Below the pieces are notes generated by a model. It made no database searches. It worked only from the letters and a program-made list of their open reading frames with translations, and was not told the DNA's origin. 50,315 bases of DNA from Propionibacteriaceae bacterium. Its GTDB lineage: Bacteria; Actinomycetota; Actinomycetes; Propionibacteriales; Propionibacteriaceae. The DNA is taken from assembly GCA_025965155.1 (NCBI GenBank), contig JAOPXN010000102.1, positions 1 through 50,315 on the forward strand, read 5' to 3'. This document shows positions 1 through 50,315 of the stretch, piece after piece (the stretch's first letter is position 1; each line of letters begins with the position of its first letter). Made by a program: the position numbers and the translations under genes.

Positions 1-2
1 GC

Positions 3-1316
3 ATGGACGTGGCCTTGGTATCGGAGCATGCGAGCCCTTTAGCGGTGTTGGGCGGGGTCGATGCGGGTGGGCAGAACGTCCACGTAGCGGCCTTGGCCGC
101 AGCGCTTGCCAGCCGAGGCGACCGCGTCACCGTCTACACCCGCCGCGACGGTCCGGAGCTGCCCGAGCGACAGCACACGGCCGAAGGCTACGACGTCGTC
201 CACGTCCCCGCCGGGCCGGCGCGGCCGGTCGGTAAGGACGGCCTGCTGCGCTACATGCCCTCGTTCGGACAGTACCTGAGTCGATGCTGGGCGCAGGCCG
301 CGCCAGAGGTGGTGCATGCCCATTTCTGGATGTCCGGCCTCGCGGCCATGCAAGCGGCGCAGCCGTTGGCGGTACCGGTGGTGCAAACCTTCCACGCGCT
401 CGGCTCGGTCAAGCAGCGCCATCAGGGCAGCCGCGACAGCAGTCCGGTGGAGCGGTTGGAGCGCGAGGAGTGGCTGGCCCGCACGGTCACACGGGTGGTG
501 GCCACCTGCACCGACGAGGTGGCTGAGCTGGTACGGATGGGTGCCGATCTCCGTCGGCTCTCCGTGGTGCCGTGCGGTGTCGACCTGGCCGCGTTCCGGC
601 CGGCGGATCGCCGGTCCCCGACCCGACGGGTGGTCAGCGTCGGGCGGCTGGTCCCACGCAAGGGGTACGACCTGGTGATCGAGGCCGTGGCGCGGCTGCC
701 CACCGTGGAACTGGTGATCGCCGGCGGCGGGCCCGCGAACGATACCGAAACCGATACAGAGCGAACCCGGCTGTTGGCGGTCGCTGAGCAGCTCGGCGTC
801 GGCGACCGGGTACGGCTGGTCGGGCAGGTGGCGCGGGCCGACATGCCGGCCCTGCTCCGTTCGGCCGAGGTAGTGGTGTGTGCCCCCTGGTACGAGCCTT
901 TCGGGATCGTCCCGCTGGAGGCCATGGCCTGCGGTGTGCCGGTGGTGGCCACGTCGGTCGGCGGCTTCCTCGACACCGTGGTGGACCGGGTCACCGGAAT
1001 CCTGGTGCCGCCCAGGGACTCCGCGGCTCTAGCCGCGGCGCTCGCCCAGCTGGTGGACGATCCCCGGCTGGCCCACCGGCTCGGCGAGGCCGGTCGGCGC
1101 CGCGCCGAGCAGAGGTACAGCTGGGACACGGTGGCTGCTGACACCGCCCGGGTGTATCGGCAGGTGTTACAGCAGCAGGAAAACAAGGCGGCCGAGCCGG
1201 CCCGGTCCGTTCAGCGTGGGCCTGACCGACATCGACGACGGTCCCGGGACGACGTCTCAGCGGTCAAGCCACGACCTCGGGCCGCGGTGCCGCTGCCGGG
1301 TACACCCGGGCCATGA
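3..1316 (+). CDS. GT4 family glycosyltransferase
   Basis: Retaining GT-B glycosyltransferase, probably transferring a sugar from a nucleotide donor in the cytoplasm. The N-terminal loop [12 protein letters not shown] (residues about 17-28) is the acceptor-side Gly-rich motif of the MshA-like GT4 group, and the C-terminal domain has GRLVPRKG and the donor-binding E-x7-E pair at E298 and E306 ([14 protein letters not shown]). The last 45 or so residues are Arg-rich and look disordered. It overlaps the next gene by 4 bases (ATGA), so it belongs to the carbamoyltransferase/heptose cluster. The ATG lies 2 bases from the window edge, so a slightly more upstream start cannot be excluded. The acceptor and sugar are unknown. 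Confidence 0.85.
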
Positions 1317-2311
1317 CGCCGCCGCGGACAAGGTCGGTGATCCAAGACTCGGTGCGACCTCGGTTCGGTCGAGCGCTGGTGCTCGGGGGCGCCGGTTTCG
1401 TCGGCTCGCACCTCTGCGAGGCACTGGTTACGGGCGGCACCGCCGTGCTCTGCGTCGACAACTTCCTGACCGGCCGCCCGGAGAACCTGCTGGACCTGGA
1501 AGATTCGGCACTGTTCGAGCTGAGAGAGCACGACGTCAGCGTGCCGTTCGATGCCGGGCCTGTCGATGTGGTCTTCCATCTGGCGTCGGCCGCCTCTCCG
1601 GTGGACTATCAGCACTACCCGCTCGAGACGTTGCACGCCGGTTCCCTTGGCACCGAGTCGGGTCTGCAGATCGCCCGAGCCCAGGGGGCCCGTTTTCTCC
1701 TCGCGTCCACCAGCGAGGTGTACGGCGATGCGCAGGTCCATCCCCAGCCGGAGGGCTACTTCGGCAACGTCAACCCGATCGGCCCGCGCAGCGTGTACGA
1801 CGAGGCGAAGCGCTACGCCGAGGCGCTCACCTTCGCCTACCGCCGGACATACCGCGTGGACACCGCTGTCGCTCGGATCTTCAACACCTACGGCCCGCGG
1901 ATGCGTCCTGGTGACGGCCGGATGGTGCCCAACTTCGTCTGCCAGGCGCTGGCCGGTGAGCCGCTGACGGTGACAGGGACCGGCACCCAGACCCGTTCCC
2001 TGTGCTACGTCAGCGACACGGTCGCCGGGCTGCTCGCGCTGGCCGAGTCCGACCAGCCGGGACCGGTCAACATCGGGAACCCCCACGAACAGACGGTCGC
2101 TGACGTCGCTCGCCGGATTGCCGTGATCGCCGGCTCCGGCTCCGCGGTGCAGCTGATCGATGCTGTGGCCGACGACCCGCAGCGGCGCTGCCCCGACATC
2201 ACCCGTGCCCGGGAGTACCTGGGATGGGAGCCGACTGTGCCTATCGAGGAAGGGCTGCGGACCACGATCAGCTGGTTCGCAGAGCAGGCCCGGGCGCCCG
2301 CACCGAACTAG
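1313..2311 (+). CDS. NAD-dependent epimerase/dehydratase, UDP-glucuronate decarboxylase-like
   Basis: Extended short-chain dehydrogenase of 332 residues. It has the Rossmann motif [10 protein letters not shown] at about residues 25-34 and the catalytic Y162-x3-K166 (YDEAK). Stretches such as [20 protein letters not shown] and [19 protein letters not shown] closely resemble UDP-glucuronate decarboxylase (UDP-xylose synthase), which is the most likely reaction. It does not resemble HldD, the ADP-heptose 6-epimerase. Translation is coupled to the GT4 gene by an ATGA overlap. It probably supplies a nucleotide sugar to the neighbouring glycosyltransferases. Substrate specificity is inferred from sequence resemblance only. 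Confidence 0.82.
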
Positions 2312-2358
2312 GAAGAGACCCGGCGTCGAAACTACATGAAGTGAATTACCTATAGGTC

Positions 2359-2384
2359 GGTTCTGTCGCGACCGACGGGGGTAG
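2359..2384 (+). promoter_or_regulatory. candidate stress-sigma (SigB/SigF-type) promoter of the carbamoyltransferase-heptose operon
   Basis: GGTTCT (2359-2364) and GGGTAG (2379-2384) are separated by 14 bases, close to the actinobacterial SigB/SigF pattern GTTT-N14-16-GGGTAT. They lie in the only real gap (108 bp) of the 9.8-kb sugar cluster. An inverted repeat GTCGGT (2356-2361) / ACCGAC (2371-2376) overlaps the element. The call is pattern matching by eye. Confidence 0.4.
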
Positions 2385-2419
2385 GAGTACATTCGACAAG
2401 CCAGGCGGAGGGGTGACGC

Positions 2420-4045
2420 ATGCGGGTCCTCGGAGTAAATGCGGTCTTCCATGACTCGGCGGCCGCCGTAGTGGTTGACGGACGCACGGTCGCTGCGGCC
2501 GAGGAGGAGCGCTTCAGCCGGCGGAAGCATGGGAAACGTCCGGTCCCGTTCTCCACCTGGGAGCTGCCCGATGGCGCCATCGCCTGGTGTCTGCGTGAGG
2601 CCGGACTGGAGCCGGACGCGTTGGACGCCGTCGCGTACTCCTACGATCCGTCGCTGGTCGACCCCGACTCCGGCGGACTCGACCCCTCCTGGGAGTCGCT
2701 GCGGACCACCTATGCCACCCGCGCCCCGTACTTTCTTAAGACGTTGTTGCCCACCTACCGCCCGGAGATTTTCCGCTTTGTCCGCCACCATGTGGCGCAC
2801 GTGGCGTCGGCGGGGCTGGCCGCGCCGTTCGGCGACTGCGCCGTGCTAGCCGCAGACGGCCGCGGTGAGGCCACCTCCATGCTGGCTGGTGAGTATCGCG
2901 ACCAGAAGCTGGACGTCCTCGCCGCCCAGCCGCTGCCGCACTCCCTCGGCTTGTTCTACGAGGACCTGACCGAGCACCTCGGGTTCGCTCGGTCGAGCGA
3001 CGAGTACAAGGTGATGGCGCTGGCCTCGTACGGCACCCCGCGGCATCGCGACCGGCTGCGCACTGCGGTCTACTCAACGCCGGACGGTGGCTTCCGGACC
3101 CAGCCGTTCGACTGGGAGGAGTTCGCACCGCCACGCCGGGGCGAGGACGAGTTCGACGAGCGGCATGCCGACCTGGCCGCCAGCGTCCAGGTCGTGCTCG
3201 AGGAGGTGCTGCTGGAGCTGCTGGACTGGCTTTACCGGAGGACCGGCGCGCCGTACCTGGCGTTGGCCGGCGGGGTGGCGCTGAACTGCGTGGCGAACAC
3301 CCGGCTGCTGGCCGAGGGGCCGTTCAGCGAGATCTGGGTCCAGCCGGCGGCCGGCGACTCCGGTACCGCGCTGGGCGCGGCGATGGCTGTGGCAGCCGAG
3401 AGCGGTGACGTGGTGCAGCCGATGACCACGGCTGCGCTGGGGCGCGGGTGGAGTGACGCCGAGATCGAGGCGATCCTGCGGACCGCGAGGGTGCGTTATG
3501 AGCGGCCGCCCAGCATCGCCGCCGCGGCCGCGGCGGTGATCGCGGCCAACGGTGTGGTGGCGTGGTTCCAGGGCCGGGCGGAGTACGGCCCGCGCGCGCT
3601 GGGTCACCGCTCGTTGCTGGCCCACCCCTCCCGGGCCGACAACGTGGAGCGGCTCAACGACATCAAGGGACGCGAACAGTTCCGCCCGGTGGCCCCGATG
3701 GTGCTGCTGGACCGAGCCGCCGACATCTTCACGCGCGGACCGCTGCCGAGCCCGTACATGTTGTTTGTCCACGACGTTGTACCGGAGTGGCGGGACCGGC
3801 TGCAGGGGGTCACTCACGTCGACGGCACGGCCCGGATCCAGACGGTTGACCCGGCCGACGATGCGCTGATGGCGGAGTTGTTGACTGCCTTCGACCGGCT
3901 GAGTGGTGTACCGGTCGTCGTCAACACCAGCCTGAACACCGCCGGTCGGCCGATGGTCGACAGTCCGCAGGACGCGTTGGAGCTGTTCGGGTCCGCCCCG
4001 GTCGATGCCTTGGCGATCGGCCCGTTCCTGGTGCGCCGTCCATGA
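2420..4045 (+). CDS. carbamoyltransferase, NodU/CmcH family
   Basis: O-carbamoyltransferase of 541 residues, the family's usual size. These enzymes make carbamoyl-adenylate from carbamoyl phosphate and ATP and pass the carbamoyl group to a sugar or antibiotic hydroxyl. Visible motifs are the N-terminal GVNAVFHDSAAAVVVDG, the metal-binding His cluster H123/H124/H127 (RHHVAHVASAG), the Kae1-like GGVALNCVAN, and the C-terminal signature AEYGPRALGHRSLLAHPS followed by REQFRPVAP. A good ribosome site (GGCGGAGG, about 2404-2411) precedes the ATG. It is the first gene after a promoter-like gap and overlaps the next gene by ATGA. The acceptor is probably the cluster's heptose- or pentose-containing glycan, which is inference. 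Confidence 0.93.
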   Translation: MRVLGVNAVFHDSAAAVVVDGRTVAAAEEERFSRRKHGKRPVPFSTWELPDGAIAWCLREAGLEPDALDAVAYSYDPSLVDPDSGGLDPSWESLRTTYATRAPYFLKTLLPTYRPEIFRFVRHHVAHVASAGLAAPFGDCAVLAADGRGEATSMLAGEYRDQKLDVLAAQPLPHSLGLFYEDLTEHLGFARSSDEYKVMALASYGTPRHRDRLRTAVYSTPDGGFRTQPFDWEEFAPPRRGEDEFDERHADLAASVQVVLEEVLLELLDWLYRRTGAPYLALAGGVALNCVANTRLLAEGPFSEIWVQPAAGDSGTALGAAMAVAAESGDVVQPMTTAALGRGWSDAEIEAILRTARVRYERPPSIAAAAAAVIAANGVVAWFQGRAEYGPRALGHRSLLAHPSRADNVERLNDIKGREQFRPVAPMVLLDRAADIFTRGPLPSPYMLFVHDVVPEWRDRLQGVTHVDGTARIQTVDPADDALMAELLTAFDRLSGVPVVVNTSLNTAGRPMVDSPQDALELFGSAPVDALAIGPFLVRRP

Positions 4046-5697
4046 CGACCCTCGACGCGGGACTGGGGGACGCGCCGCCGGGTGAGGCGCCAATCGGCGA
4101 CGCGCTGCAGGGAAATCCGCCGGTGCGGGATCCGGCGACCCGGTACACCGTGGTCATCCCCACCATCGGCCGTTCCAGCCTGATCTGGTTGCTGGACGCG
4201 GTCACCGCAGCTGCGGCCGACGGTAACGGGCCCGAGATGATCATCGTGGTAGATGACCGTCCCGAGCCGGGGGACCTGGTGTTGCCTCATTCGTCGATCC
4301 CGATCGTGGTGGTTTGCACCGAAGGGCGCGGCCCGGCGGCGGCACGCAACGCCGGGTGGCGGCTGGCGCTGACCGAGTGGGTGGCGTTCCTGGACGACGA
4401 CGTCATGGTGCGCAGGGACTGGTGCCTGAGGCTGGTCGCGGACCTCGCCGCGCTGCCCCCCGATGTGGCCGGCAGCCAGGCCCAGATCAGGGTCCCGATG
4501 CCGGACGGTCGCCGCCCGACGGACGAGGAACGGCGTACCACGGGGCTCGCCGGCGCGCAGTGGATCACCGCCGACCTGGCGTACCGGCGAAGTGCGCTGC
4601 AGCTTTGCGACGGCTTCGACGAGCGGTTCCCGCGTGCCTTCCGGGAAGACTCCGACCTGGCGCTGCGGATGGTGCTGTCCGGCTTCCGAGTCGTCCGGGG
4701 CAAGCGGGAGACCGATCATCCGCTCCGACCGGGCTCCTGGACCGGCAGTATCCGGGCCCAGGCCGGGAACGCCGACAACGCCCTGCTGCGGGCGAAGTAC
4801 GGCCGCCACTGGCGGCGGCTGATCGGGGAACGCCCCGGCCGGCTAGGTCGCCATCTCGCCACCACTGCCGCAGCGGCCGGGCTCCTTCTTGCCGTGGCGC
4901 GCCGTAGCTGGCGGCCCGCGGGCGTGGCTGCGGCGGTCTGGACCTTGCTGACGGCGGAGTTCGCCGTGCGCCGGGCCAAGGCCGGCCCCAGAACGGCGCG
5001 CGAGCTGGCCGCCGTGGCTGTCACCAGCGCCGTGATCCCCCCGGCGGCAGTGCTCCATCGTGCCGCCGGCGCCTGGAAGTTCCGCTCGGTGGCACCGGTC
5101 CGGATGAAGAAGCGGGAACCGGGGCCCACCCCGCCTCGCCGCTCGGTGAGCACCGAGGCGGTCAACGCGACTCCCCGGGCCGTCCTGTTCGACCGGGACG
5201 GCACCCTCATCGTTGACGTGCCGTATCTGGCGGACGCAGCCGGGGTACAGCCCGTACCCGGTGCCCGTGAGGTGGTCCAGGACCTCCGTGCACGGGACAT
5301 CCGGATCGGTGTGGTGAGCAACCAGTCAGGCGTGGCCAAGGGGCTGATCAGCAACGACCAGCTCGCTGAGGTCAATGCACGGGTCGACGCCCTGCTCGGC
5401 CCCTTCGACACCTGGCAGCTCTGCCCGCACGACGCCGGACACGGCTGCGACTGCCGCAAGCCGCTACCGGGGATGGTGCTGCAGGCAGCACAGCAGCTGG
5501 GCGTGGACGTCGCCGACTGTGTCTTGATCGGCGACACCGTCACCGACGCGGAGGCTGCCCTGGCGGCCGGCGCGCAGGCCGTCCTGGTGATGCCGACGGT
5601 ATGGCCCGCCTCCGACCTGCTCCGGCCCCCCGCAGGTGTGCCGGTTGCCTCCACGCTGTCGGAGGCGGTGGCGCTTGCGGTAGGGAGGCCGCGATGA
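4042..5697 (+). CDS. fusion: GT2 glycosyltransferase - membrane segment - GmhB-type heptose-bisphosphate phosphatase
   Basis: A 551-residue two-enzyme protein. Residues about 30-260 are a GT2 (GT-A fold) transferase: YTVVIPTIGRSS, VVDDRPEPGD and the metal-binding acidic triplet D118-D119-D120 (FLDDDVMV). Residues about 270-345 contain two hydrophobic stretches likely to sit in the membrane. Residues about 375-545 are a HAD-IIIA phosphatase with D384-R-D386-G-T, the motif VVSNQSGVAKG, and the zinc ligands C461-P-H463, C469 and C471 seen in D-glycero-D-manno-heptose-1,7-bisphosphate 7-phosphatase (GmhB). HisB-type histidinol phosphatase is the main alternative, but GmhA and HldE homologues downstream favour GmhB. 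ATGA overlaps both neighbours. GmhB is normally a separate protein of about 190 residues, so the fusion is unusual. Confidence 0.88.
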   Translation: MTTLDAGLGDAPPGEAPIGDALQGNPPVRDPATRYTVVIPTIGRSSLIWLLDAVTAAAADGNGPEMIIVVDDRPEPGDLVLPHSSIPIVVVCTEGRGPAAARNAGWRLALTEWVAFLDDDVMVRRDWCLRLVADLAALPPDVAGSQAQIRVPMPDGRRPTDEERRTTGLAGAQWITADLAYRRSALQLCDGFDERFPRAFREDSDLALRMVLSGFRVVRGKRETDHPLRPGSWTGSIRAQAGNADNALLRAKYGRHWRRLIGERPGRLGRHLATTAAAAGLLLAVARRSWRPAGVAAAVWTLLTAEFAVRRAKAGPRTARELAAVAVTSAVIPPAAVLHRAAGAWKFRSVAPVRMKKREPGPTPPRRSVSTEAVNATPRAVLFDRDGTLIVDVPYLADAAGVQPVPGAREVVQDLRARDIRIGVVSNQSGVAKGLISNDQLAEVNARVDALLGPFDTWQLCPHDAGHGCDCRKPLPGMVLQAAQQLGVDVADCVLIGDTVTDAEAALAAGAQAVLVMPTVWPASDLLRPPAGVPVASTLSEAVALAVGRPR

Positions 5698-6800
5698 CGG
5701 CATCCACGACCGTCAGCCGGCCGTCCGTCAGCCGGGCACTCGTCAGTGCGGAAGGCACACCTGGTCGGATCCTCGTCTGCCGACTCGACAGCATGGGTGA
5801 TGTGCTGTTGGCGGCGGGCGCCGTACGGGCCGTGGCCCGCGAGGCCGAGGTCACGCTGCTGGTCGGGCCCGCCGGCAGAGCCGCAGCCGAGTTACTTCCC
5901 GGGGTTCGGGACTTGATCGAGTTCGACGCGCCCTGGGTACCGCTGGAGCCTGGACCGGTCCGGCCGGACGACGTGGACCGGCTGGTGGCGACGGTGGCCG
6001 AGTTCCGGTTCGACGCAGCCTTCATCATGACGTCGTTCCATCAGTCGCCGCTGCCGCTGGCGTTGCTGCTGCGGCTGGCCGGCGTCCCGTGGATCGGCGC
6101 CGCCAGCATCGACTACCCGGGATCGTTGCTCGACCTGCGGCACCGCCCGGACAGCGGACTGCACGAGGCTGAGCGGAATGTGTCGCTGGTGGCCGCGGCG
6201 GGTTTCAGCGCGGACGAGCGTGGCGCCGTAGGAGCCCTCAGGCAGCCGTTGCCGGACGTAGCCAGCTGGACCGGCGACCAGCCGTACGTAGTGCTGCATC
6301 CAGGCGCGGCCGTCTCCGCTCGCCGACCCAGCGCCGATCGGGCCGCCGAGCTGGCGAAGGCACTGCGCAGGGATGGACGGCGGGTGCTCGTCACCGGAGG
6401 CCGGCAGGAGACTGCCCTGACCGCACACGTGGCCGTAGCCGGTGCCGAAGACCTCGGCGGCCGGCTGGACCTCGCCGAGCTGGCCGCGGTGCTAGCCGGT
6501 GCCGAGGTGGCAGTGGTACCGAACACGGGTCCGGCGCATCTTGCGGCGGCAGTCGGTACGCCCGTTGTCTCACTCTTCGCCCCGGTGGTGCCGAGCGCGC
6601 AGTGGGCGCCGTACGGGGTGCCGGTCATTGTGCTGGGTGACCAGCAGGCGCCCTGCCGGGACAGCCGCTCCCGGAACTGCCCGGTAGCTGGGCATCCCTG
6701 TCTCGACGCCATCCGCCCCGGTGACGTGGTCGAGGCCGTTTCCATCCTCGCCGGCGCAACCGGCCCGGCGACCGCGATACCCATCGGAGGGCGACTGTGA
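5694..6800 (+). CDS. GT9 (heptosyltransferase-like) glycosyltransferase, first copy
   Basis: Member of the WaaC/WaaF/WaaQ GT-B family, 368 residues. It has the N-terminal motif ILVCRLDSMGDVLLAAGAVR, a central HPGAAVSARRPS, and the family donor-site signature NTGPAHLAAAVGTPVVSLF followed by a Cys-containing segment (CRDSRSRNCPVAGHPC) like that of WaaF. The start is ATG 5694, which overlaps the preceding stop (ATGA) and has GGGAGG about 6 bases upstream. An in-frame upstream extension to 5601 lies inside the previous gene and is not needed. It probably transfers heptose made by the neighbouring enzymes. The acceptor cannot be an LPS core if the host is a monoderm actinomycete, so it is unknown. 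Confidence 0.88.
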   Translation: MTASTTVSRPSVSRALVSAEGTPGRILVCRLDSMGDVLLAAGAVRAVAREAEVTLLVGPAGRAAAELLPGVRDLIEFDAPWVPLEPGPVRPDDVDRLVATVAEFRFDAAFIMTSFHQSPLPLALLLRLAGVPWIGAASIDYPGSLLDLRHRPDSGLHEAERNVSLVAAAGFSADERGAVGALRQPLPDVASWTGDQPYVVLHPGAAVSARRPSADRAAELAKALRRDGRRVLVTGGRQETALTAHVAVAGAEDLGGRLDLAELAAVLAGAEVAVVPNTGPAHLAAAVGTPVVSLFAPVVPSAQWAPYGVPVIVLGDQQAPCRDSRSRNCPVAGHPCLDAIRPGDVVEAVSILAGATGPATAIPIGGRL

Positions 6801-7360
6801 CCGAGAACCACCTCATCGCGTTGGCGCGTGCCGCCGAGCTGAACGTTTCCGCGGCGGCCATCGTGACCGGCTGGGGCAGCGAGCTGGCCCGGATCCTGCA
6901 GGCTGGAGGTCGCCTGCTGGCCTGTGGGAACGGCGGCAGCGCGGCCCAAGCGCAGCACCTCACCGGGGAGCTTGTCGGACGCTTCAGACACGACCGGGAC
7001 CCGTACGCGGCGATCGCTCTGCATGCCGACACATCGGCTCTGACCGCGATCCTGAACGACTACGGCCTGGACGAGATGTTCGCCCGGCAGGTCCGAGCTC
7101 ATGGCCGCGCCGGGGACGTTCTGGTCGCGTTCTCCACCAGCGGTTCCAGCAGCAACGTGCTGGCGGCGGCGAAGGCCGCCCAGCAGATCGGCGTGACGGT
7201 CTGGGCGCTGACCGGACCCGCGCCCAACCCGCTCGCGGCCATCGCCGACGATGCGGTCGTGATCGATGCAGGCTGTACGGCAACGATCCAGGAGATCCAC
7301 CTGGCACTGACCCATGGCCTGTGCCTGGCGATGGACGAAGCTCTCGGAGTGCCGACGTGA
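6797..7360 (+). CDS. gmhA: sedoheptulose-7-phosphate isomerase (phosphoheptose isomerase)
   Basis: SIS-domain isomerase of 187 residues converting sedoheptulose-7-P to D-glycero-D-manno-heptose-7-P, the first step of NDP-heptose synthesis. The phosphosugar site is CGNGGSAAQAQHL (N45-G-G-S48), with STSGSSSNVLAAA as the second phosphate loop and the catalytic-type EIHLALTHGLCLAMD near the C-terminus. GmhA proteins are about 190 residues, so this is full length. GTGA overlaps link it to both the GT9 gene and the kinase gene. Position next to GmhB-, HldE- and GT9-like genes supports the heptose assignment over other SIS isomerases. Confidence 0.92.
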   Translation: MTENHLIALARAAELNVSAAAIVTGWGSELARILQAGGRLLACGNGGSAAQAQHLTGELVGRFRHDRDPYAAIALHADTSALTAILNDYGLDEMFARQVRAHGRAGDVLVAFSTSGSSSNVLAAAKAAQQIGVTVWALTGPAPNPLAAIADDAVVIDAGCTATIQEIHLALTHGLCLAMDEALGVPT

Positions 7361-8847
7361 GCCGCGGGCTCGGTGGGGGCCCGCTGGTGATTGTCGGTGA
7401 CTCGCTGCTGGACGTTGACCTGGACGGAACGGCGGAACGGCTGAGCCCCGAGGCCCCGGTCCCGGTGGTCGACCTGAACCAGCGCCGGCAGCGGCCGGGC
7501 GGTGCGGCGTTGGCTGCGCTGATGGCCGCACGGAGCGGCCAGGAGGTGGTGCTTGTCACGGCGCTCGCCGAGGACGACCCCGGGCGGCAGCTGGCCGGGC
7601 TGTTGGCCGGACTGGAGGTGGTGGGGATGCCGCTGGACGGCGGCACCATCTGCAAGACGAGAGTCCGCGCCTGCGGTCAGCCGATGCTGCGGATCGACTC
7701 CGGTACCGGACGCGCCACCGACCGACCGCTCAGCCGCCGCGCAACGGAGGTCCTCGACACGGCAGGGGCCGTCCTGGTGGCCGACTACGGTCGCGGGGTC
7801 GCAGCTATCCCGGGCCTTCGGGCCGCGCTGGCGCGGCAGACCGGCCGGGCGCCGGTCGTCTGGGACCCGCATCCGCGCGGGGCGGATCCGGCACCGGGCA
7901 TGACGCTGCTCACGCCCAACGCCTCGGAGGCGGAAGGGCTGGCCGGCAACAGCACGGATCCAACGGGTCAAGGCCGGCTCATCTGCCGACGGTGGCGAGC
8001 CGACGCGGTGGCCGTCACGGTCGGGGAGCGCGGCGCCTTGCTCAGTCAGCAGGACACAGGAACGACGACTGCCGTTCCGCCGCGGCAGCGAGACGCTGCC
8101 GCGGCGCCGACAACGCTGGACACCTGTGGGGCCGGGGACCAGTTCGCCGTGGCGGCGGCGGCTGCCCTGCTGGCGGGTGCCACGGTGCTGGAAGCCACCC
8201 GTGCCGGTGTGGACGCGGCGACTCTCTACGTCTATGACGGGGGAGCGGCGGCCCTCTCCTCGACCGTCTTCGCCGACTCGCCGCTGGTGGCTGCGGGCGG
8301 GAGCGGCAGCGTGGACCCGACACCGGCCGAGGTGCTTGCGCTGGCCGAGCAGGTACGCCGCTCGGGCGGCCGGGTGGTCGCAACCGGGGGCTGTTTTGAC
8401 CTGTTGCATCCAGGCCATGTCTCGCTGCTCCAGCGGGCTCGGGAGCTTGGCGACGTCCTGATCGTCTGCCTCAACTCCGACGCCTCCGTCCGCCGCGCCA
8501 AGGGACCGTACCGCCCGGTGGTGTCGCAGCAGGACCGGGCCCGGGTGCTGACTGCGCTCGCTGCGGTCGACGCTGTCATCATCTTCGACGAGGACAGCCC
8601 CGCGGAGGTTCTGGCGCGGCTGCGCCCGGACGTGTGGGTCAAGGGCACGGACTACGCCGGCGCTAAGCTGCCCGAGGAGCCGGTGGTACGCCGGCATGGT
8701 GGACGGGTGGCGCTGCTGCCGACGGTCGCGGGGTACTCGACCACCCACCTCGTTCAGACGGTCCGGCCGGACAAGAGATCCTTCAGTGGTCGCCCGTCGA
8801 CCCGTACCCGAGACGTCTGCGATGGAACGGCCCCCACCATCCCCTGA
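7357..8847 (+). CDS. hldE: bifunctional heptose-7-phosphate kinase / heptose-1-phosphate nucleotidylyltransferase
   Basis: HldE-like protein of 496 residues (E. coli HldE is 477). The N-terminal PfkB/ribokinase domain (about 1-325) has VIVGDSLLDVDLDG, the HldE signature RLSPEAPVPVV, RPGGAA, and the catalytic G258-A-G-D261. The C-terminal domain (about 338-475) is a cytidylyltransferase-fold enzyme with G345-C-F-D348-LLH351PGH354 and ending GYSTTHLVQTV, like the HldE end. It would phosphorylate heptose-7-P at C1 and, after the GmhB step, attach a nucleotide to give ADP- or GDP-heptose. The start is GTG 7357 (GTGA overlap with gmhA). A longer in-frame reading back to 6721 runs through gmhA and is spurious. 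No HldD epimerase is present, so the product may stay in the D,D form. Confidence 0.92.
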   Translation: MSRGLGGGPLVIVGDSLLDVDLDGTAERLSPEAPVPVVDLNQRRQRPGGAALAALMAARSGQEVVLVTALAEDDPGRQLAGLLAGLEVVGMPLDGGTICKTRVRACGQPMLRIDSGTGRATDRPLSRRATEVLDTAGAVLVADYGRGVAAIPGLRAALARQTGRAPVVWDPHPRGADPAPGMTLLTPNASEAEGLAGNSTDPTGQGRLICRRWRADAVAVTVGERGALLSQQDTGTTTAVPPRQRDAAAAPTTLDTCGAGDQFAVAAAAALLAGATVLEATRAGVDAATLYVYDGGAAALSSTVFADSPLVAAGGSGSVDPTPAEVLALAEQVRRSGGRVVATGGCFDLLHPGHVSLLQRARELGDVLIVCLNSDASVRRAKGPYRPVVSQQDRARVLTALAAVDAVIIFDEDSPAEVLARLRPDVWVKGTDYAGAKLPEEPVVRRHGGRVALLPTVAGYSTTHLVQTVRPDKRSFSGRPSTRTRDVCDGTAPTIP

Positions 8848-9832
8848 GGGCATCAGCCGGGAACGGCGCGGTGGCCACGTGGTTGTGCTGCGAGCACTCG
8901 GGCTGGGCGATCTGCTCACCGCCGTCCCTGCGCTTCGGGCGATCCGCCGCGGCTTCCCGACCGCCACCATCAGCCTCGCCTGTCCCGCGGTGCTGGAGCC
9001 CTTGGTGGTCCTGATGGGGGCGGTGGACGAGGTGCTGGATACCCCCGACCTGGGAATGTTGGGCAGGCCCAAGCCGCGGCCTCAGGTTGCGATCGACCTG
9101 CACGGGTGGGGCCCGGAGAGCATCGGGGACGTGATCGGTACCGGTGCGCCGAAGGTGTGGTCACACTGGCACCCGTCTTTCCCGGAGTTGGACGGTCCGC
9201 AGTGGCGGGCCGACCAGCACGAGGTCATCCGATGGTGCCGGATGCTCGACTATTTCGGGCTCGGCGCCGACCCCACCGACCTACGGATCGCCAAGCCGGA
9301 GGTCCGCTCCGTTGCGCCCGGCGCCGTCGTCGTGCACCCCGGCGCCAAGGCGTCGGGCCGGCGCTGGCCGGTGGACCGGTTCGCAACTGTGGCGCGGGCT
9401 CTCCGGCGCAGCGGCCATCGGGTGGTGGTCACCGGGTCGGCGGCGGAGCTCGGTTTGGCCTCCGAGCTGGCTCAGCTGGCGGGACTGCCCGACGACTCGG
9501 TGCTGGCCGGTCAGCTGGATCTCGCCGCCCTGGCGGCACTGGTCGCCGCAGCGCGGCTGGTGGTCTGCGGCGACACCGGCGTGGCGCATCTGGCGAGCGC
9601 GTACGGCACCCCGTCGGTGCTGTTGTTCGGTCCCACCCCGCCGGGGTGGTGGGGTCCGCCCCGCGGTGGTCCGCACGTGGTCTTGTGGAAGGGCCGGCGA
9701 GGCGATCCGCATGCCGAGCAGCCGGACCCGGGGCTGTTGGAGATCTGCCCGTCCGAGGTGCTGTCCGCGGCGACGCGCCTGCTGTCGCAGGTCCCCCCCG
9801 CCGGTGGTCAGCCGACAGCTCAGACGTTGTAG
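8822..9832 (+). CDS. GT9 (heptosyltransferase-like) glycosyltransferase, second copy
   Basis: Second GT9 enzyme of the cluster, 336 residues from ATG 8822. It has VVVLRALGLGDLLTAVPALR at the N-terminus, VVHPGAKASGRRWPVDRF in the middle, and the donor-site CGDTGVAHLASAYGTPSVLL. It lacks the Cys-rich stretch of the first copy, so the two probably make different linkages. The ATG overlaps the hldE end by 26 bases, and further GTG starts exist upstream, so the exact N-terminus is uncertain. The 3' end overlaps the convergent reductase gene by 13 bases. It closes the heptose cluster. Confidence 0.87.
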   Translation: MERPPPSPEGISRERRGGHVVVLRALGLGDLLTAVPALRAIRRGFPTATISLACPAVLEPLVVLMGAVDEVLDTPDLGMLGRPKPRPQVAIDLHGWGPESIGDVIGTGAPKVWSHWHPSFPELDGPQWRADQHEVIRWCRMLDYFGLGADPTDLRIAKPEVRSVAPGAVVVHPGAKASGRRWPVDRFATVARALRRSGHRVVVTGSAAELGLASELAQLAGLPDDSVLAGQLDLAALAALVAAARLVVCGDTGVAHLASAYGTPSVLLFGPTPPGWWGPPRGGPHVVLWKGRRGDPHAEQPDPGLLEICPSEVLSAATRLLSQVPPAGGQPTAQTL

Positions 9833-10479
9833 CGCTCGGCCGCCGCCAGGGCGGCCGTGAGCTCTGCCGCGTTCAGCTGACGACCGTATCCCGGGGTGTC
9901 CGGTTGGATCCGCCATCCCTCGGCCAACGGCCCGGCGTCGACGACATCGAAACCGAACTCGTCCAGCAGCTGGCTCACCACCCGCTTGGCGTCAGCGTCA
10001 TCGCCGGCAATCGCCAAGGCTCGCCGGTTCGGGGTCCCGGTCGGCCGCCCATCGGTGGTCAGCTCGCCGGAGACGATGTGGTTGAACGCCTTGACCACCT
10101 TCGACGTAGGCAGACGCCGCTGCAGCAGCTCCGCGCTGGTGGTGCTTTCGTCGTCCAACTCAGGAAAGTGCCCGTCGCGCTGGGGGTAGTAGTTGTTGGT
10201 GTCGATTACGATCTTGCCGGCCAGCGGCTCGACCGGGATATCGCCGATGCTCTTCAGCGGCACCGTCACCACCACCAGGTCGCCGGCAGCGCCGGCTTCA
10301 GCGGGGGCAGCCGCGCGAGCAGACGGGCCCAGCTCGGCGACCAGGTCGCTAAGCGTCTCGGGTCCGCGTGAGTTGCTGATCACGACGTCATAGCCGTGGT
10401 CGACCGCAAGCCGGGCAAGTTGGCTGCCGATATGGCCGGCGCCGATCAGGCCAATCGTCTTGATGTTGTCTACCGTCAT
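9820..10479 (-). CDS. NADPH:F420 oxidoreductase-like NAD(P)-binding protein
   Basis: Small Rossmann protein of 219 residues in the coenzyme-F420-dependent NADP oxidoreductase family. It has GLIGAGHIGSQLA near the N-terminus, NSRGPETL for the NADP 2'-phosphate, VVTVPLKSI and IDTNNYYPQRDG. It probably moves hydride between NADPH and F420 or a flavin. The family also contains members of unknown substrate, so F420 is not proven. It lies 7 bases after the uridine-kinase-like gene on the same strand and may be the last gene of that transcript. It converges with the heptose cluster with a 13-base overlap and no visible terminator. Confidence 0.75.
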   Translation of the reverse strand: MTVDNIKTIGLIGAGHIGSQLARLAVDHGYDVVISNSRGPETLSDLVAELGPSARAAAPAEAGAAGDLVVVTVPLKSIGDIPVEPLAGKIVIDTNNYYPQRDGHFPELDDESTTSAELLQRRLPTSKVVKAFNHIVSGELTTDGRPTGTPNRRALAIAGDDADAKRVVSQLLDEFGFDVVDAGPLAEGWRIQPDTPGYGRQLNAAELTAALAAAERYNV

Positions 10480-10486
10480 GGTGGGG

Positions 10487-11167
10487 TCAACCTTCCGAGG
10501 GAGTGGGTGGTGTTCGGATCCAGTCAGCCGGTGCGTGGCTGGCCGCCGCTGAGGCTCCAGCGATTTCCTTCATCGCTCGGCGGACGCTGACCGGTCGGCA
10601 GCCGAGCGCCAGGGCATGAGCACGGATCCGCGGAGCGGCGCGCCACAGAGCCAGCCCGCGCCGGATCAGCACGGCAGGCGGCTTGCGGTGTTCGCGGAGG
10701 TCGCGGATGAAGCGGAGCACCAAGGTGACGGTCCGTGACCGGTCCAGATAGAGGCCGTCGACCTCCAGGCCGGCGGCCACGCAGTGGGGGAGCATGTCCG
10801 GAGCGAAGATGCCCTCGGCGATGAAGGCCCCGGCATCCCCGCAATCCAGCCGCTGGGTACCGACGCGGGCATTGGCGGCGATGTCGTACCGCGGCACGTC
10901 AGCGACCCCCGCCTCCGAGAGCGCACTCAGGGCGGCCAGGGCCTCGTCGGAGTCCCAGCTGGCGATGGAGTCCCAGTCCACGATCCCTAGTGTGCGCGGC
11001 AGGTCGGGATGGTCCCCGTCGAGATAGAAGTCGTCCAGCGCCAGCCGCGGGCACCCGGTGAGCCGGGCCACCCGCGACTTCCCACTCCCGGAAGCCCCCG
11101 CCAGCAAGATCACCCGCCTCCGCCGACTAGTCAGACCCTCCGCACTCTGGTCGGTGTGTCGTCGCAC
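10487..11167 (-). CDS. uridine kinase-like P-loop protein
   Basis: P-loop kinase of about 226 residues. The Walker A motif GASGSGKS lies around residues 24-31 and is followed by RLALDDFYLDGDHPDLP, resembling the uridine kinase/phosphoribulokinase family, with IAEGIFAPDML further on. It could phosphorylate uridine or a related nucleoside, which fits the nucleoside-breakdown genes on the same strand (deoC, phosphorylase). The GTG at 11167 is one possible start. A GTG just before the P-loop, preceded by GGAGG, would make a shorter protein and is a real alternative. It starts 10 bases after the aldehyde dehydrogenase-like gene ends. Confidence 0.75.
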   Translation of the reverse strand: MRRHTDQSAEGLTSRRRRVILLAGASGSGKSRVARLTGCPRLALDDFYLDGDHPDLPRTLGIVDWDSIASWDSDEALAALSALSEAGVADVPRYDIAANARVGTQRLDCGDAGAFIAEGIFAPDMLPHCVAAGLEVDGLYLDRSRTVTLVLRFIRDLREHRKPPAVLIRRGLALWRAAPRIRAHALALGCRPVSVRRAMKEIAGASAAASHAPADWIRTPPTPSEG

Positions 11168-11177
11168 GTCTGACGTG

Positions 11178-12065
11178 TCAGTAACCCCCTCCAGCTGCCA
11201 ACGACAACGCGCCGGTGGGATGCCAGACCGTCTTGATCTCCAGGAACGCCCGCAGCCGTGCAGTGCCCGGCGCAGCGGCGAAGTCGGGCACCCCCTTCGG
11301 TACGTAGACCCGCTTGACCGTCTGCGACCCGAGCTGAGCCAGCGTGGTCCGTAGCTCGTCGTCGGCCCCGGTGAGGTCGAGCGCGTTCACGTCACCGTGG
11401 CCGGCCAGGTGCGGCCCCATCTCCTTCGGCTGCCCGGTCAGCAGGTTCACCACGCCGCCGGGGAGGTCGGAGGTGGCCAGCACCTCCGCAAAGGTGATCG
11501 CGACACAGGGGTCCGCCTCCGCGGCCACCACCACACACGCATTGCCACTGCTGATAATCGGCGCAACCACCGAGACCAGGCCGAGCAGCGGCGACTCGGC
11601 CGGGGCGAGAGCGGCCACCACCCCAGTCGGCTCGGGGGCGGAGTAGGAGAAGTACGGCGCCGACACCGGGTTGGCGTGTCCGAAGACGGCGGCCAGCTTG
11701 TCGGTCCAGCCGGCGTAGTGCACCAGCCGGTCCACGGCCGCGTCCACTTCGGCGGTTGCGCTCCGTACACTGCTGCCGCGGCTCGTGCTGATCAGCTCCA
11801 CGAACTGCGGCTTGCGCCCCTCCAGCATCTCCGCGGCCCGGTAGATCACCTGCCCGCGGTTGTACGGGGTCGCCTTGGACCAGGCGCCGAACCCCTTGCG
11901 GGCCGCGGTCACCGCATCCCGGGCGTCCTTGCGGGAGCCGAGCGCTGCATTGGCCATGAAGTTGCCCTTCGCGTCCGTGACCGGGTAGGTACGGCCCGAC
12001 TCCGACCGGGGGAATGCGCCACCGATGAACAGCTTGTACGTCTTCGGGATCGACAGGTGCGCCAT
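11178..12065 (-). CDS. truncated aldehyde dehydrogenase-like protein without catalytic Cys (ALDH16-type pseudo-domain)
   Basis: A 295-residue ALDH-superfamily protein, far shorter than the usual 480 or so. The N-terminal NAD-binding half is recognisable (YKLFIGGAFPRSESGRTYPV, PTGVVAALAPAESPLLG, PGGVVNLLTGQPKEMG), but after DLTGADDELR the sequence goes directly to a short C-terminal segment. There is no GQxC nucleophile motif, so it is probably not an active dehydrogenase. It follows the full-length enzyme with a TGATG overlap (ATG 12065, GGGAG 7 bases upstream), which implies a partner. The pair mirrors ALDH16, in which a catalytic ALDH is fused to a truncated non-catalytic one. Because the ends are clean and coupled, it is unlikely to be a decayed gene. 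Confidence 0.8.
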   Translation of the reverse strand: MAHLSIPKTYKLFIGGAFPRSESGRTYPVTDAKGNFMANAALGSRKDARDAVTAARKGFGAWSKATPYNRGQVIYRAAEMLEGRKPQFVELISTSRGSSVRSATAEVDAAVDRLVHYAGWTDKLAAVFGHANPVSAPYFSYSAPEPTGVVAALAPAESPLLGLVSVVAPIISSGNACVVVAAEADPCVAITFAEVLATSDLPGGVVNLLTGQPKEMGPHLAGHGDVNALDLTGADDELRTTLAQLGSQTVKRVYVPKGVPDFAAAPGTARLRAFLEIKTVWHPTGALSLAAGGGY

Positions 12066-13558
12066 CACAGCACTCCCGTGTGCGACAGCAGGCCGCCCCC
12101 GACCACCGGCTCGTCGTCGGTGTCCAGGTAGGCAGCCAGCCCCGACGGTCCACCTTCGCGGCCGAACCCGGACTCCTTGTAGCCGCCGAAGCCGGCTGCC
12201 GGGTCGAACTTGTTGAACGTGTTGTCCCAGATCACCCCGGCCCGCAGCGCCGCGGCCATCGCCATCGCCCGCGACCCCTTCTCGGTCCAGACACCGGCCG
12301 ACAGTCCGTACGGGCTGTTGTTCGCCTTCGCGACCGCCTCGTCCGGGGTACGGAAAGTGACAGTGGTCAGCACCGGGCCGAAGATCTCCTCCCGGGACAC
12401 CCGCATCGAGGCCGTCGCCTCGGTGAAGATGGTGGGACGCAGGAAGTAGCCCTGGGACGGCAGCGCACAGGACGACTCCCAGATCTCAGCACCCTCCTCC
12501 CGGCCGGCCTCGAGCAGAGTGTTGATCCGGGCCAGCTGCGCCGCGGAGTTGATCGCGCCGACGTCGGTGTTCTTGTCCATCGGGTCGCCCACCCGCAGCG
12601 TCTCCACCCGGTTCTTCAGCCTGGTAAGGAACTCCTCAGCGATCGACTCCTGGACCAGCAGCCGGGATCCCGCGCAGCAGACCTGGCCCGCGTTGAAGAA
12701 GATGCCGTTGACGATGCCCTCCACCGCCTGGTCCTGGGCCGCGTCGTCGAAGACGATGTTCGCGCCCTTGCCGCCGAGCTCCAGGGTGAGCTTGCGTCCG
12801 GTGCCGGCCAGGTCGTGCTGGATGTGCCTGCCCACGGCGGTCGATCCCGTGAAGGCCACCTTGTCGATCCCCGGGTGGTTGACCAGGGTGGAGCCGATGT
12901 CGCCGGCACCGGTCAGGATGTTCACGACGCCGGGAGGAAGGTCGGCGTCGGCGATGATCTGGGCCAGGACCAAGATCGACAACGGGGTGGTCTCGGCGGG
13001 CTTGATCACCACCGTGTTGCCGGCCGCGAGCGCGGGGGCGATCTTCCAGGCAGCCATCAGCAGCGGGAAGTTCCACGGGATGACCTGCCCTGCCACACCA
13101 AGCGGGGCCGGCGCCGGACCGAGGCCGAGATGGCCGAGCTTGTCAGCCCATCCCGCGTGGTAGAAGAAATGCTGCGCCGCAGTGGGTACGTCGAAGTCCC
13201 GGGTTTCCTTGATCGGCTTGCCGTTGTCGAGGGTCTCCACCACGGCCAGCTCGCGAGCCCGTTCGGCGATGCCGCGGGCTATCCGGAACAGATACTTACC
13301 GCGTTCCGCGCCGCTCATCCGTGACCAGACACGGGTGTAGGCCCGCCGGGCCGCCGCGACTGCGGTGTCGACGTCGGCCGCGCTGACCGTGGACACCTCG
13401 GCCAGCGGCTCCGCCGTACCCGGGTTGATCGACACCAGGTCGGGCCCGCCACCTTCGACGAAAGTGCCGTCGATGAAGGGTAGATAGCGGTCCTTGATCG
13501 CGCCGACGGCGGCGGACTCGGGCGCCGGGGCGTACTCCCAGAGATCGGACAGTGACAT
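12065..13558 (-). CDS. aldehyde dehydrogenase, catalytic partner (ALDH16-like)
   Basis: Full-length NAD(P)-dependent aldehyde dehydrogenase of 497 residues. It has VIPWNFPLLMAAWKIAPALA, the cofactor motif FTGSTAVGR, the general-base motif LELGGKGANIVF and the nucleophile region NAGQVCCAGSRLL. It sits between deoC and the truncated ALDH-like gene, so it may oxidise the acetaldehyde or other aldehyde released in deoxyribose catabolism. ATG 13558 is chosen because GAGGAAG lies 6 bases upstream and overlaps the deoC stop; a TTG at 13564 is the alternative. The substrate is inferred from the neighbourhood. Confidence 0.9.
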   Translation of the reverse strand: MSLSDLWEYAPAPESAAVGAIKDRYLPFIDGTFVEGGGPDLVSINPGTAEPLAEVSTVSAADVDTAVAAARRAYTRVWSRMSGAERGKYLFRIARGIAERARELAVVETLDNGKPIKETRDFDVPTAAQHFFYHAGWADKLGHLGLGPAPAPLGVAGQVIPWNFPLLMAAWKIAPALAAGNTVVIKPAETTPLSILVLAQIIADADLPPGVVNILTGAGDIGSTLVNHPGIDKVAFTGSTAVGRHIQHDLAGTGRKLTLELGGKGANIVFDDAAQDQAVEGIVNGIFFNAGQVCCAGSRLLVQESIAEEFLTRLKNRVETLRVGDPMDKNTDVGAINSAAQLARINTLLEAGREEGAEIWESSCALPSQGYFLRPTIFTEATASMRVSREEIFGPVLTTVTFRTPDEAVAKANNSPYGLSAGVWTEKGSRAMAMAAALRAGVIWDNTFNKFDPAAGFGGYKESGFGREGGPSGLAAYLDTDDEPVVGGGLLSHTGVL

Positions 13559-13569
13559 GATCAACTTCC

Positions 13570-14556
13570 TCAGTCGACGGTGACGTAGTCGGGGCCCCAG
13601 TAGTGGCCCTCGAGCTGGGTACGGCGTTGCATGACCAGGTCGTTCAGCACCGACGAGGCGCCGAACCTGAAGTAGTACGGGTCAAGCCACTGCGGACCGG
13701 CCACCTCGTTCACTGCCACCAGGTACTTGATCGCGTCCTTGGTGGTGCGGATGCCACCCGCCGGCTTGACCGACCGCTGCTGACCGGTCTCGGCGTACCA
13801 GTCCTTGACCGCCTGCAGCATCACGTGCGTCACCGGCAGCGTCGCAGCCGGGTTGATCTTCCCGGTCGAGGTCTTGATGAAGTCGGCACCGGCCAGCAGG
13901 GCCAGCCAGGACGCGCGCCGGACATTGTCATAGGTGGCCAGCTCGCCGGTCTCCAGGATGACCTTCAGCCGAGCCGGTCCGCAGGCTGCCTTGACGGCCT
14001 GGATCTGGTCGAAGACGAAGCCGTACCGGCCGGCCAGGAAGGCGCCGCGGTCGATCACCATGTCCACCTCGTCGGCGCCGGCCTCGACCACCATCCTTGT
14101 CTCGGCCAGCTTCACCTCAAGGCTGGACCGGCCGGACGGGAAGGCCGTCGCCACCGACGCTACCTTCACCCCGCTTCCGGCCAGCTCCTGGACCGCGGTC
14201 GGCACCAGATCCGGGTAGACGCAGACGGCTGCGGTCCGGGGTGTCTCCGGCCGCTCCGGGTCGGGCAGCATCGCCTTGCGGGCCAGGTTGCGGACCTTCC
14301 CGACAGTGTCGGACCCTTCCAGGGTCGTCAGGTCGACCATCGAGATGGCGAGGTCGATGGCAGCCAGCTTGGCTGCCTTCTTGATCGAGCGGGTCGCCAG
14401 CCCGGCCGCGCGTTCCTCGACCCCGACCGGGTCGACACCCGGAAGGCCGTGCAGGAAGCGGCGGAGGGAGGACTCGTCGACCGTGACGTCGTTGAGGTGA
14501 GGAGGGAGAAGCCGCAACGTGTCTGGCCGCTCATCCTTGGTGACGGCGGAGCTCAT
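13570..14556 (-). CDS. deoC: deoxyribose-phosphate aldolase
   Basis: DeoC class I aldolase splitting 2-deoxyribose-5-phosphate into acetaldehyde and glyceraldehyde-3-phosphate. Seen: SMVDLTTLEGSDT near the N-terminal half, VDMVIDRGAFLAGRYG, the Schiff-base lysine motif FIKTSTGKINPAA and the proton-relay lysine in SVKPAGGIRTTKDA. At 328 residues it is the longer DeoC type. ATG 14556 follows GAGAG at a good distance; ATG 14592 is an alternative without a ribosome site. Five bases separate it from the aldehyde dehydrogenase. The purine nucleoside phosphorylase and phosphomutase on the same strand complete a nucleoside-use set. Confidence 0.92.
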   Translation of the reverse strand: MSSAVTKDERPDTLRLLPPHLNDVTVDESSLRRFLHGLPGVDPVGVEERAAGLATRSIKKAAKLAAIDLAISMVDLTTLEGSDTVGKVRNLARKAMLPDPERPETPRTAAVCVYPDLVPTAVQELAGSGVKVASVATAFPSGRSSLEVKLAETRMVVEAGADEVDMVIDRGAFLAGRYGFVFDQIQAVKAACGPARLKVILETGELATYDNVRRASWLALLAGADFIKTSTGKINPAATLPVTHVMLQAVKDWYAETGQQRSVKPAGGIRTTKDAIKYLVAVNEVAGPQWLDPYYFRFGASSVLNDLVMQRRTQLEGHYWGPDYVTVD

Positions 14557-14626
14557 ATTGTCGATACTCTCACACGGTTCTCCGGCCGGCATTGGCTCGG
14601 CCAGCGGCCCCAGAATGGCCCCGATG

Positions 14627-15793
14627 TCAGCTGAAGGCCGACTCCCCGGTCAGCGCCTGCCCGATCACCAGCTGGTGTACCTCCGAGGTGCCCTCGTAGG
14701 TCAGCACCGACTCCAGGTTGTTGGCATGCCGCAGCACCGGGTACTCCAAGGTGATGCCGTTGGCGCCCAGGATGGTGCGACACTCGCGGGCAATGGTGAG
14801 CGCTTCCCGGACGTTGTTGAGCTTGCCGAGGCTGATCTGCCGCGGCTCCAGCCGATGGTCATCCTTGAGTCGGCCGAGATGCAATGCCAGCAGGAAACCC
14901 TTCTGCAGCTCAAGAGCCATATCGGCCAGCTTGGCCTGGGTGAGCTGGAAGGCCGACAGCGGCCGGTTGAAGATCTCCCGGGTCGAGGCGTAGTCGATGG
15001 CCGTCTCCAGGCAGTCGCGGGCCGCGCCGAGGGCACCGAACACGATCCCGAAGCGGGCTTCGTTCAGGCAGGACAGCGGGCCTTTCAGACCCGACACGTG
15101 CGGCAGGACGGCGTCGCGGGGCAGCCGGACACCCTCCAGCACCAGCTCGGAGGTGACGGAGGCTCGCAGCGACAGCTTCCGGCCGATCTTCGGTGCCGAG
15201 AACCCGGGTGTTTCGGTGGGCACGACAAAGCCCCGGATGCCGTCGTCGGTCTGCGCCCAGACGACTGCCACCTGGGCCACCGAGCCGTTGGTGATCCACA
15301 TCTTGGTGCCGTCCAGCACCCATTCGTCGCCGTCCACCTTGGCCCGGGTCCGCATCCCGGCCGGGTTCGAGCCGAAGTCGGGCTCAGTCAGCCCGAAACA
15401 GCCGATCAGGTCGCCGGCCGCCATCCCAGGCAGCCAGGTTTGCTTCTGCTCCTCGCTGCCGAACTTCCAGATGGCGAACATGGCCAGTGAGCCCTGCACC
15501 GACACCAGGCTCCGTACGCCCGAGTCGCCGGCCTCGAGCTCCATGCAGGCCAGGCCGTAGGACACCGCATTGGTACCGGCGCAGCCGTAGCCTTCCAGGT
15601 GCATGCCGAGCAGGCCGAGGTCGCCGGCCTCCTTGACCAGGCCCAGGTCGATCTCGCCGCGCTCGTACCAGTCCGCGATGAAGGGCTTGACCCGTCGCTG
15701 CACGAACTCGCGGACGGTCGCTGCGACGTCGCGCTCCTCAGCGCTGAGCAGGTGGTCGGTGCCGAGCAGGTCCAGCGGCGCTGTGCCGGTCAT
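14627..15793 (-). CDS. gcdH: glutaryl-CoA dehydrogenase-like acyl-CoA dehydrogenase
   Basis: FAD-dependent acyl-CoA dehydrogenase of 388 residues. The segments ELEAGDSGVRSLVSVQGSLA, FGLTEPDFGSNPAGMRT and WVLDGTKMWITNGS follow the glutaryl-CoA dehydrogenase subgroup, and the catalytic base lies in TYEGTSEVH. Glutaryl-CoA dehydrogenase oxidises and decarboxylates glutaryl-CoA to crotonyl-CoA. It overlaps the 2-oxoacid dehydrogenase E1 gene by ATGA, and with lat and pcd upstream this gives a coherent lysine-to-crotonyl-CoA route. The subgroup call is by eye. A short- or branched-chain acyl-CoA dehydrogenase is the alternative. Confidence 0.85.
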   Translation of the reverse strand: MTGTAPLDLLGTDHLLSAEERDVAATVREFVQRRVKPFIADWYERGEIDLGLVKEAGDLGLLGMHLEGYGCAGTNAVSYGLACMELEAGDSGVRSLVSVQGSLAMFAIWKFGSEEQKQTWLPGMAAGDLIGCFGLTEPDFGSNPAGMRTRAKVDGDEWVLDGTKMWITNGSVAQVAVVWAQTDDGIRGFVVPTETPGFSAPKIGRKLSLRASVTSELVLEGVRLPRDAVLPHVSGLKGPLSCLNEARFGIVFGALGAARDCLETAIDYASTREIFNRPLSAFQLTQAKLADMALELQKGFLLALHLGRLKDDHRLEPRQISLGKLNNVREALTIARECRTILGANGITLEYPVLRHANNLESVLTYEGTSEVHQLVIGQALTGESAFS

Positions 15794-18033
15794 CGTCGTC
15801 CTCTCCCAGCCAGCATGCCGGCTGCCTTCTCGATCTCATCCTCGCTCAGCAGTACGTGGTGCGCGGCCGTGCCCAGCGGGATGAACGAGTCCGAGCTCGC
15901 CACCCGCGCCATCGGACCGTCGAACCCGTTCTCCACCAGAGCGGCCAGCACACCTTCACCGACGCCGGCGCTGCGCCGGGTCTCGTCCACCACCAGCACC
16001 CGGCCGGTGGCCGCCGCTGCTTGGAGGATGTCGGCCACCGGCAGCGGGTTCAGCCAGCGCAGGTCCATCACCTCAGCCGTGATGCCCTGGGCGGCCAGCG
16101 TACGGCTGACCCGCAAGCTCATCCGGACCCCGTTCCCGAAGCTGATCATGGTGAGCTCGGCGGCGCTGTCGTGGTCCGGCCGATGGATCCGGGCGCGACC
16201 GATAGGCGCGTCGGTTCCATGATCAACAGTGAGCCAGCCGTTGTCGCCGCCTCGATGCAGGTCGCGGGTGTGGTAGAGCGCAATGGGTTCTAGGAAAACC
16301 GACACGGTGCCGTCGGTGATCGCGGCGGCCACACAGGTCCGCAGCATCGCTGCCGCGTCGTCCCCGCGCGACGGACAGGCAAGCACCAGACCAGGGATGT
16401 CGCGCAGCACTGCGACGGCGTTGTCGTTGTGGAAATGGCCGCCAAACCCCTTCTGGTACGCCAGTCCAGCCGTACGGACCACCATCGGGTTGGTGAAGGC
16501 GGCCTTCGAGAAGAACGACAGCGTCGCAGCCTCGCCCCGAAGTTGATCTTCGGCATTGTGCAGGTACGCCAGGTACTGGATCTCCGGCAACGGCACCAGG
16601 CCGGCCAACGCCGCGCCGAGCCCGAGGCCCAGGATCGACTGCTCGTCGAGCACGGTGTCGAATACCCGTGCGGCGCCGAACCGGCGGGCAAGCCCGCGGG
16701 TGACTCCGTAGACGCCGCCCTTGATGCCGACGTCCTCGCCGAACACGATCACCCGCGGATCGCCTTCGAGCAGGTCGGCGAGGGTGGCGTTGATGGACTC
16801 CGCCAGCGTGCGCGGCGTCACGCCGGGCAGTGGTGCCATGGTTGCGGCGCGACGGCTGACCAACGTCGGGCGGCGTGGGGAGAGCGGAGCCATCACCTCG
16901 GTCGCCGACCCTAGCTGCCGGGCGCCGGTCAACTCTGCCGCCTCAGCCTCCACCCGTGCCCGGGACGCGTCGTAGCGGGCCAGCACCTCCGCCGGTTCGA
17001 CCTCGCCGGTAGCCAACAGGGCCCGGGCCGTACCCAGCAGCGGGTCGCGGCCGTAGTCGGCCTCGATCTCGCGCCGCGTGCGGTAGCTGATCTCGGCGTC
17101 GCTGCCGGCGTGGCCCAGGAACCGTACCGTCCGCAGATGCAGGAACGCGGGTGTACGCCGGCTCCGTACCTGCTCGACGGCCGCCTGGATGGTTGACCAG
17201 GCGGCGACCGGGTCCGCTCCATCGGCCGCGTAGTAGGGCAGCCCCGGACGGGACCCGTACGCGGCCTGGATCCACCCTGCCGGGGTCGGCACTGAGATGC
17301 CCAGACCGTTGTCCTCGCAGACGAACAGCACCGGCGTCGGCAACCCGCGGTAGCTGCTGTAGACCGCGGTGTTGATGGCACCGGCGGCGGTGGAGTGGTT
17401 GGCCGAGGCATCGCCGAACGAGCAGACGACTACTGCATCACTGGGCCAGCCGGAGTCGAGCTTCAGGTGGCGCGCCCGGTGTAGGGCGATGGCCAGGCCG
17501 ACGGCGCGGGGGAGATGCGACGCGATCGTCGACGTCTGGGGGATCACGGCCAGCGCCGGATGACCGAACACCTTGTGCCGTCCACCGGCGATCGGCTCGT
17601 CGGCGAGACCCATCAGGCCCTGCAGCACATCCCGGAACGGGGTCGTACCCGCGACCTGGGCTGCCCGCGCGAGGTAGAACCCGCCGGAGCGGTAGTGCAG
17701 CAGCGCCGGGTCGGTGGGGCGCAGCGCCATCGCCACCAATGCGTTCGACTCGTGCCCGGCCGAGGCGATGGTGTAGAAAGCCAGCCCGCGCGCCTGCAGC
17801 TCCCGGGCCACCAGATCCAGCGCCCGGCTTCCGGCCTCCGCCTCGAACAGCCGCCACAGCTCCTCCGGCCCGAACCCCTGCCGCCCCGAGCCCTGCCACC
17901 CCAACGCCTGCTGCCCCGACCCCTCCCGCTCAGGCGTCAGGTCCGCGCCGGCACGCCGCGGAAACCGCGGAGGAGCTGACGCGTCGGCGGAAAGGGCGGC
18001 GCGGAAGGCGGTGTCTAGGGGATTCGCAGGCAC
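15790..18033 (-). CDS. 2-oxoacid dehydrogenase E1, alpha and beta subunits fused (candidate 2-oxoadipate dehydrogenase)
   Basis: Thiamine-diphosphate enzyme of 747 residues joining a branched-chain-type E1-alpha (about 70-390) to E1-beta (about 410-745). The alpha half has YHYRSGGFY-like LLHYRSGGFYLARA, the ThDP/Mg site CSFGDASANHSTAAGAINTA and FVCEDNGLGIS. The beta half has VIVFGEDVGIKGGVYGVTRG, FDTVLDEQSILGLGLGAALA and HFHNDNAVAVLRDIPG. GTG 18033 is chosen because it overlaps the pcd stop (TAGTG); a longer reading would run into pcd. Residues 12-34 are encoded by a 68-bp hairpin repeat found again at 23592-23659, followed by a duplicated Gly/Gln segment. No E2 or E3 is nearby. The operon suggests 2-oxoadipate as substrate; branched-chain 2-oxoacids are the alternative. 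Confidence 0.85.
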   Translation of the reverse strand: MPANPLDTAFRAALSADASAPPRFPRRAGADLTPEREGSGQQALGWQGSGRQGFGPEELWRLFEAEAGSRALDLVARELQARGLAFYTIASAGHESNALVAMALRPTDPALLHYRSGGFYLARAAQVAGTTPFRDVLQGLMGLADEPIAGGRHKVFGHPALAVIPQTSTIASHLPRAVGLAIALHRARHLKLDSGWPSDAVVVCSFGDASANHSTAAGAINTAVYSSYRGLPTPVLFVCEDNGLGISVPTPAGWIQAAYGSRPGLPYYAADGADPVAAWSTIQAAVEQVRSRRTPAFLHLRTVRFLGHAGSDAEISYRTRREIEADYGRDPLLGTARALLATGEVEPAEVLARYDASRARVEAEAAELTGARQLGSATEVMAPLSPRRPTLVSRRAATMAPLPGVTPRTLAESINATLADLLEGDPRVIVFGEDVGIKGGVYGVTRGLARRFGAARVFDTVLDEQSILGLGLGAALAGLVPLPEIQYLAYLHNAEDQLRGEAATLSFFSKAAFTNPMVVRTAGLAYQKGFGGHFHNDNAVAVLRDIPGLVLACPSRGDDAAAMLRTCVAAAITDGTVSVFLEPIALYHTRDLHRGGDNGWLTVDHGTDAPIGRARIHRPDHDSAAELTMISFGNGVRMSLRVSRTLAAQGITAEVMDLRWLNPLPVADILQAAAATGRVLVVDETRRSAGVGEGVLAALVENGFDGPMARVASSDSFIPLGTAAHHVLLSEDEIEKAAGMLAGRGRR
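17932..17999 (-). repeat. 68-bp dispersed hairpin repeat, copy A (within E1 coding sequence)
   Basis: Read on the - strand it is 64/68 identical to 23592-23659 read on the + strand. It has an outer stem CGTCAG (17981-17976) / CTGACG (17940-17935), an inner stem TCCGCG / CGCGGA (17971-17966 / 17947-17942) and an 18-base loop. It encodes residues 12-34 of the E1 protein without breaking the frame. Confidence 0.85.
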
Positions 18034-19589
18034 TAGCTTGGGTGGGGGAGGCGGAAGGTGGTGTCGGGGGTTAGCTCGGTGACGTCCATCTGGGCCTTCT
18101 GCAGCCGGCCCGAGTAGTCCCAGTTGACCGACTGCCACCGGGTGAACTGGTCCAGCACCCAGATGCCGGACTGGCGGGACCCGTTGCCGGACTTGCCGTT
18201 GCCGCCGAACGGGAGGTGCGCCTCAGCGCCCGAGGTGGAGTTGTTGATCGACACCATGCCGGCGCCGATCCGGTCCCGGAAGGTGAACGCCTCCTTCGGG
18301 TCGGTGGTGTAGATCGCCGACGACAACCCGTAGCCGGGCGCGTTCGCCAGGTCGATCGCCTGGTTGAGGGACGTGTAGCTGGTGACGCCGACGAGAGGGC
18401 CGAAGGTCTCCTGGTCGAACAGGTCGTCGCCGGGCTGCACGCCGTCCACAACGACCGGGTGGAAGAACAGACCACTGTCGGGGTCGCCGAGGAAACCGGC
18501 CCGCGGGTGCGCCGCGGTGATCCGACCCCGCTCGGTCAGCACGGTGTGGTGCGGCTGGATCCATTCCAGGTAGTCGATGTACCGGTCGGCGAACTTCTGA
18601 TCCAGCATCGGACCCATCAGCACAGCCTGGGTCGGGTCGCCCACCGGTGCCGCTCCCACGGCCGCGGTGAAGCGACGTAGAAACTCCTCATGCACCGACT
18701 CGTGCACGATCACCGTGCCCAAGGAGGTGCAGCGCTGGCCGCCAGTGCCGAAGCCGGAGAACAGCGCCCCCTCGACGGCAAGATCAAGATCGGCGCTGGG
18801 GGTGATCACCAGGGGGTTCTTGCCGCCGAGCTCCAGGCAGGCGGTCTGCAGATGGCGGCCGGTCAGCGCCCCGATCTCGCGGCCGACCGCGGTGGAACCG
18901 GTGAAGCCGACCTTGTCCACCAGACCGCCGGTCAAGGCCTGCTCAAGCCCGGCGAAGGTCGCGGCTCCGTCGGCGTGCACGATGTTGAAGACGCCGTCGG
19001 GCAGCCCTCCGCCGCGGACGAACAGCTGATGGAACGCAGCCGAGACGACTGCGGAGTACTCGGCCGGCTTCCAGACGACGGTGTTGCCGGCCAGCAGCGC
19101 CGGCACGATGTACCAGGAAGGGACGGCGACCGGGAAGTTGCCGGCGGTGATCACCGCCACCGTGCCGACCGGCTTGCGGAAGGTGAAGAGCTGCTTGTCC
19201 ACCATCTCGCTCGGCACGGTCTGCCCGTACAGCCGGCGGCCCTCGCCGAGGAAGAAGTCGCAGGTGTCGACGATCTCGCGGACCTCGCCGAGCGCCTCCG
19301 CGTACGGCTTGCCGATCTCGGCCGTCACCAGCCTGGCCAAAGCCTCGGCGTTGTCCTCAATCAGCCGGCCGATGTGGGCGATGGCACGGCCGCGCACCGG
19401 CGCCGGTACCGCCGCCCAGGCCGCTTGGGCCTTCGACGCGGACTCCGCGCCGTGGACGAAAGTCGTCGCGTCGCCGAACGACACCTCGCCGACAGTCTCA
19501 CTGAGCCGGGCCGGGTTGGTGCTGGCGACGGTACGGACGCCCGGAACCGAGGCGCCACTGATGATGGAGGTGATAAGGGTCGAGCTCAC
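18033..19589 (-). CDS. pcd: aldehyde dehydrogenase, probable L-piperideine-6-carboxylate / aminoadipate-semialdehyde dehydrogenase
   Basis: ALDH of 518 residues with ITAGNFPVAVPSWYIVPALL, FTGSTAVGREIG, the general-base motif CLELGGKNPLVITP and a nucleophile in FGTGGQRCTSLGTV. It directly follows the lysine 6-aminotransferase gene with a GTGA overlap, so it most likely oxidises piperideine-6-carboxylate (the cyclised product of that enzyme) to 2-aminoadipate, as pcd does beside lat in other actinomycetes. Its own stop overlaps the E1 start by one base (TAGTG). The function rests on operon context plus family resemblance. Confidence 0.87.
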   Translation of the reverse strand: MSSTLITSIISGASVPGVRTVASTNPARLSETVGEVSFGDATTFVHGAESASKAQAAWAAVPAPVRGRAIAHIGRLIEDNAEALARLVTAEIGKPYAEALGEVREIVDTCDFFLGEGRRLYGQTVPSEMVDKQLFTFRKPVGTVAVITAGNFPVAVPSWYIVPALLAGNTVVWKPAEYSAVVSAAFHQLFVRGGGLPDGVFNIVHADGAATFAGLEQALTGGLVDKVGFTGSTAVGREIGALTGRHLQTACLELGGKNPLVITPSADLDLAVEGALFSGFGTGGQRCTSLGTVIVHESVHEEFLRRFTAAVGAAPVGDPTQAVLMGPMLDQKFADRYIDYLEWIQPHHTVLTERGRITAAHPRAGFLGDPDSGLFFHPVVVDGVQPGDDLFDQETFGPLVGVTSYTSLNQAIDLANAPGYGLSSAIYTTDPKEAFTFRDRIGAGMVSINNSTSGAEAHLPFGGNGKSGNGSRQSGIWVLDQFTRWQSVNWDYSGRLQKAQMDVTELTPDTTFRLPHPS

Positions 19590-20941
19590 TGGACAGGCTC
19601 CTTGCCGAGGACGATACGGGCAACGCTGCGGCCGAGCGCGGACACAGCCTCGTCGATCTCATCCTGGCTCACCGACAGAGCCGGACGGAAGCGTAAGGAG
19701 CGTTCCCCGCAGGGCAGTGCGAGCACGCTCTCGACGTCCCGCAGGTCTGCCAACGCCGCGTCGCGCAAAGTGCCGGACGGCAGATCGACCGCCACCATCA
19801 GGCCCCGGCCGCGTACGTTGCTCAGCCAGCCGTGGGAGCCGGCGGCCACCGACTCCAGGCCTGCCACAAAGTACGCCCCCTTCGTGCCCGCGGCCTCGAT
19901 CAGCCCTTCGGCTTCGATGATCTCCAGGATGCGCCGGGACCGGACCATGTCCACCAGCCCGCCACCCCAGGTGGAGTTGATCCGGCCGGACACCGCGAAC
20001 ACGTTGTCGGTGACCTCGTCGACCCGCCCGCCGGCCATCACACCGCCGAGTTGGACCTTCTTGGCGAAGGCGACCAGGTCCGGGGTGACTCCGAGCTGCT
20101 GGTAGGCCCACGGCGATCCGGTGGTGCCGGCACCGGTCTGTACCTCGTCGAAGATGAACAGAGCGTCATGATCATGAACCAGCGCGATCATCCGCTGGAA
20201 GAACTCCGCCCGCAGATGGTTGTCGCCACCTTCGCCCTGGATCGGTTCGGCGATGAAGGCGGCAATGTCGTCGGGATAGTCGGCGAAGGCCTTTGCTGCT
20301 TGAGAAAGTGCCTGTTCCTCGGCTGCCAGCAGGGCGTCCAGATGATCACCGATGGGGAACGTGATCACCGGTGTGTCAATGCGTGGCCAGTCGAACTTCG
20401 GGAACCGGTCGGTCTTGTTGGGCTCGGTGTTGGTCAGCGACAGGGTGTAGCCGCTCCGGCCGTGGAAGGCGTGGGTGAGGTGCATGACCTTGGTCCCGAG
20501 CGACCGGTCCCGGCCGTGCCGCTCGTTGTGCCGGCTCTTCCAGTCGAACGCGATCTTGAGCGCGTTCTCGACCGCCAGGGCGCCGCCCTCGACGAAGAAC
20601 AGGTGCGGCAGCGCAGGGTCTCCCAGCACCCGGACAAAGGTCTCGACGAACTCGGCGTAGGCGGTGCTGTACATGTCCGGGTTGGCCGGCTTGTTCACCG
20701 CGGCTTCCGCCAGCTCGGACATGAAGGTGGGGTCGTCGACGATGCCGGCAGGGTTCAGGCCCAGCGGAGCGGACGCGAAGAAGGTGTACATGTCCAGGTA
20801 CCGGTGTCCGGTCCGGGCATCGACAATCCGGCTGCCCCGGCTCCGTTTCAAATCAAGGACCAGGGCATAGCCGTCGGTCAACAGATGCCGCGCCAGCACC
20901 GCATGGACCTCGGACGGATCGACATGCGCGTGCTCGGCCAC
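19586..20941 (-). CDS. lat: L-lysine 6-aminotransferase
   Basis: PLP-dependent class III aminotransferase of 451 residues (M. tuberculosis Lat is 449). It moves the epsilon-amino group of lysine to 2-oxoglutarate, giving allysine/piperideine-6-carboxylate. Recognisable Lat features are LDMYTFFASAPLGLNPAGI, FFVEGGALAVENALKIAFDW, FIAEPIQGEGGDNHLRAEFF, FIFDEVQTGAGTTG and the PLP-lysine region AFAKKVQLGGVMAG (K294/K295). GTG 20941 has GAGGAG 6 bases upstream. It is the first gene of the lat-pcd-E1-gcdH operon, with an imperfect palindrome in the promoter region just upstream. No lrpA regulator, its neighbour in mycobacteria, is seen here. Confidence 0.94.
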   Translation of the reverse strand: MAEHAHVDPSEVHAVLARHLLTDGYALVLDLKRSRGSRIVDARTGHRYLDMYTFFASAPLGLNPAGIVDDPTFMSELAEAAVNKPANPDMYSTAYAEFVETFVRVLGDPALPHLFFVEGGALAVENALKIAFDWKSRHNERHGRDRSLGTKVMHLTHAFHGRSGYTLSLTNTEPNKTDRFPKFDWPRIDTPVITFPIGDHLDALLAAEEQALSQAAKAFADYPDDIAAFIAEPIQGEGGDNHLRAEFFQRMIALVHDHDALFIFDEVQTGAGTTGSPWAYQQLGVTPDLVAFAKKVQLGGVMAGGRVDEVTDNVFAVSGRINSTWGGGLVDMVRSRRILEIIEAEGLIEAAGTKGAYFVAGLESVAAGSHGWLSNVRGRGLMVAVDLPSGTLRDAALADLRDVESVLALPCGERSLRFRPALSVSQDEIDEAVSALGRSVARIVLGKEPVQ

Positions 20942-21009
20942 AACTAGCTCCTCAAGTCAGGAGCGGCAGTGTCCTCGCTGCAGACCGATCCGCTCGTCTG
21001 CCGAAGATA

Positions 21010-21037
21010 TTAGCGCAGCATTGCGACGATGCGATAA
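21010..21037. promoter_or_regulatory. 28-bp imperfect palindrome upstream of lat, candidate operator
   Basis: Ten of 14 arm positions pair (TTA-k-CGCA and mirror image). On the - strand a TTGACA (21050-21045) lies just upstream and a TAATAT (21013-21008) overlaps its downstream end, so a protein bound here could control lat. Lrp/AsnC regulation of lat is known in mycobacteria. Which regulator acts here is unknown. Confidence 0.45.
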
Positions 21038-21073
21038 GAACCCATGTCAACCAGGCTCAATGCCATCACATCT

Positions 21074-22750
21074 TCAGCCGAGGGCCAGAGTCGCCGCCAT
21101 CTCGGCTCGGACCTGGCCGAGCGTCGCCCGGGCCCGGCCCCGTGCCGCCGCCAGGTCCACGGCCGGCTCGGGAGGCACGCGAGCCTCCAGGTAGCACTTG
21201 AGCTTCGGCTCGGTGCCGGACGGCCGGACCACGACCGAGACGGTCTGGCCGACCAGCCGGACGGCGTCAGTGGGAGGCAGCGTCTCCGAGCCTGCCGCGA
21301 GGTCGAACACCTCGACCGGTTCACCCGCCAGCTCGCCGGGTGGCCGGGCTCTCAGCCGCGCCATCGCCGCACCGATAATGCTCAGGTCCTCGACCCGGAA
21401 CGAGAGCTGGTCGGTCTGGTAGACGCCGTAGCTGCGGGCGATCTCGTCGAGCCTGTCGGCCAGGGTCAGCCCGCGGGCCTTCAGCTCTGCGGCCAGCGCC
21501 AGCACCCGGATCAGGGCGGAGATCCCATCCTTGTCCGGAACCGCCGCTGGGTCGACGCAGAACCCGATGGCCTCCTCGTAGCCGTACGCCAGTCCGGGTA
21601 CCCGACCGATCCACTTGAAACCGGTCAGGGTGTAGCGAAACGGCTGCCCGTACGCCGCCGCCACGGTCTCCAGCAACGAGCTGGAGACGATCGAGCAGGC
21701 GTAGGTGCCGCAAACGCCGCGGCGCAGCGCGTCGTCGCCCAGCAGCACGCCGAGCTCGTCGCCGCTGAGCATCCGCCATTTCCCGGCGATCGGTACCGCG
21801 GCTGCACACCGGTCCGCGTCCGGATCGTTGGCCAGCACCAGGTCGGCGCCCAAGGCCCTGGCCTTGGTCACCGCCAGGTCGACTGCCCCCGGCTCTTCGG
21901 GGTTGGGGAAGGCCACCGTCGGAAAGTCCGGATCCGGTCGGGCCTGCTCGGCCACGACGCTCGGCTGCTCGAACCCGGTCCGGGCCACTGCGTCGGCGAC
22001 CACATCGGCACCCACTCCGTGCATCGGGGTGTAGACCCAGGAGAGGTCGCGTGGAGCGTCGGCCGGGACCAGAGTCGCGATCCGGTCCAGGTAAGCCTGC
22101 ACCAGCTCCTCGCCGAGCACCTTGTACGAATCGGAGCGGGGCACCTCCGTCAGTGGCTTCCGGGCCACCGCGTCGATCCTGGCGGCGATCTCGGCGTCGG
22201 CCGGCGGCACGATCTGGGAACCGTCGCCGAGATAGACCTTGTATCCGTTGTCCCGCGGCGGGTTGTGCGATGCGGTGACCACGACTCCCGCCACACAGCC
22301 GAAGTGGCGGATTCCGAAGGCGACCACCGGAGTCGGGGTCGGCCCAGCGGTCCGCAGTGCCCGGAAGCCCGCTGCAGCCAGGATCTCGGCCGTGTCGGCG
22401 GCGAAGACGTCCGACTTGTGCCGGGCGTCGTAGCCGACCAGCACGGTGCCGCCTTCCAGTCCCTGGTCCCGCAGGTACGCCGCCAGCCCGGCCGCCGCCT
22501 GGCCCACCAGCACCCGGTTCATCCGGTTCGGTCCCGGCCCCAGCGGGCCGCGCAGGCCCGCGGTGCCGAAGGCGAGCCGACCGGTGAAGGCGTCCTGCAG
22601 CTCGGCCATCGCAGCGGCGTCACCGCCGGCAGCCGCGGCCGTCAGGCCGTCCAGCTCCGCCACGGTGTCCGGGTCCGGGTCCTGGGCGCGCCAGGCCGCG
22701 ATCTGCTGCTGCAGCGCGGCCGCGAGCCCGGGCTCGGTCAGTCCGCTCAC
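21074..22750 (-). CDS. pmmB: phosphohexomutase/phosphopentomutase (PmmB-like)
   Basis: Alpha-D-phosphohexomutase family protein of 558 residues. It has FGTAGLRGPLG, the phosphoserine loop VVTASHNPPRDNGYK, the metal site LANDPDADRC, the sugar-specificity loop GYEEAIGF and the phosphate-binding RPSGTEPKLKCYLE. It interconverts 1- and 6-phosphates of hexoses, or 1- and 5-phosphates of pentoses. Placement directly after purine nucleoside phosphorylase (GTGA overlap), as in M. tuberculosis deoD-pmmB, suggests it may act on the (deoxy)ribose-1-phosphate released by that enzyme. Substrate choice is inference. Confidence 0.9.
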   Translation of the reverse strand: MSGLTEPGLAAALQQQIAAWRAQDPDPDTVAELDGLTAAAAGGDAAAMAELQDAFTGRLAFGTAGLRGPLGPGPNRMNRVLVGQAAAGLAAYLRDQGLEGGTVLVGYDARHKSDVFAADTAEILAAAGFRALRTAGPTPTPVVAFGIRHFGCVAGVVVTASHNPPRDNGYKVYLGDGSQIVPPADAEIAARIDAVARKPLTEVPRSDSYKVLGEELVQAYLDRIATLVPADAPRDLSWVYTPMHGVGADVVADAVARTGFEQPSVVAEQARPDPDFPTVAFPNPEEPGAVDLAVTKARALGADLVLANDPDADRCAAAVPIAGKWRMLSGDELGVLLGDDALRRGVCGTYACSIVSSSLLETVAAAYGQPFRYTLTGFKWIGRVPGLAYGYEEAIGFCVDPAAVPDKDGISALIRVLALAAELKARGLTLADRLDEIARSYGVYQTDQLSFRVEDLSIIGAAMARLRARPPGELAGEPVEVFDLAAGSETLPPTDAVRLVGQTVSVVVRPSGTEPKLKCYLEARVPPEPAVDLAAARGRARATLGQVRAEMAATLALG

Positions 22751-23610
22751 AAGACGCCGGCCAGTCCGGTCAGCAGCGCGCGCAGGGTGGGCGCGGCCTG
22801 CTGGCCCGCCTCGATCACCTCGCTGTGGTGCAGCGGCGTCGGCGAGATGCCGGCGGCGAGGTTGGTGACCAGCGAGATGCCGAGCACCTCCAAGCCGGCC
22901 TCGCGCGCGGCGATCGCCTCCAATGCGGTGGACATCCCGACCAGGTCACCGCCGAGGATGCCGGCCATCCGTACCTCGGCCGGTGTCTCGTACTGCGGCC
23001 CGCGGAACTGGACATAGACCCCCTCCGGCAGCGTCGGGTCGACGGTGTGGGCCAATGCCCGAAGCCGGGAGGAGTAGAGGTCGGTCAGGTCGATGAAGGT
23101 GGGGCCGTGCAGCGGACTGGCCCCGGTCAGGTTGATGTGGTCGCTGATCAGCACCGGAGTGCCGGGCCGCCAGTTCAGCTGCAGGCCGCCGCAACCGTTG
23201 GTCAGCACCAGGACCGACGCACCCGCCGCGGCAGCGGTACGGACGCCGTGGACAACCGCGTCGACTCCGCGCTCCTCGTAGTAGTGCGTCCGACCGGTGA
23301 ACACGGCCGCTGTCTTGCCGGCCGGGGTCCGGACCACCCGCAGAGCTCCTCCATGACCAGCCACCACCGGCTGGGAGAAGCCGGGGAGCTCGCTGAGCAG
23401 GCACTGCCCGATCGGCTCGCCGAGGTCCTCGGCAGCCGCCGACCAACCCGAGCCGAGCACGAAGGCGACATCAATCTGGTCTATCTCGAACCGGCTCTTC
23501 AGGGCAGCGCCGGCCTCGGCCGCCAAGGTCAACGCGTCAGACGTGGGAAGCGAAAGCACAATCGGCACTATAGGGCTCGGCTTCTCCTCACCCGCCCTTT
23601 CCGCCGACAC
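22747..23610 (-). CDS. deoD: purine nucleoside phosphorylase
   Basis: Trimeric-type purine nucleoside phosphorylase of 287 residues, cleaving purine (deoxy)nucleosides with phosphate. It has VLGSGWSAAAE, the phosphate-site GRTHYYE, LTNGCGGLQLNW, GPQYETPAEVRM and VGMSTALEAIAAREAG. GTG 23610 is chosen because GGAGGAG lies 5 bases upstream. Both lie within a 68-bp hairpin repeat, so the translation start is supplied by the repeat and may be partly hidden in its stem. A longer reading from 23667 lacks a ribosome site. It feeds pmmB and deoC on the same strand. Confidence 0.92.
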   Translation of the reverse strand: MSAERAGEEKPSPIVPIVLSLPTSDALTLAAEAGAALKSRFEIDQIDVAFVLGSGWSAAAEDLGEPIGQCLLSELPGFSQPVVAGHGGALRVVRTPAGKTAAVFTGRTHYYEERGVDAVVHGVRTAAAAGASVLVLTNGCGGLQLNWRPGTPVLISDHINLTGASPLHGPTFIDLTDLYSSRLRALAHTVDPTLPEGVYVQFRGPQYETPAEVRMAGILGGDLVGMSTALEAIAAREAGLEVLGISLVTNLAAGISPTPLHHSEVIEAGQQAAPTLRALLTGLAGVL

Positions 23611-23659
23611 GTCAGCTCCTCCGCGGTTCCTGCGGCGTGGCGGCGCGGACCTGACGCCT
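23592..23659 (+). repeat. 68-bp dispersed hairpin repeat, copy B (over the deoD start)
   Basis: Inverted relative to copy A (17932-17999), with differences at 23609, 23629, 23631 and 23640. The last three fall in the hairpin loop (23626-23643) and the stems are intact (23610-23615/23651-23656 and 23620-23625/23644-23649). The change at 23609 turns a GCG into the deoD GTG start codon. Confidence 0.85.
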
Positions 23660-23679
23660 CGGAACAACCGGCCGGCCGG

Positions 23680-24120
23680 CTACCAGCCGCTGGCGCAGTC
23701 CCGGGAACGCAGCTCCTTGACATAGTCATCCGGCGCGCCCGCTGCCTCGGCCGCGTCCGCGAGCAGCCCCAGAGTGCGGGCGCTGGGCCGGCCGCCCTCG
23801 AAGTCGTTCAGCACGTAGACCCAGGCGGACGGCTGCCCCTCCAGGGTGGCGACCCGCAGCCGGATCTTCTGGTACAGGCCGGAGCCGGCGCTCTCCCACT
23901 GGTCCAGCGACTGCTCGTCGCCGTCGGTGACGTCGTACAGGGCCACGAAGACCTGCGAGTCGGCGTCCTCCACCAGTGTTGGCAGCGCGCCGTCCCAGCC
24001 CTCTCCGCCGAAGGTGATGCGCCAACCGATCAGCCAGCCAGTGTCGCGTAGTGGTGAGTGCGGGCAACGCCGGATCATCTGTTGTGGGTCCAGGTTGCTT
24101 CCGTAAGCGGCATACAGCAC
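23680..24120 (-). CDS. gamma-glutamylcyclotransferase-fold protein
   Basis: A 146-residue protein with the AIG2/GGCT-fold signature YAAYGSNLDPQQM at the extreme N-terminus and GDEQSLDQWESAGSG in the middle. These proteins release 5-oxoproline from gamma-glutamyl compounds, or have unknown function. M. tuberculosis Rv3304 sits in the same place next to lpdA. 5-Oxoproline made here could feed the pxpABC genes 5-7 kb away, which is speculation. The start is a GTG at 24120 with no clear ribosome site. It is divergent from lpdA with about 40 bases between them. Confidence 0.78.
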   Translation of the reverse strand: MLYAAYGSNLDPQQMIRRCPHSPLRDTGWLIGWRITFGGEGWDGALPTLVEDADSQVFVALYDVTDGDEQSLDQWESAGSGLYQKIRLRVATLEGQPSAWVYVLNDFEGGRPSARTLGLLADAAEAAGAPDDYVKELRSRDCASGW

Positions 24121-24160
24121 ACAAGGAGGCTACCGGCTGGTACGTGGAAGAATGCGGCAC

Positions 24161-25576
24161 GTGACCCGTGTAGTGATTGTCGGTGGTGGCCCCGGAGGCT
24201 ATGAGGCAGCGCTGGTCGGTAGCCAGCTTGGTGGTGACGTCACCCTGGTCGACAGTGATGGCCTGGGCGGGTCGGCGGTGCTGACCGACTGTGTCCCGTC
24301 GAAGACGCTGATTGCCACTGCAGACGTGATGAGCGAGGTCAAGGGGTCCGCCGAGCTGGGCCTGCGCTTCGGCCCCTCCGGCGAAGGATCGGTCCAGTCC
24401 AATGTCCAGGTCGACCTCGCGGCCGTCAACCGCCGGGTGCTCGAGCTGGCTCGCGCTCAGTCGCAGGACATCGGCGCCCAGCTGGCCAACGTGGGCGTCC
24501 GGGTGATCCACGGTCGCGGCAGGCTGGATGGCCCTGAGCGGGTGGTCGCCACCACCGACGACAGTGAGGAGACCCTGGACGCGGACGTGGTGCTGATCTC
24601 CACCGGTGCTCACGCCCGGATCCTGCCCGAGGCGGTGCCCGATGGTGAACGCATCCTTACCTGGACTCAGGTCTACGGGCTGAACCAGCTCCCCGAGCGG
24701 CTGATCGTGGTCGGCTCCGGAGTCACCGGCGCCGAGTTCGCCAGCGCCTACGACGCGTTGGGCGCCGACGTGGTGCTGGTGTCCTCCCGCGACCGGGTGC
24801 TCCCCGGGGAGGACGCCGACGCGGCCCAGGTGCTGGAGGACGTCTTCACCCGACGCGGGATGACCGTGATGTCGCGGTCCCGGGCGCAGTCGGTGAGTCG
24901 GGACGGCGACCGGGTGACTGTCACGCTGACCGACGGTCGTACTGTCACCGGATCCCACTGCCTGCTGGCGGTCGGGTCCATCCCGAACACCGCCGACCTG
25001 GGCCTGGCCCAGGCTGGAGTCTCCACCGACAGGGGCGGTTTCGTCCAGGTTGACCGGGTCTCGCGGACGTCGGCGCGCGGCGTCTACGCTGCCGGGGACT
25101 GCACCGGGGTGCTGATGCTGGCCTCCGTTGCCGCGATGCAGGGCCGGATCGCCATGTGGCACTCCCTCGGCGACGCGGTGACGCCGCTCAACCTGCGCAA
25201 GGTGTCCTCGAACGTTTTCACCTCTCCCGAGATTGCCACCGTCGGCGCCACGCAGGCTCAGGTCGACGCCGGTGAGGTACGCGCCATCAGCGTCTCGCTG
25301 CCGCTGAAAGGCAACCCGCGGGCCAAGATGCAGGGCATCCGCGACGGTTTCGTCAAGCTGTTCTGCCTGCCCGCGACGGGCATCGTCGTCGGTGGTGTTG
25401 TGGTCTCGCCGCGCGCCAGCGAGCTGATCCACCCGCTCTCGATCGCAGTGGCCGAGCAGATCACGGTCGACCAGCTCGCCGGTGCGTTCACCGTCTACCC
25501 GTCGCTGTCCGGGTCGGTGGCCGAGGCGGCCCGCCGGCTGCACGGTCATAACGTTGACCAGCTCTCACCCCCTTAA
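24161..25576 (+). CDS. lpdA: LpdA-type flavoprotein disulfide reductase-like quinone/NAD(P)H oxidoreductase
   Basis: FAD/NAD(P)-binding protein of 471 residues. The FAD motif VVIVGGGPGGYEAALVG opens the protein, the NAD(P) motif is VVGSGVTGAEFASAYDALG, and GVYAAGDCTGVL follows. In the E3 active-site position it has GGSAVLTDCVPSK, with Ala39 in place of the first redox Cys and only C44 kept, like M. tuberculosis LpdA (Rv3303c). It therefore cannot do the dithiol chemistry of lipoamide dehydrogenase and should not be taken as the E3 for the E1 gene at 15790. GTG 24161 is preferred (GGAAG 10 bases upstream, matching mycobacterial starts); ATG 24152 is the alternative. Confidence 0.88.
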   Translation: MTRVVIVGGGPGGYEAALVGSQLGGDVTLVDSDGLGGSAVLTDCVPSKTLIATADVMSEVKGSAELGLRFGPSGEGSVQSNVQVDLAAVNRRVLELARAQSQDIGAQLANVGVRVIHGRGRLDGPERVVATTDDSEETLDADVVLISTGAHARILPEAVPDGERILTWTQVYGLNQLPERLIVVGSGVTGAEFASAYDALGADVVLVSSRDRVLPGEDADAAQVLEDVFTRRGMTVMSRSRAQSVSRDGDRVTVTLTDGRTVTGSHCLLAVGSIPNTADLGLAQAGVSTDRGGFVQVDRVSRTSARGVYAAGDCTGVLMLASVAAMQGRIAMWHSLGDAVTPLNLRKVSSNVFTSPEIATVGATQAQVDAGEVRAISVSLPLKGNPRAKMQGIRDGFVKLFCLPATGIVVGGVVVSPRASELIHPLSIAVAEQITVDQLAGAFTVYPSLSGSVAEAARRLHGHNVDQLSPP

Positions 25577-25621
25577 CCCGGTCGGCTCGGCTGACGTCGC
25601 CCTCGGGCTGGATCGGCGGAG

Positions 25622-25627
25622 TACGGT
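25622..25627 (+). promoter_or_regulatory. -10-like hexamer TACGGT of the sirtuin gene, leaderless candidate
   Basis: TACGGT lies 7 bases before GTG 25635, and no Shine-Dalgarno sequence is visible. Transcription would be expected to begin at or near the start codon. No clear -35 is seen. Confidence 0.4.
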
Positions 25628-25634
25628 CTGACCT

Positions 25635-26489
25635 GTGCAGGCCTCCCCGCTGACCGGCTCGATGCCGCCGACTGACTTGATCTCAGCTGCCACCGACCTG
25701 CTGCGTGGCCGCCGATGGGTGGCGCTGAGCGGAGCCGGGGCCTCAACCGACTCAGGCATTCCTGACTACCGCGGACCTACGTCGGTCCGAGCAACCCCCA
25801 TGCTGTTCAGCGAGTTCGTGGGGTCACGGGCAGCCCAGCAGCGGTACTGGGCCCGTTCTTATCTCGGCTGGCGCAGGATCGGAACCGCAGCCCCGAACGC
25901 CGGCCACCAGGCCCTGGTCAAGCTGGAGCGGCACGGTCTGCTCGGGGTGATCACCCAGAACGTGGATGGTCTCCATGCCGCGGCGGGCAGCGCCCGGGTG
26001 ATCAACCTGCACGGTGAGATCGCCGCGGTGATCTGTCTGGACTGCGGTGACCGGTCCGACCGGGCGGAGGTCCAGCATCGGTTGGCGCTGCTGAACCCGC
26101 ACCTGAGCGAGGCGCCGCAGCTTGAACATGCCGAACTCAGGCCCGACGGCGATGCGATGGTGGAGCGCTGGGACGACTTCGTGCTGGCGGACTGCCGGCT
26201 GTGCGGCGGCCGGCTCAAGCCGGACGTGGTGTTCTTCGGTGAGTCCGTGCCCAAGCCACGGGTACAGCGGTGCTACTCGCTGGTGGACGAGGCCGAGATA
26301 CTGCTGGTGGTTGGTTCGTCGTTGACGGTGATGTCCGGGCTGAGGTTCGTCCGGTACCAGTGGAAACAGCAGCGGCCGGTGGTCATCATCAACCGCGGTC
26401 AGACCCGCGGCGACGACTTCGCCACTATCAAGATCGACGGTGGCTGCTCCGAGACACTGACGAGCATCCTCCAGCGCTGCCAGCCCTGA
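25635..26489 (+). CDS. NAD-dependent protein deacylase, Sir2 family
   Basis: Sirtuin of 284 residues that removes acyl groups from protein lysines using NAD. Motifs in order: LSGAGASTDSGIPDYRGP (NAD-binding), the catalytic ITQNVDGLHAAAGS with LHGEIAAVIC, two Cys pairs for zinc (CLDCGD and CRLCGG), VVFFGESVP, and VVGSSLTVMSGL. The His of LHG is the expected catalytic base. It could regulate the acyl-CoA enzymes that surround it, since acetyl-CoA metabolism genes are common targets, but that is inference. It converges with the Gly-rich membrane protein with 34 bases between them and no obvious terminator. Confidence 0.92.
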   Translation: MQASPLTGSMPPTDLISAATDLLRGRRWVALSGAGASTDSGIPDYRGPTSVRATPMLFSEFVGSRAAQQRYWARSYLGWRRIGTAAPNAGHQALVKLERHGLLGVITQNVDGLHAAAGSARVINLHGEIAAVICLDCGDRSDRAEVQHRLALLNPHLSEAPQLEHAELRPDGDAMVERWDDFVLADCRLCGGRLKPDVVFFGESVPKPRVQRCYSLVDEAEILLVVGSSLTVMSGLRFVRYQWKQQRPVVIINRGQTRGDDFATIKIDGGCSETLTSILQRCQP

Positions 26490-26523
26490 GGGTGGTGCGC
26501 TGGAGGAGATCCGTACCGGCTGA

Positions 26524-27339
26524 TCAGTCGAAGAGATCGCCGAACATGTCGCCGATGCCGCCGCCGATATCGCCGATGCCCTCGCCTATTCCGCCGAGCA
26601 TGTCGCCCATCCCCTCGCCGAGGCCGCCGATGCCCTCGCCGATGCCGCCGAAGACGTTCCCCATGCCACCGAAGAGGAAGCTACCGATGAGCACACCGGA
26701 AAGCATGTCGCTACCGCTCCAGCGGCTGTAGTAGCCCTGGGCCCACGGTGCGTAGGCTTGGCCGCCCTCCCAGTAGGGAACCCGCTGAGCGCCCACCTGA
26801 ACGGTGCGGATGTAGGGGTCCGCACCTGCCAGCACCCGCTCCGCGTCCGCGGCACAGGCCGGGATGGACCGGGCCGCGCCGCCGGCCGGTGCCCAGTCCA
26901 CGTTCTGGGTGGAGGGTCCGTGAGCGGGGTTGAAGAAGCACGGCGGCCGCTTGGCCGGGAGCGGGGCGCCGGCGATGCGGGACTTGACGCAGGCCACGGC
27001 GTACCGGCCGTCCTCCAAGATCTCGGTGACGTGCTTGATTTCGTCCGGCTTCTTGACCGCATCCAGGGACGTCTTCGAATCTTCGTAGGCGTCGAGGGCT
27101 CGCTGGTAGTCCTGCTGCATGGCCTCGTCCAAAGCATGACCGGCCACATCGGAGTCCAGCCGCTGCAGTTCTTCCCCGAACTTCGTCACGTCTTCGTCGG
27201 CGGCCCGCTTCGATACCGAGAGCTGGTTCTCCAGCTCCAGCTGTTCCGCCTGAGCACGCTGGCGGGAGCTGTGCCGCGCGTACAGCAGCGCGCCGCCCCC
27301 GAGGGCGAAGAGAAATATGAGAACGAACACACCATCCAT
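26524..27339 (-). CDS. membrane-anchored protein with glycine-rich repetitive C-terminus, unknown function
   Basis: I do not recognise a characterised homologue. From ATG 27339 it is 271 residues: a transmembrane helix at about 3-20 (VFVLIFLFALGGGALLYA), an Ala/Glu/Arg-rich probable coiled coil (about 25-110), a central Cys-containing segment with NPAHGPSTQNVDWAP, and a C-terminal 45 or so residues of repeating Gly-Ile/Met/Leu-Gly-Glu/Asp units ending in FGDLFD. It probably faces outward or inward from the membrane as a single-pass protein. A longer reading to 27444 adds an Arg-rich stretch without a ribosome site and is rejected. Confidence 0.7.
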   Translation of the reverse strand: MDGVFVLIFLFALGGGALLYARHSSRQRAQAEQLELENQLSVSKRAADEDVTKFGEELQRLDSDVAGHALDEAMQQDYQRALDAYEDSKTSLDAVKKPDEIKHVTEILEDGRYAVACVKSRIAGAPLPAKRPPCFFNPAHGPSTQNVDWAPAGGAARSIPACAADAERVLAGADPYIRTVQVGAQRVPYWEGGQAYAPWAQGYYSRWSGSDMLSGVLIGSFLFGGMGNVFGGIGEGIGGLGEGMGDMLGGIGEGIGDIGGGIGDMFGDLFD

Positions 27340-27422
27340 ATCGCCCAGTGTGCCTCGCCCTCGAAACGACCGGGTGGTCGCGGTGCAGTTCTTAGACCTT
27401 TTTTGGCTCTGCCGGCTGGGTC

Positions 27423-29192
27423 TCAGGCATCGAGGATCTCGCACAGGGTGGAGCCGCTGGTCACCGTGGCACCCACCTCGGCGGTCAGCCCGGTCACCGT
27501 ACCGCCCCGGTGGGCGGTCAGCGGCTGTTCCATCTTCATGGCTTCCAGCACCACGATCAGGTCGCCCGCAGCCACCACATCACCGTCGGCCACCGCCACC
27601 TTGACGATGGTTCCCTGCATCGGCGAGGTGAGCGCATTGCCCGATGGGGCCTTTGCGTTGCTGCCGCTGCCGCCGCGTCGGGCCGGCTTCTTCGCCTTGG
27701 CGGCGGGGCCGGCGCCGTTCATCGCCCCCAGGCCGGCCGGGACGACGACCTCGATCCGCTTGCCGTTGACCTCGACGACGACCTTCGACTTCTCCACCGG
27801 CTCGGGCGCTGCGCCGACCGGACCGTCGTACGGGGGGATCGTGCCGGTGAACTCGGTTTCGATCCAGCGGGTGTGGACGCCGAAGTGGCCGTCCGGCGAC
27901 GTGAACGCTGGATCGTCCAGCACGGCCCGGTGGAACGGCACCACAGTCGGCATCCCCTCGATGACGAACTCGGCCAGCGCCCGCCGGGACCGGGCCAGGG
28001 CCTGCTCGCGGTCGGCCCCGGTCACGATGATCTTCGCGACCAGCGAGTCGAAGCTGCCGGGAACTGTCATCCCGGCGAGGTAGCCCTCGTCGACCCGGAC
28101 GCCGGGGCCGGCTGGCGGCCGCCACGCGGTCAGAGTGCCGGGGGCTGGCATGAAGTTGCGGCCCGCGTCCTCGGCGTTGATCCGGAACTCGATCGAGTGG
28201 CCCGTGACTACCGGATCGTCGTACCCCAGTGCCTCGCCGTCGGCGATCCGGAACATCTCCCGAACCAGGTCTAGCCGGGTCACCTCTTCAGAGACCGGGT
28301 GCTCCACCTGAAGCCGCGTGTTCACCTCGAGGAAGGAGATGGTGCCGTCCTGGCCGACCAGGAACTCGCAGGTACCGGCGCCGACGTAGCCGGCCTCTTT
28401 CAGGATCGCCTTGGAGGAGCTGTAGAGGCGGTCGATCTGGTCGGGCGTCAGGTCCGGCGCCGGCGCCTCCTCGACCAGCTTCTGGTGTCTGCGCTGCAGC
28501 GAGCAGTCGCGGGTGGAGACGACCACGACGTTGCCGTGGCTGTCGGCCAGGCACTGGGTCTCGACGTGCCGCGGCCTGTCGAGGTAGCGCTCGACGAAGC
28601 ACTCGCCGCGGCCGAACGCGGTGACCGCCTCGCGGGTCGCGGAGTCGAACAGGTGCGGGATCTCGCTCAGCTCGCGGGCCACCTTGAGGCCGCGGCCGCC
28701 GCCTCCGAATGCGGCTTTGATGGCGATCGGCAGCCCGTGCTGCTCAGCAAAGGCCACTACCTCGGCCGCATCAGCGACCGGGTCGGCCGTACCGGGCACC
28801 AGCGGCGCCCCCACCTTCTGAGCGATGTGGCGGGCCTGCACCTTGTCCCCGAGGCTGACGATGGCCGCGGGCGGGGGGCCGATCCAAACCAGCCCGGCGT
28901 CCAGGACCGCCTGCGCGAACGAGGCGTTCTCGGCCAGGAAGCCGTAGCCGGGGTGCACCGCGTCGGCACCACTCCTGGCGGCGACGTCGAGGATCTTGGC
29001 AATATCGAGGTAGGTCTCAGCCGGGGTCGCGCCGCCCAGGGCGTACGCCTCATCCGCGAGCTGGACGAACAGACCGTCGGCGTCAGGATCGGCGTAGACG
29101 GCCACGCTGACCAGTCCGGCGTCGGCGGCCGCCCGGATCACCCGGACTGCGATCTCGCCACGATTCGCGACCAGCACCTTGCTGATTCCCAC
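27423..29192 (-). CDS. accA3: acyl-CoA carboxylase alpha subunit (biotin carboxylase + biotin carrier domains)
   Basis: 589-residue AccA of the actinobacterial acyl-CoA carboxylases. The biotin carboxylase part (about 1-450) starts [18 protein letters not shown] and contains the ATP-grasp [24 protein letters not shown] and [16 protein letters not shown] linker leads to the carrier domain with the biotinylated lysine K553 in [10 protein letters not shown]. It carboxylates biotin and passes CO2 to AccD subunits. AccD5/AccE5 (43.5-45.3 kb), the beta subunit at 34031 and BirA (45371) in this window are likely partners. GTG 29192 is chosen for the GGGAGGA just upstream. The 140 bases before it hold no gene. 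Confidence 0.93.
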
Positions 29193-29332
29193 TGTTCCTC
29201 CCAAGCCCTGCGCGGTAGACCTTCGGCGCTGAAGTGCACCACGTCCGGAGTCTAGAGGTTGCGGCGGTCGGGCGTCCTGCAGGCTCGGCGGGGCCCGTGG
29301 TTCCTGCCAAGTCGCCCAGGGTGAAGGGTCAC

Positions 29333-30199
29333 TCAGTGCCCGCGGTGGTGCAGCTGGGGCGACGTGGTGAAGGTGAGCCGGTCACCCGGGCGGGCCTGGG
29401 CGGCGTGGTCGCAGGCGCGTTCGGTCAGCACCGCGATCACCGGGTAGCCGCCGGTGACCGGATGGTCGGGGCCGAAGACAATCGGCTGGCCCGATGCCGG
29501 AACCTGGATCGCTCCGCGCAGCAGCCCCTCCGAGGGAAGCTCGTCGGTGATCCTGCGTTCCAGGGAAGGTCCGTTGAGCCGCAGCGCGACCCGGTCGGAG
29601 TCGCTGGTGACGGTCCAGGTGCTCGCCAGCAGCGCCTGCCAGGCCGAGTCGGTGAACCAGTCCCGACGCGGGCCCGGACTGACCTGGAGCCGGGTACGGG
29701 GCGGCAGCGACGGTGCGAACTCCACCCCGGAAACCGGTCTGTCCGACTCTTTGACGCCGATCCGCTGTCCTTTCACCAGTGCGGGCGGGCCGATCCTGGA
29801 CAGCGTGTCGGTCGATCGGCTGCCCAGCACCGGTTCCACGTCCAGCCCGCCGCGCACGACCAGATACGTCCGCAGCCCGGCAGGCGGAGTGCGTACGGTC
29901 AGCCGGTCGGCGGCGGCGAGATGGATCACGGTGTGGGAGGCGGTGGGGATGTCATTCACCCAGATCTCGGTCGGAGCGCCGGTGACGGCAACCCAGGTCG
30001 CGGTGTCGGTGCTGACCTGAAGACCGCCGAGGACCGTCTCGATCCCGGCCGCGTCCTCACGGTTGCCGACCAGCCGGTTCGCCAGGGTCAGGGCGTACCG
30101 GTCGGCGGCGCCGGATCGAGGCACCCCCAGGTGCGACTGGTGCGGCCGACCCAGGTCCTGGATCAGCGACAAGGGCCCGGGGTTGACGACGGTGATCAT
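29333..30199 (-). CDS. pxpC: 5-oxoprolinase subunit C (biotin-dependent carboxyltransferase-like)
   Basis: 288-residue PxpC/KipA-like protein, the third subunit of the prokaryotic ATP-dependent 5-oxoprolinase. It starts [20 protein letters not shown], a strong family signature, and continues with [33 protein letters not shown] and [17 protein letters not shown]. It acts with PxpA and PxpB to hydrolyse 5-oxoproline to glutamate. It overlaps pxpB by ATGA. The length is typical (about 290-310). Confidence 0.9.
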
Positions 30200-30912
30200 C
30201 GTGGTCCCGGTCGGGGCTCGGCAGCGGCCTCGCCAGCGTCCGATGGACCCTTCTCAGCGTCGACGAACTGGACCCGGGTGCCGGGGGAAAGCAGCGCCGG
30301 AGGTTCCCGATCGGTGTCCCACAGGACCAGGTCCGTACGTCCGATCAGCTGCCAGCCGCCCGGGCCCTCCCGGGGATAGACACCGGAGAACGGCCCGGCC
30401 AGCCCGACAGTGCCGGCCGGGACCCGGGTCCGCGGCGACGAGCGTCGCGGCACCTCGGGAAGCGCGCCGTCGCCCAACAGGTACCCGAAGCCGGGCGCGA
30501 AGCCGCAGAACGCAACGGTCCAGAGCTGACCGATGTGGGCGGCGACCAGCTGGTCCGGGCTGAGGCCGAGGATTCCGGCCGCATCGTCCAGGTCGTCCCC
30601 GTCGTAGTGCACGGGGATGGTGACCGAGGCGTGGTCGGTCCGGCGCTCTGGGTCGGCGGACGCGGTCAGCACAGTCTTGGCGCTCGCCGGCCCCAGCGGC
30701 CGATCCAGGATCAGCAGGACCGTCCGGGCTCCCGGGACCAGTTCGCTCACCTCCGGGGGAACTGAGTGAGTGAGCGCGGCCAGCAGGCGCTGGGTGTCCT
30801 GCAGGTCGGCGCATTCGACCAGCACCCCTTGGTCGCCGTAGGGCAGCAGCCGTCGGCCCGTTCCTCCGCCCGTCCCTGCCATCTCGCTGTTCAACACCTC
30901 GTTGTTCGACAT
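30196..30912 (-). CDS. pxpB: 5-oxoprolinase subunit B
   Basis: 238-residue PxpB/KipI-like subunit. It has LLPYGDQGVLVE near the start, IPVHYDGDDLDDAAGILGLS, the hallmark FCGFAPGFGYLLGD, and PRTRVPAGTVGLAG. ATG 30912 is four bases after the pxpA stop; a reading from 30948 would overlap pxpA. It forms the ATP-using part of 5-oxoprolinase with PxpC, to which it is coupled by an ATGA overlap. Confidence 0.9.
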   Translation of the reverse strand: MSNNEVLNSEMAGTGGGTGRRLLPYGDQGVLVECADLQDTQRLLAALTHSVPPEVSELVPGARTVLLILDRPLGPASAKTVLTASADPERRTDHASVTIPVHYDGDDLDDAAGILGLSPDQLVAAHIGQLWTVAFCGFAPGFGYLLGDGALPEVPRRSSPRTRVPAGTVGLAGPFSGVYPREGPGGWQLIGRTDLVLWDTDREPPALLSPGTRVQFVDAEKGPSDAGEAAAEPRPGPR

Positions 30913-30916
30913 GGCG

Positions 30917-31642
30917 CTACTCGCTGGTGAACGGTGCGATGGTGACATCGGCGTTGGTCAGGGCCGCGCGGACCACGGTGGCCATCTGGACCGCGCCGGG
31001 GGAGTCTCCGTGAGTGCAGAAGGAGTCTGCGCGGTGGCTCCGGGCTGCCTCGACCGCGCGCTGCGCGGCCACCTGCGGGTCGTGGATCAAGGCGTCGGGC
31101 TGGCGTCTGTCGACGAGCCTCCCATCGGCGGTGTAGTTACGGTCGATGAAGTACTCGGTGACGGTCCTGAGGCCGCGCTCCGCCGCGATGGAGAGGAAGG
31201 CGGAGCCGGGAAGTCCGAGGACCGGCAGGTCGGGGTCGTACGCAAGCACGGCGTCCACCAGCGCGTGGGCCTGGCCCTCGTGGTCCACGACGGTGTTGTA
31301 GAGCGCGCCGTGTGGCTTGAGGTAGCTGACCCGGCCGTGCTCCGCCCGCGCCAGACCGGCCAGCGCACCGATCTGGTAGATCACGTCGGCCGCCAGGTCC
31401 GCAGCGGAGATGTCGATGAAGCGTCGCCCGAAGCCGGCGAGGTCCCGGTAGCCCACCTGGGCGCCGATCCGGACACCGGCGTCGATAGCGGCCCGGCAGG
31501 TGGCTCGGATCGCCGTTGGGTCGCCGGCGTGGAACCCGCAGGCGACATTGGCGCTGGTGATCAGCTCGACCATGGCGAGGTCGTCGCCGAGGGTCCAGCG
31601 ACCGAACGACTCGCCCAGATCGGCGTTGAGGTCGATGGACAT
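30917..31642 (-). CDS. pxpA: 5-oxoprolinase subunit A (LamB/YcsF family)
   Basis: 241-residue PxpA with the family signatures [43 protein letters not shown] and [12 protein letters not shown], and a C-terminal [13 protein letters not shown]. It is the first gene of a pxpA-pxpB-pxpC operon that recovers glutamate from 5-oxoproline. ATG 31642 is chosen because the protein begins in the conserved motif. A longer reading to 32329 would run across the intergenic inverted repeat and antisense to the DinB gene. The upstream gap (186 bp) carries a long inverted repeat. Confidence 0.93.
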
Positions 31643-31693
31643 GTCTTGATTTTCCCGTATGCCGTGGACTCTGGTCAGGCGACCCTGGCGACC

Positions 31694-31783
31694 GTCCAGA
31701 AATGTGCCACTCATCGGCGGGCGGCTGGAACAGCCAGGCGTAGCTGCCGGGCCGACACGTCGACGACTGTCACATTTCTGGAC
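31694..31783. repeat. inverted-repeat element between pxpA and the DinB gene
   Basis: Perfect 13-base arms GTCCAGAAATGTG (31694-31706) and their complement (31771-31783) flank 64 bases, and similarity continues imperfectly inward for about 15 more bases. A small inner hairpin GGCTG-GAA-CAGCC is at 31723-31735. It sits between divergent genes, so it is not a terminator. It could be a MITE-like remnant or a regulator site. Confidence 0.7.
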
Positions 31784-31816
31784 CCCCGGAGGATGCCTGG
31801 CGAAGGCTCGGCGCAC

Positions 31817-31822
31817 TAGGCT
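31817..31822 (+). promoter_or_regulatory. -10-like hexamer TAGGCT of the DinB gene, leaderless candidate
   Basis: TAGGCT lies 6 bases before GTG 31829, with no Shine-Dalgarno sequence in between. It lies 33 bases beyond the inverted-repeat element. Confidence 0.4.
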
Positions 31823-31828
31823 GGGCGG

Positions 31829-32362
31829 GTGCAACCGACTCCTGACACCAAGGACTGGACCTGGACGCTGACCCAGCGCTGTGAGGAGTGCGGACTTACT
31901 GCCGGCCAGGTCGATATCGCCGAGATCCCCGACAAGGCGGAGGCCGCTGCGGCGGAGTGGGTGCAGATCCTCACGTCTAGCCCCGCGGTTGCGGCTCGCC
32001 CGTACCCCGACGTCTGGTCGCCACTGGAGTACGGCGCCCACGTACGCGACGTCTACCGGCTGTTCGATGCCCGGCTCGCCTTGATGCTGGTCGAGGACTA
32101 TCCGACGTTCGAGAACTGGGACCAGGACGAGACGGCGATCAGCGAGCAGTACATCGAGTCCGACCCGGACCAGGTCGCAGCGGAGCTGGCGGCGGCGGCA
32201 GAGTCGTTCGTGACCCGGCTGCGTTCGCTCAGCCCGGCCCAGCTGGAGCGCCGCGGACGCCGGTCCGACGGCGCCGAGTTCACGGTAACCACCTTCGCGC
32301 AGTACTTCCTGCACGACGTCGTGCACCACCTCTGGGACGTCACCGGCCAGCAGGAGATCTGA
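31829..32362 (+). CDS. DinB-family (DinB_2-like) metal-binding protein
   Basis: 177-residue four-helix-bundle type protein. It opens [17 protein letters not shown], which is common in actinobacterial DinB members, then [20 protein letters not shown] and, near the end, [15 protein letters not shown]. The His residues in EYGAH and HDVVHH are the expected metal ligands. Relatives are thiol-dependent transferases, some using mycothiol; the substrate here is unknown. GTG 31829 is the start. It converges with the MerR gene with 20 bases between them. Confidence 0.82.
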
Positions 32363-32382
32363 GCTAGGGTCTGCCGGATCGG

Positions 32383-32766
32383 TCAGAGACCGAGGCCGGC
32401 CAGATCGTCGCGGCAGCGCCGCTCCAGTTCATCCAGCTCGGCTAACGCCTCGTCCAGGTCACGGCGTTTCTCCAGCAGGTGGTCGCGCCGGGTCTGGATG
32501 TCGGCGATCAGGAACTCCAGCTGGCCAGCCTCGCCGGGTGGGTTGTCGTACATATTGATCACATGGGCGATCTCGTCGAGTGCAAACCCGAGCCGTTTGC
32601 CGCGGAGGATCAGCTGCAACCGCACCCGGTCTCGGGCATGGAAGATCCGCGTCGTGCCCTGGCGCTCCGGCGTGAGCAGGCCTTTGTCCTCGTAGAACCG
32701 GATCGTCCGCAGGGTCGTGTCGAAGTCCGAGGCGAGCTCGCCGATGGTCCAGGTGGGTGGTCTCAT
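32383..32766 (-). CDS. MerR-family transcriptional regulator (LiuR-like position)
   Basis: 127-residue regulator with the MerR winged-helix start [20 protein letters not shown], then [20 protein letters not shown], followed by a coiled-coil dimerisation helix ([20 protein letters not shown]). No metal-binding Cys set is visible. ATG 32766 is chosen for GGAGAGAG just upstream. It is divergent from an acyl-CoA dehydrogenase/carboxyltransferase pair, the layout of LiuR controlling branched-chain amino-acid catabolism in proteobacteria. A palindrome in the shared promoter is its probable site. Confidence 0.85.
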
Positions 32767-32812
32767 GCGCTCTCTCCGGGGGGCGGAAGCACTGTCATAG
32801 ATCATCTTACCT

Positions 32813-32826
32813 TTACGTCAACGTAA
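32813..32826. promoter_or_regulatory. palindromic operator, probable MerR (LiuR-like) site
   Basis: TTACGTCAACGTAA has 6-base arms and a 2-base centre, and flanking ACC/GGT extends the symmetry with one extra base. On the - strand TTGACG (32823-32818) and TATGAC, 16 bases apart, form a plausible promoter of the regulator, so the site overlaps its -35 region. LiuR sites also contain ACGT half-sites. Confidence 0.6.
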
Positions 32827-32864
32827 GGTACGGTGGTGAGGTCGATGATGACGGGAGTACGGGG

Positions 32865-34034
32865 ATGACCGGGGCCTTCGAGCTTGACCAGGAACACAAC
32901 GACTTCCGCGCGGCCGTTGCTGACTTTGCGGCCGAGCGGCTCGCCCCGCACGTCGCCCGCTGGAACGCCGAACATCGGTTGCCGCTCGATGCGGTGCGGC
33001 AGATGGGCGAACTGGGCCTGCTCGGGCTGAACACTCCGCCGGAGTACGGCGGCGCCGGCGACTTCACCAGCCTCTGCGTAGCCATCGAGGAGATCGGAAG
33101 AGTCGACCAGTCGCTCGGCATCACCCTGGAAGCGGCCGTCGGCCTGGGGATCAACCCGATCGCCTGCTTCGGCACTGCCGAGCAGAAGGAGCGATTCCTG
33201 CCCGACCTGATCGCGGGGGCGGCGCTGGCCAGTTTCGGCCTGACGGAGTCCGAAGCCGGGTCGGATGCCGGCGCGACGCGCACGACGGCCGCGCAGCAGG
33301 ACGGCTGCTGGGTCATCAACGGTTCGAAGCAGTTCATCACCAACTCCGGCACCCCGATCACCTCGGTGGTCACGGTCACCGCCCGGACCGGCACCCGGGC
33401 CGACGGCAGGGCCGAGATCTCCGCGATCATGGTGCCCGCCGGCACGCCGGGGTTCACTGTCGGGCCTCCGTACGAGAAGCTCGGCTGGCACGCGTCCGAT
33501 ACCCATCCGCTTACCTTCGACGATGCGCGGGTCGCAGGAGACCATCTGCTCGGCGAACGCGGCAGGGGGTTGGCCCAGTTCCTCGCCATCCTGGACGACG
33601 GGCGGATCGCCATCGCGGCCCTGGCGCTGGGCTGCATCCGGGCCTGCCGGGACCTGTCGGTGCAGTACGCCCAGGAACGGACCACCTTCGGGGTGCCGAT
33701 CGGCCGCAAGCAGGGCGTGGCTTTCAAGATCGCCGACCTCGACGTGATGGCGCGCACCGCGCACCTGCTGGTCTACTCGGCCGCCGCGATGAAGGACCGC
33801 GGTGCCGCCCCTAGCGCCCTCAGCCGAGCCGCGGCGATCGCCAAGCTGTACGCCACCGAGTCAGCCGTCACCGCCACCCGGATCGCCACCCAGGTGTTCG
33901 GCGGCTACGGCTTCATGGAGGAGTACCCGGTGGCGCGTTTCTACCGCGACGCCAAGGTGCTCGAGATCGGCGAGGGCACCTCTGAGGTGCAGCGGTTGTT
34001 GATCGCCCGCGGGCTGGGGCTGGCGGTGGAGTGA
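32865..34034 (+). CDS. acyl-CoA dehydrogenase (isovaleryl-CoA/short-chain type)
   Basis: 389-residue FAD-dependent acyl-CoA dehydrogenase. Seen: GEYGGAG-like PPEYGGAGDFTSLCVAIEE, ASFGLTESEAGSDAGATRTT, WVINGSKQFITNSGTP, the FAD-interaction QVFGGYGFMEEYPVARFYRD and the C-terminal base region EIGEGTSEVQRLL. ATG 32865 follows GGGAG; a reading from 32757 runs through the operator. It is coupled (GTGA) to a carboxyltransferase gene and opposed to a MerR regulator, which suggests branched-chain acyl-CoA (leucine) degradation. The exact acyl chain is not certain. Confidence 0.88.
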   Translation: MTGAFELDQEHNDFRAAVADFAAERLAPHVARWNAEHRLPLDAVRQMGELGLLGLNTPPEYGGAGDFTSLCVAIEEIGRVDQSLGITLEAAVGLGINPIACFGTAEQKERFLPDLIAGAALASFGLTESEAGSDAGATRTTAAQQDGCWVINGSKQFITNSGTPITSVVTVTARTGTRADGRAEISAIMVPAGTPGFTVGPPYEKLGWHASDTHPLTFDDARVAGDHLLGERGRGLAQFLAILDDGRIAIAALALGCIRACRDLSVQYAQERTTFGVPIGRKQGVAFKIADLDVMARTAHLLVYSAAAMKDRGAAPSALSRAAAIAKLYATESAVTATRIATQVFGGYGFMEEYPVARFYRDAKVLEIGEGTSEVQRLLIARGLGLAVE

Positions 34035-35623
34035 GAGACGACGGCCAGCCAGCGACAGGGCAGGATGAGTCCATGACCGACGCCACCGCCCCCGACCCCG
34101 GGGACACAGCGGCGGCCATCCGGGCCGCCCGTAACCGTACGCTGGCGCCCGACGAGCGCGGTGCGGCCAAGCTGCGGGGCCAGCACAAGCTGTTCGTCCG
34201 CGACCGGATCGGCCTGCTGTTCGACCTCGGCACCTTCGTTGAGGACGGACAGCTGGCGAATGCGCAAGCGAGCGGCCTGCCGGCGGACGGCGTGGTCACC
34301 GGTCGCGGGCTGGTCGAGGGGCGACCGGCGCTGGTGGTGGCCAACGACCCGAGCGTCAAGGCCGGGTCGTGGGGCGCCCGTACGGTGGAGAAGATCATCC
34401 GGATGACGGAGGTCGCCCTCCGCGACGAGCTGCCGATCTTCTGGTTCATCGACTCCGCGGGGGCCCGGATCACCGACCAGGTCGACCTGTTCCCGGGCCG
34501 TCGTGGTGCGGGCCGGATCTTCCGCAACCAGGTCGCGTTGTCCGGCAAGGTGCCGCAGATCTGCTGCCTCTTTGGACCCAGTGCGGCCGGCGGGGCGTAC
34601 ATCCCGGCCTTCTGCGATGTGGTGATCATGGTGGAGGCCAACGCGTCGATGTACCTCGGCTCGCCGCGGATGGCCGAGATGGTGGTCGGGGAGCGGGTCA
34701 CCCTGGAAGAGATGGGTGGCGCCAGGATGCACGTCACCACCTCCGGCTCCGGTGATCAGCTGGCCAGCGACGACGCTGACGCAATCGAGCAGGCCAGACA
34801 GTACTTCTCTTATCTCCCGGGGAACTGGCGTTCGGCGCCGCCGACGTACGACCCGGTGCCGCCGGTCAGAGACTTCACTGATGATCTTGTCCCAGCGGCC
34901 GAGTCGGTGGGCTACGACATCCGTACGGTGATCGACGCCATCGTCGACGCCGACTCCTTCCTTGAGCTCAAGGAGCTGTTCGCCGCCGAGCTGGTCACCG
35001 GCTTCGCGCTACTGGAAGGGCAGCCGATCGGCGTTGTGGCGAACCAGCCAGCGGTCAAGGGTGGGGTGCTGTTCGTCGACTCGGCGGACAAGGCGGCGCG
35101 CTTCATCTGGCTCTGTGACGCCTTCAACCTGCCTCTGTTGTATCTCGCCGACGTACCGGGTTTCATGATCGGCAGCGAAGTGGAGCGGCACGGGATCATC
35201 CGGCACGGTGCGAAGATGATCACAGCGGTCGCCGAGGCCACCGTCCCCACCGTGTCGCTGATCGTCCGCAAGGCCTACGGCGCGGGTCTGTACGCGATGG
35301 CCGGTCCCGGTTTCGGGCCGGACGCCTGCCTGGCGCTGCCGACCGCGAGGATCGCTGTGATGGGACCTGAGGCGGCGGTCAACGCCGTTTACGCCAACAA
35401 GATCGCAGCCATCGAGGACGACGCCGAACGGGACGCGTACGTCCGCCGGCTCCGCACCGCCTACGAGCTGGACATCGACATCCTGCGGCTGGCCAGCGAG
35501 CTCGTCATCGACGGCATCGTCGAGCCGGCGCAGGTCCGCAGTGAGCTGGTGGCCCGGTTCGCGGCCGCGGCCACGAAGGACCGCCACTTCAGCACCCGGC
35601 GCCACGGAGTGCCGCCGGTCTGA
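34031..35623 (+). CDS. acyl-CoA carboxylase carboxyltransferase (beta) subunit
   Basis: 530-residue AccD-type carboxyltransferase with the two crotonase-like halves. Visible: WFIDSAGARITDQ, FGPSAAGGAYIPAFCDVV, NASMYLGSPRMAEMVVGE, ANQPAVKGGVLFVDSADKAA, DVPGFMIGSEVERHGIIRHG and PTARIAVMGPEAAVNAVY. It would transfer carboxyl from biotin to an acyl-CoA. Pairing with the acyl-CoA dehydrogenase suggests 3-methylcrotonyl-CoA, but no dedicated alpha subunit is adjacent, so AccA3 might serve. GTG 34031 gives a GTGA overlap; ATG 34073 with AGGATGAG upstream is an equally plausible start. Confidence 0.88.
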   Translation: MRDDGQPATGQDESMTDATAPDPGDTAAAIRAARNRTLAPDERGAAKLRGQHKLFVRDRIGLLFDLGTFVEDGQLANAQASGLPADGVVTGRGLVEGRPALVVANDPSVKAGSWGARTVEKIIRMTEVALRDELPIFWFIDSAGARITDQVDLFPGRRGAGRIFRNQVALSGKVPQICCLFGPSAAGGAYIPAFCDVVIMVEANASMYLGSPRMAEMVVGERVTLEEMGGARMHVTTSGSGDQLASDDADAIEQARQYFSYLPGNWRSAPPTYDPVPPVRDFTDDLVPAAESVGYDIRTVIDAIVDADSFLELKELFAAELVTGFALLEGQPIGVVANQPAVKGGVLFVDSADKAARFIWLCDAFNLPLLYLADVPGFMIGSEVERHGIIRHGAKMITAVAEATVPTVSLIVRKAYGAGLYAMAGPGFGPDACLALPTARIAVMGPEAAVNAVYANKIAAIEDDAERDAYVRRLRTAYELDIDILRLASELVIDGIVEPAQVRSELVARFAAAATKDRHFSTRRHGVPPV

Positions 35624-35654
35624 GCGGTGGGGGAGTCTGAGCGGCAGTCAGAAT

Positions 35655-35671
35655 GACCGGAAGAGCCGGTC
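35655..35671. terminator. weak bidirectional hairpin between convergent genes
   Basis: GACCGG-AAGAG-CCGGTC forms a perfect 6-bp stem between the convergent carboxyltransferase and monooxygenase genes. There is no strong T-run on either side, so termination is only suggested by position. Confidence 0.3.
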
Positions 35672-35676
35672 TGGGC

Positions 35677-35961
35677 TCAGCTGACGTCGGTGAAGTGCTC
35701 CACCCGCGGCGGGCCGGCGAAGAACGGGCCGATGGCCGCCCGCCAGGCCGTGAAGCGCTCGGTCTGACGGAAGTTGGCCTCGTGGGCTTCCACCGACTCC
35801 CATTCGACCAGCAGCACGAACCGATTCGGCGACTCGATGCCGCGGGTCATCCGTACCGACTGGCAGCCCTCGGTGCTCGCCAGAATGTCGCGGGCGCCGA
35901 GGTAGGCGGCCTCGAACCCATCGGGATCCGTTACGTCAATCAGGGCAACTTCGAGAACCAT
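35677..35961 (-). CDS. antibiotic biosynthesis monooxygenase (ABM) domain protein
   Basis: 94-residue single ABM-fold (dimeric alpha-beta barrel) protein. It has EVALIDVTDPDGFEAAY, EGCQSVRMTRGIESPNRFVL and EWESVEAHEANFRQTERFTA, the usual strand-helix pattern of this family. Members are cofactor-free quinol monooxygenases or heme-degrading enzymes, and many have no known role. It follows dprE2 by 22 bases on the same strand but has its own TAGGAT hexamer 6 bases before the ATG, so it is probably separately transcribed. Confidence 0.85.
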   Translation of the reverse strand: MVLEVALIDVTDPDGFEAAYLGARDILASTEGCQSVRMTRGIESPNRFVLLVEWESVEAHEANFRQTERFTAWRAAIGPFFAGPPRVEHFTDVS

Positions 35962-35967
35962 GGTGCG

Positions 35968-35973
35968 ATCCTA
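35968..35973 (-). promoter_or_regulatory. -10-like hexamer TAGGAT of the ABM gene, leaderless candidate
   Basis: TAGGAT on the - strand lies 6 bases before ATG 35961, with no ribosome site. It lies in the short gap after dprE2. Confidence 0.4.
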
Positions 35974-35983
35974 GGGCAGCCGG

Positions 35984-36739
35984 TCAGATCGGCAGCCGGC
36001 GGAACAGCGGGCGGGGCACGTGCCTCAGTCCTGACATCACCACGCGCATCGGAGCAGGCACCCAGATGATCTCCCGCTTCTCCTTGACGCCGGCCACCGT
36101 CGCCTCGGCCACCTCCTGCGGCGTCACCGCCAGCGGGGCCGCCGGCAGGCCATCGGTCATCTTGGACTTCACGAAACCGGGGCGGACCACCAGGACCTGC
36201 ACCCCGGTTCCACGCAGCGCCTCACCGAGGCCCAGATAGAACGCGTCCATCCCGGCCTTGGTGGAGCCGTAGACGAAGTTGGAGCGGCGGACCCGTTCAC
36301 CGGCCACGCTGGACAGCGCCACGATCCGGCCGTGGGACTGGGCCTTCATCTTGTTCGACAGCAGCACCCCGAGGTGCACCGGTGCGACGTAGTTGACCTC
36401 GGCGAGCTCGCTGACCAGCGCCGGATCGGTCCACGCCTGCTCGGCGTCGCCGAGCAACCCGAACGCCACCACCGCCACGTCGATGTCGCCGCCGGCGAAG
36501 GCCTGCTCGATCGCGGCCTCCCGGGAGAAGGCATCCCGGGCTTCCAGGTCGACCTCTTCCACGGTGCAGCCGAGCTCGGCCAGCTCGGCCGCGGCCGCCG
36601 AGCGGCGAGGGGTCGGCCGTGCCGCCAGCACCACCCGCAGGGTACGTACGGCCGCGTACCGCCGAGCGATCGCCAAGGCGATGTCAGAGGTGCCGCCGAG
36701 CAGCAGCAGCGACTGGGGGGCGCCGAGGGCGTCGATCAT
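35984..36739 (-). CDS. dprE2: decaprenylphosphoryl-2-keto-ribose reductase
   Basis: Short-chain dehydrogenase of 251 residues. It has the cofactor motif LLLLGGTSDIALAIARRYA, VAFGLLGD, LSSVAGERVRRSNFVYGSTK with the catalytic Tyr/Lys pair (YGSTK), and FVKSKMTDGLP. Sequence and position after dprE1 identify DprE2, which uses NADH to reduce decaprenylphosphoryl-2-keto-erythro-pentofuranose to decaprenylphosphoryl-D-arabinose on the cytoplasmic or membrane face. AAGGAG precedes ATG 36739. It forms an operon with ubiA and dprE1. Confidence 0.92.
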   Translation of the reverse strand: MIDALGAPQSLLLLGGTSDIALAIARRYAAVRTLRVVLAARPTPRRSAAAAELAELGCTVEEVDLEARDAFSREAAIEQAFAGGDIDVAVVAFGLLGDAEQAWTDPALVSELAEVNYVAPVHLGVLLSNKMKAQSHGRIVALSSVAGERVRRSNFVYGSTKAGMDAFYLGLGEALRGTGVQVLVVRPGFVKSKMTDGLPAAPLAVTPQEVAEATVAGVKEKREIIWVPAPMRVVMSGLRHVPRPLFRRLPI

Positions 36740-36787
36740 GGTTCTCCTTGTTGGTGCCGACCGGGCACCCGGTACGGATCGGTTGGG

Positions 36788-38209
36788 TCAGTGCAGCTGG
36801 AGGCGACGTGCCAGGTCAGAGTTGAACAACCCGTCCGGGTCCACCTTGCGACGGACGGCCAGAAAGTCGTCCAACCGCGGGTACATCTGCCGGAAGGTCG
36901 ACGCGCTCAGCCGGGAGTCCTTGGCCAGATAGACCCGACCGCCGGCGGCCACCACCAGCTCGTCCAGGGTGTTGCAGAGCGAGTCCAGCCCCTCCTCGAT
37001 CGGCAGGTCCACCGTCAACGTCCACCCCTGCATCGGGAAGGACAGCGGTGCCGCGTTGCCAGGCCCGAACCGCTTCAACACGTTCAGGCAGGAGACATGG
37101 CCCGAGTTCACGATCAGCTCGAAACAGCGCCGGAACGTCTCATCCTCGCTGAACGGAACCACGAACTGGTACTGCAGGAACCCGTGCGGGCCGTAGATCC
37201 GGTTCCACTCGGCCACGATGTCCAGCGGGTGGAAGAACGACGTGATGTTCTGCAGCTCGCCCACCCGGTATTTCGGGGCCTTGTAGTACCAGGCGGTGCT
37301 GAAGGCCTTGGCCGTCGCCCGGTTGACCATCCGGTTCGGGAAAATCTCCGGGATGGTGCCCAAGGAGGGGGCCACGAACTGCAGCGGGTCTCGCCGGAGC
37401 TTCGGCGTCAGATCTTGCAGCCGGGCCTTGTTGCCCCGGGTCAACACCGCCCGGCCCATGTGCTTTCCCCGGCTGACGGCGTCGAACCAGGCCACCGAGT
37501 AGGTGTACCCGTCGTCGCCTTCGCTCATCCGGGCCATCAGGTCGTCGATGTCGGTGCAGCGTTCTGTGTCGACCAGGAAGTACGCGGACTCCGTACGCTG
37601 CAGCACGATGGTGGCGCCCAGCACAACACCCGTCAGGCCCATGCCACCGATGGTGGCCCAGAACAGGTCCGCCGTGTCCCCCTCGGGTCTCAGGGTCTGG
37701 ATCTCTCCGTCGGCACGCAGCAGGTCGAGGGAGGCCACATGGTTACCGAAACTGCCTTCGGTGTGGTGGTTCTTGCCATGTACGTCGGCTGCGATGGCGC
37801 CGCCAACGGTGACCTGACGGGTGCCGGGGAGCACGGGGACCCACAGACCGAAAGGCAGCAGGGTGCGCATCAGCGAGTCCAGGCTGACGCCGGCCTGGAC
37901 TTGCACGGTCGGCGGCTCGCTCTCGGCGTCGACCGAGAGCACCCGGTTCAGCTTCGTCAGGTCCAGCGCGGTGCCGCCGGCGTTCTGTGCAGCATCGCCA
38001 TAGCTGCGACCCAACCCGCGGGGCACCACACCACGGCCGGACTGGGCAGCGGACCGGAGCGCCGAGACGGCACCCGAGATCGACTCGATCTGTGTCAGGT
38101 GGGCGCTGGTCGAGGAGGCGCGACCCCAGCCATGCAGCGGCACCATCGGCTGGGCCTCCGGCATCGACGGGGTGATCTTCGTTTCCTGGTACGGGAAGTC
38201 GTCGGTCAC
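36788..38209 (-). CDS. dprE1: decaprenylphosphoryl-beta-D-ribose 2-oxidase
   Basis: 473-residue FAD oxidoreductase of the vanillyl-alcohol-oxidase fold. The FAD part has RGLGRSYGDAAQNAGG and TVGGAIAADVHGKNHHTEGS, and the C-terminal part has LNVLKRFGPGNAAPLSFPM and DSRLSASTFRQMYPRLDDF. It oxidises the ribose 2-OH of decaprenylphosphoryl-ribose. At the position of M. tuberculosis Cys387 (the residue bonded by benzothiazinones, in GWNICVDFPI) this protein has Thr399 in GWTLTVDLPI. GTG 38209 overlaps the ubiA stop (GTGA). Confidence 0.94.
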   Translation of the reverse strand: MTDDFPYQETKITPSMPEAQPMVPLHGWGRASSTSAHLTQIESISGAVSALRSAAQSGRGVVPRGLGRSYGDAAQNAGGTALDLTKLNRVLSVDAESEPPTVQVQAGVSLDSLMRTLLPFGLWVPVLPGTRQVTVGGAIAADVHGKNHHTEGSFGNHVASLDLLRADGEIQTLRPEGDTADLFWATIGGMGLTGVVLGATIVLQRTESAYFLVDTERCTDIDDLMARMSEGDDGYTYSVAWFDAVSRGKHMGRAVLTRGNKARLQDLTPKLRRDPLQFVAPSLGTIPEIFPNRMVNRATAKAFSTAWYYKAPKYRVGELQNITSFFHPLDIVAEWNRIYGPHGFLQYQFVVPFSEDETFRRCFELIVNSGHVSCLNVLKRFGPGNAAPLSFPMQGWTLTVDLPIEEGLDSLCNTLDELVVAAGGRVYLAKDSRLSASTFRQMYPRLDDFLAVRRKVDPDGLFNSDLARRLQLH

Positions 38210-39105
38210 CAGAACACCGCAATCGAAATCAACACGAGCCAGACAGCTCCAATCGCTTGTAACACGTGGTCGTGCAAGACGACGTCCTCCGGTTCGCCGG
38301 CAGCACCAGCATCCACCTCAAGCGCGTACTGCAACAAGCCCAGGGTGAACGGGGCGATGGAGAGCGCCGTCCACGGTATGCCGAGCGCCGGGTCGCTTCG
38401 GTTCTCGAACGCCCACAGGCTGTAGGAGATCAGCACCATCGCCGCTGCCAGCATCCAGACGAACCGCAGATAGGACTGCGAGTAACGGCCGAGCGACCGC
38501 CGGGTGCCGGCATCGGCCCCGATGTCCTTTAGCTCGGAGTAGCGCTTGCCGGCCACCATGAACAAGGACCCGAACGAGGCCACCAGCAAGAACCACTGGC
38601 TGAGCGGAATGCCCGTGGCCACACCACCGGCGATGGCACGGAGCAAGAAGCCGCTGGACACCATGGCCAGGTCGACCACCGGGAGGTGCTTGAGGAATAC
38701 CGAGTAGATCACCTGGAGAACGAGATACACGGCGAGGGTGATGCCGAGGTTGACCGAGGTGAGAAAGCCGATCGCGAAGCCGGCGGCACCGGTCACGGCA
38801 GCCAGCACCAGCGCGGCGGCTGAGCTGATCTCGCCGGCGGCGATCGGGCGCAGCCGCTTCCGCGGATGCATCCGGTCCTCCTCCACGTCCCGCACGTCGT
38901 TGATCAGATAGACGCAGGCACTGACCAGGCAGAAGGCGACGAACGCCAGCGCCGCCTTGGCCAGCACCGTGCTGTTCAGCAGCTGACCGGCCGCGAGCGG
39001 CGCGGCCAGGACGAGCACGTTCTTCACCCACTGGCGCGGTCGCATGGCGCGGACGGCGGCCGGCAGTCGGCTGGGTCGGAGCACGACCTCGGTGGGCTGG
39101 GACAT
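38206..39105 (-). CDS. ubiA: decaprenyl-phosphate phosphoribosyltransferase (UbiA family)
   Basis: 299-residue polytopic membrane prenyltransferase with about nine hydrophobic helices. The polyprenyl-phosphate/Mg site is YLINDVRDVEEDRMHPRKRL, and a second motif is VASFGSLFMVAGKRYSELKD. It matches Rv3806c-type DPPR synthase, which adds phosphoribose to decaprenyl phosphate as the first step toward decaprenylphosphoryl-arabinose. It is first in the ubiA-dprE1-dprE2 operon. A TAATCT hexamer lies 9 bases before ATG 39105 on the - strand and no ribosome site is clear, so its transcript may be leaderless or nearly so. Confidence 0.92.
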   Translation of the reverse strand: MSQPTEVVLRPSRLPAAVRAMRPRQWVKNVLVLAAPLAAGQLLNSTVLAKAALAFVAFCLVSACVYLINDVRDVEEDRMHPRKRLRPIAAGEISSAAALVLAAVTGAAGFAIGFLTSVNLGITLAVYLVLQVIYSVFLKHLPVVDLAMVSSGFLLRAIAGGVATGIPLSQWFLLVASFGSLFMVAGKRYSELKDIGADAGTRRSLGRYSQSYLRFVWMLAAAMVLISYSLWAFENRSDPALGIPWTALSIAPFTLGLLQYALEVDAGAAGEPEDVVLHDHVLQAIGAVWLVLISIAVFW

Positions 39106-39150
39106 ATCGGGTCGAGATTAGCCGGACGGGACGGCTGAGGCCGAATCTTC

Positions 39151-39177
39151 GCGGCCGGACGGCGCGTCCGGAGCCGC
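39151..39177. promoter_or_regulatory. GC-rich hairpin/operator-like palindrome between ubiA and the lipoprotein gene
   Basis: GCGGC + CGGACG (39151-39161), loop GCG, CGTCCG (39165-39170), bulge GA, GCCGC (39173-39177). It covers the expected -35 area of the lipoprotein promoter and lies about 50 bases upstream of ubiA, so it could affect both. Confidence 0.45.
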
Positions 39178-39189
39178 GATCGCCCCAAC

Positions 39190-39195
39190 TACGTT
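39190..39195 (+). promoter_or_regulatory. -10-like hexamer TACGTT of the lipoprotein gene, leaderless candidate
   Basis: TACGTT lies 6 bases before GTG 39202, with no ribosome site between them. Confidence 0.4.
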
Positions 39196-39201
39196 GGACC
39201 C

Positions 39202-39690
39202 GTGCACGAACCTGGACCCCGGTGGGCAGCGGCCCTGCTGGTCTGCCCGCTGCTGATGGCACTGCTGCCGTTCGCCGGCTGCGGTGTGGGCGAGCCGACC
39301 GCGCGTGGAGACGGGACGACGCCTACCGCCTCACCGCCGGCGAGTGCCACACCCAGCCCGGTGCCGGTGCGCGTTCCCGACGACGGCATCACGCTGCAGG
39401 CACTCGGCTTCGACAACGGCCCCGAGGCGGCGTTCTCGCTGCCGCGGTCGGCGGTGATTAGTACCCAGGTGGACCAGGCTGGATCGGTGACGGTCGTGCT
39501 GGAGTCACCGTCACCGGATGCGGTGGCGGCGTACCTGCGCCGGACTCTGCCGAGGACCGGGTTCACCATCACCGGCGATGCGCCACCGGTCGAAGGCCGC
39601 GGCTCCGCCGCGCTGACGTTCACCGGATTCGGCTGGAGCGGCGATTTCACCGGGTCGGGGCGGCTTTCGGCCGTCGTACTGCGACGATGA
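39202..39690 (+). CDS. putative lipoprotein, unknown function
   Basis: 162-residue exported protein. A hydrophobic signal (WAAALLVCPLLMALLPFAGC, about residues 8-27) ends in a lipobox-like FAGC with Cys27, followed by a Pro/Ser/Thr-rich linker (about 30-57) and a folded domain of about 100 residues containing QVDQAGSVTVVLESPSPDAV and LRRTLPRTGFTI. It should be anchored on the outer face of the cytoplasmic membrane. I recognise no enzyme motif. The Nramp gene follows after 28 bases and may share its transcript. Confidence 0.78.
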   Translation: MHEPGPRWAAALLVCPLLMALLPFAGCGVGEPTARGDGTTPTASPPASATPSPVPVRVPDDGITLQALGFDNGPEAAFSLPRSAVISTQVDQAGSVTVVLESPSPDAVAAYLRRTLPRTGFTITGDAPPVEGRGSAALTFTGFGWSGDFTGSGRLSAVVLRR

Positions 39691-39718
39691 AACCTAACCG
39701 GGGGCGAGTGGGAACGCG

Positions 39719-40942
39719 ATGATGTTGATGCAGAGCCGAGCGTTGGTGCAACGCTCACGCCTGCTCGGCCCCGCCTTCGTCGCCGCAGTCGCGTATGTCG
39801 ATCCGGGCAACGTCGCGACCAACACCGCGGCCGGCGCCAGCTACGGCTACCTGCTGTTGTGGGTGCTGGTCGGCGCCACCTTGATGGCCGGACTGGTCCA
39901 GTACCTGTCGGCGAAGGTGGGCTGGCTGACCGGTGAGTCCCTCCCGGCGCTGGTGGGCAGCCGGACTCGGCGGTCTGTCCGGCTCACGTACTGGGTGCAG
40001 GCCGAGCTGGTCGCTGTGGCCACCGACATCGCGGAGATCGTCGGTGGAGCCGTGGCCCTGCAACTGCTGTTCGGGCTGCCGACGGTGCTCGGTGCGGTGA
40101 TCACCGCTGCGGTTTCGACTGGTCTGCTGCTGGTGCAGGACCGGCGCGGGCAGCGCTCGTTCGAGCGGGTCATCACCGGGCTGCTGGCTATTGTCACGAT
40201 CGGGTTCCTGTCCGGTCTGGTCATCTCCCCACCTGACCCGGCGCAGGCGGCCGCCGGACTGCTGCCCCGGCTGGCCGGCGCGGACAGTGCGCTGCTCGCT
40301 GTCGGGATGCTGGGCGCCACAGTGATGCCGCACGCGGTCTACCTGCACTCGGCTCTGGTGCGTGACCGCCACGGCAAGGCGGACGCGACCTGCGCCCGGC
40401 CGACGCTGCGGGCGATCCGGCTCGATGTCACCTTGGCAATGGTGGTGGCCGGCGCGGTGAACATCGGCATGCTGCTGCTGGCGGCCAGCACCTTGTTTGG
40501 GATAGAGGTCAACGGCCTGCAGGCCGCCCAGGCAGCGATTGGCGATCAGCTCGGGCCGGTGATCGCGACCACCTTCGCGCTCGGTCTGCTCGCATCCGGC
40601 CTGGCATCAACCTCGGTGGGTGGGTACGCGGGCGCCGTGATCATGGAGGGGCTGCTGCACCGACGAATCCCGTTGCTCTGGCGGCGGGTGCTGACCGCCA
40701 TACCGGCGTTGATTCTGCTGGCCGCGGGCCTCGACGCCACCCGGCTGTTGATCTTGTCGCAGGTGATCTTGTCGTTCGGTATCCCGTTCGCGCTGGTGCC
40801 CCTGGTCCGGATTGCCCGCGACCGCTCGCTGATGCGGCTGGTGCCGACCCTTCGTGCCACCATCGCCTGCGCCTGGGTGGTGGTCGGCATCGTCGTCGCG
40901 CTGAACTGTGTGCTGATCGCGCTGACGGTCCTGGAGGTCTGA
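39719..40942 (+). CDS. mntH: Nramp-family divalent metal transporter
   Basis: 407-residue membrane protein with about 11 predicted helices, normal for Nramp. The metal-site motif in helix 1 is D28-P-G-N31 (AYVDPGNVATNTAAG), and helix 6 has GATVMPHAVYLHSALV, whose Met is the expected metal ligand. It imports Mn(II) or Fe(II) with protons. No manganese-responsive regulator or obvious operator is adjacent. The start ATG ATG pair at 39719 leaves a one-codon ambiguity. It converges with maf with 40 bases between them. Confidence 0.92.
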   Translation: MMLMQSRALVQRSRLLGPAFVAAVAYVDPGNVATNTAAGASYGYLLLWVLVGATLMAGLVQYLSAKVGWLTGESLPALVGSRTRRSVRLTYWVQAELVAVATDIAEIVGGAVALQLLFGLPTVLGAVITAAVSTGLLLVQDRRGQRSFERVITGLLAIVTIGFLSGLVISPPDPAQAAAGLLPRLAGADSALLAVGMLGATVMPHAVYLHSALVRDRHGKADATCARPTLRAIRLDVTLAMVVAGAVNIGMLLLAASTLFGIEVNGLQAAQAAIGDQLGPVIATTFALGLLASGLASTSVGGYAGAVIMEGLLHRRIPLLWRRVLTAIPALILLAAGLDATRLLILSQVILSFGIPFALVPLVRIARDRSLMRLVPTLRATIACAWVVVGIVVALNCVLIALTVLEV

Positions 40943-40982
40943 GCATGAGCCCGGTGCCCGCGCAGCGGCCAGCCGCGCGGGA

Positions 40983-41606
40983 TCAAGCCTGCGACGGCAC
41001 CCACAGCGTCGGCCAGGCCACACCGAGGTCGGCCAGCATCAGCCGGAGCAGCGGCAGGCTGATCCCCACCACGTTGTGGTGGTCGCCCTCGATGCCGGTC
41101 ACGAACGGTCCGCCGAGACCGTCGATGGTGAAGCCGCCGGCCACCTGCAGCGGCTCGCCGGTGCCGACGTACGCCGCGATCTCGGCGTCGGACAGCTCAG
41201 CGAAGTGCACTCTGGTCGAGGCATCGGCGTTCTTGGCCCACGACCCGGTGGCGTCGAGCACGATCACGTGATGACCGGTATGCAGCACGCCGGAGCGGCC
41301 GCGCATCCGCTGCCAGCGCTCGATGGCGACCTCGGGCGTCGGCGGCTTTCCGTACACGGCGCCGTCCAGCTCCAGCACCGAGTCGCAGCCGATCACCGCA
41401 GTAGGCTCGGATCCAGCGACGATCCGGGCCGCGACCGCCTCCGCCTTCAGCTGCGCCAGCCGTGAGGCAAGGGCCGGGGCCGAGTCCGCCTCGACCACGC
41501 TCTCGTCCACGCCGGACACAATCGGTTCGGGGTCCAGCCCTGCCTGCCGTAGCGTGGCCAGCCGGGCCGGCGAGGCCGACGCCAGCACCAGTCGCAGTGA
41601 CACCAT
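40983..41606 (-). CDS. maf: Maf-family nucleoside triphosphate pyrophosphatase
   Basis: 207-residue Maf protein that hydrolyses (d)NTPs, often modified or UTP/dTTP, to monophosphates. It starts RLVLASASPARLATLRQAG, the family signature, with AVIGCDSVLELDG and YGKPPTPEVAIERW later, and GGFTIDGLGGPFVTGIEGD near the end. ATG 41606 with ACGAGG upstream is chosen over 41624. It is the last gene of the accD5-accE5-DUF885-maf run on this strand, and maf is also next to accE5 in mycobacteria. Confidence 0.9.
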   Translation of the reverse strand: MVSLRLVLASASPARLATLRQAGLDPEPIVSGVDESVVEADSAPALASRLAQLKAEAVAARIVAGSEPTAVIGCDSVLELDGAVYGKPPTPEVAIERWQRMRGRSGVLHTGHHVIVLDATGSWAKNADASTRVHFAELSDAEIAAYVGTGEPLQVAGGFTIDGLGGPFVTGIEGDHHNVVGISLPLLRLMLADLGVAWPTLWVPSQA

Positions 41607-41624
41607 GGCTACCTCGTCCCGCAT

Positions 41625-43451
41625 TCAGATCCGGGCCAGGGCGTGCCGCAGCGGGTCCAGCCCCAGACTTCCCAGGTTCAGCGCGTCGGCGTGGAACTGG
41701 CGCAGGTTGAAGTCGGCGCCCTTGCGGGCCCGTGCCTCGTCCCGGGCCTCCAGCCAGATGCGCTCACCCACCTTGTACGAGGGCGCCTGTCCGGGCCAGC
41801 CGAGGTAGCGGTCGAGCTCGAACCGGAGCGTGGGCTCGTCGGTGGAGCAGTTGGCGGTCAGGAACTCGAAGCCGGCCGTGGGCGTCCACCGTTCACCGGG
41901 CCGGAACCTCCACGGGTTGTCGGCGGGGATCTGCAGTTGCAGGTGCATGCCGATGTCGATGATCACCCGGATGGCACGGAAGGCGTGCGCGTCGAGCATG
42001 CCCATCTTGTTGCCTGGGTCGGCCAGGTAGCCGAGGTCCTCCATCAGCCGCTCGGCGTACAACGCCCACCCCTCACCGTGGCCGGAGACGAAGCACAGCT
42101 GCCGCTGCCAGCGGTTCAGTAGTTCCTTGTTGTAGGCATTCTGTGCGATCTGGAGATGGTGACCCGGCACCCCTTCGTGGTAGACGGTAGTCACCTCCTT
42201 CCAGGTGGAGAAGTCGTCAATCCCGTCGGGCACCGCCCACCACATCCGGCCAGGACGGGAGAAGTCCTCACTCGGCCCGGTGTAGTAGATGACGCCGTCG
42301 TGGGTGGGCGCCAGGCAGCACTGGATCCGCTGGATCTCCTCCGGCATGTCGAAATGGGTTCCGGCCAGGTCGCTGACGGCCTGATCGGCCAGCTGCTGCA
42401 TCCAGTCGCGGAAGTTGGCGGCTCCGTGGATCCGGCGGGCTGGGTCGGCGTCCAGTGCAGCGCTGGCTTCGTCGATGTTGTCGCTGCCGACCAGCTGCCG
42501 GGCGATCGCCCGCTGCTCATCCTGGATCCGACGTAGCTCCTGCCACCCCCACTGGTAGGTCTCCTCGAGGTCGATGGTCGCGCCGAGGAACTGGCGGGAG
42601 TCGAGGGCGTAGCGCTGCTCTCCGACGGCATCCAGGCTCGGCGCCAACGGTGCCAGCTCATCCTTCAGCCAGATGCCGAACGCGCGGAACTCATCCCGGG
42701 CCCGTTCCGCCCCGTCGGCGACCTCCCGGCGTACCGCCGCCGACATCTCGGCCGGCACCCGCGCGACGAGCCCGGCGAAGAAATCGTCGTTGCCGCTCTG
42801 CCCGGTCCAGGACCGGATCTGATCCACGGTCCCCTTAATCTGCCGTACAGCGGAGATGTTGCCCTCATTCGCCTCGGACTGCAGCGTCTCCCTGGTCTGC
42901 CTGAGCGGCTGGCCGACGGTGCGCAGCCGGGTGGCGATGTTGTGCCAGGCATCCTCGGTGTCGACGGGCATCAGGTCGAAGATGGAACGGATCTCCTGAG
43001 CGGCGCCGGCGATCACACTGACCCGGCTGGTGCTGATGTGGGCGTCGTACAGCTCGTCCTCCAGACCCAGCCGCTCCAGCATCGCCTCCTTCGCGATGTT
43101 CTCCCGCTCGTCGATCGGGCTGGTGCTGTGCAGGGCCGCGATGGTCTTGCGGACGTGTGAGATCCGGTCCGCATGACCGTCCACGGAGTAGTCGCTCCAG
43201 CGGTCGTCCGAGCCTGGCACGCCCAAATACGTGGCGAGCTCGGGGTAGCGCGCGGTGGACTCCTCGACGTAGCGCTCGGCGATCGCGTCTACTGCGCGTA
43301 CCTGGCTAACCGCGTCTACTGCGCGTACCTGGCCAGCCGCGTCGACTGCGCGTACCTGGCTAGCCGCGTCGACTGCGCGTGCCTGGCTAGCCGCGTCCAC
43401 AGCGCGTGCCTGGCTGGCCGGACGGGCCTCTTGCCGGATTGGGTCGGTCAC
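41625..43451 (-). CDS. DUF885 family protein, probable zinc metallopeptidase, with N-terminal 9-residue repeats
   Basis: 608-residue DUF885 protein. The metal-binding motif is H425-E426-GVPGH431-H432, preceded by WKEVTTVY and followed by GHGEGWALYAERLMEDLGYL, the family hallmark of a putative metallopeptidase. No signal peptide is visible, so it is probably cytoplasmic. Residues about 12-56 are five tandem 9-residue units (ASQARAVDA and variants) encoded by a 27-bp repeat; they precede the conserved start of the domain (ERYVEESTARYPELATYLG). The initiation codon is GTG 43451. It lies between accE5 and maf, where mycobacteria carry sseA on the other side of maf. Confidence 0.85.
   Translation of the reverse strand: MTDPIRQEARPASQARAVDAASQARAVDAASQVRAVDAAGQVRAVDAVSQVRAVDAIAERYVEESTARYPELATYLGVPGSDDRWSDYSVDGHADRISHVRKTIAALHSTSPIDERENIAKEAMLERLGLEDELYDAHISTSRVSVIAGAAQEIRSIFDLMPVDTEDAWHNIATRLRTVGQPLRQTRETLQSEANEGNISAVRQIKGTVDQIRSWTGQSGNDDFFAGLVARVPAEMSAAVRREVADGAERARDEFRAFGIWLKDELAPLAPSLDAVGEQRYALDSRQFLGATIDLEETYQWGWQELRRIQDEQRAIARQLVGSDNIDEASAALDADPARRIHGAANFRDWMQQLADQAVSDLAGTHFDMPEEIQRIQCCLAPTHDGVIYYTGPSEDFSRPGRMWWAVPDGIDDFSTWKEVTTVYHEGVPGHHLQIAQNAYNKELLNRWQRQLCFVSGHGEGWALYAERLMEDLGYLADPGNKMGMLDAHAFRAIRVIIDIGMHLQLQIPADNPWRFRPGERWTPTAGFEFLTANCSTDEPTLRFELDRYLGWPGQAPSYKVGERIWLEARDEARARKGADFNLRQFHADALNLGSLGLDPLRHALARI
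43285..43419. repeat. 27-bp tandem repeat, five copies, in frame within the DUF885 gene
   Basis: Five contiguous 27-base units (43285, 43312, 43339, 43366, 43393) differ by only a few bases each, mostly at third codon positions on the coding strand. The length is a multiple of three, so copy-number change would not break the frame. Confidence 0.95.
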
Positions 43452-43501
43452 CGACTCAGACTAACGGCCCTGCGTGCCCAGCTGGCCCGTCAGTGTCCCG
43501 C

Positions 43502-43741
43502 TCAGCCGAGGCTGGAGCGGCCCGATGCCCGCCAGGCGCCGGTGGTCCCCGGCTGCAGCGGTGAGCGCAGCCGCCGCCAGTAGGCGGACCAGCCGGTAGC
43601 GGTGCTGGGTGCGGGCCGGACATCCGGGGCGGCCGAGGCTGCGCTGAGGACGGTGACCAGGGCCGCCAGCTCCTCGACGGTCGGTGAGCCCTTGACCACC
43701 CGGAACAGCGGTGCGGCGGTCGGCTCGGGGGGCTCGGTCAC
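43502..43741 (-). CDS. accE5: acyl-CoA carboxylase epsilon subunit
   Basis: Small 79-residue protein matching the actinobacterial AccE pattern: a short variable N-terminus, then [20 protein letters not shown], an Ala/Pro linker, and a Trp/Arg-rich end ([15 protein letters not shown]...GAWRASG). Epsilon subunits bind AccD5 and raise activity of the AccA3-AccD5 complex, which acts mainly as propionyl-CoA carboxylase. It is coupled to accD5 by a 4-base overlap. Confidence 0.9.
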
Positions 43742-45309
43742 AGCGGTATGTTCCCGTGCTTCTTCGGAGGCAGCGTCTCCCGTTTGGTTCGCAGCAGCCG
43801 AAGCGCCCGGGTGATCTCCAGCCGGGTCTCGTGCGGGGTGATCACCGCGTCGACGAACCCACGCTCCGGCGCGATGTAGGGGTTGGCCAGCTCGTCGTCG
43901 TACTCAGTGATCAACTGTGCGCGACGCTCCTCGGGGTTATGGGACTTGGCCAGTTCCTTGCGGTACAAGATGTTCACGGCGCCCTGCGCGCCCATCACGG
44001 CGATCTGCGCCGTCGGCCAGGCGAGGTTCAGGTCGGCGCCGAGGTGCTTGGAACCCATCACGTCGTACGCGCCGCCGTACGCCTTCCGGGTGATCACCGT
44101 GACCAGCGGCACCGTGGCCTCGGCGTACGCGTAGATCAACTTCGCGCCGCGGCGGATGATCCCGTTCCACTCCTGGTCGGTGCCGGGCAGGAAGCCGGGG
44201 ACGTCGACGAAGGTGATCACCGGGATGTTGAAGGAGTCACAGGTCCGGACGAAGCGGGCCGCCTTCTCCGACGCGTCGATGTCCAGACAGCCGGCGAAGT
44301 GCAGCGGCTGGTTCGCCACCACACCGACGCTGCGGCCCTCCATCCGGCCGAAGCCGACCACGATGTTGGGCGCAAACAGCTCCTGCACTTCCAAGAAGTC
44401 GCCGTCGTCGAGGATGCGGGAGATCACCTCGTGCATGTCGTAGGGCTGGTTCGGCGAGTCCGGGATCACCGTGTCGAGGTCGCGGTCGGACTCGTTGATC
44501 TCACTATCCACCTCGACGTCGAAGACCGGCGGTTCGTCCAGGTTGTTCTGCGGCAGATAGCCGACCAGGGTCTTCACGTAGTTGATGGCGTCCTCCTCAT
44601 CGGAGGCGAGATAGTGCGCGTTGCCGGACTTGGTGTTGTGGGTACGGCCGCCGCCGAGCTCCTCCATCGTCACGTCTTCGCCGGTGACGGTCTTGATCAC
44701 GTCGGGACCGGTGATGAACATCTGCGAGGTCTGGTCGACCATCACGATGAAGTCGGTCAGCGCGGGGGAGTACACGTGTCCGCCGGCTGCCGCGCCCATG
44801 ATCAACGAGATCTGTGGGATGACGCCGGAGGCATGCGTGTTGCGGCGGAAGATCTCCCCGTACAGGCCGAGTGAGACCACGCCTTCCTGGATCCGGGCAC
44901 CGCCGCCCTCGATCAGCCCGATCAGCGGGCAGCCGGTCTTCAGCGCGAAGTCGATGATCTTGACGATCTTCTCGCCGTAGACCTGCCCGAGGCTGCCGCC
45001 GAAAACCGTCACGTCCTGGCTGAAGACACAGAGCGGACGCCCGTCGATGGTGCCGAAGCCGGTGACCACGCCGTCGCCGTAGGGCCGCCGCTTCTCCATT
45101 CCGAAGGCGGTGGACCGATGCCGAGCGAACTCGTCCAGCTCGGTGAACGAGCCGTCGTCGAGCAACAGCTCGATCCGCTCCCGAGCCGTCTTCTTGCCCT
45201 TGGCGTGCTGCTTCTCCACCGCGGCTCGTGAGCCCGCATGAACTGCCTCGTCGATCCGGCGATCGAGGTCTGCCAGCTTGCCCGCGGTGGTGTGGATGTC
45301 GAGGCCCAT
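43738..45309 (-). CDS. accD5: acyl-CoA (propionyl-CoA) carboxylase beta subunit
   Basis: 523-residue carboxyltransferase. It has [58 protein letters not shown], the AccD5-like [40 protein letters not shown] and [20 protein letters not shown], and ends [10 protein letters not shown] as AccD5/PccB proteins do. With AccA3 and AccE5 it should carboxylate propionyl-CoA to methylmalonyl-CoA. A TAGGGT hexamer lies 8 bases upstream of ATG 45309, so it may be a leaderless first gene. The biotin ligase gene is divergent from it. Confidence 0.95.
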
Positions 45310-45317
45310 AGGTCAGC

Positions 45318-45323
45318 ACCCTA
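45318..45323 (-). promoter_or_regulatory. -10-like hexamer TAGGGT of accD5, leaderless candidate
   Basis: On the - strand TAGGGT is followed by 8 bases and ATG 45309, with no ribosome site. Confidence 0.4.
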
Positions 45324-45357
45324 GTCATTTCCACGCAGGCGTGCCCACTCGCCCGAG

Positions 45358-45363
45358 TAGTGT
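45358..45363 (+). promoter_or_regulatory. -10-like hexamer TAGTGT of birA, leaderless candidate
   Basis: TAGTGT lies 7 bases before GTG 45371. The accD5 and birA hexamers face each other across a 61-bp divergent gap. Confidence 0.4.
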
Positions 45364-45370
45364 CTGACGG

Positions 45371-46171
45371 GTGTCTGTCAACGATCCGCTCGACGCCGAC
45401 CGCCTCCGAAGCGACCTGGTGAGTCCCGGAGGCCTGTGGCAGCGGCTCGACGTGGTCGCTGAGACTGGCTCCACCAATGCCGATCTGGCCCAGCGTGCCC
45501 GGGCAGGGGAGGCGCCCGGATCCGTGCTGGTCACCGACTACCAGTCCTCCGGGCGCGGCCGCCTGGGCCGGACCTGGACTGCGCCACCCGGTTCGTCGAT
45601 AGCGATGTCGGTCCTGGTTCGGCCGAAGAACGTGGCGAGCAGCCGATGGACCTGGCTGCCGCTGCTGGCCGGGCTTGCCGCTGTCGAGGCCCTTCGACGG
45701 GCTGCCGACGTTCCCGCGGTGTTGAAGTGGCCGAACGACGTGCTGGTGGACGGGCGGAAGATCTGCGGCATCCTGGCCGAGCGGGTGGAGACGCCGGACG
45801 GGCCGGCCTGCGTCATCGGGTGGGGACTGAACGTCCACCTCGCCGAAGACGAGCTGCCGGTACCGACCGCGACCTCGCTGGCGTTGCTGCGGCCGGAGAG
45901 TGTGCCGCACCGGGACACCGTGGTGGTCACCGTGCTGCGGGCGTTCGAGCTGCTGTTCTCCCACTGGCAGGCGACCGATGACGACGGCGCCTTCGCGGCC
46001 TCGTACGGGGAGCGGTCCGACACCATCGGCCGACCGGTGCGGGTGATGCTGTCGGCCGACCGGGTCGTCGAGGGCACCGCCACGGGCATCGACGCCGACG
46101 GGCGGCTGGTGGTGCTCACCGACGAAGGTCCTCAGGCCTTCGGCGCGGGGGACGTCGTTCATCTGCGGTGA
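45371..46171 (+). CDS. birA: biotin--[acyl-CoA carboxylase] ligase
   Basis: 266-residue group I biotin protein ligase without the N-terminal DNA-binding domain. The biotinyl-AMP loop is SSGRGRLGRTWTAPPGSSI, with VLKWPNDVLVDGRKICGILA carrying the catalytic lysine and a C-terminal SH3-like domain (TIGRPVRVMLSADRVVEGTA). It should attach biotin to AccA3 K553. Divergent placement from accD5 fits this job and is conserved in mycobacteria. Its stop overlaps a possible GTG start of the next gene. Confidence 0.93.
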   Translation: MSVNDPLDADRLRSDLVSPGGLWQRLDVVAETGSTNADLAQRARAGEAPGSVLVTDYQSSGRGRLGRTWTAPPGSSIAMSVLVRPKNVASSRWTWLPLLAGLAAVEALRRAADVPAVLKWPNDVLVDGRKICGILAERVETPDGPACVIGWGLNVHLAEDELPVPTATSLALLRPESVPHRDTVVVTVLRAFELLFSHWQATDDDGAFAASYGERSDTIGRPVRVMLSADRVVEGTATGIDADGRLVVLTDEGPQAFGAGDVVHLR

Positions 46172-46236
46172 CCGGCCCCGCCGCGGCCACCCTTGACGCG
46201 GTGATGGGTTGGCGTCGGTGTGTCAGCATGGACGGC

Positions 46237-46779
46237 ATGGGGTTCCCCCGCAAGCTGCTCGGCGCCGACGAGTACGTAGTGGCGCACATGCGTACCCATG
46301 CCAAGGCGCTGGTGGGCCCTGCGCTCGGCCTGATCGTGGTCGGTGCGCTGACAGGCGTCGGCGCCGCGCTGATCCCGAGCGACTACCGCCCGGAGGCGCA
46401 GCTGGCTGTCGTCACGCTCGGGATGGTGCTGGCGGTCTGGTGGGCGGTTCTGCCGTTCCTGCGGTGGCGCACGACCACCTACACGATCACCAACCGGCGG
46501 GTGATCTCGCGCCGCGGCATCTTGAACAAGCTCGGCAAGGAGCTCCCGCTGATGCGGATCAACGACCTCTCCTACGACCGCAGCCTGATGGACCGGATAC
46601 TGGGTTGCGGCACCCTGAACATCCAGACTGCCAGCGACGGCGGCCCGGTGGTGCTGACTGACGTGCCGGACGTCCAGCGACTCCACCTCGAGATGAGCGA
46701 GCTGCTCTTCGGTGCTGCCGGTCAGCCCTCGGCAGACGACTCACGGGCGTACAGCGGGTACGACGGCAACGATCGATGA
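46237..46779 (+). CDS. PH-domain (bPH2) membrane protein
   Basis: 180-residue membrane protein with two hydrophobic helices (about residues 25-45 and 55-75: ALGLIVVGALTGVGAALI and VTLGMVLAVWWAVLPFL) followed by a bacterial PH-like domain beginning TTYTITNRRVISRRGILNK and including MRINDLSYDRSLMDRILGCG. Function is unknown. The same protein sits beside birA in mycobacteria (Rv3278c). ATG 46237 matches the usual N-terminus (MGFPRKLLGADEYVV); GTG 46168 (GTGA overlap with birA) and ATG 46228 are alternatives. It overlaps the next gene by ATGA. Confidence 0.85.
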   Translation: MGFPRKLLGADEYVVAHMRTHAKALVGPALGLIVVGALTGVGAALIPSDYRPEAQLAVVTLGMVLAVWWAVLPFLRWRTTTYTITNRRVISRRGILNKLGKELPLMRINDLSYDRSLMDRILGCGTLNIQTASDGGPVVLTDVPDVQRLHLEMSELLFGAAGQPSADDSRAYSGYDGNDR

Positions 46780-47573
46780 GCGTACGGGTGGAGCGGCCGG
46801 CGGACCACATCGCCGAGATCGTGATGGACCGGCCGGAGTCGCTCAACGCCGTCTCCACCGAGCAGGCGCGGGCCCTCGCCGTCGCCTGTGCCGAGGTGGC
46901 CGGTGCCGACGACGTCCGGGTGGCGATCCTCGCCAGTGCCGTGCCCAGAGCCTTCTGCGTCGGGGCGGATCTTAAGGAACGGGCCGGGTTCAGCGATGAC
47001 GATCTGCTGGACCAGCGTCAGGTCACTGTCGGCGCGTACATGGGGGTGCTGGCGCTGCCGATGCCCGTGCTGGCGGCAGTTGACGGGTTCGCCCTCGGCG
47101 GTGGCTGTGAGCTGGCGCTCGCCTGCGACCTGATCGTGGGCTCCGAGACAGCGGTGTTCGGGTTGCCGGAGGTCACGGTGGGCCTGGTCCCTGGTGGCGG
47201 CGGGACCCAGCTGCTGCCGCGGCGGGTGGGCTGGCCACGAGCAGCCGAAATGATTCTCAGCGGGCGTCGGGTGGTTGCGGCCGAGGCGGAGCGGATCGGG
47301 CTGGTCGACCGGCTGGTCCTTCCCGGGGAAGCCCGGGCCGCTGCTCTAGCCTGGGCCAAGGAGCTCGCAACCGGCTCCCCGGTCGCGCTCCGTAACGCCA
47401 AGCAGGCGCTTCGCGACGGCTACGGGCACTCGCTCACCGAGGGTCTGGAGATCGAGGACGCGGCCTGGCGGCGGACCGCCCGGTCGGTCGACCGGCGCGA
47501 GGGGATCGCCGCCTTCAACGAGAAGCGGGTGGCCCGCTGGCCGGATCCTCCGGTACGGCGGTCCGACCGGTGA
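46776..47573 (+). CDS. enoyl-CoA hydratase/isomerase family protein
   Basis: 265-residue crotonase-fold enzyme. The oxyanion-hole segments are AFCVGADLKERAGF and AVDGFALGGGCELALACDLI, and the two catalytic-type glutamates are in GGGCELAL and GLPEVTVGLVPGGGGTQLL, so true hydratase activity on enoyl-CoAs is expected. It could act on crotonyl-CoA from the lysine operon or in fatty-acid breakdown. It is coupled to the PH-domain gene by ATGA. Its 3' end overlaps the convergent GtrA gene by 59 bases. Confidence 0.9.
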   Translation: MSVRVERPADHIAEIVMDRPESLNAVSTEQARALAVACAEVAGADDVRVAILASAVPRAFCVGADLKERAGFSDDDLLDQRQVTVGAYMGVLALPMPVLAAVDGFALGGGCELALACDLIVGSETAVFGLPEVTVGLVPGGGGTQLLPRRVGWPRAAEMILSGRRVVAAEAERIGLVDRLVLPGEARAAALAWAKELATGSPVALRNAKQALRDGYGHSLTEGLEIEDAAWRRTARSVDRREGIAAFNEKRVARWPDPPVRRSDR

Positions 47574-48027
47574 ACACGAACCGGCGGTAGGACCAGAACC
47601 GGAACAGCGTTCCGAGGCCAAGCCCAATGACGTTGCCGGACAAGTTGTCGGCCAGCGGTGAGGTCAGGCCCAGCAGGTAGTGGCTGATCGCCAGACACGC
47701 CGCACCGATCGCGATCGCGATCCCGTTCAAGATCACGAATACCGGCAGCTCGCGACTGACTTTGCCCTTCTCCCGGTGGTGGTACGTCCAGTAGCGGTTA
47801 CCGAGATAGGTGACCACCGTGGCGACACCGATGGCCAGTACCTGTGCGGTGATGGGCCGGTCCTCCAGTACGCCGACGTAACCGGGCCCGGCGTAGCGGA
47901 GCAGGTTGAACACCATGACCTGGACGGCCACGCCGGTCAGTCCGACGATCCCGAACTTGATCGCCTCGGGTCCGAGGTGTCGGACGCGGCCGATCATCTT
48001 GTCAAGGGAGGAGGTTTCAGCAGGCAT
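47515..48027 (-). CDS. GtrA-family membrane protein
   Basis: 170-residue protein with four transmembrane helices (starts KFGIVGLTGVAVQVMVFNLL; later AQVLAIGVATVVTYLGNRYW, VFVILNGIAIAIGAACLAIS, and a last helix ending FRFWSYRRFVF). NRYWTYHHR and RFWSYRRFVF are GtrA hallmarks. GtrA proteins are thought to move polyprenyl-linked sugars across the membrane, which fits the decaprenyl-phosphate sugar genes in this window. It is beside purK as in mycobacteria. A start at 48039 is an alternative. Confidence 0.88.
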   Translation of the reverse strand: MPAETSSLDKMIGRVRHLGPEAIKFGIVGLTGVAVQVMVFNLLRYAGPGYVGVLEDRPITAQVLAIGVATVVTYLGNRYWTYHHREKGKVSRELPVFVILNGIAIAIGAACLAISHYLLGLTSPLADNLSGNVIGLGLGTLFRFWSYRRFVFTGRTAVPEDPASGPPASR

Positions 48028-48105
48028 GGCAGCGCCCACAGTACCGGCCTCGCGTCTGCACTCTCCGCCGCTGCAGCGGGCACGAGCAGAGCGAGAACCA
48101 TCGAC

Positions 48106-48111
48106 TAGGCT
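48106..48111 (+). promoter_or_regulatory. -10-like hexamer TAGGCT of purK, leaderless candidate
   Basis: TAGGCT lies 8 bases before GTG 48120, with no ribosome site. A perfect 12-base palindrome CCGCTGCAGCGG lies upstream at 48068-48079 between purK and the GtrA gene. Confidence 0.4.
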
Positions 48112-48119
48112 CGTCTCCT

Positions 48120-49274
48120 GTGACCGAATCGCGGCCTTTCGTAGTAGGCATCATCGGCGGTGGACAGTTGGCCAGGATGATGCACGCGGTGTCCATCGGG
48201 CTCGGCATCGAGGTTCGGCTGCTGGCGGAGGGTCCCGACGTCTCCGCCGCCACTGTGGTGCACGACGTGACGGTCGGCGACTACACCGACCCCGAGACGG
48301 TACGGGCCTTCGCTGCCGGCTGCGACGTGACCACCTTCGACCATGAGCACGTTCCGACCGGCTTGCTGCGGGACCTGGAGGCGGCCGGCGTCGCGGTGCG
48401 GCCGGGACCGGAAGCGTTGGTCCATGCGCAGGACAAGGCCATCATGCGTGACCGGTTGACGGCTCTCGGCGCTCCCTGCCCGGTCTACCGGGTCGTTGCC
48501 GACCCTGATGCTTTGGCCGCCTTCGGCGACGAACAGGGCTGGCCGGTGATCGCTAAGACCTCCCGCGGCGGCTACGACGGCAAGGGCGTCTGGAAGATCG
48601 AGTCCGCGGCGGATGCGGCGGAGCCGTTCGTCGGCTTGGCGGACGGCGTACAGATTGTGGCGGAGGAGTTCGTTCCGTTCGTACGTGAGCTCAGTGCGTT
48701 GGTGACCAGATCCCCGTCGGGCCAGGCGGTGGCGTACCCGGTGTCGGAGTCGGTGCAGCGCAACGGAGTCTGCGTGGAGACGGTCACTCCCGCACCAGGG
48801 TTGTCCGACGAGCAGGCAGTCAATGCGCAGCAGCTGGCGTTGAGGATCGCCCACGAGCTCGAGGTCGTCGGCATGCTCGCCGTCGAGCTGATGCAGCGCG
48901 AAGACGGCTCGGTCGTGGTGAACGAGCTCGCGATGCGGCCGCACAACACGGGGCACTGGACGATCGACGGGTCGTACACGTCCCAGTTCGACAACCACCT
49001 GCGTGCCGTACTGGACCTGCCCCTGGGTGATCCGGCGATGAGGGACCGGTGGACGGTAATGGTCAATGTGCTGGGCGGCTCGGTGGAAGATCTTCCGTCC
49101 GCGTTGCTGCACTGCTTTGCCCGGGACCGTCGGCTGCGGGTCCAGCTGTACGGCAAACAGGTGAAGCCCGGTCGCAAGGTCGGACACGTCACCACGTCCG
49201 GGGATGATCTGGATGAGGTACGCAACCGCGCACTGCATGCAGCCAACTATCTGATGGGAGTGCCCGATGCCTGA
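48120..49274 (+). CDS. purK: N5-carboxyaminoimidazole ribonucleotide synthase
   Basis: 384-residue ATP-grasp enzyme of purine synthesis that makes N5-CAIR from AIR, bicarbonate and ATP. Motifs: [46 protein letters not shown] (ATP loop) and [20 protein letters not shown]. Full length. It overlaps purE by 8 bases, so product passes to the next enzyme from a coupled pair. The start is GTG with a leaderless-type upstream hexamer. Confidence 0.95.
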
Positions 49275-49773
49275 GGCACGCGTAGCGATCCTGATGGGTT
49301 CGGACTCCGACTGGCCGGTGATGGAGGCGGCAGCCACCGCGTTGGCCGAGTTTGGCGTCGGTTACGAGGCCGACGTCGTGTCCGCGCACCGGATGCCGGA
49401 GGCGATGGTGGCGTACGGGCGGTCCGCCCATCTTCGTGGCATCGAAGTGATCATCGCTGGGGCCGGAGGAGCGGCGCATCTGCCCGGCATGCTGGCGGCG
49501 CTGTCGCCGCTACCGGTGATCGGTGTGCCGGTGCCGCTGAAATATCTGGACGGGATGGACTCGCTGCTGTCGATCGTGCAGATGCCGGCCGGGGTTCCGG
49601 TAGCGACGGTTGCGATCGGTAACGCCCGCAACGCGGGCCTGCTGGCTGTGCGGATTCTTGCCGCCGGTGATCCGCATCTGACCGAGCGGATGGTGGCGTT
49701 CCAGAACGAGCTCCGGTCGGCGGCGGAGGCCAAGGGTGCCCGAGTGCGCGGCTCGGTCCCGGCTACCGGGTAA
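49267..49773 (+). CDS. purE: N5-carboxyaminoimidazole ribonucleotide mutase
   Basis: 168-residue class I PurE, converting N5-CAIR to CAIR. It starts [19 protein letters not shown], then [15 protein letters not shown] with the active-site His, [19 protein letters not shown] and [20 protein letters not shown]. The length is standard. It is the last gene of the purK-purE pair. The 70-base gap after it holds the SOS promoter of the next gene. Confidence 0.95.
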
Positions 49774-49808
49774 CAGAAGCGAACGCGCAGGAAATCTGCT
49801 CTGAGGTG

Positions 49809-49837
49809 TTGTGTTCGAACAGGTGTTCGAATATGAT
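49809..49837 (+). promoter_or_regulatory. SOS promoter: LexA box between -35 and -10 of the DUF222 gene
   Basis: TTCGAACAGGTGTTCGAA (49814-49831) is a perfect palindrome containing the actinobacterial LexA box TCGAAC-N4-GTTCGA. It fills the 17-base spacer between TTGTGT (49809-49814) and TATGAT (49832-49837). The -10 ends 6 bases before ATG 49844, so the transcript should be leaderless. DNA-damage induction is expected. Confidence 0.85.
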
Positions 49838-49843
49838 TGGGTT

Positions 49844-50315
49844 ATGGACTCGGTCGGGGGAACATCGGGCGGCGTGGATGCGACGCCGGTGGACCATGCG
49901 TTGGACCAGCTGCGGGTGGCGATGGGCCATCTGGTGAAGGCGGTGGAGGATGGTGGGCTGGACCACTACGACATCCCGGGGTTGTTGGGGTTTGTGGTGG
50001 AGTTCGAACGGGTCCGTAACGGTGCGGCGTTGGTGGATCATCGGGTGGTGGCCGACTGTGACCGGCGGCAGCTGGCCGTCGGGCTGAACGCCCGCTCGAC
50101 CCGGGCGTTGCTGGCGGACCTGCTGCGGATCTCCGACGGCGAGGCTGGCCGCAGGGTCCGGGCCGCCGAGGCGGTCGGGGACCGGTCCACCCTGCAGGGC
50201 CTGCCTTTGGGGCCGCGGTATCCGGTGCTGGCGGCGGCGCAGCGGGCCGGGACGGTGAACCCGGAACAGGTCGCGGTGCTGGAACGGGCGTTGGAGCAGG
50301 TCGACCGGCCCGGCT
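49844..50315 (+). CDS. DUF222 (13E12 repeat) protein, 3' end outside window; HNH endonuclease expected
   Basis: Open to the window edge (157 residues seen). My translation runs MDSVGGTSGGVDATPVDHAL and later HRVVADCDRRQLAVGLNARS, ALLADLLRISDGEAGRRVRA and GLPLGPRYPVLAAAQRAG, typical of the DUF222 domain of 13E12 repeat proteins. Full members are about 400-500 residues and usually end in an HNH nuclease domain, which is not visible here. They occur in many near-identical copies in actinomycetes and several in M. tuberculosis are LexA-controlled, consistent with the perfect LexA box upstream. Whether it is mobile is unknown. Confidence 0.9.
   Translation, partial: MDSVGGTSGGVDATPVDHALDQLRVAMGHLVKAVEDGGLDHYDIPGLLGFVVEFERVRNGAALVDHRVVADCDRRQLAVGLNARSTRALLADLLRISDGEAGRRVRAAEAVGDRSTLQGLPLGPRYPVLAAAQRAGTVNPEQVAVLERALEQVDRPG

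Follow-up and report, generated by a model that had tools for sequence, protein, structure and literature searches.

A heptose gene locus of a Propionibacteriaceae bacterium as a probable cwg-type operon for a carbamoylated envelope glycan

Which product would an actinomycete make with enzymes of ADP-heptose synthesis, two heptosyltransferase-family glycosyltransferases and a carbamoyltransferase? The question is raised by the window, a stretch of 50,315 nucleotides from a Propionibacteriaceae bacterium, in which open reading frames and profile matches define eight genes on the same strand between positions 3 and 9832 (Table 1). Every gene named there by an earlier, sequence-only reading was found again, and the 4-base overlaps that it had described were confirmed by direct reading: ATGA at 1313–1316, 4042–4045 and 5694–5697, and GTGA at 6797–6800 and 7357–7360. 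Between the stop codon of the epimerase gene, which is of the UXS type, and the start of the carbamoyltransferase gene lie 108 bases. The most likely start of GT9b is the ATG at 8822, which gives an overlap of 26 bases with HldE (stop at 8845–8847), and not the start of the longest open reading frame at 8696. The next gene on the 3' side of GT9b lies on the minus strand and resembles F420 reductases only weakly (46 bits). Contig C57 ends at base 1 of the window, so that the operon may extend beyond it in the 5' direction. A chance grouping is excluded by the profile matches together with synteny in other genera. In alignments of the six families that were checked, the motif residues are conserved.

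Table 1. Genes of the heptose locus, with family assignments from profile matches.
Gene product	Length (aa)	Position	Strand	Match
GT4 glycosyltransferase	437	3..1316	+	PF00534 149 bits
UDP-glucuronate decarboxylase / UDP-xylose synthase (UXS) type SDR	332	1313..2311	+	human UXS1 345 bits
O-carbamoyltransferase, CmcH/NodU/TobZ type	541	2420..4045	+	PF16861 212 bits, PF02543 188 bits
GT2-GmhB fusion (GT2 ~residues 35-350; GmhB-type phosphatase ~379-550)		4042..5697	+	PF00535 and HAD models
GT9a, heptosyltransferase-family glycosyltransferase	368	5694..6800	+	PF01075 80 bits (cut-off 22)
GmhA, sedoheptulose-7-phosphate isomerase	187	6797..7360	+	TIGR00441 162 bits (cut-off 209)
HldE, bifunctional heptose-7-phosphate kinase / heptose-1-phosphate adenylyltransferase	496	7357..8847	+	TIGR02199 186 bits (cut-off 181.5)
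GT9b, heptosyltransferase-family glycosyltransferase	336	8822..9832	+	PF01075 94 bits (cut-off 22)

The isomerase, the phosphatase domain and the kinase and adenylyltransferase domains of HldE are all present with their motif residues, so that the gene set from sedoheptulose-7-phosphate to ADP-heptose, claimed before to be complete, also appears complete in silico. The best solved matches of GmhA are phosphoheptose isomerases, and its Glu58 and His173 are kept in 70 of 70 alignment rows. The GmhB domain reaches 112 bits with NF006506, below the cut-off of 178, and the models that it does pass are all broader ones, for HAD and histidinol-phosphatase subfamilies; the top solved match of the C-terminal part of the fusion protein is a heptose bisphosphate phosphatase. 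Fusion of GT2 and GmhB was found in 28 of 80 named loci, a set picked by the carbamoyltransferase. HldE is the sole copy in the genome over the TIGR02199 cut-off, which is also the only heptose equivalog cut-off passed: NF008454 (300 bits for HldE, cut-off 521), TIGR02198, TIGR00441 and NF006506 all stay below theirs.

Neither GT9 protein reaches the equivalog level of the LPS heptosyltransferases I, II or III. The best scores are 56 bits for GT9a and 79 bits for GT9b, with cut-offs from 134.6 to 185.3 (TIGR02193, TIGR02195, TIGR02201). The structure models have a mean pLDDT of 86 (GT9a) and 92 (GT9b). Asp251 of GT9b is invariant (53/53 rows), as are the Asp of the GD motif and Asn277 in GT9a (58/58 rows). 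GT9a thus carries Asn at the site of the Asp found in GT9b and in the aligned WaaF row, and its donor may therefore not be heptose. This invariant Asn, together with the mostly unmet heptose equivalog cut-offs, would suit a locus for other sugars, in which the GmhA and HldE homologues are repurposed and GT9a or GT9b uses a different donor. We consider this unlikely, since the four pathway activities occur together with their motif residues kept, GmhA and GmhB both have heptose enzymes as their best solved relatives, and HldE is found in company with GT9. In profile searches of a class sample of 394 genomes, TIGR02199 was exceeded in 80 and GT9 was found in 110; in at least 61 of the 80 HldE-positive genomes, HldE and a GT9 gene lie no more than 10 kb apart.

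The absence of HldD noted in the sequence-only reading also holds for the whole genome, where the profile search gave eight matches, none of them over the curated cut-off; the heptose should consequently stay in the D,D form. Two ways around this were considered and rejected. An HldD hidden in the UXS-type gene is not supported by its score (63.8 bits, cut-off 274.6), the match to UXS1 being far better. SDR-family frames that could replace HldD match in 50 of 88 loci, but the best of 33 matches in the genome of the window shows only 36% identity. As a separate matter, a promiscuous adenylyltransferase of the STTR5 kind was sought by its published motif (PMC11573728) and rejected, as GYSTT instead of GRSTT is read in the window. 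Among 60 HldE rows from such clusters GRS[ST][ST] occurs in 26 and GYS[ST][ST] in 25, while the full motif is present in four.

The UXS-type enzyme matches human UXS1 far better than the next solved family (122 bits), with STSE as well as Tyr and Lys of YDE[A/S]K present in 63 of 63 rows. The best NCBIfam match, dTDP-glucose dehydratase, was rejected because it scores 135 bits with a cut-off of 365. A UDP-glucose dehydrogenase domain over its cut-off is encoded elsewhere in the genome (contig C55); in locus L084 a gene of this family adjoins GT9b, and relatives occur in 22 of 88 loci. For GT4, with a match in 64 of the 80 named loci, the best NCBIfam model is MshA (248 bits, below its cut-off of 462.5). 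A second GT4 is found elsewhere in the genome on the 122 kb contig C43. This contig was dismissed as the missing upstream part, as the gene is internal to it and no other glycan gene was recognised by eye in the surrounding 20 kb. A membrane-anchored GT2 was likewise rejected, the GT2-GmhB protein having no stretch at the hydropathy threshold used.

The carbamoyltransferase is 65–80% identical to six relatives, and its solved relatives include GdmN and TobZ, which decorate antibiotics. These relatives, and the fact that ADP-heptose is reported to feed septacidin-type antibiotics (PMC10948575), would be in accordance with a secondary metabolite that contains heptose and is secreted, of the kind known from producers of septacidin or hygromycin B. 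Such a product is quite improbable here. Similar gene order is kept in many genera, ten neighbour frames (two of them without a Pfam match) revealed no assembly-line, nucleoside or exporter family, and the locus matches a wall-stress operon (see below). The product proposed earlier, a carbamoylated heptose-containing glycan, glycolipid or exported metabolite, can thus be narrowed: the ADP-heptose set, two GT9 enzymes and the carbamoyltransferase, without an HldD over cut-off, LpxC or Kdo transferase, point in silico towards a glycan or glycolipid, and the exported metabolite is weakened by the conservation and the neighbouring genes. Transfer of heptose onto proteins (O-heptosylation) instead of a glycan or lipid appears very improbable as well. 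GT9a does match the autotransporter heptosyltransferase model TIGR04414, but with 18.7 bits it stays far under the cut-off of 200, and several other glycosyltransferases are conserved along with it.

The gene set is widespread. GmhA or HldE is also present in 62 of the 80 named loci, which, together with the GT9 neighbourhood in the class sample, answers the earlier suggestion to search actinobacterial genomes: similar order is found in many genera. Three genomes of the same genus (G003, G015 and G017) keep GmhA, HldE, GmhB, GT9 and GT4; GT2 and UXS are missing in the fetched 20 kb and a carbamoyltransferase is missing genome-wide. Carbamoylation is therefore accessory and not tied to the heptose core, and neither the carbamoyl nor the xylose part is essential to the heptose part. 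In the literature searched, which comprised titles and the beginnings of abstracts, no paper on an actinomycete heptose glycan was found; one paper on Frankia (PMC5563000) contains the word heptosyltransferase.

Searches of the genome for LpxC (PF03331) and Kdo transferase (PF04413) gave no matches, by which LPS proper is ruled out; with no HldD over cut-off either, the heptose is not part of LPS. The idea that LPS-core enzymes are out of place here is not supported: these genes form a locus conserved in actinobacteria, the equivalent of the cwg operon of Streptomyces coelicolor. Cwg (SCO6179-6190) is described as a putative cell wall glycan operon that depends on sigma-E and is induced by vancomycin (PMC6767563). 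According to the published gene names and the Streptomyces loci, the families follow in the same order, with the UXS type first and then carbamoyltransferase, GT2, GmhB-like, GT9, GT4, GmhA, HldE and GT9. All nine are present and co-directional in the window. In contrast to cwg, GT2 and GmhB are fused and GT4 has moved ahead of the UXS gene; the second GT4 lies off the locus and no GT2 genes follow GT9b.

In locus L116 of S. violaceorubidus the published sigma-E promoter (PMC6767563) is matched in 27 of 29 bases, an in-frame GTG of the UXS gene lies 146 bases past the match (published: 147), and the upstream neighbour is a polysaccharide deacetylase gene in divergent orientation, like SCO6178. 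The match occurs in one of 17 Streptomyces loci; in none of the remaining 16 are more than 20 of the 29 bases matched. A sigma-E-like pattern gave no matches in the window (0.12 expected by chance), which starts at the contig end, so that its own promoter lies off the contig. Gene order, divergent deacetylase and the promoter match in one Streptomyces relative tie the locus to cwg. We conclude that it is probably a cwg-type operon for a heptose glycan; most likely ADP-D,D-heptose and UDP-xylose are formed here as precursors of an envelope glycan that is carbamoylated, as judged from sequence. The sequence-only reading was largely right in its biochemistry, but had not recognised that the locus belongs to an operon type already known, though not characterised chemically; the parts of the literature examined contained no chemical data on a cwg glycan.

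Gene content, family assignment, conserved motifs, synteny and the lack of matches to the LPS genes sought are observed; the substrates, the order of steps, the site of carbamoylation, the destination and the role are our proposal. GmhA would convert sedoheptulose-7-phosphate to heptose-7-phosphate, and the heptose would remain D,D without HldD. The UDP-glucose dehydrogenase encoded elsewhere and the UXS-type enzyme would provide UDP-xylose. GT4, GT2, GT9a and GT9b may then assemble an oligosaccharide in the cytosol on an acceptor, heptose being added by GT9b and probably GT9a, and the carbamoyltransferase would modify a hydroxyl group, plausibly on heptose. The finished product might reach the envelope through an unlinked transporter and there aid tolerance of wall stress.

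More tentatively, we regard it as possible that, across much of Actinomycetota, the cwg operon provides monoderm cells with an equivalent of the LPS inner core: a stress-induced D,D-heptose oligosaccharide that is assembled by GT9 enzymes and as a rule bears xylose and a carbamoyl group, so that many Gram-positive actinomycetes contain ADP-D,D-heptose. If this is true, monoderm actinomycetes possess an envelope glycan with heptose and can also supply ADP-heptose. ADP-D,D-heptose would then be a by-product in many of them, including Nocardia species and a Mycolicibacterium, and Gram-negative bacteria would not be the only ones sensed through it. Independently of this, the comparison with cwg gives the label "cell wall glycan" the content of a testable chemical prediction: D,D-heptose, xylose and O-carbamoyl.

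Among known systems, actinobacterial tridomain NDP-heptose synthetases have reportedly been described (Tang 2022). They share with the window NDP-heptose synthesis in Actinobacteria, whereas the window has a separate isomerase gene and a two-domain HldE. The LPS inner core of Pseudomonas likewise involves ADP-heptose and GT9 enzymes together with a carbamoyltransferase, there WapO, which reportedly places a carbamoyl group on HepII (Cm-(→7), PMC8005017). In contrast to Pseudomonas, the genome of the window lacks an HldD over cut-off, LpxC and Kdo transferase, the predicted heptose is D,D and not L,D, a UXS gene is added, and the acceptor cannot be lipid A-Kdo. The range of the cwg-type locus extends far beyond Streptomyces.

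The eight-gene run that the sequence-only reading had claimed stands: all genes lie on one strand and each family is backed by Pfam (see table). Direct reading of the sequence confirmed all five 4-base gene overlaps and gave an overlap of 26 bases between HldE and GT9b. Since the window is the whole of its contig and base 1 is a contig end, the operon may be truncated there.

Operon genes in the window with family assignment
Gene	Position	Strand	Family support
GT4	3-1316	+	Pfam
UXS-type SDR	1313-2311	+	Pfam
carbamoyltransferase	2420-4045	+	Pfam
GT2-GmhB fusion	4042-5697	+	Pfam
GT9a	5694-6800	+	Pfam
GmhA	6797-7360	+	Pfam
HldE	7357-8847	+	Pfam
GT9b	8822-9832	+	Pfam

The heptose names come from NCBIfam, among whose heptose equivalog models TIGR02199, the HldE adenylyltransferase domain, is the sole one that is passed (186 bits vs a curated cut-off of 181.5). 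The GmhA, GmhB, HldE kinase, whole-HldE and heptosyltransferase models remain below their own equivalog cut-offs, and for the GmhB domain the models passed are limited to broader ones, at the level of HAD and histidinol-phosphatase subfamilies. The top solved relative of GmhA is a phosphoheptose isomerase, with the look-alike DiaA scoring lower, and that of the GmhB domain is a heptose bisphosphate phosphatase. Glu58 and His173 of GmhA are kept in 70/70 cluster rows, the adenylyltransferase H-x-G-H in 60/60, and the Cys/His zinc ligands of GmhB in all 33 fused rows. Compared with solved structures, the SDR reaches 345 bits with human UXS1 and 122 bits with the next family; STSE and the Tyr and Lys of YDE[A/S]K occur in 63 of 63 rows. 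Judged by sequence, it is a relative of the UDP-glucuronate decarboxylases. Solved relatives of the carbamoyltransferase include GdmN, TobZ and other carbamoyltransferases. For the heptosyltransferase-family enzymes, Asp251 of GT9b is found in 53/53 rows and Asn277 of GT9a, at the corresponding position, in 58/58; the WaaF row carries Asp in either alignment. The donors of GT9a and GT9b may differ. AlphaFold models of GT9b and GT9a have a mean pLDDT of 92 and 86, respectively.

The genome (4.49 Mb, labelled 100% complete with 2.28% contamination) was searched as a whole. Its two GT9 genes both lie in the operon, and TIGR02199 has one match over cut-off. The lack of HldD noted earlier holds genome-wide, with none of eight matches over cut-off, and the heptose should therefore remain in the D,D form. 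LpxC and Kdo transferase gave zero matches, so that LPS is excluded as far as such markers tell. A UDP-glucose dehydrogenase domain outside the window means that UDP-GlcA should be on hand for the UXS enzyme.

Sedoheptulose-7-phosphate would be converted into ADP-D,D-heptose by GmhA, HldE and GmhB, and UDP-GlcA into UDP-xylose by the UXS enzyme; GT4, GT2, GT9a and GT9b would assemble the glycan. The motif GRSTT has been linked to broad NTP use (PMC11573728); the window HldE has GYSTT instead, which makes ADP-heptose the expected product. The carbamoyltransferase would O-carbamoylate the glycan, with the closest precedent in Pseudomonas WapO, described as carbamoylating position 7 of core heptose (PMC8005017).

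Two further runs lie on the minus strand of the window. At 35984-39105 lies a decaprenylphosphoryl-arabinose set whose members all pass the cut-off of their best model: DprE1 with 725 bits, DprE2 with 384 and decaprenyl-phosphate phosphoribosyltransferase with 387. It suggests that this member of the Propionibacteriaceae has a wall polymer of the arabinan type. The 5-oxoprolinase subunits PxpA, PxpB and PxpC form a single run at 29333-31690, PxpB and the PxpC equivalog scoring under their cut-offs.

Among 57 relatives, 27 have a GmhA match at E <= 0.001, many of them distant. Ten of 15 stretches around such matches contain a syntenic cluster and five do not. Carbamoyltransferase, UXS and GT2 accompany it in six of the ten; one of these six, L028, has no GmhB match. 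Of the other four, L024 is a contig of 5.9 kb. The stretches L023, L026 and L027 from the same genus (genomes G003, G015 and G017) contain GT4, GmhB, GT9, GmhA and HldE, and carbamoyltransferase, UXS and GT2 were not found in them. As whole-genome searches of these three genomes also gave no carbamoyltransferase, the heptose core can exist minus the carbamoyl and xylose parts, and this module is separable from it. In G005 the carbamoyltransferase (76% identity) lies on a separate contig. The organism groups with Propionibacteriaceae: one contig of G016, labelled as the same genus, is the identical reverse complement of a Propionibacteriaceae MAG contig (L025 and L038).

A second HldE, 38-40% identical, occurs within the cluster's own 20 kb in L023 (16729-19177) and L026 (15901-18319). 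In L023 it adjoins an undecaprenyl-diphosphatase gene (BacA, 275 bits), so that a further heptose product or a connection to a lipid carrier may be involved. L026 has a frame of equal length there.

From one scan of genome contigs with the carbamoyltransferase alignment, the best 80 of 515, all named loci and selected by that gene, were analyzed. Matches were found for UXS in 58, GT2 in 65, GmhB in 53, GT9a in 51, GT4 in 64, GmhA in 61, HldE in 59 and GT9b in 51 of the 80; 34 have the full nine families and 62 GmhA or HldE. Thirteen show carbamoyltransferase and GT2 at most, some ending at contig ends, and eight of these bear Geodermatophilaceae genus or family names. The Geodermatophilaceae-type loci L044, L058, L060, L062, L066, L080, L082 and L092 have the carbamoyltransferase, and their fetched flanks gave no heptose genes, though the cluster is present in another member of the family, Klenkia (L109). 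The record "Bacillus sp. AZ43" (L062) nests within these loci in the tree and is probably misnamed. L112 (Mycobacterium innocens), with carbamoyltransferase, a UXS-type gene, GT2 pieces only, a partial GT4 match and no GmhA or HldE match in the fetched stretch, is perhaps a decaying copy.

In 394 genomes of the class, chosen independently of the cluster, TIGR02199 was over cut-off in 80 and PF01075 present in 110. At least 61 of the 80 have a GT9 match within 10 kb, and 19 have none among the matches listed. In five class genomes (G110, G125, G246, G280, G385) the HldE adenylyltransferase domain occurs twice, on opposite strands and with some 10-11 kb in between. In the carbamoyltransferase tree (86 rows, by a quick method, read in part) and the HldE tree (63 rows), the window and its Propionibacteriaceae relatives group with Nocardia, Amycolatopsis and Prauserella. 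G014 (L035), also of the same genus, branches elsewhere, so exchange between lineages is likely.

Frames of ten representative loci were searched against 88 loci, matching a second GT4 in 70, an SDR in 50, GT2 in 39, and a pyruvyltransferase-type protein and UDP-glucose dehydrogenase in 22 each. In L084 the dehydrogenase gene adjoins GT9b, which fits the requirement for UDP-GlcA and hence UDP-xylose. Ten neighbour frames scanned, two of them without Pfam match, contained no flippase, polymerase, ABC exporter or LCP ligase. The window's genome has the second GT4 (52% identical) unlinked on another contig, C43; a close SDR was not found in it.

The finding as a whole is real and its biochemistry had been read largely correctly, and the operon belongs to a known type, the sigma-E-dependent putative cell wall glycan operon cwg (SCO6179-6190) of Streptomyces coelicolor. 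A literature search, mostly at the level of titles and abstract starts and not covering the 2002 and 2022 primary papers, gave no description of the cwg product, and the heptose prediction may partly be in print already; what makes the finding valuable is its chemical prediction together with the wide reach of the locus. According to a table in PMC5839063, cwgB, C, E, G and J encode transferases, cwgD a dehydratase, cwgH a phosphoheptose isomerase and cwgI a bifunctional synthase/transferase; cwgE is named a putative heptosyl transferase in PMC5882110. Several Streptomyces loci have the order UXS, carbamoyltransferase, GT2, GmhB, GT9a, GT4, GmhA, HldE, GT9b; in the remaining ones some genes are without match or beyond the fetched stretch. 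The S. violaceorubidus locus L116 has an additional GT4 between GT9a and GT4, and GT2-type frames downstream of GT9b (the first by Pfam, the next by eye). There, 27 of 29 bases agree with the published cwg promoter, and an in-frame GTG of the UXS gene, picked from several by the GAGGAGGA stretch before it, follows after 146 bases (published distance 147). With at most 20/29 in the other 16 Streptomyces loci, the promoter is unrecognisable there by such matching. L116 has a divergent polysaccharide deacetylase gene upstream, an arrangement described for SCO6178 in S. coelicolor (PMC6767563). By gene order, the L116 promoter and this divergent neighbour, the window operon is tied indirectly to the cwg type.
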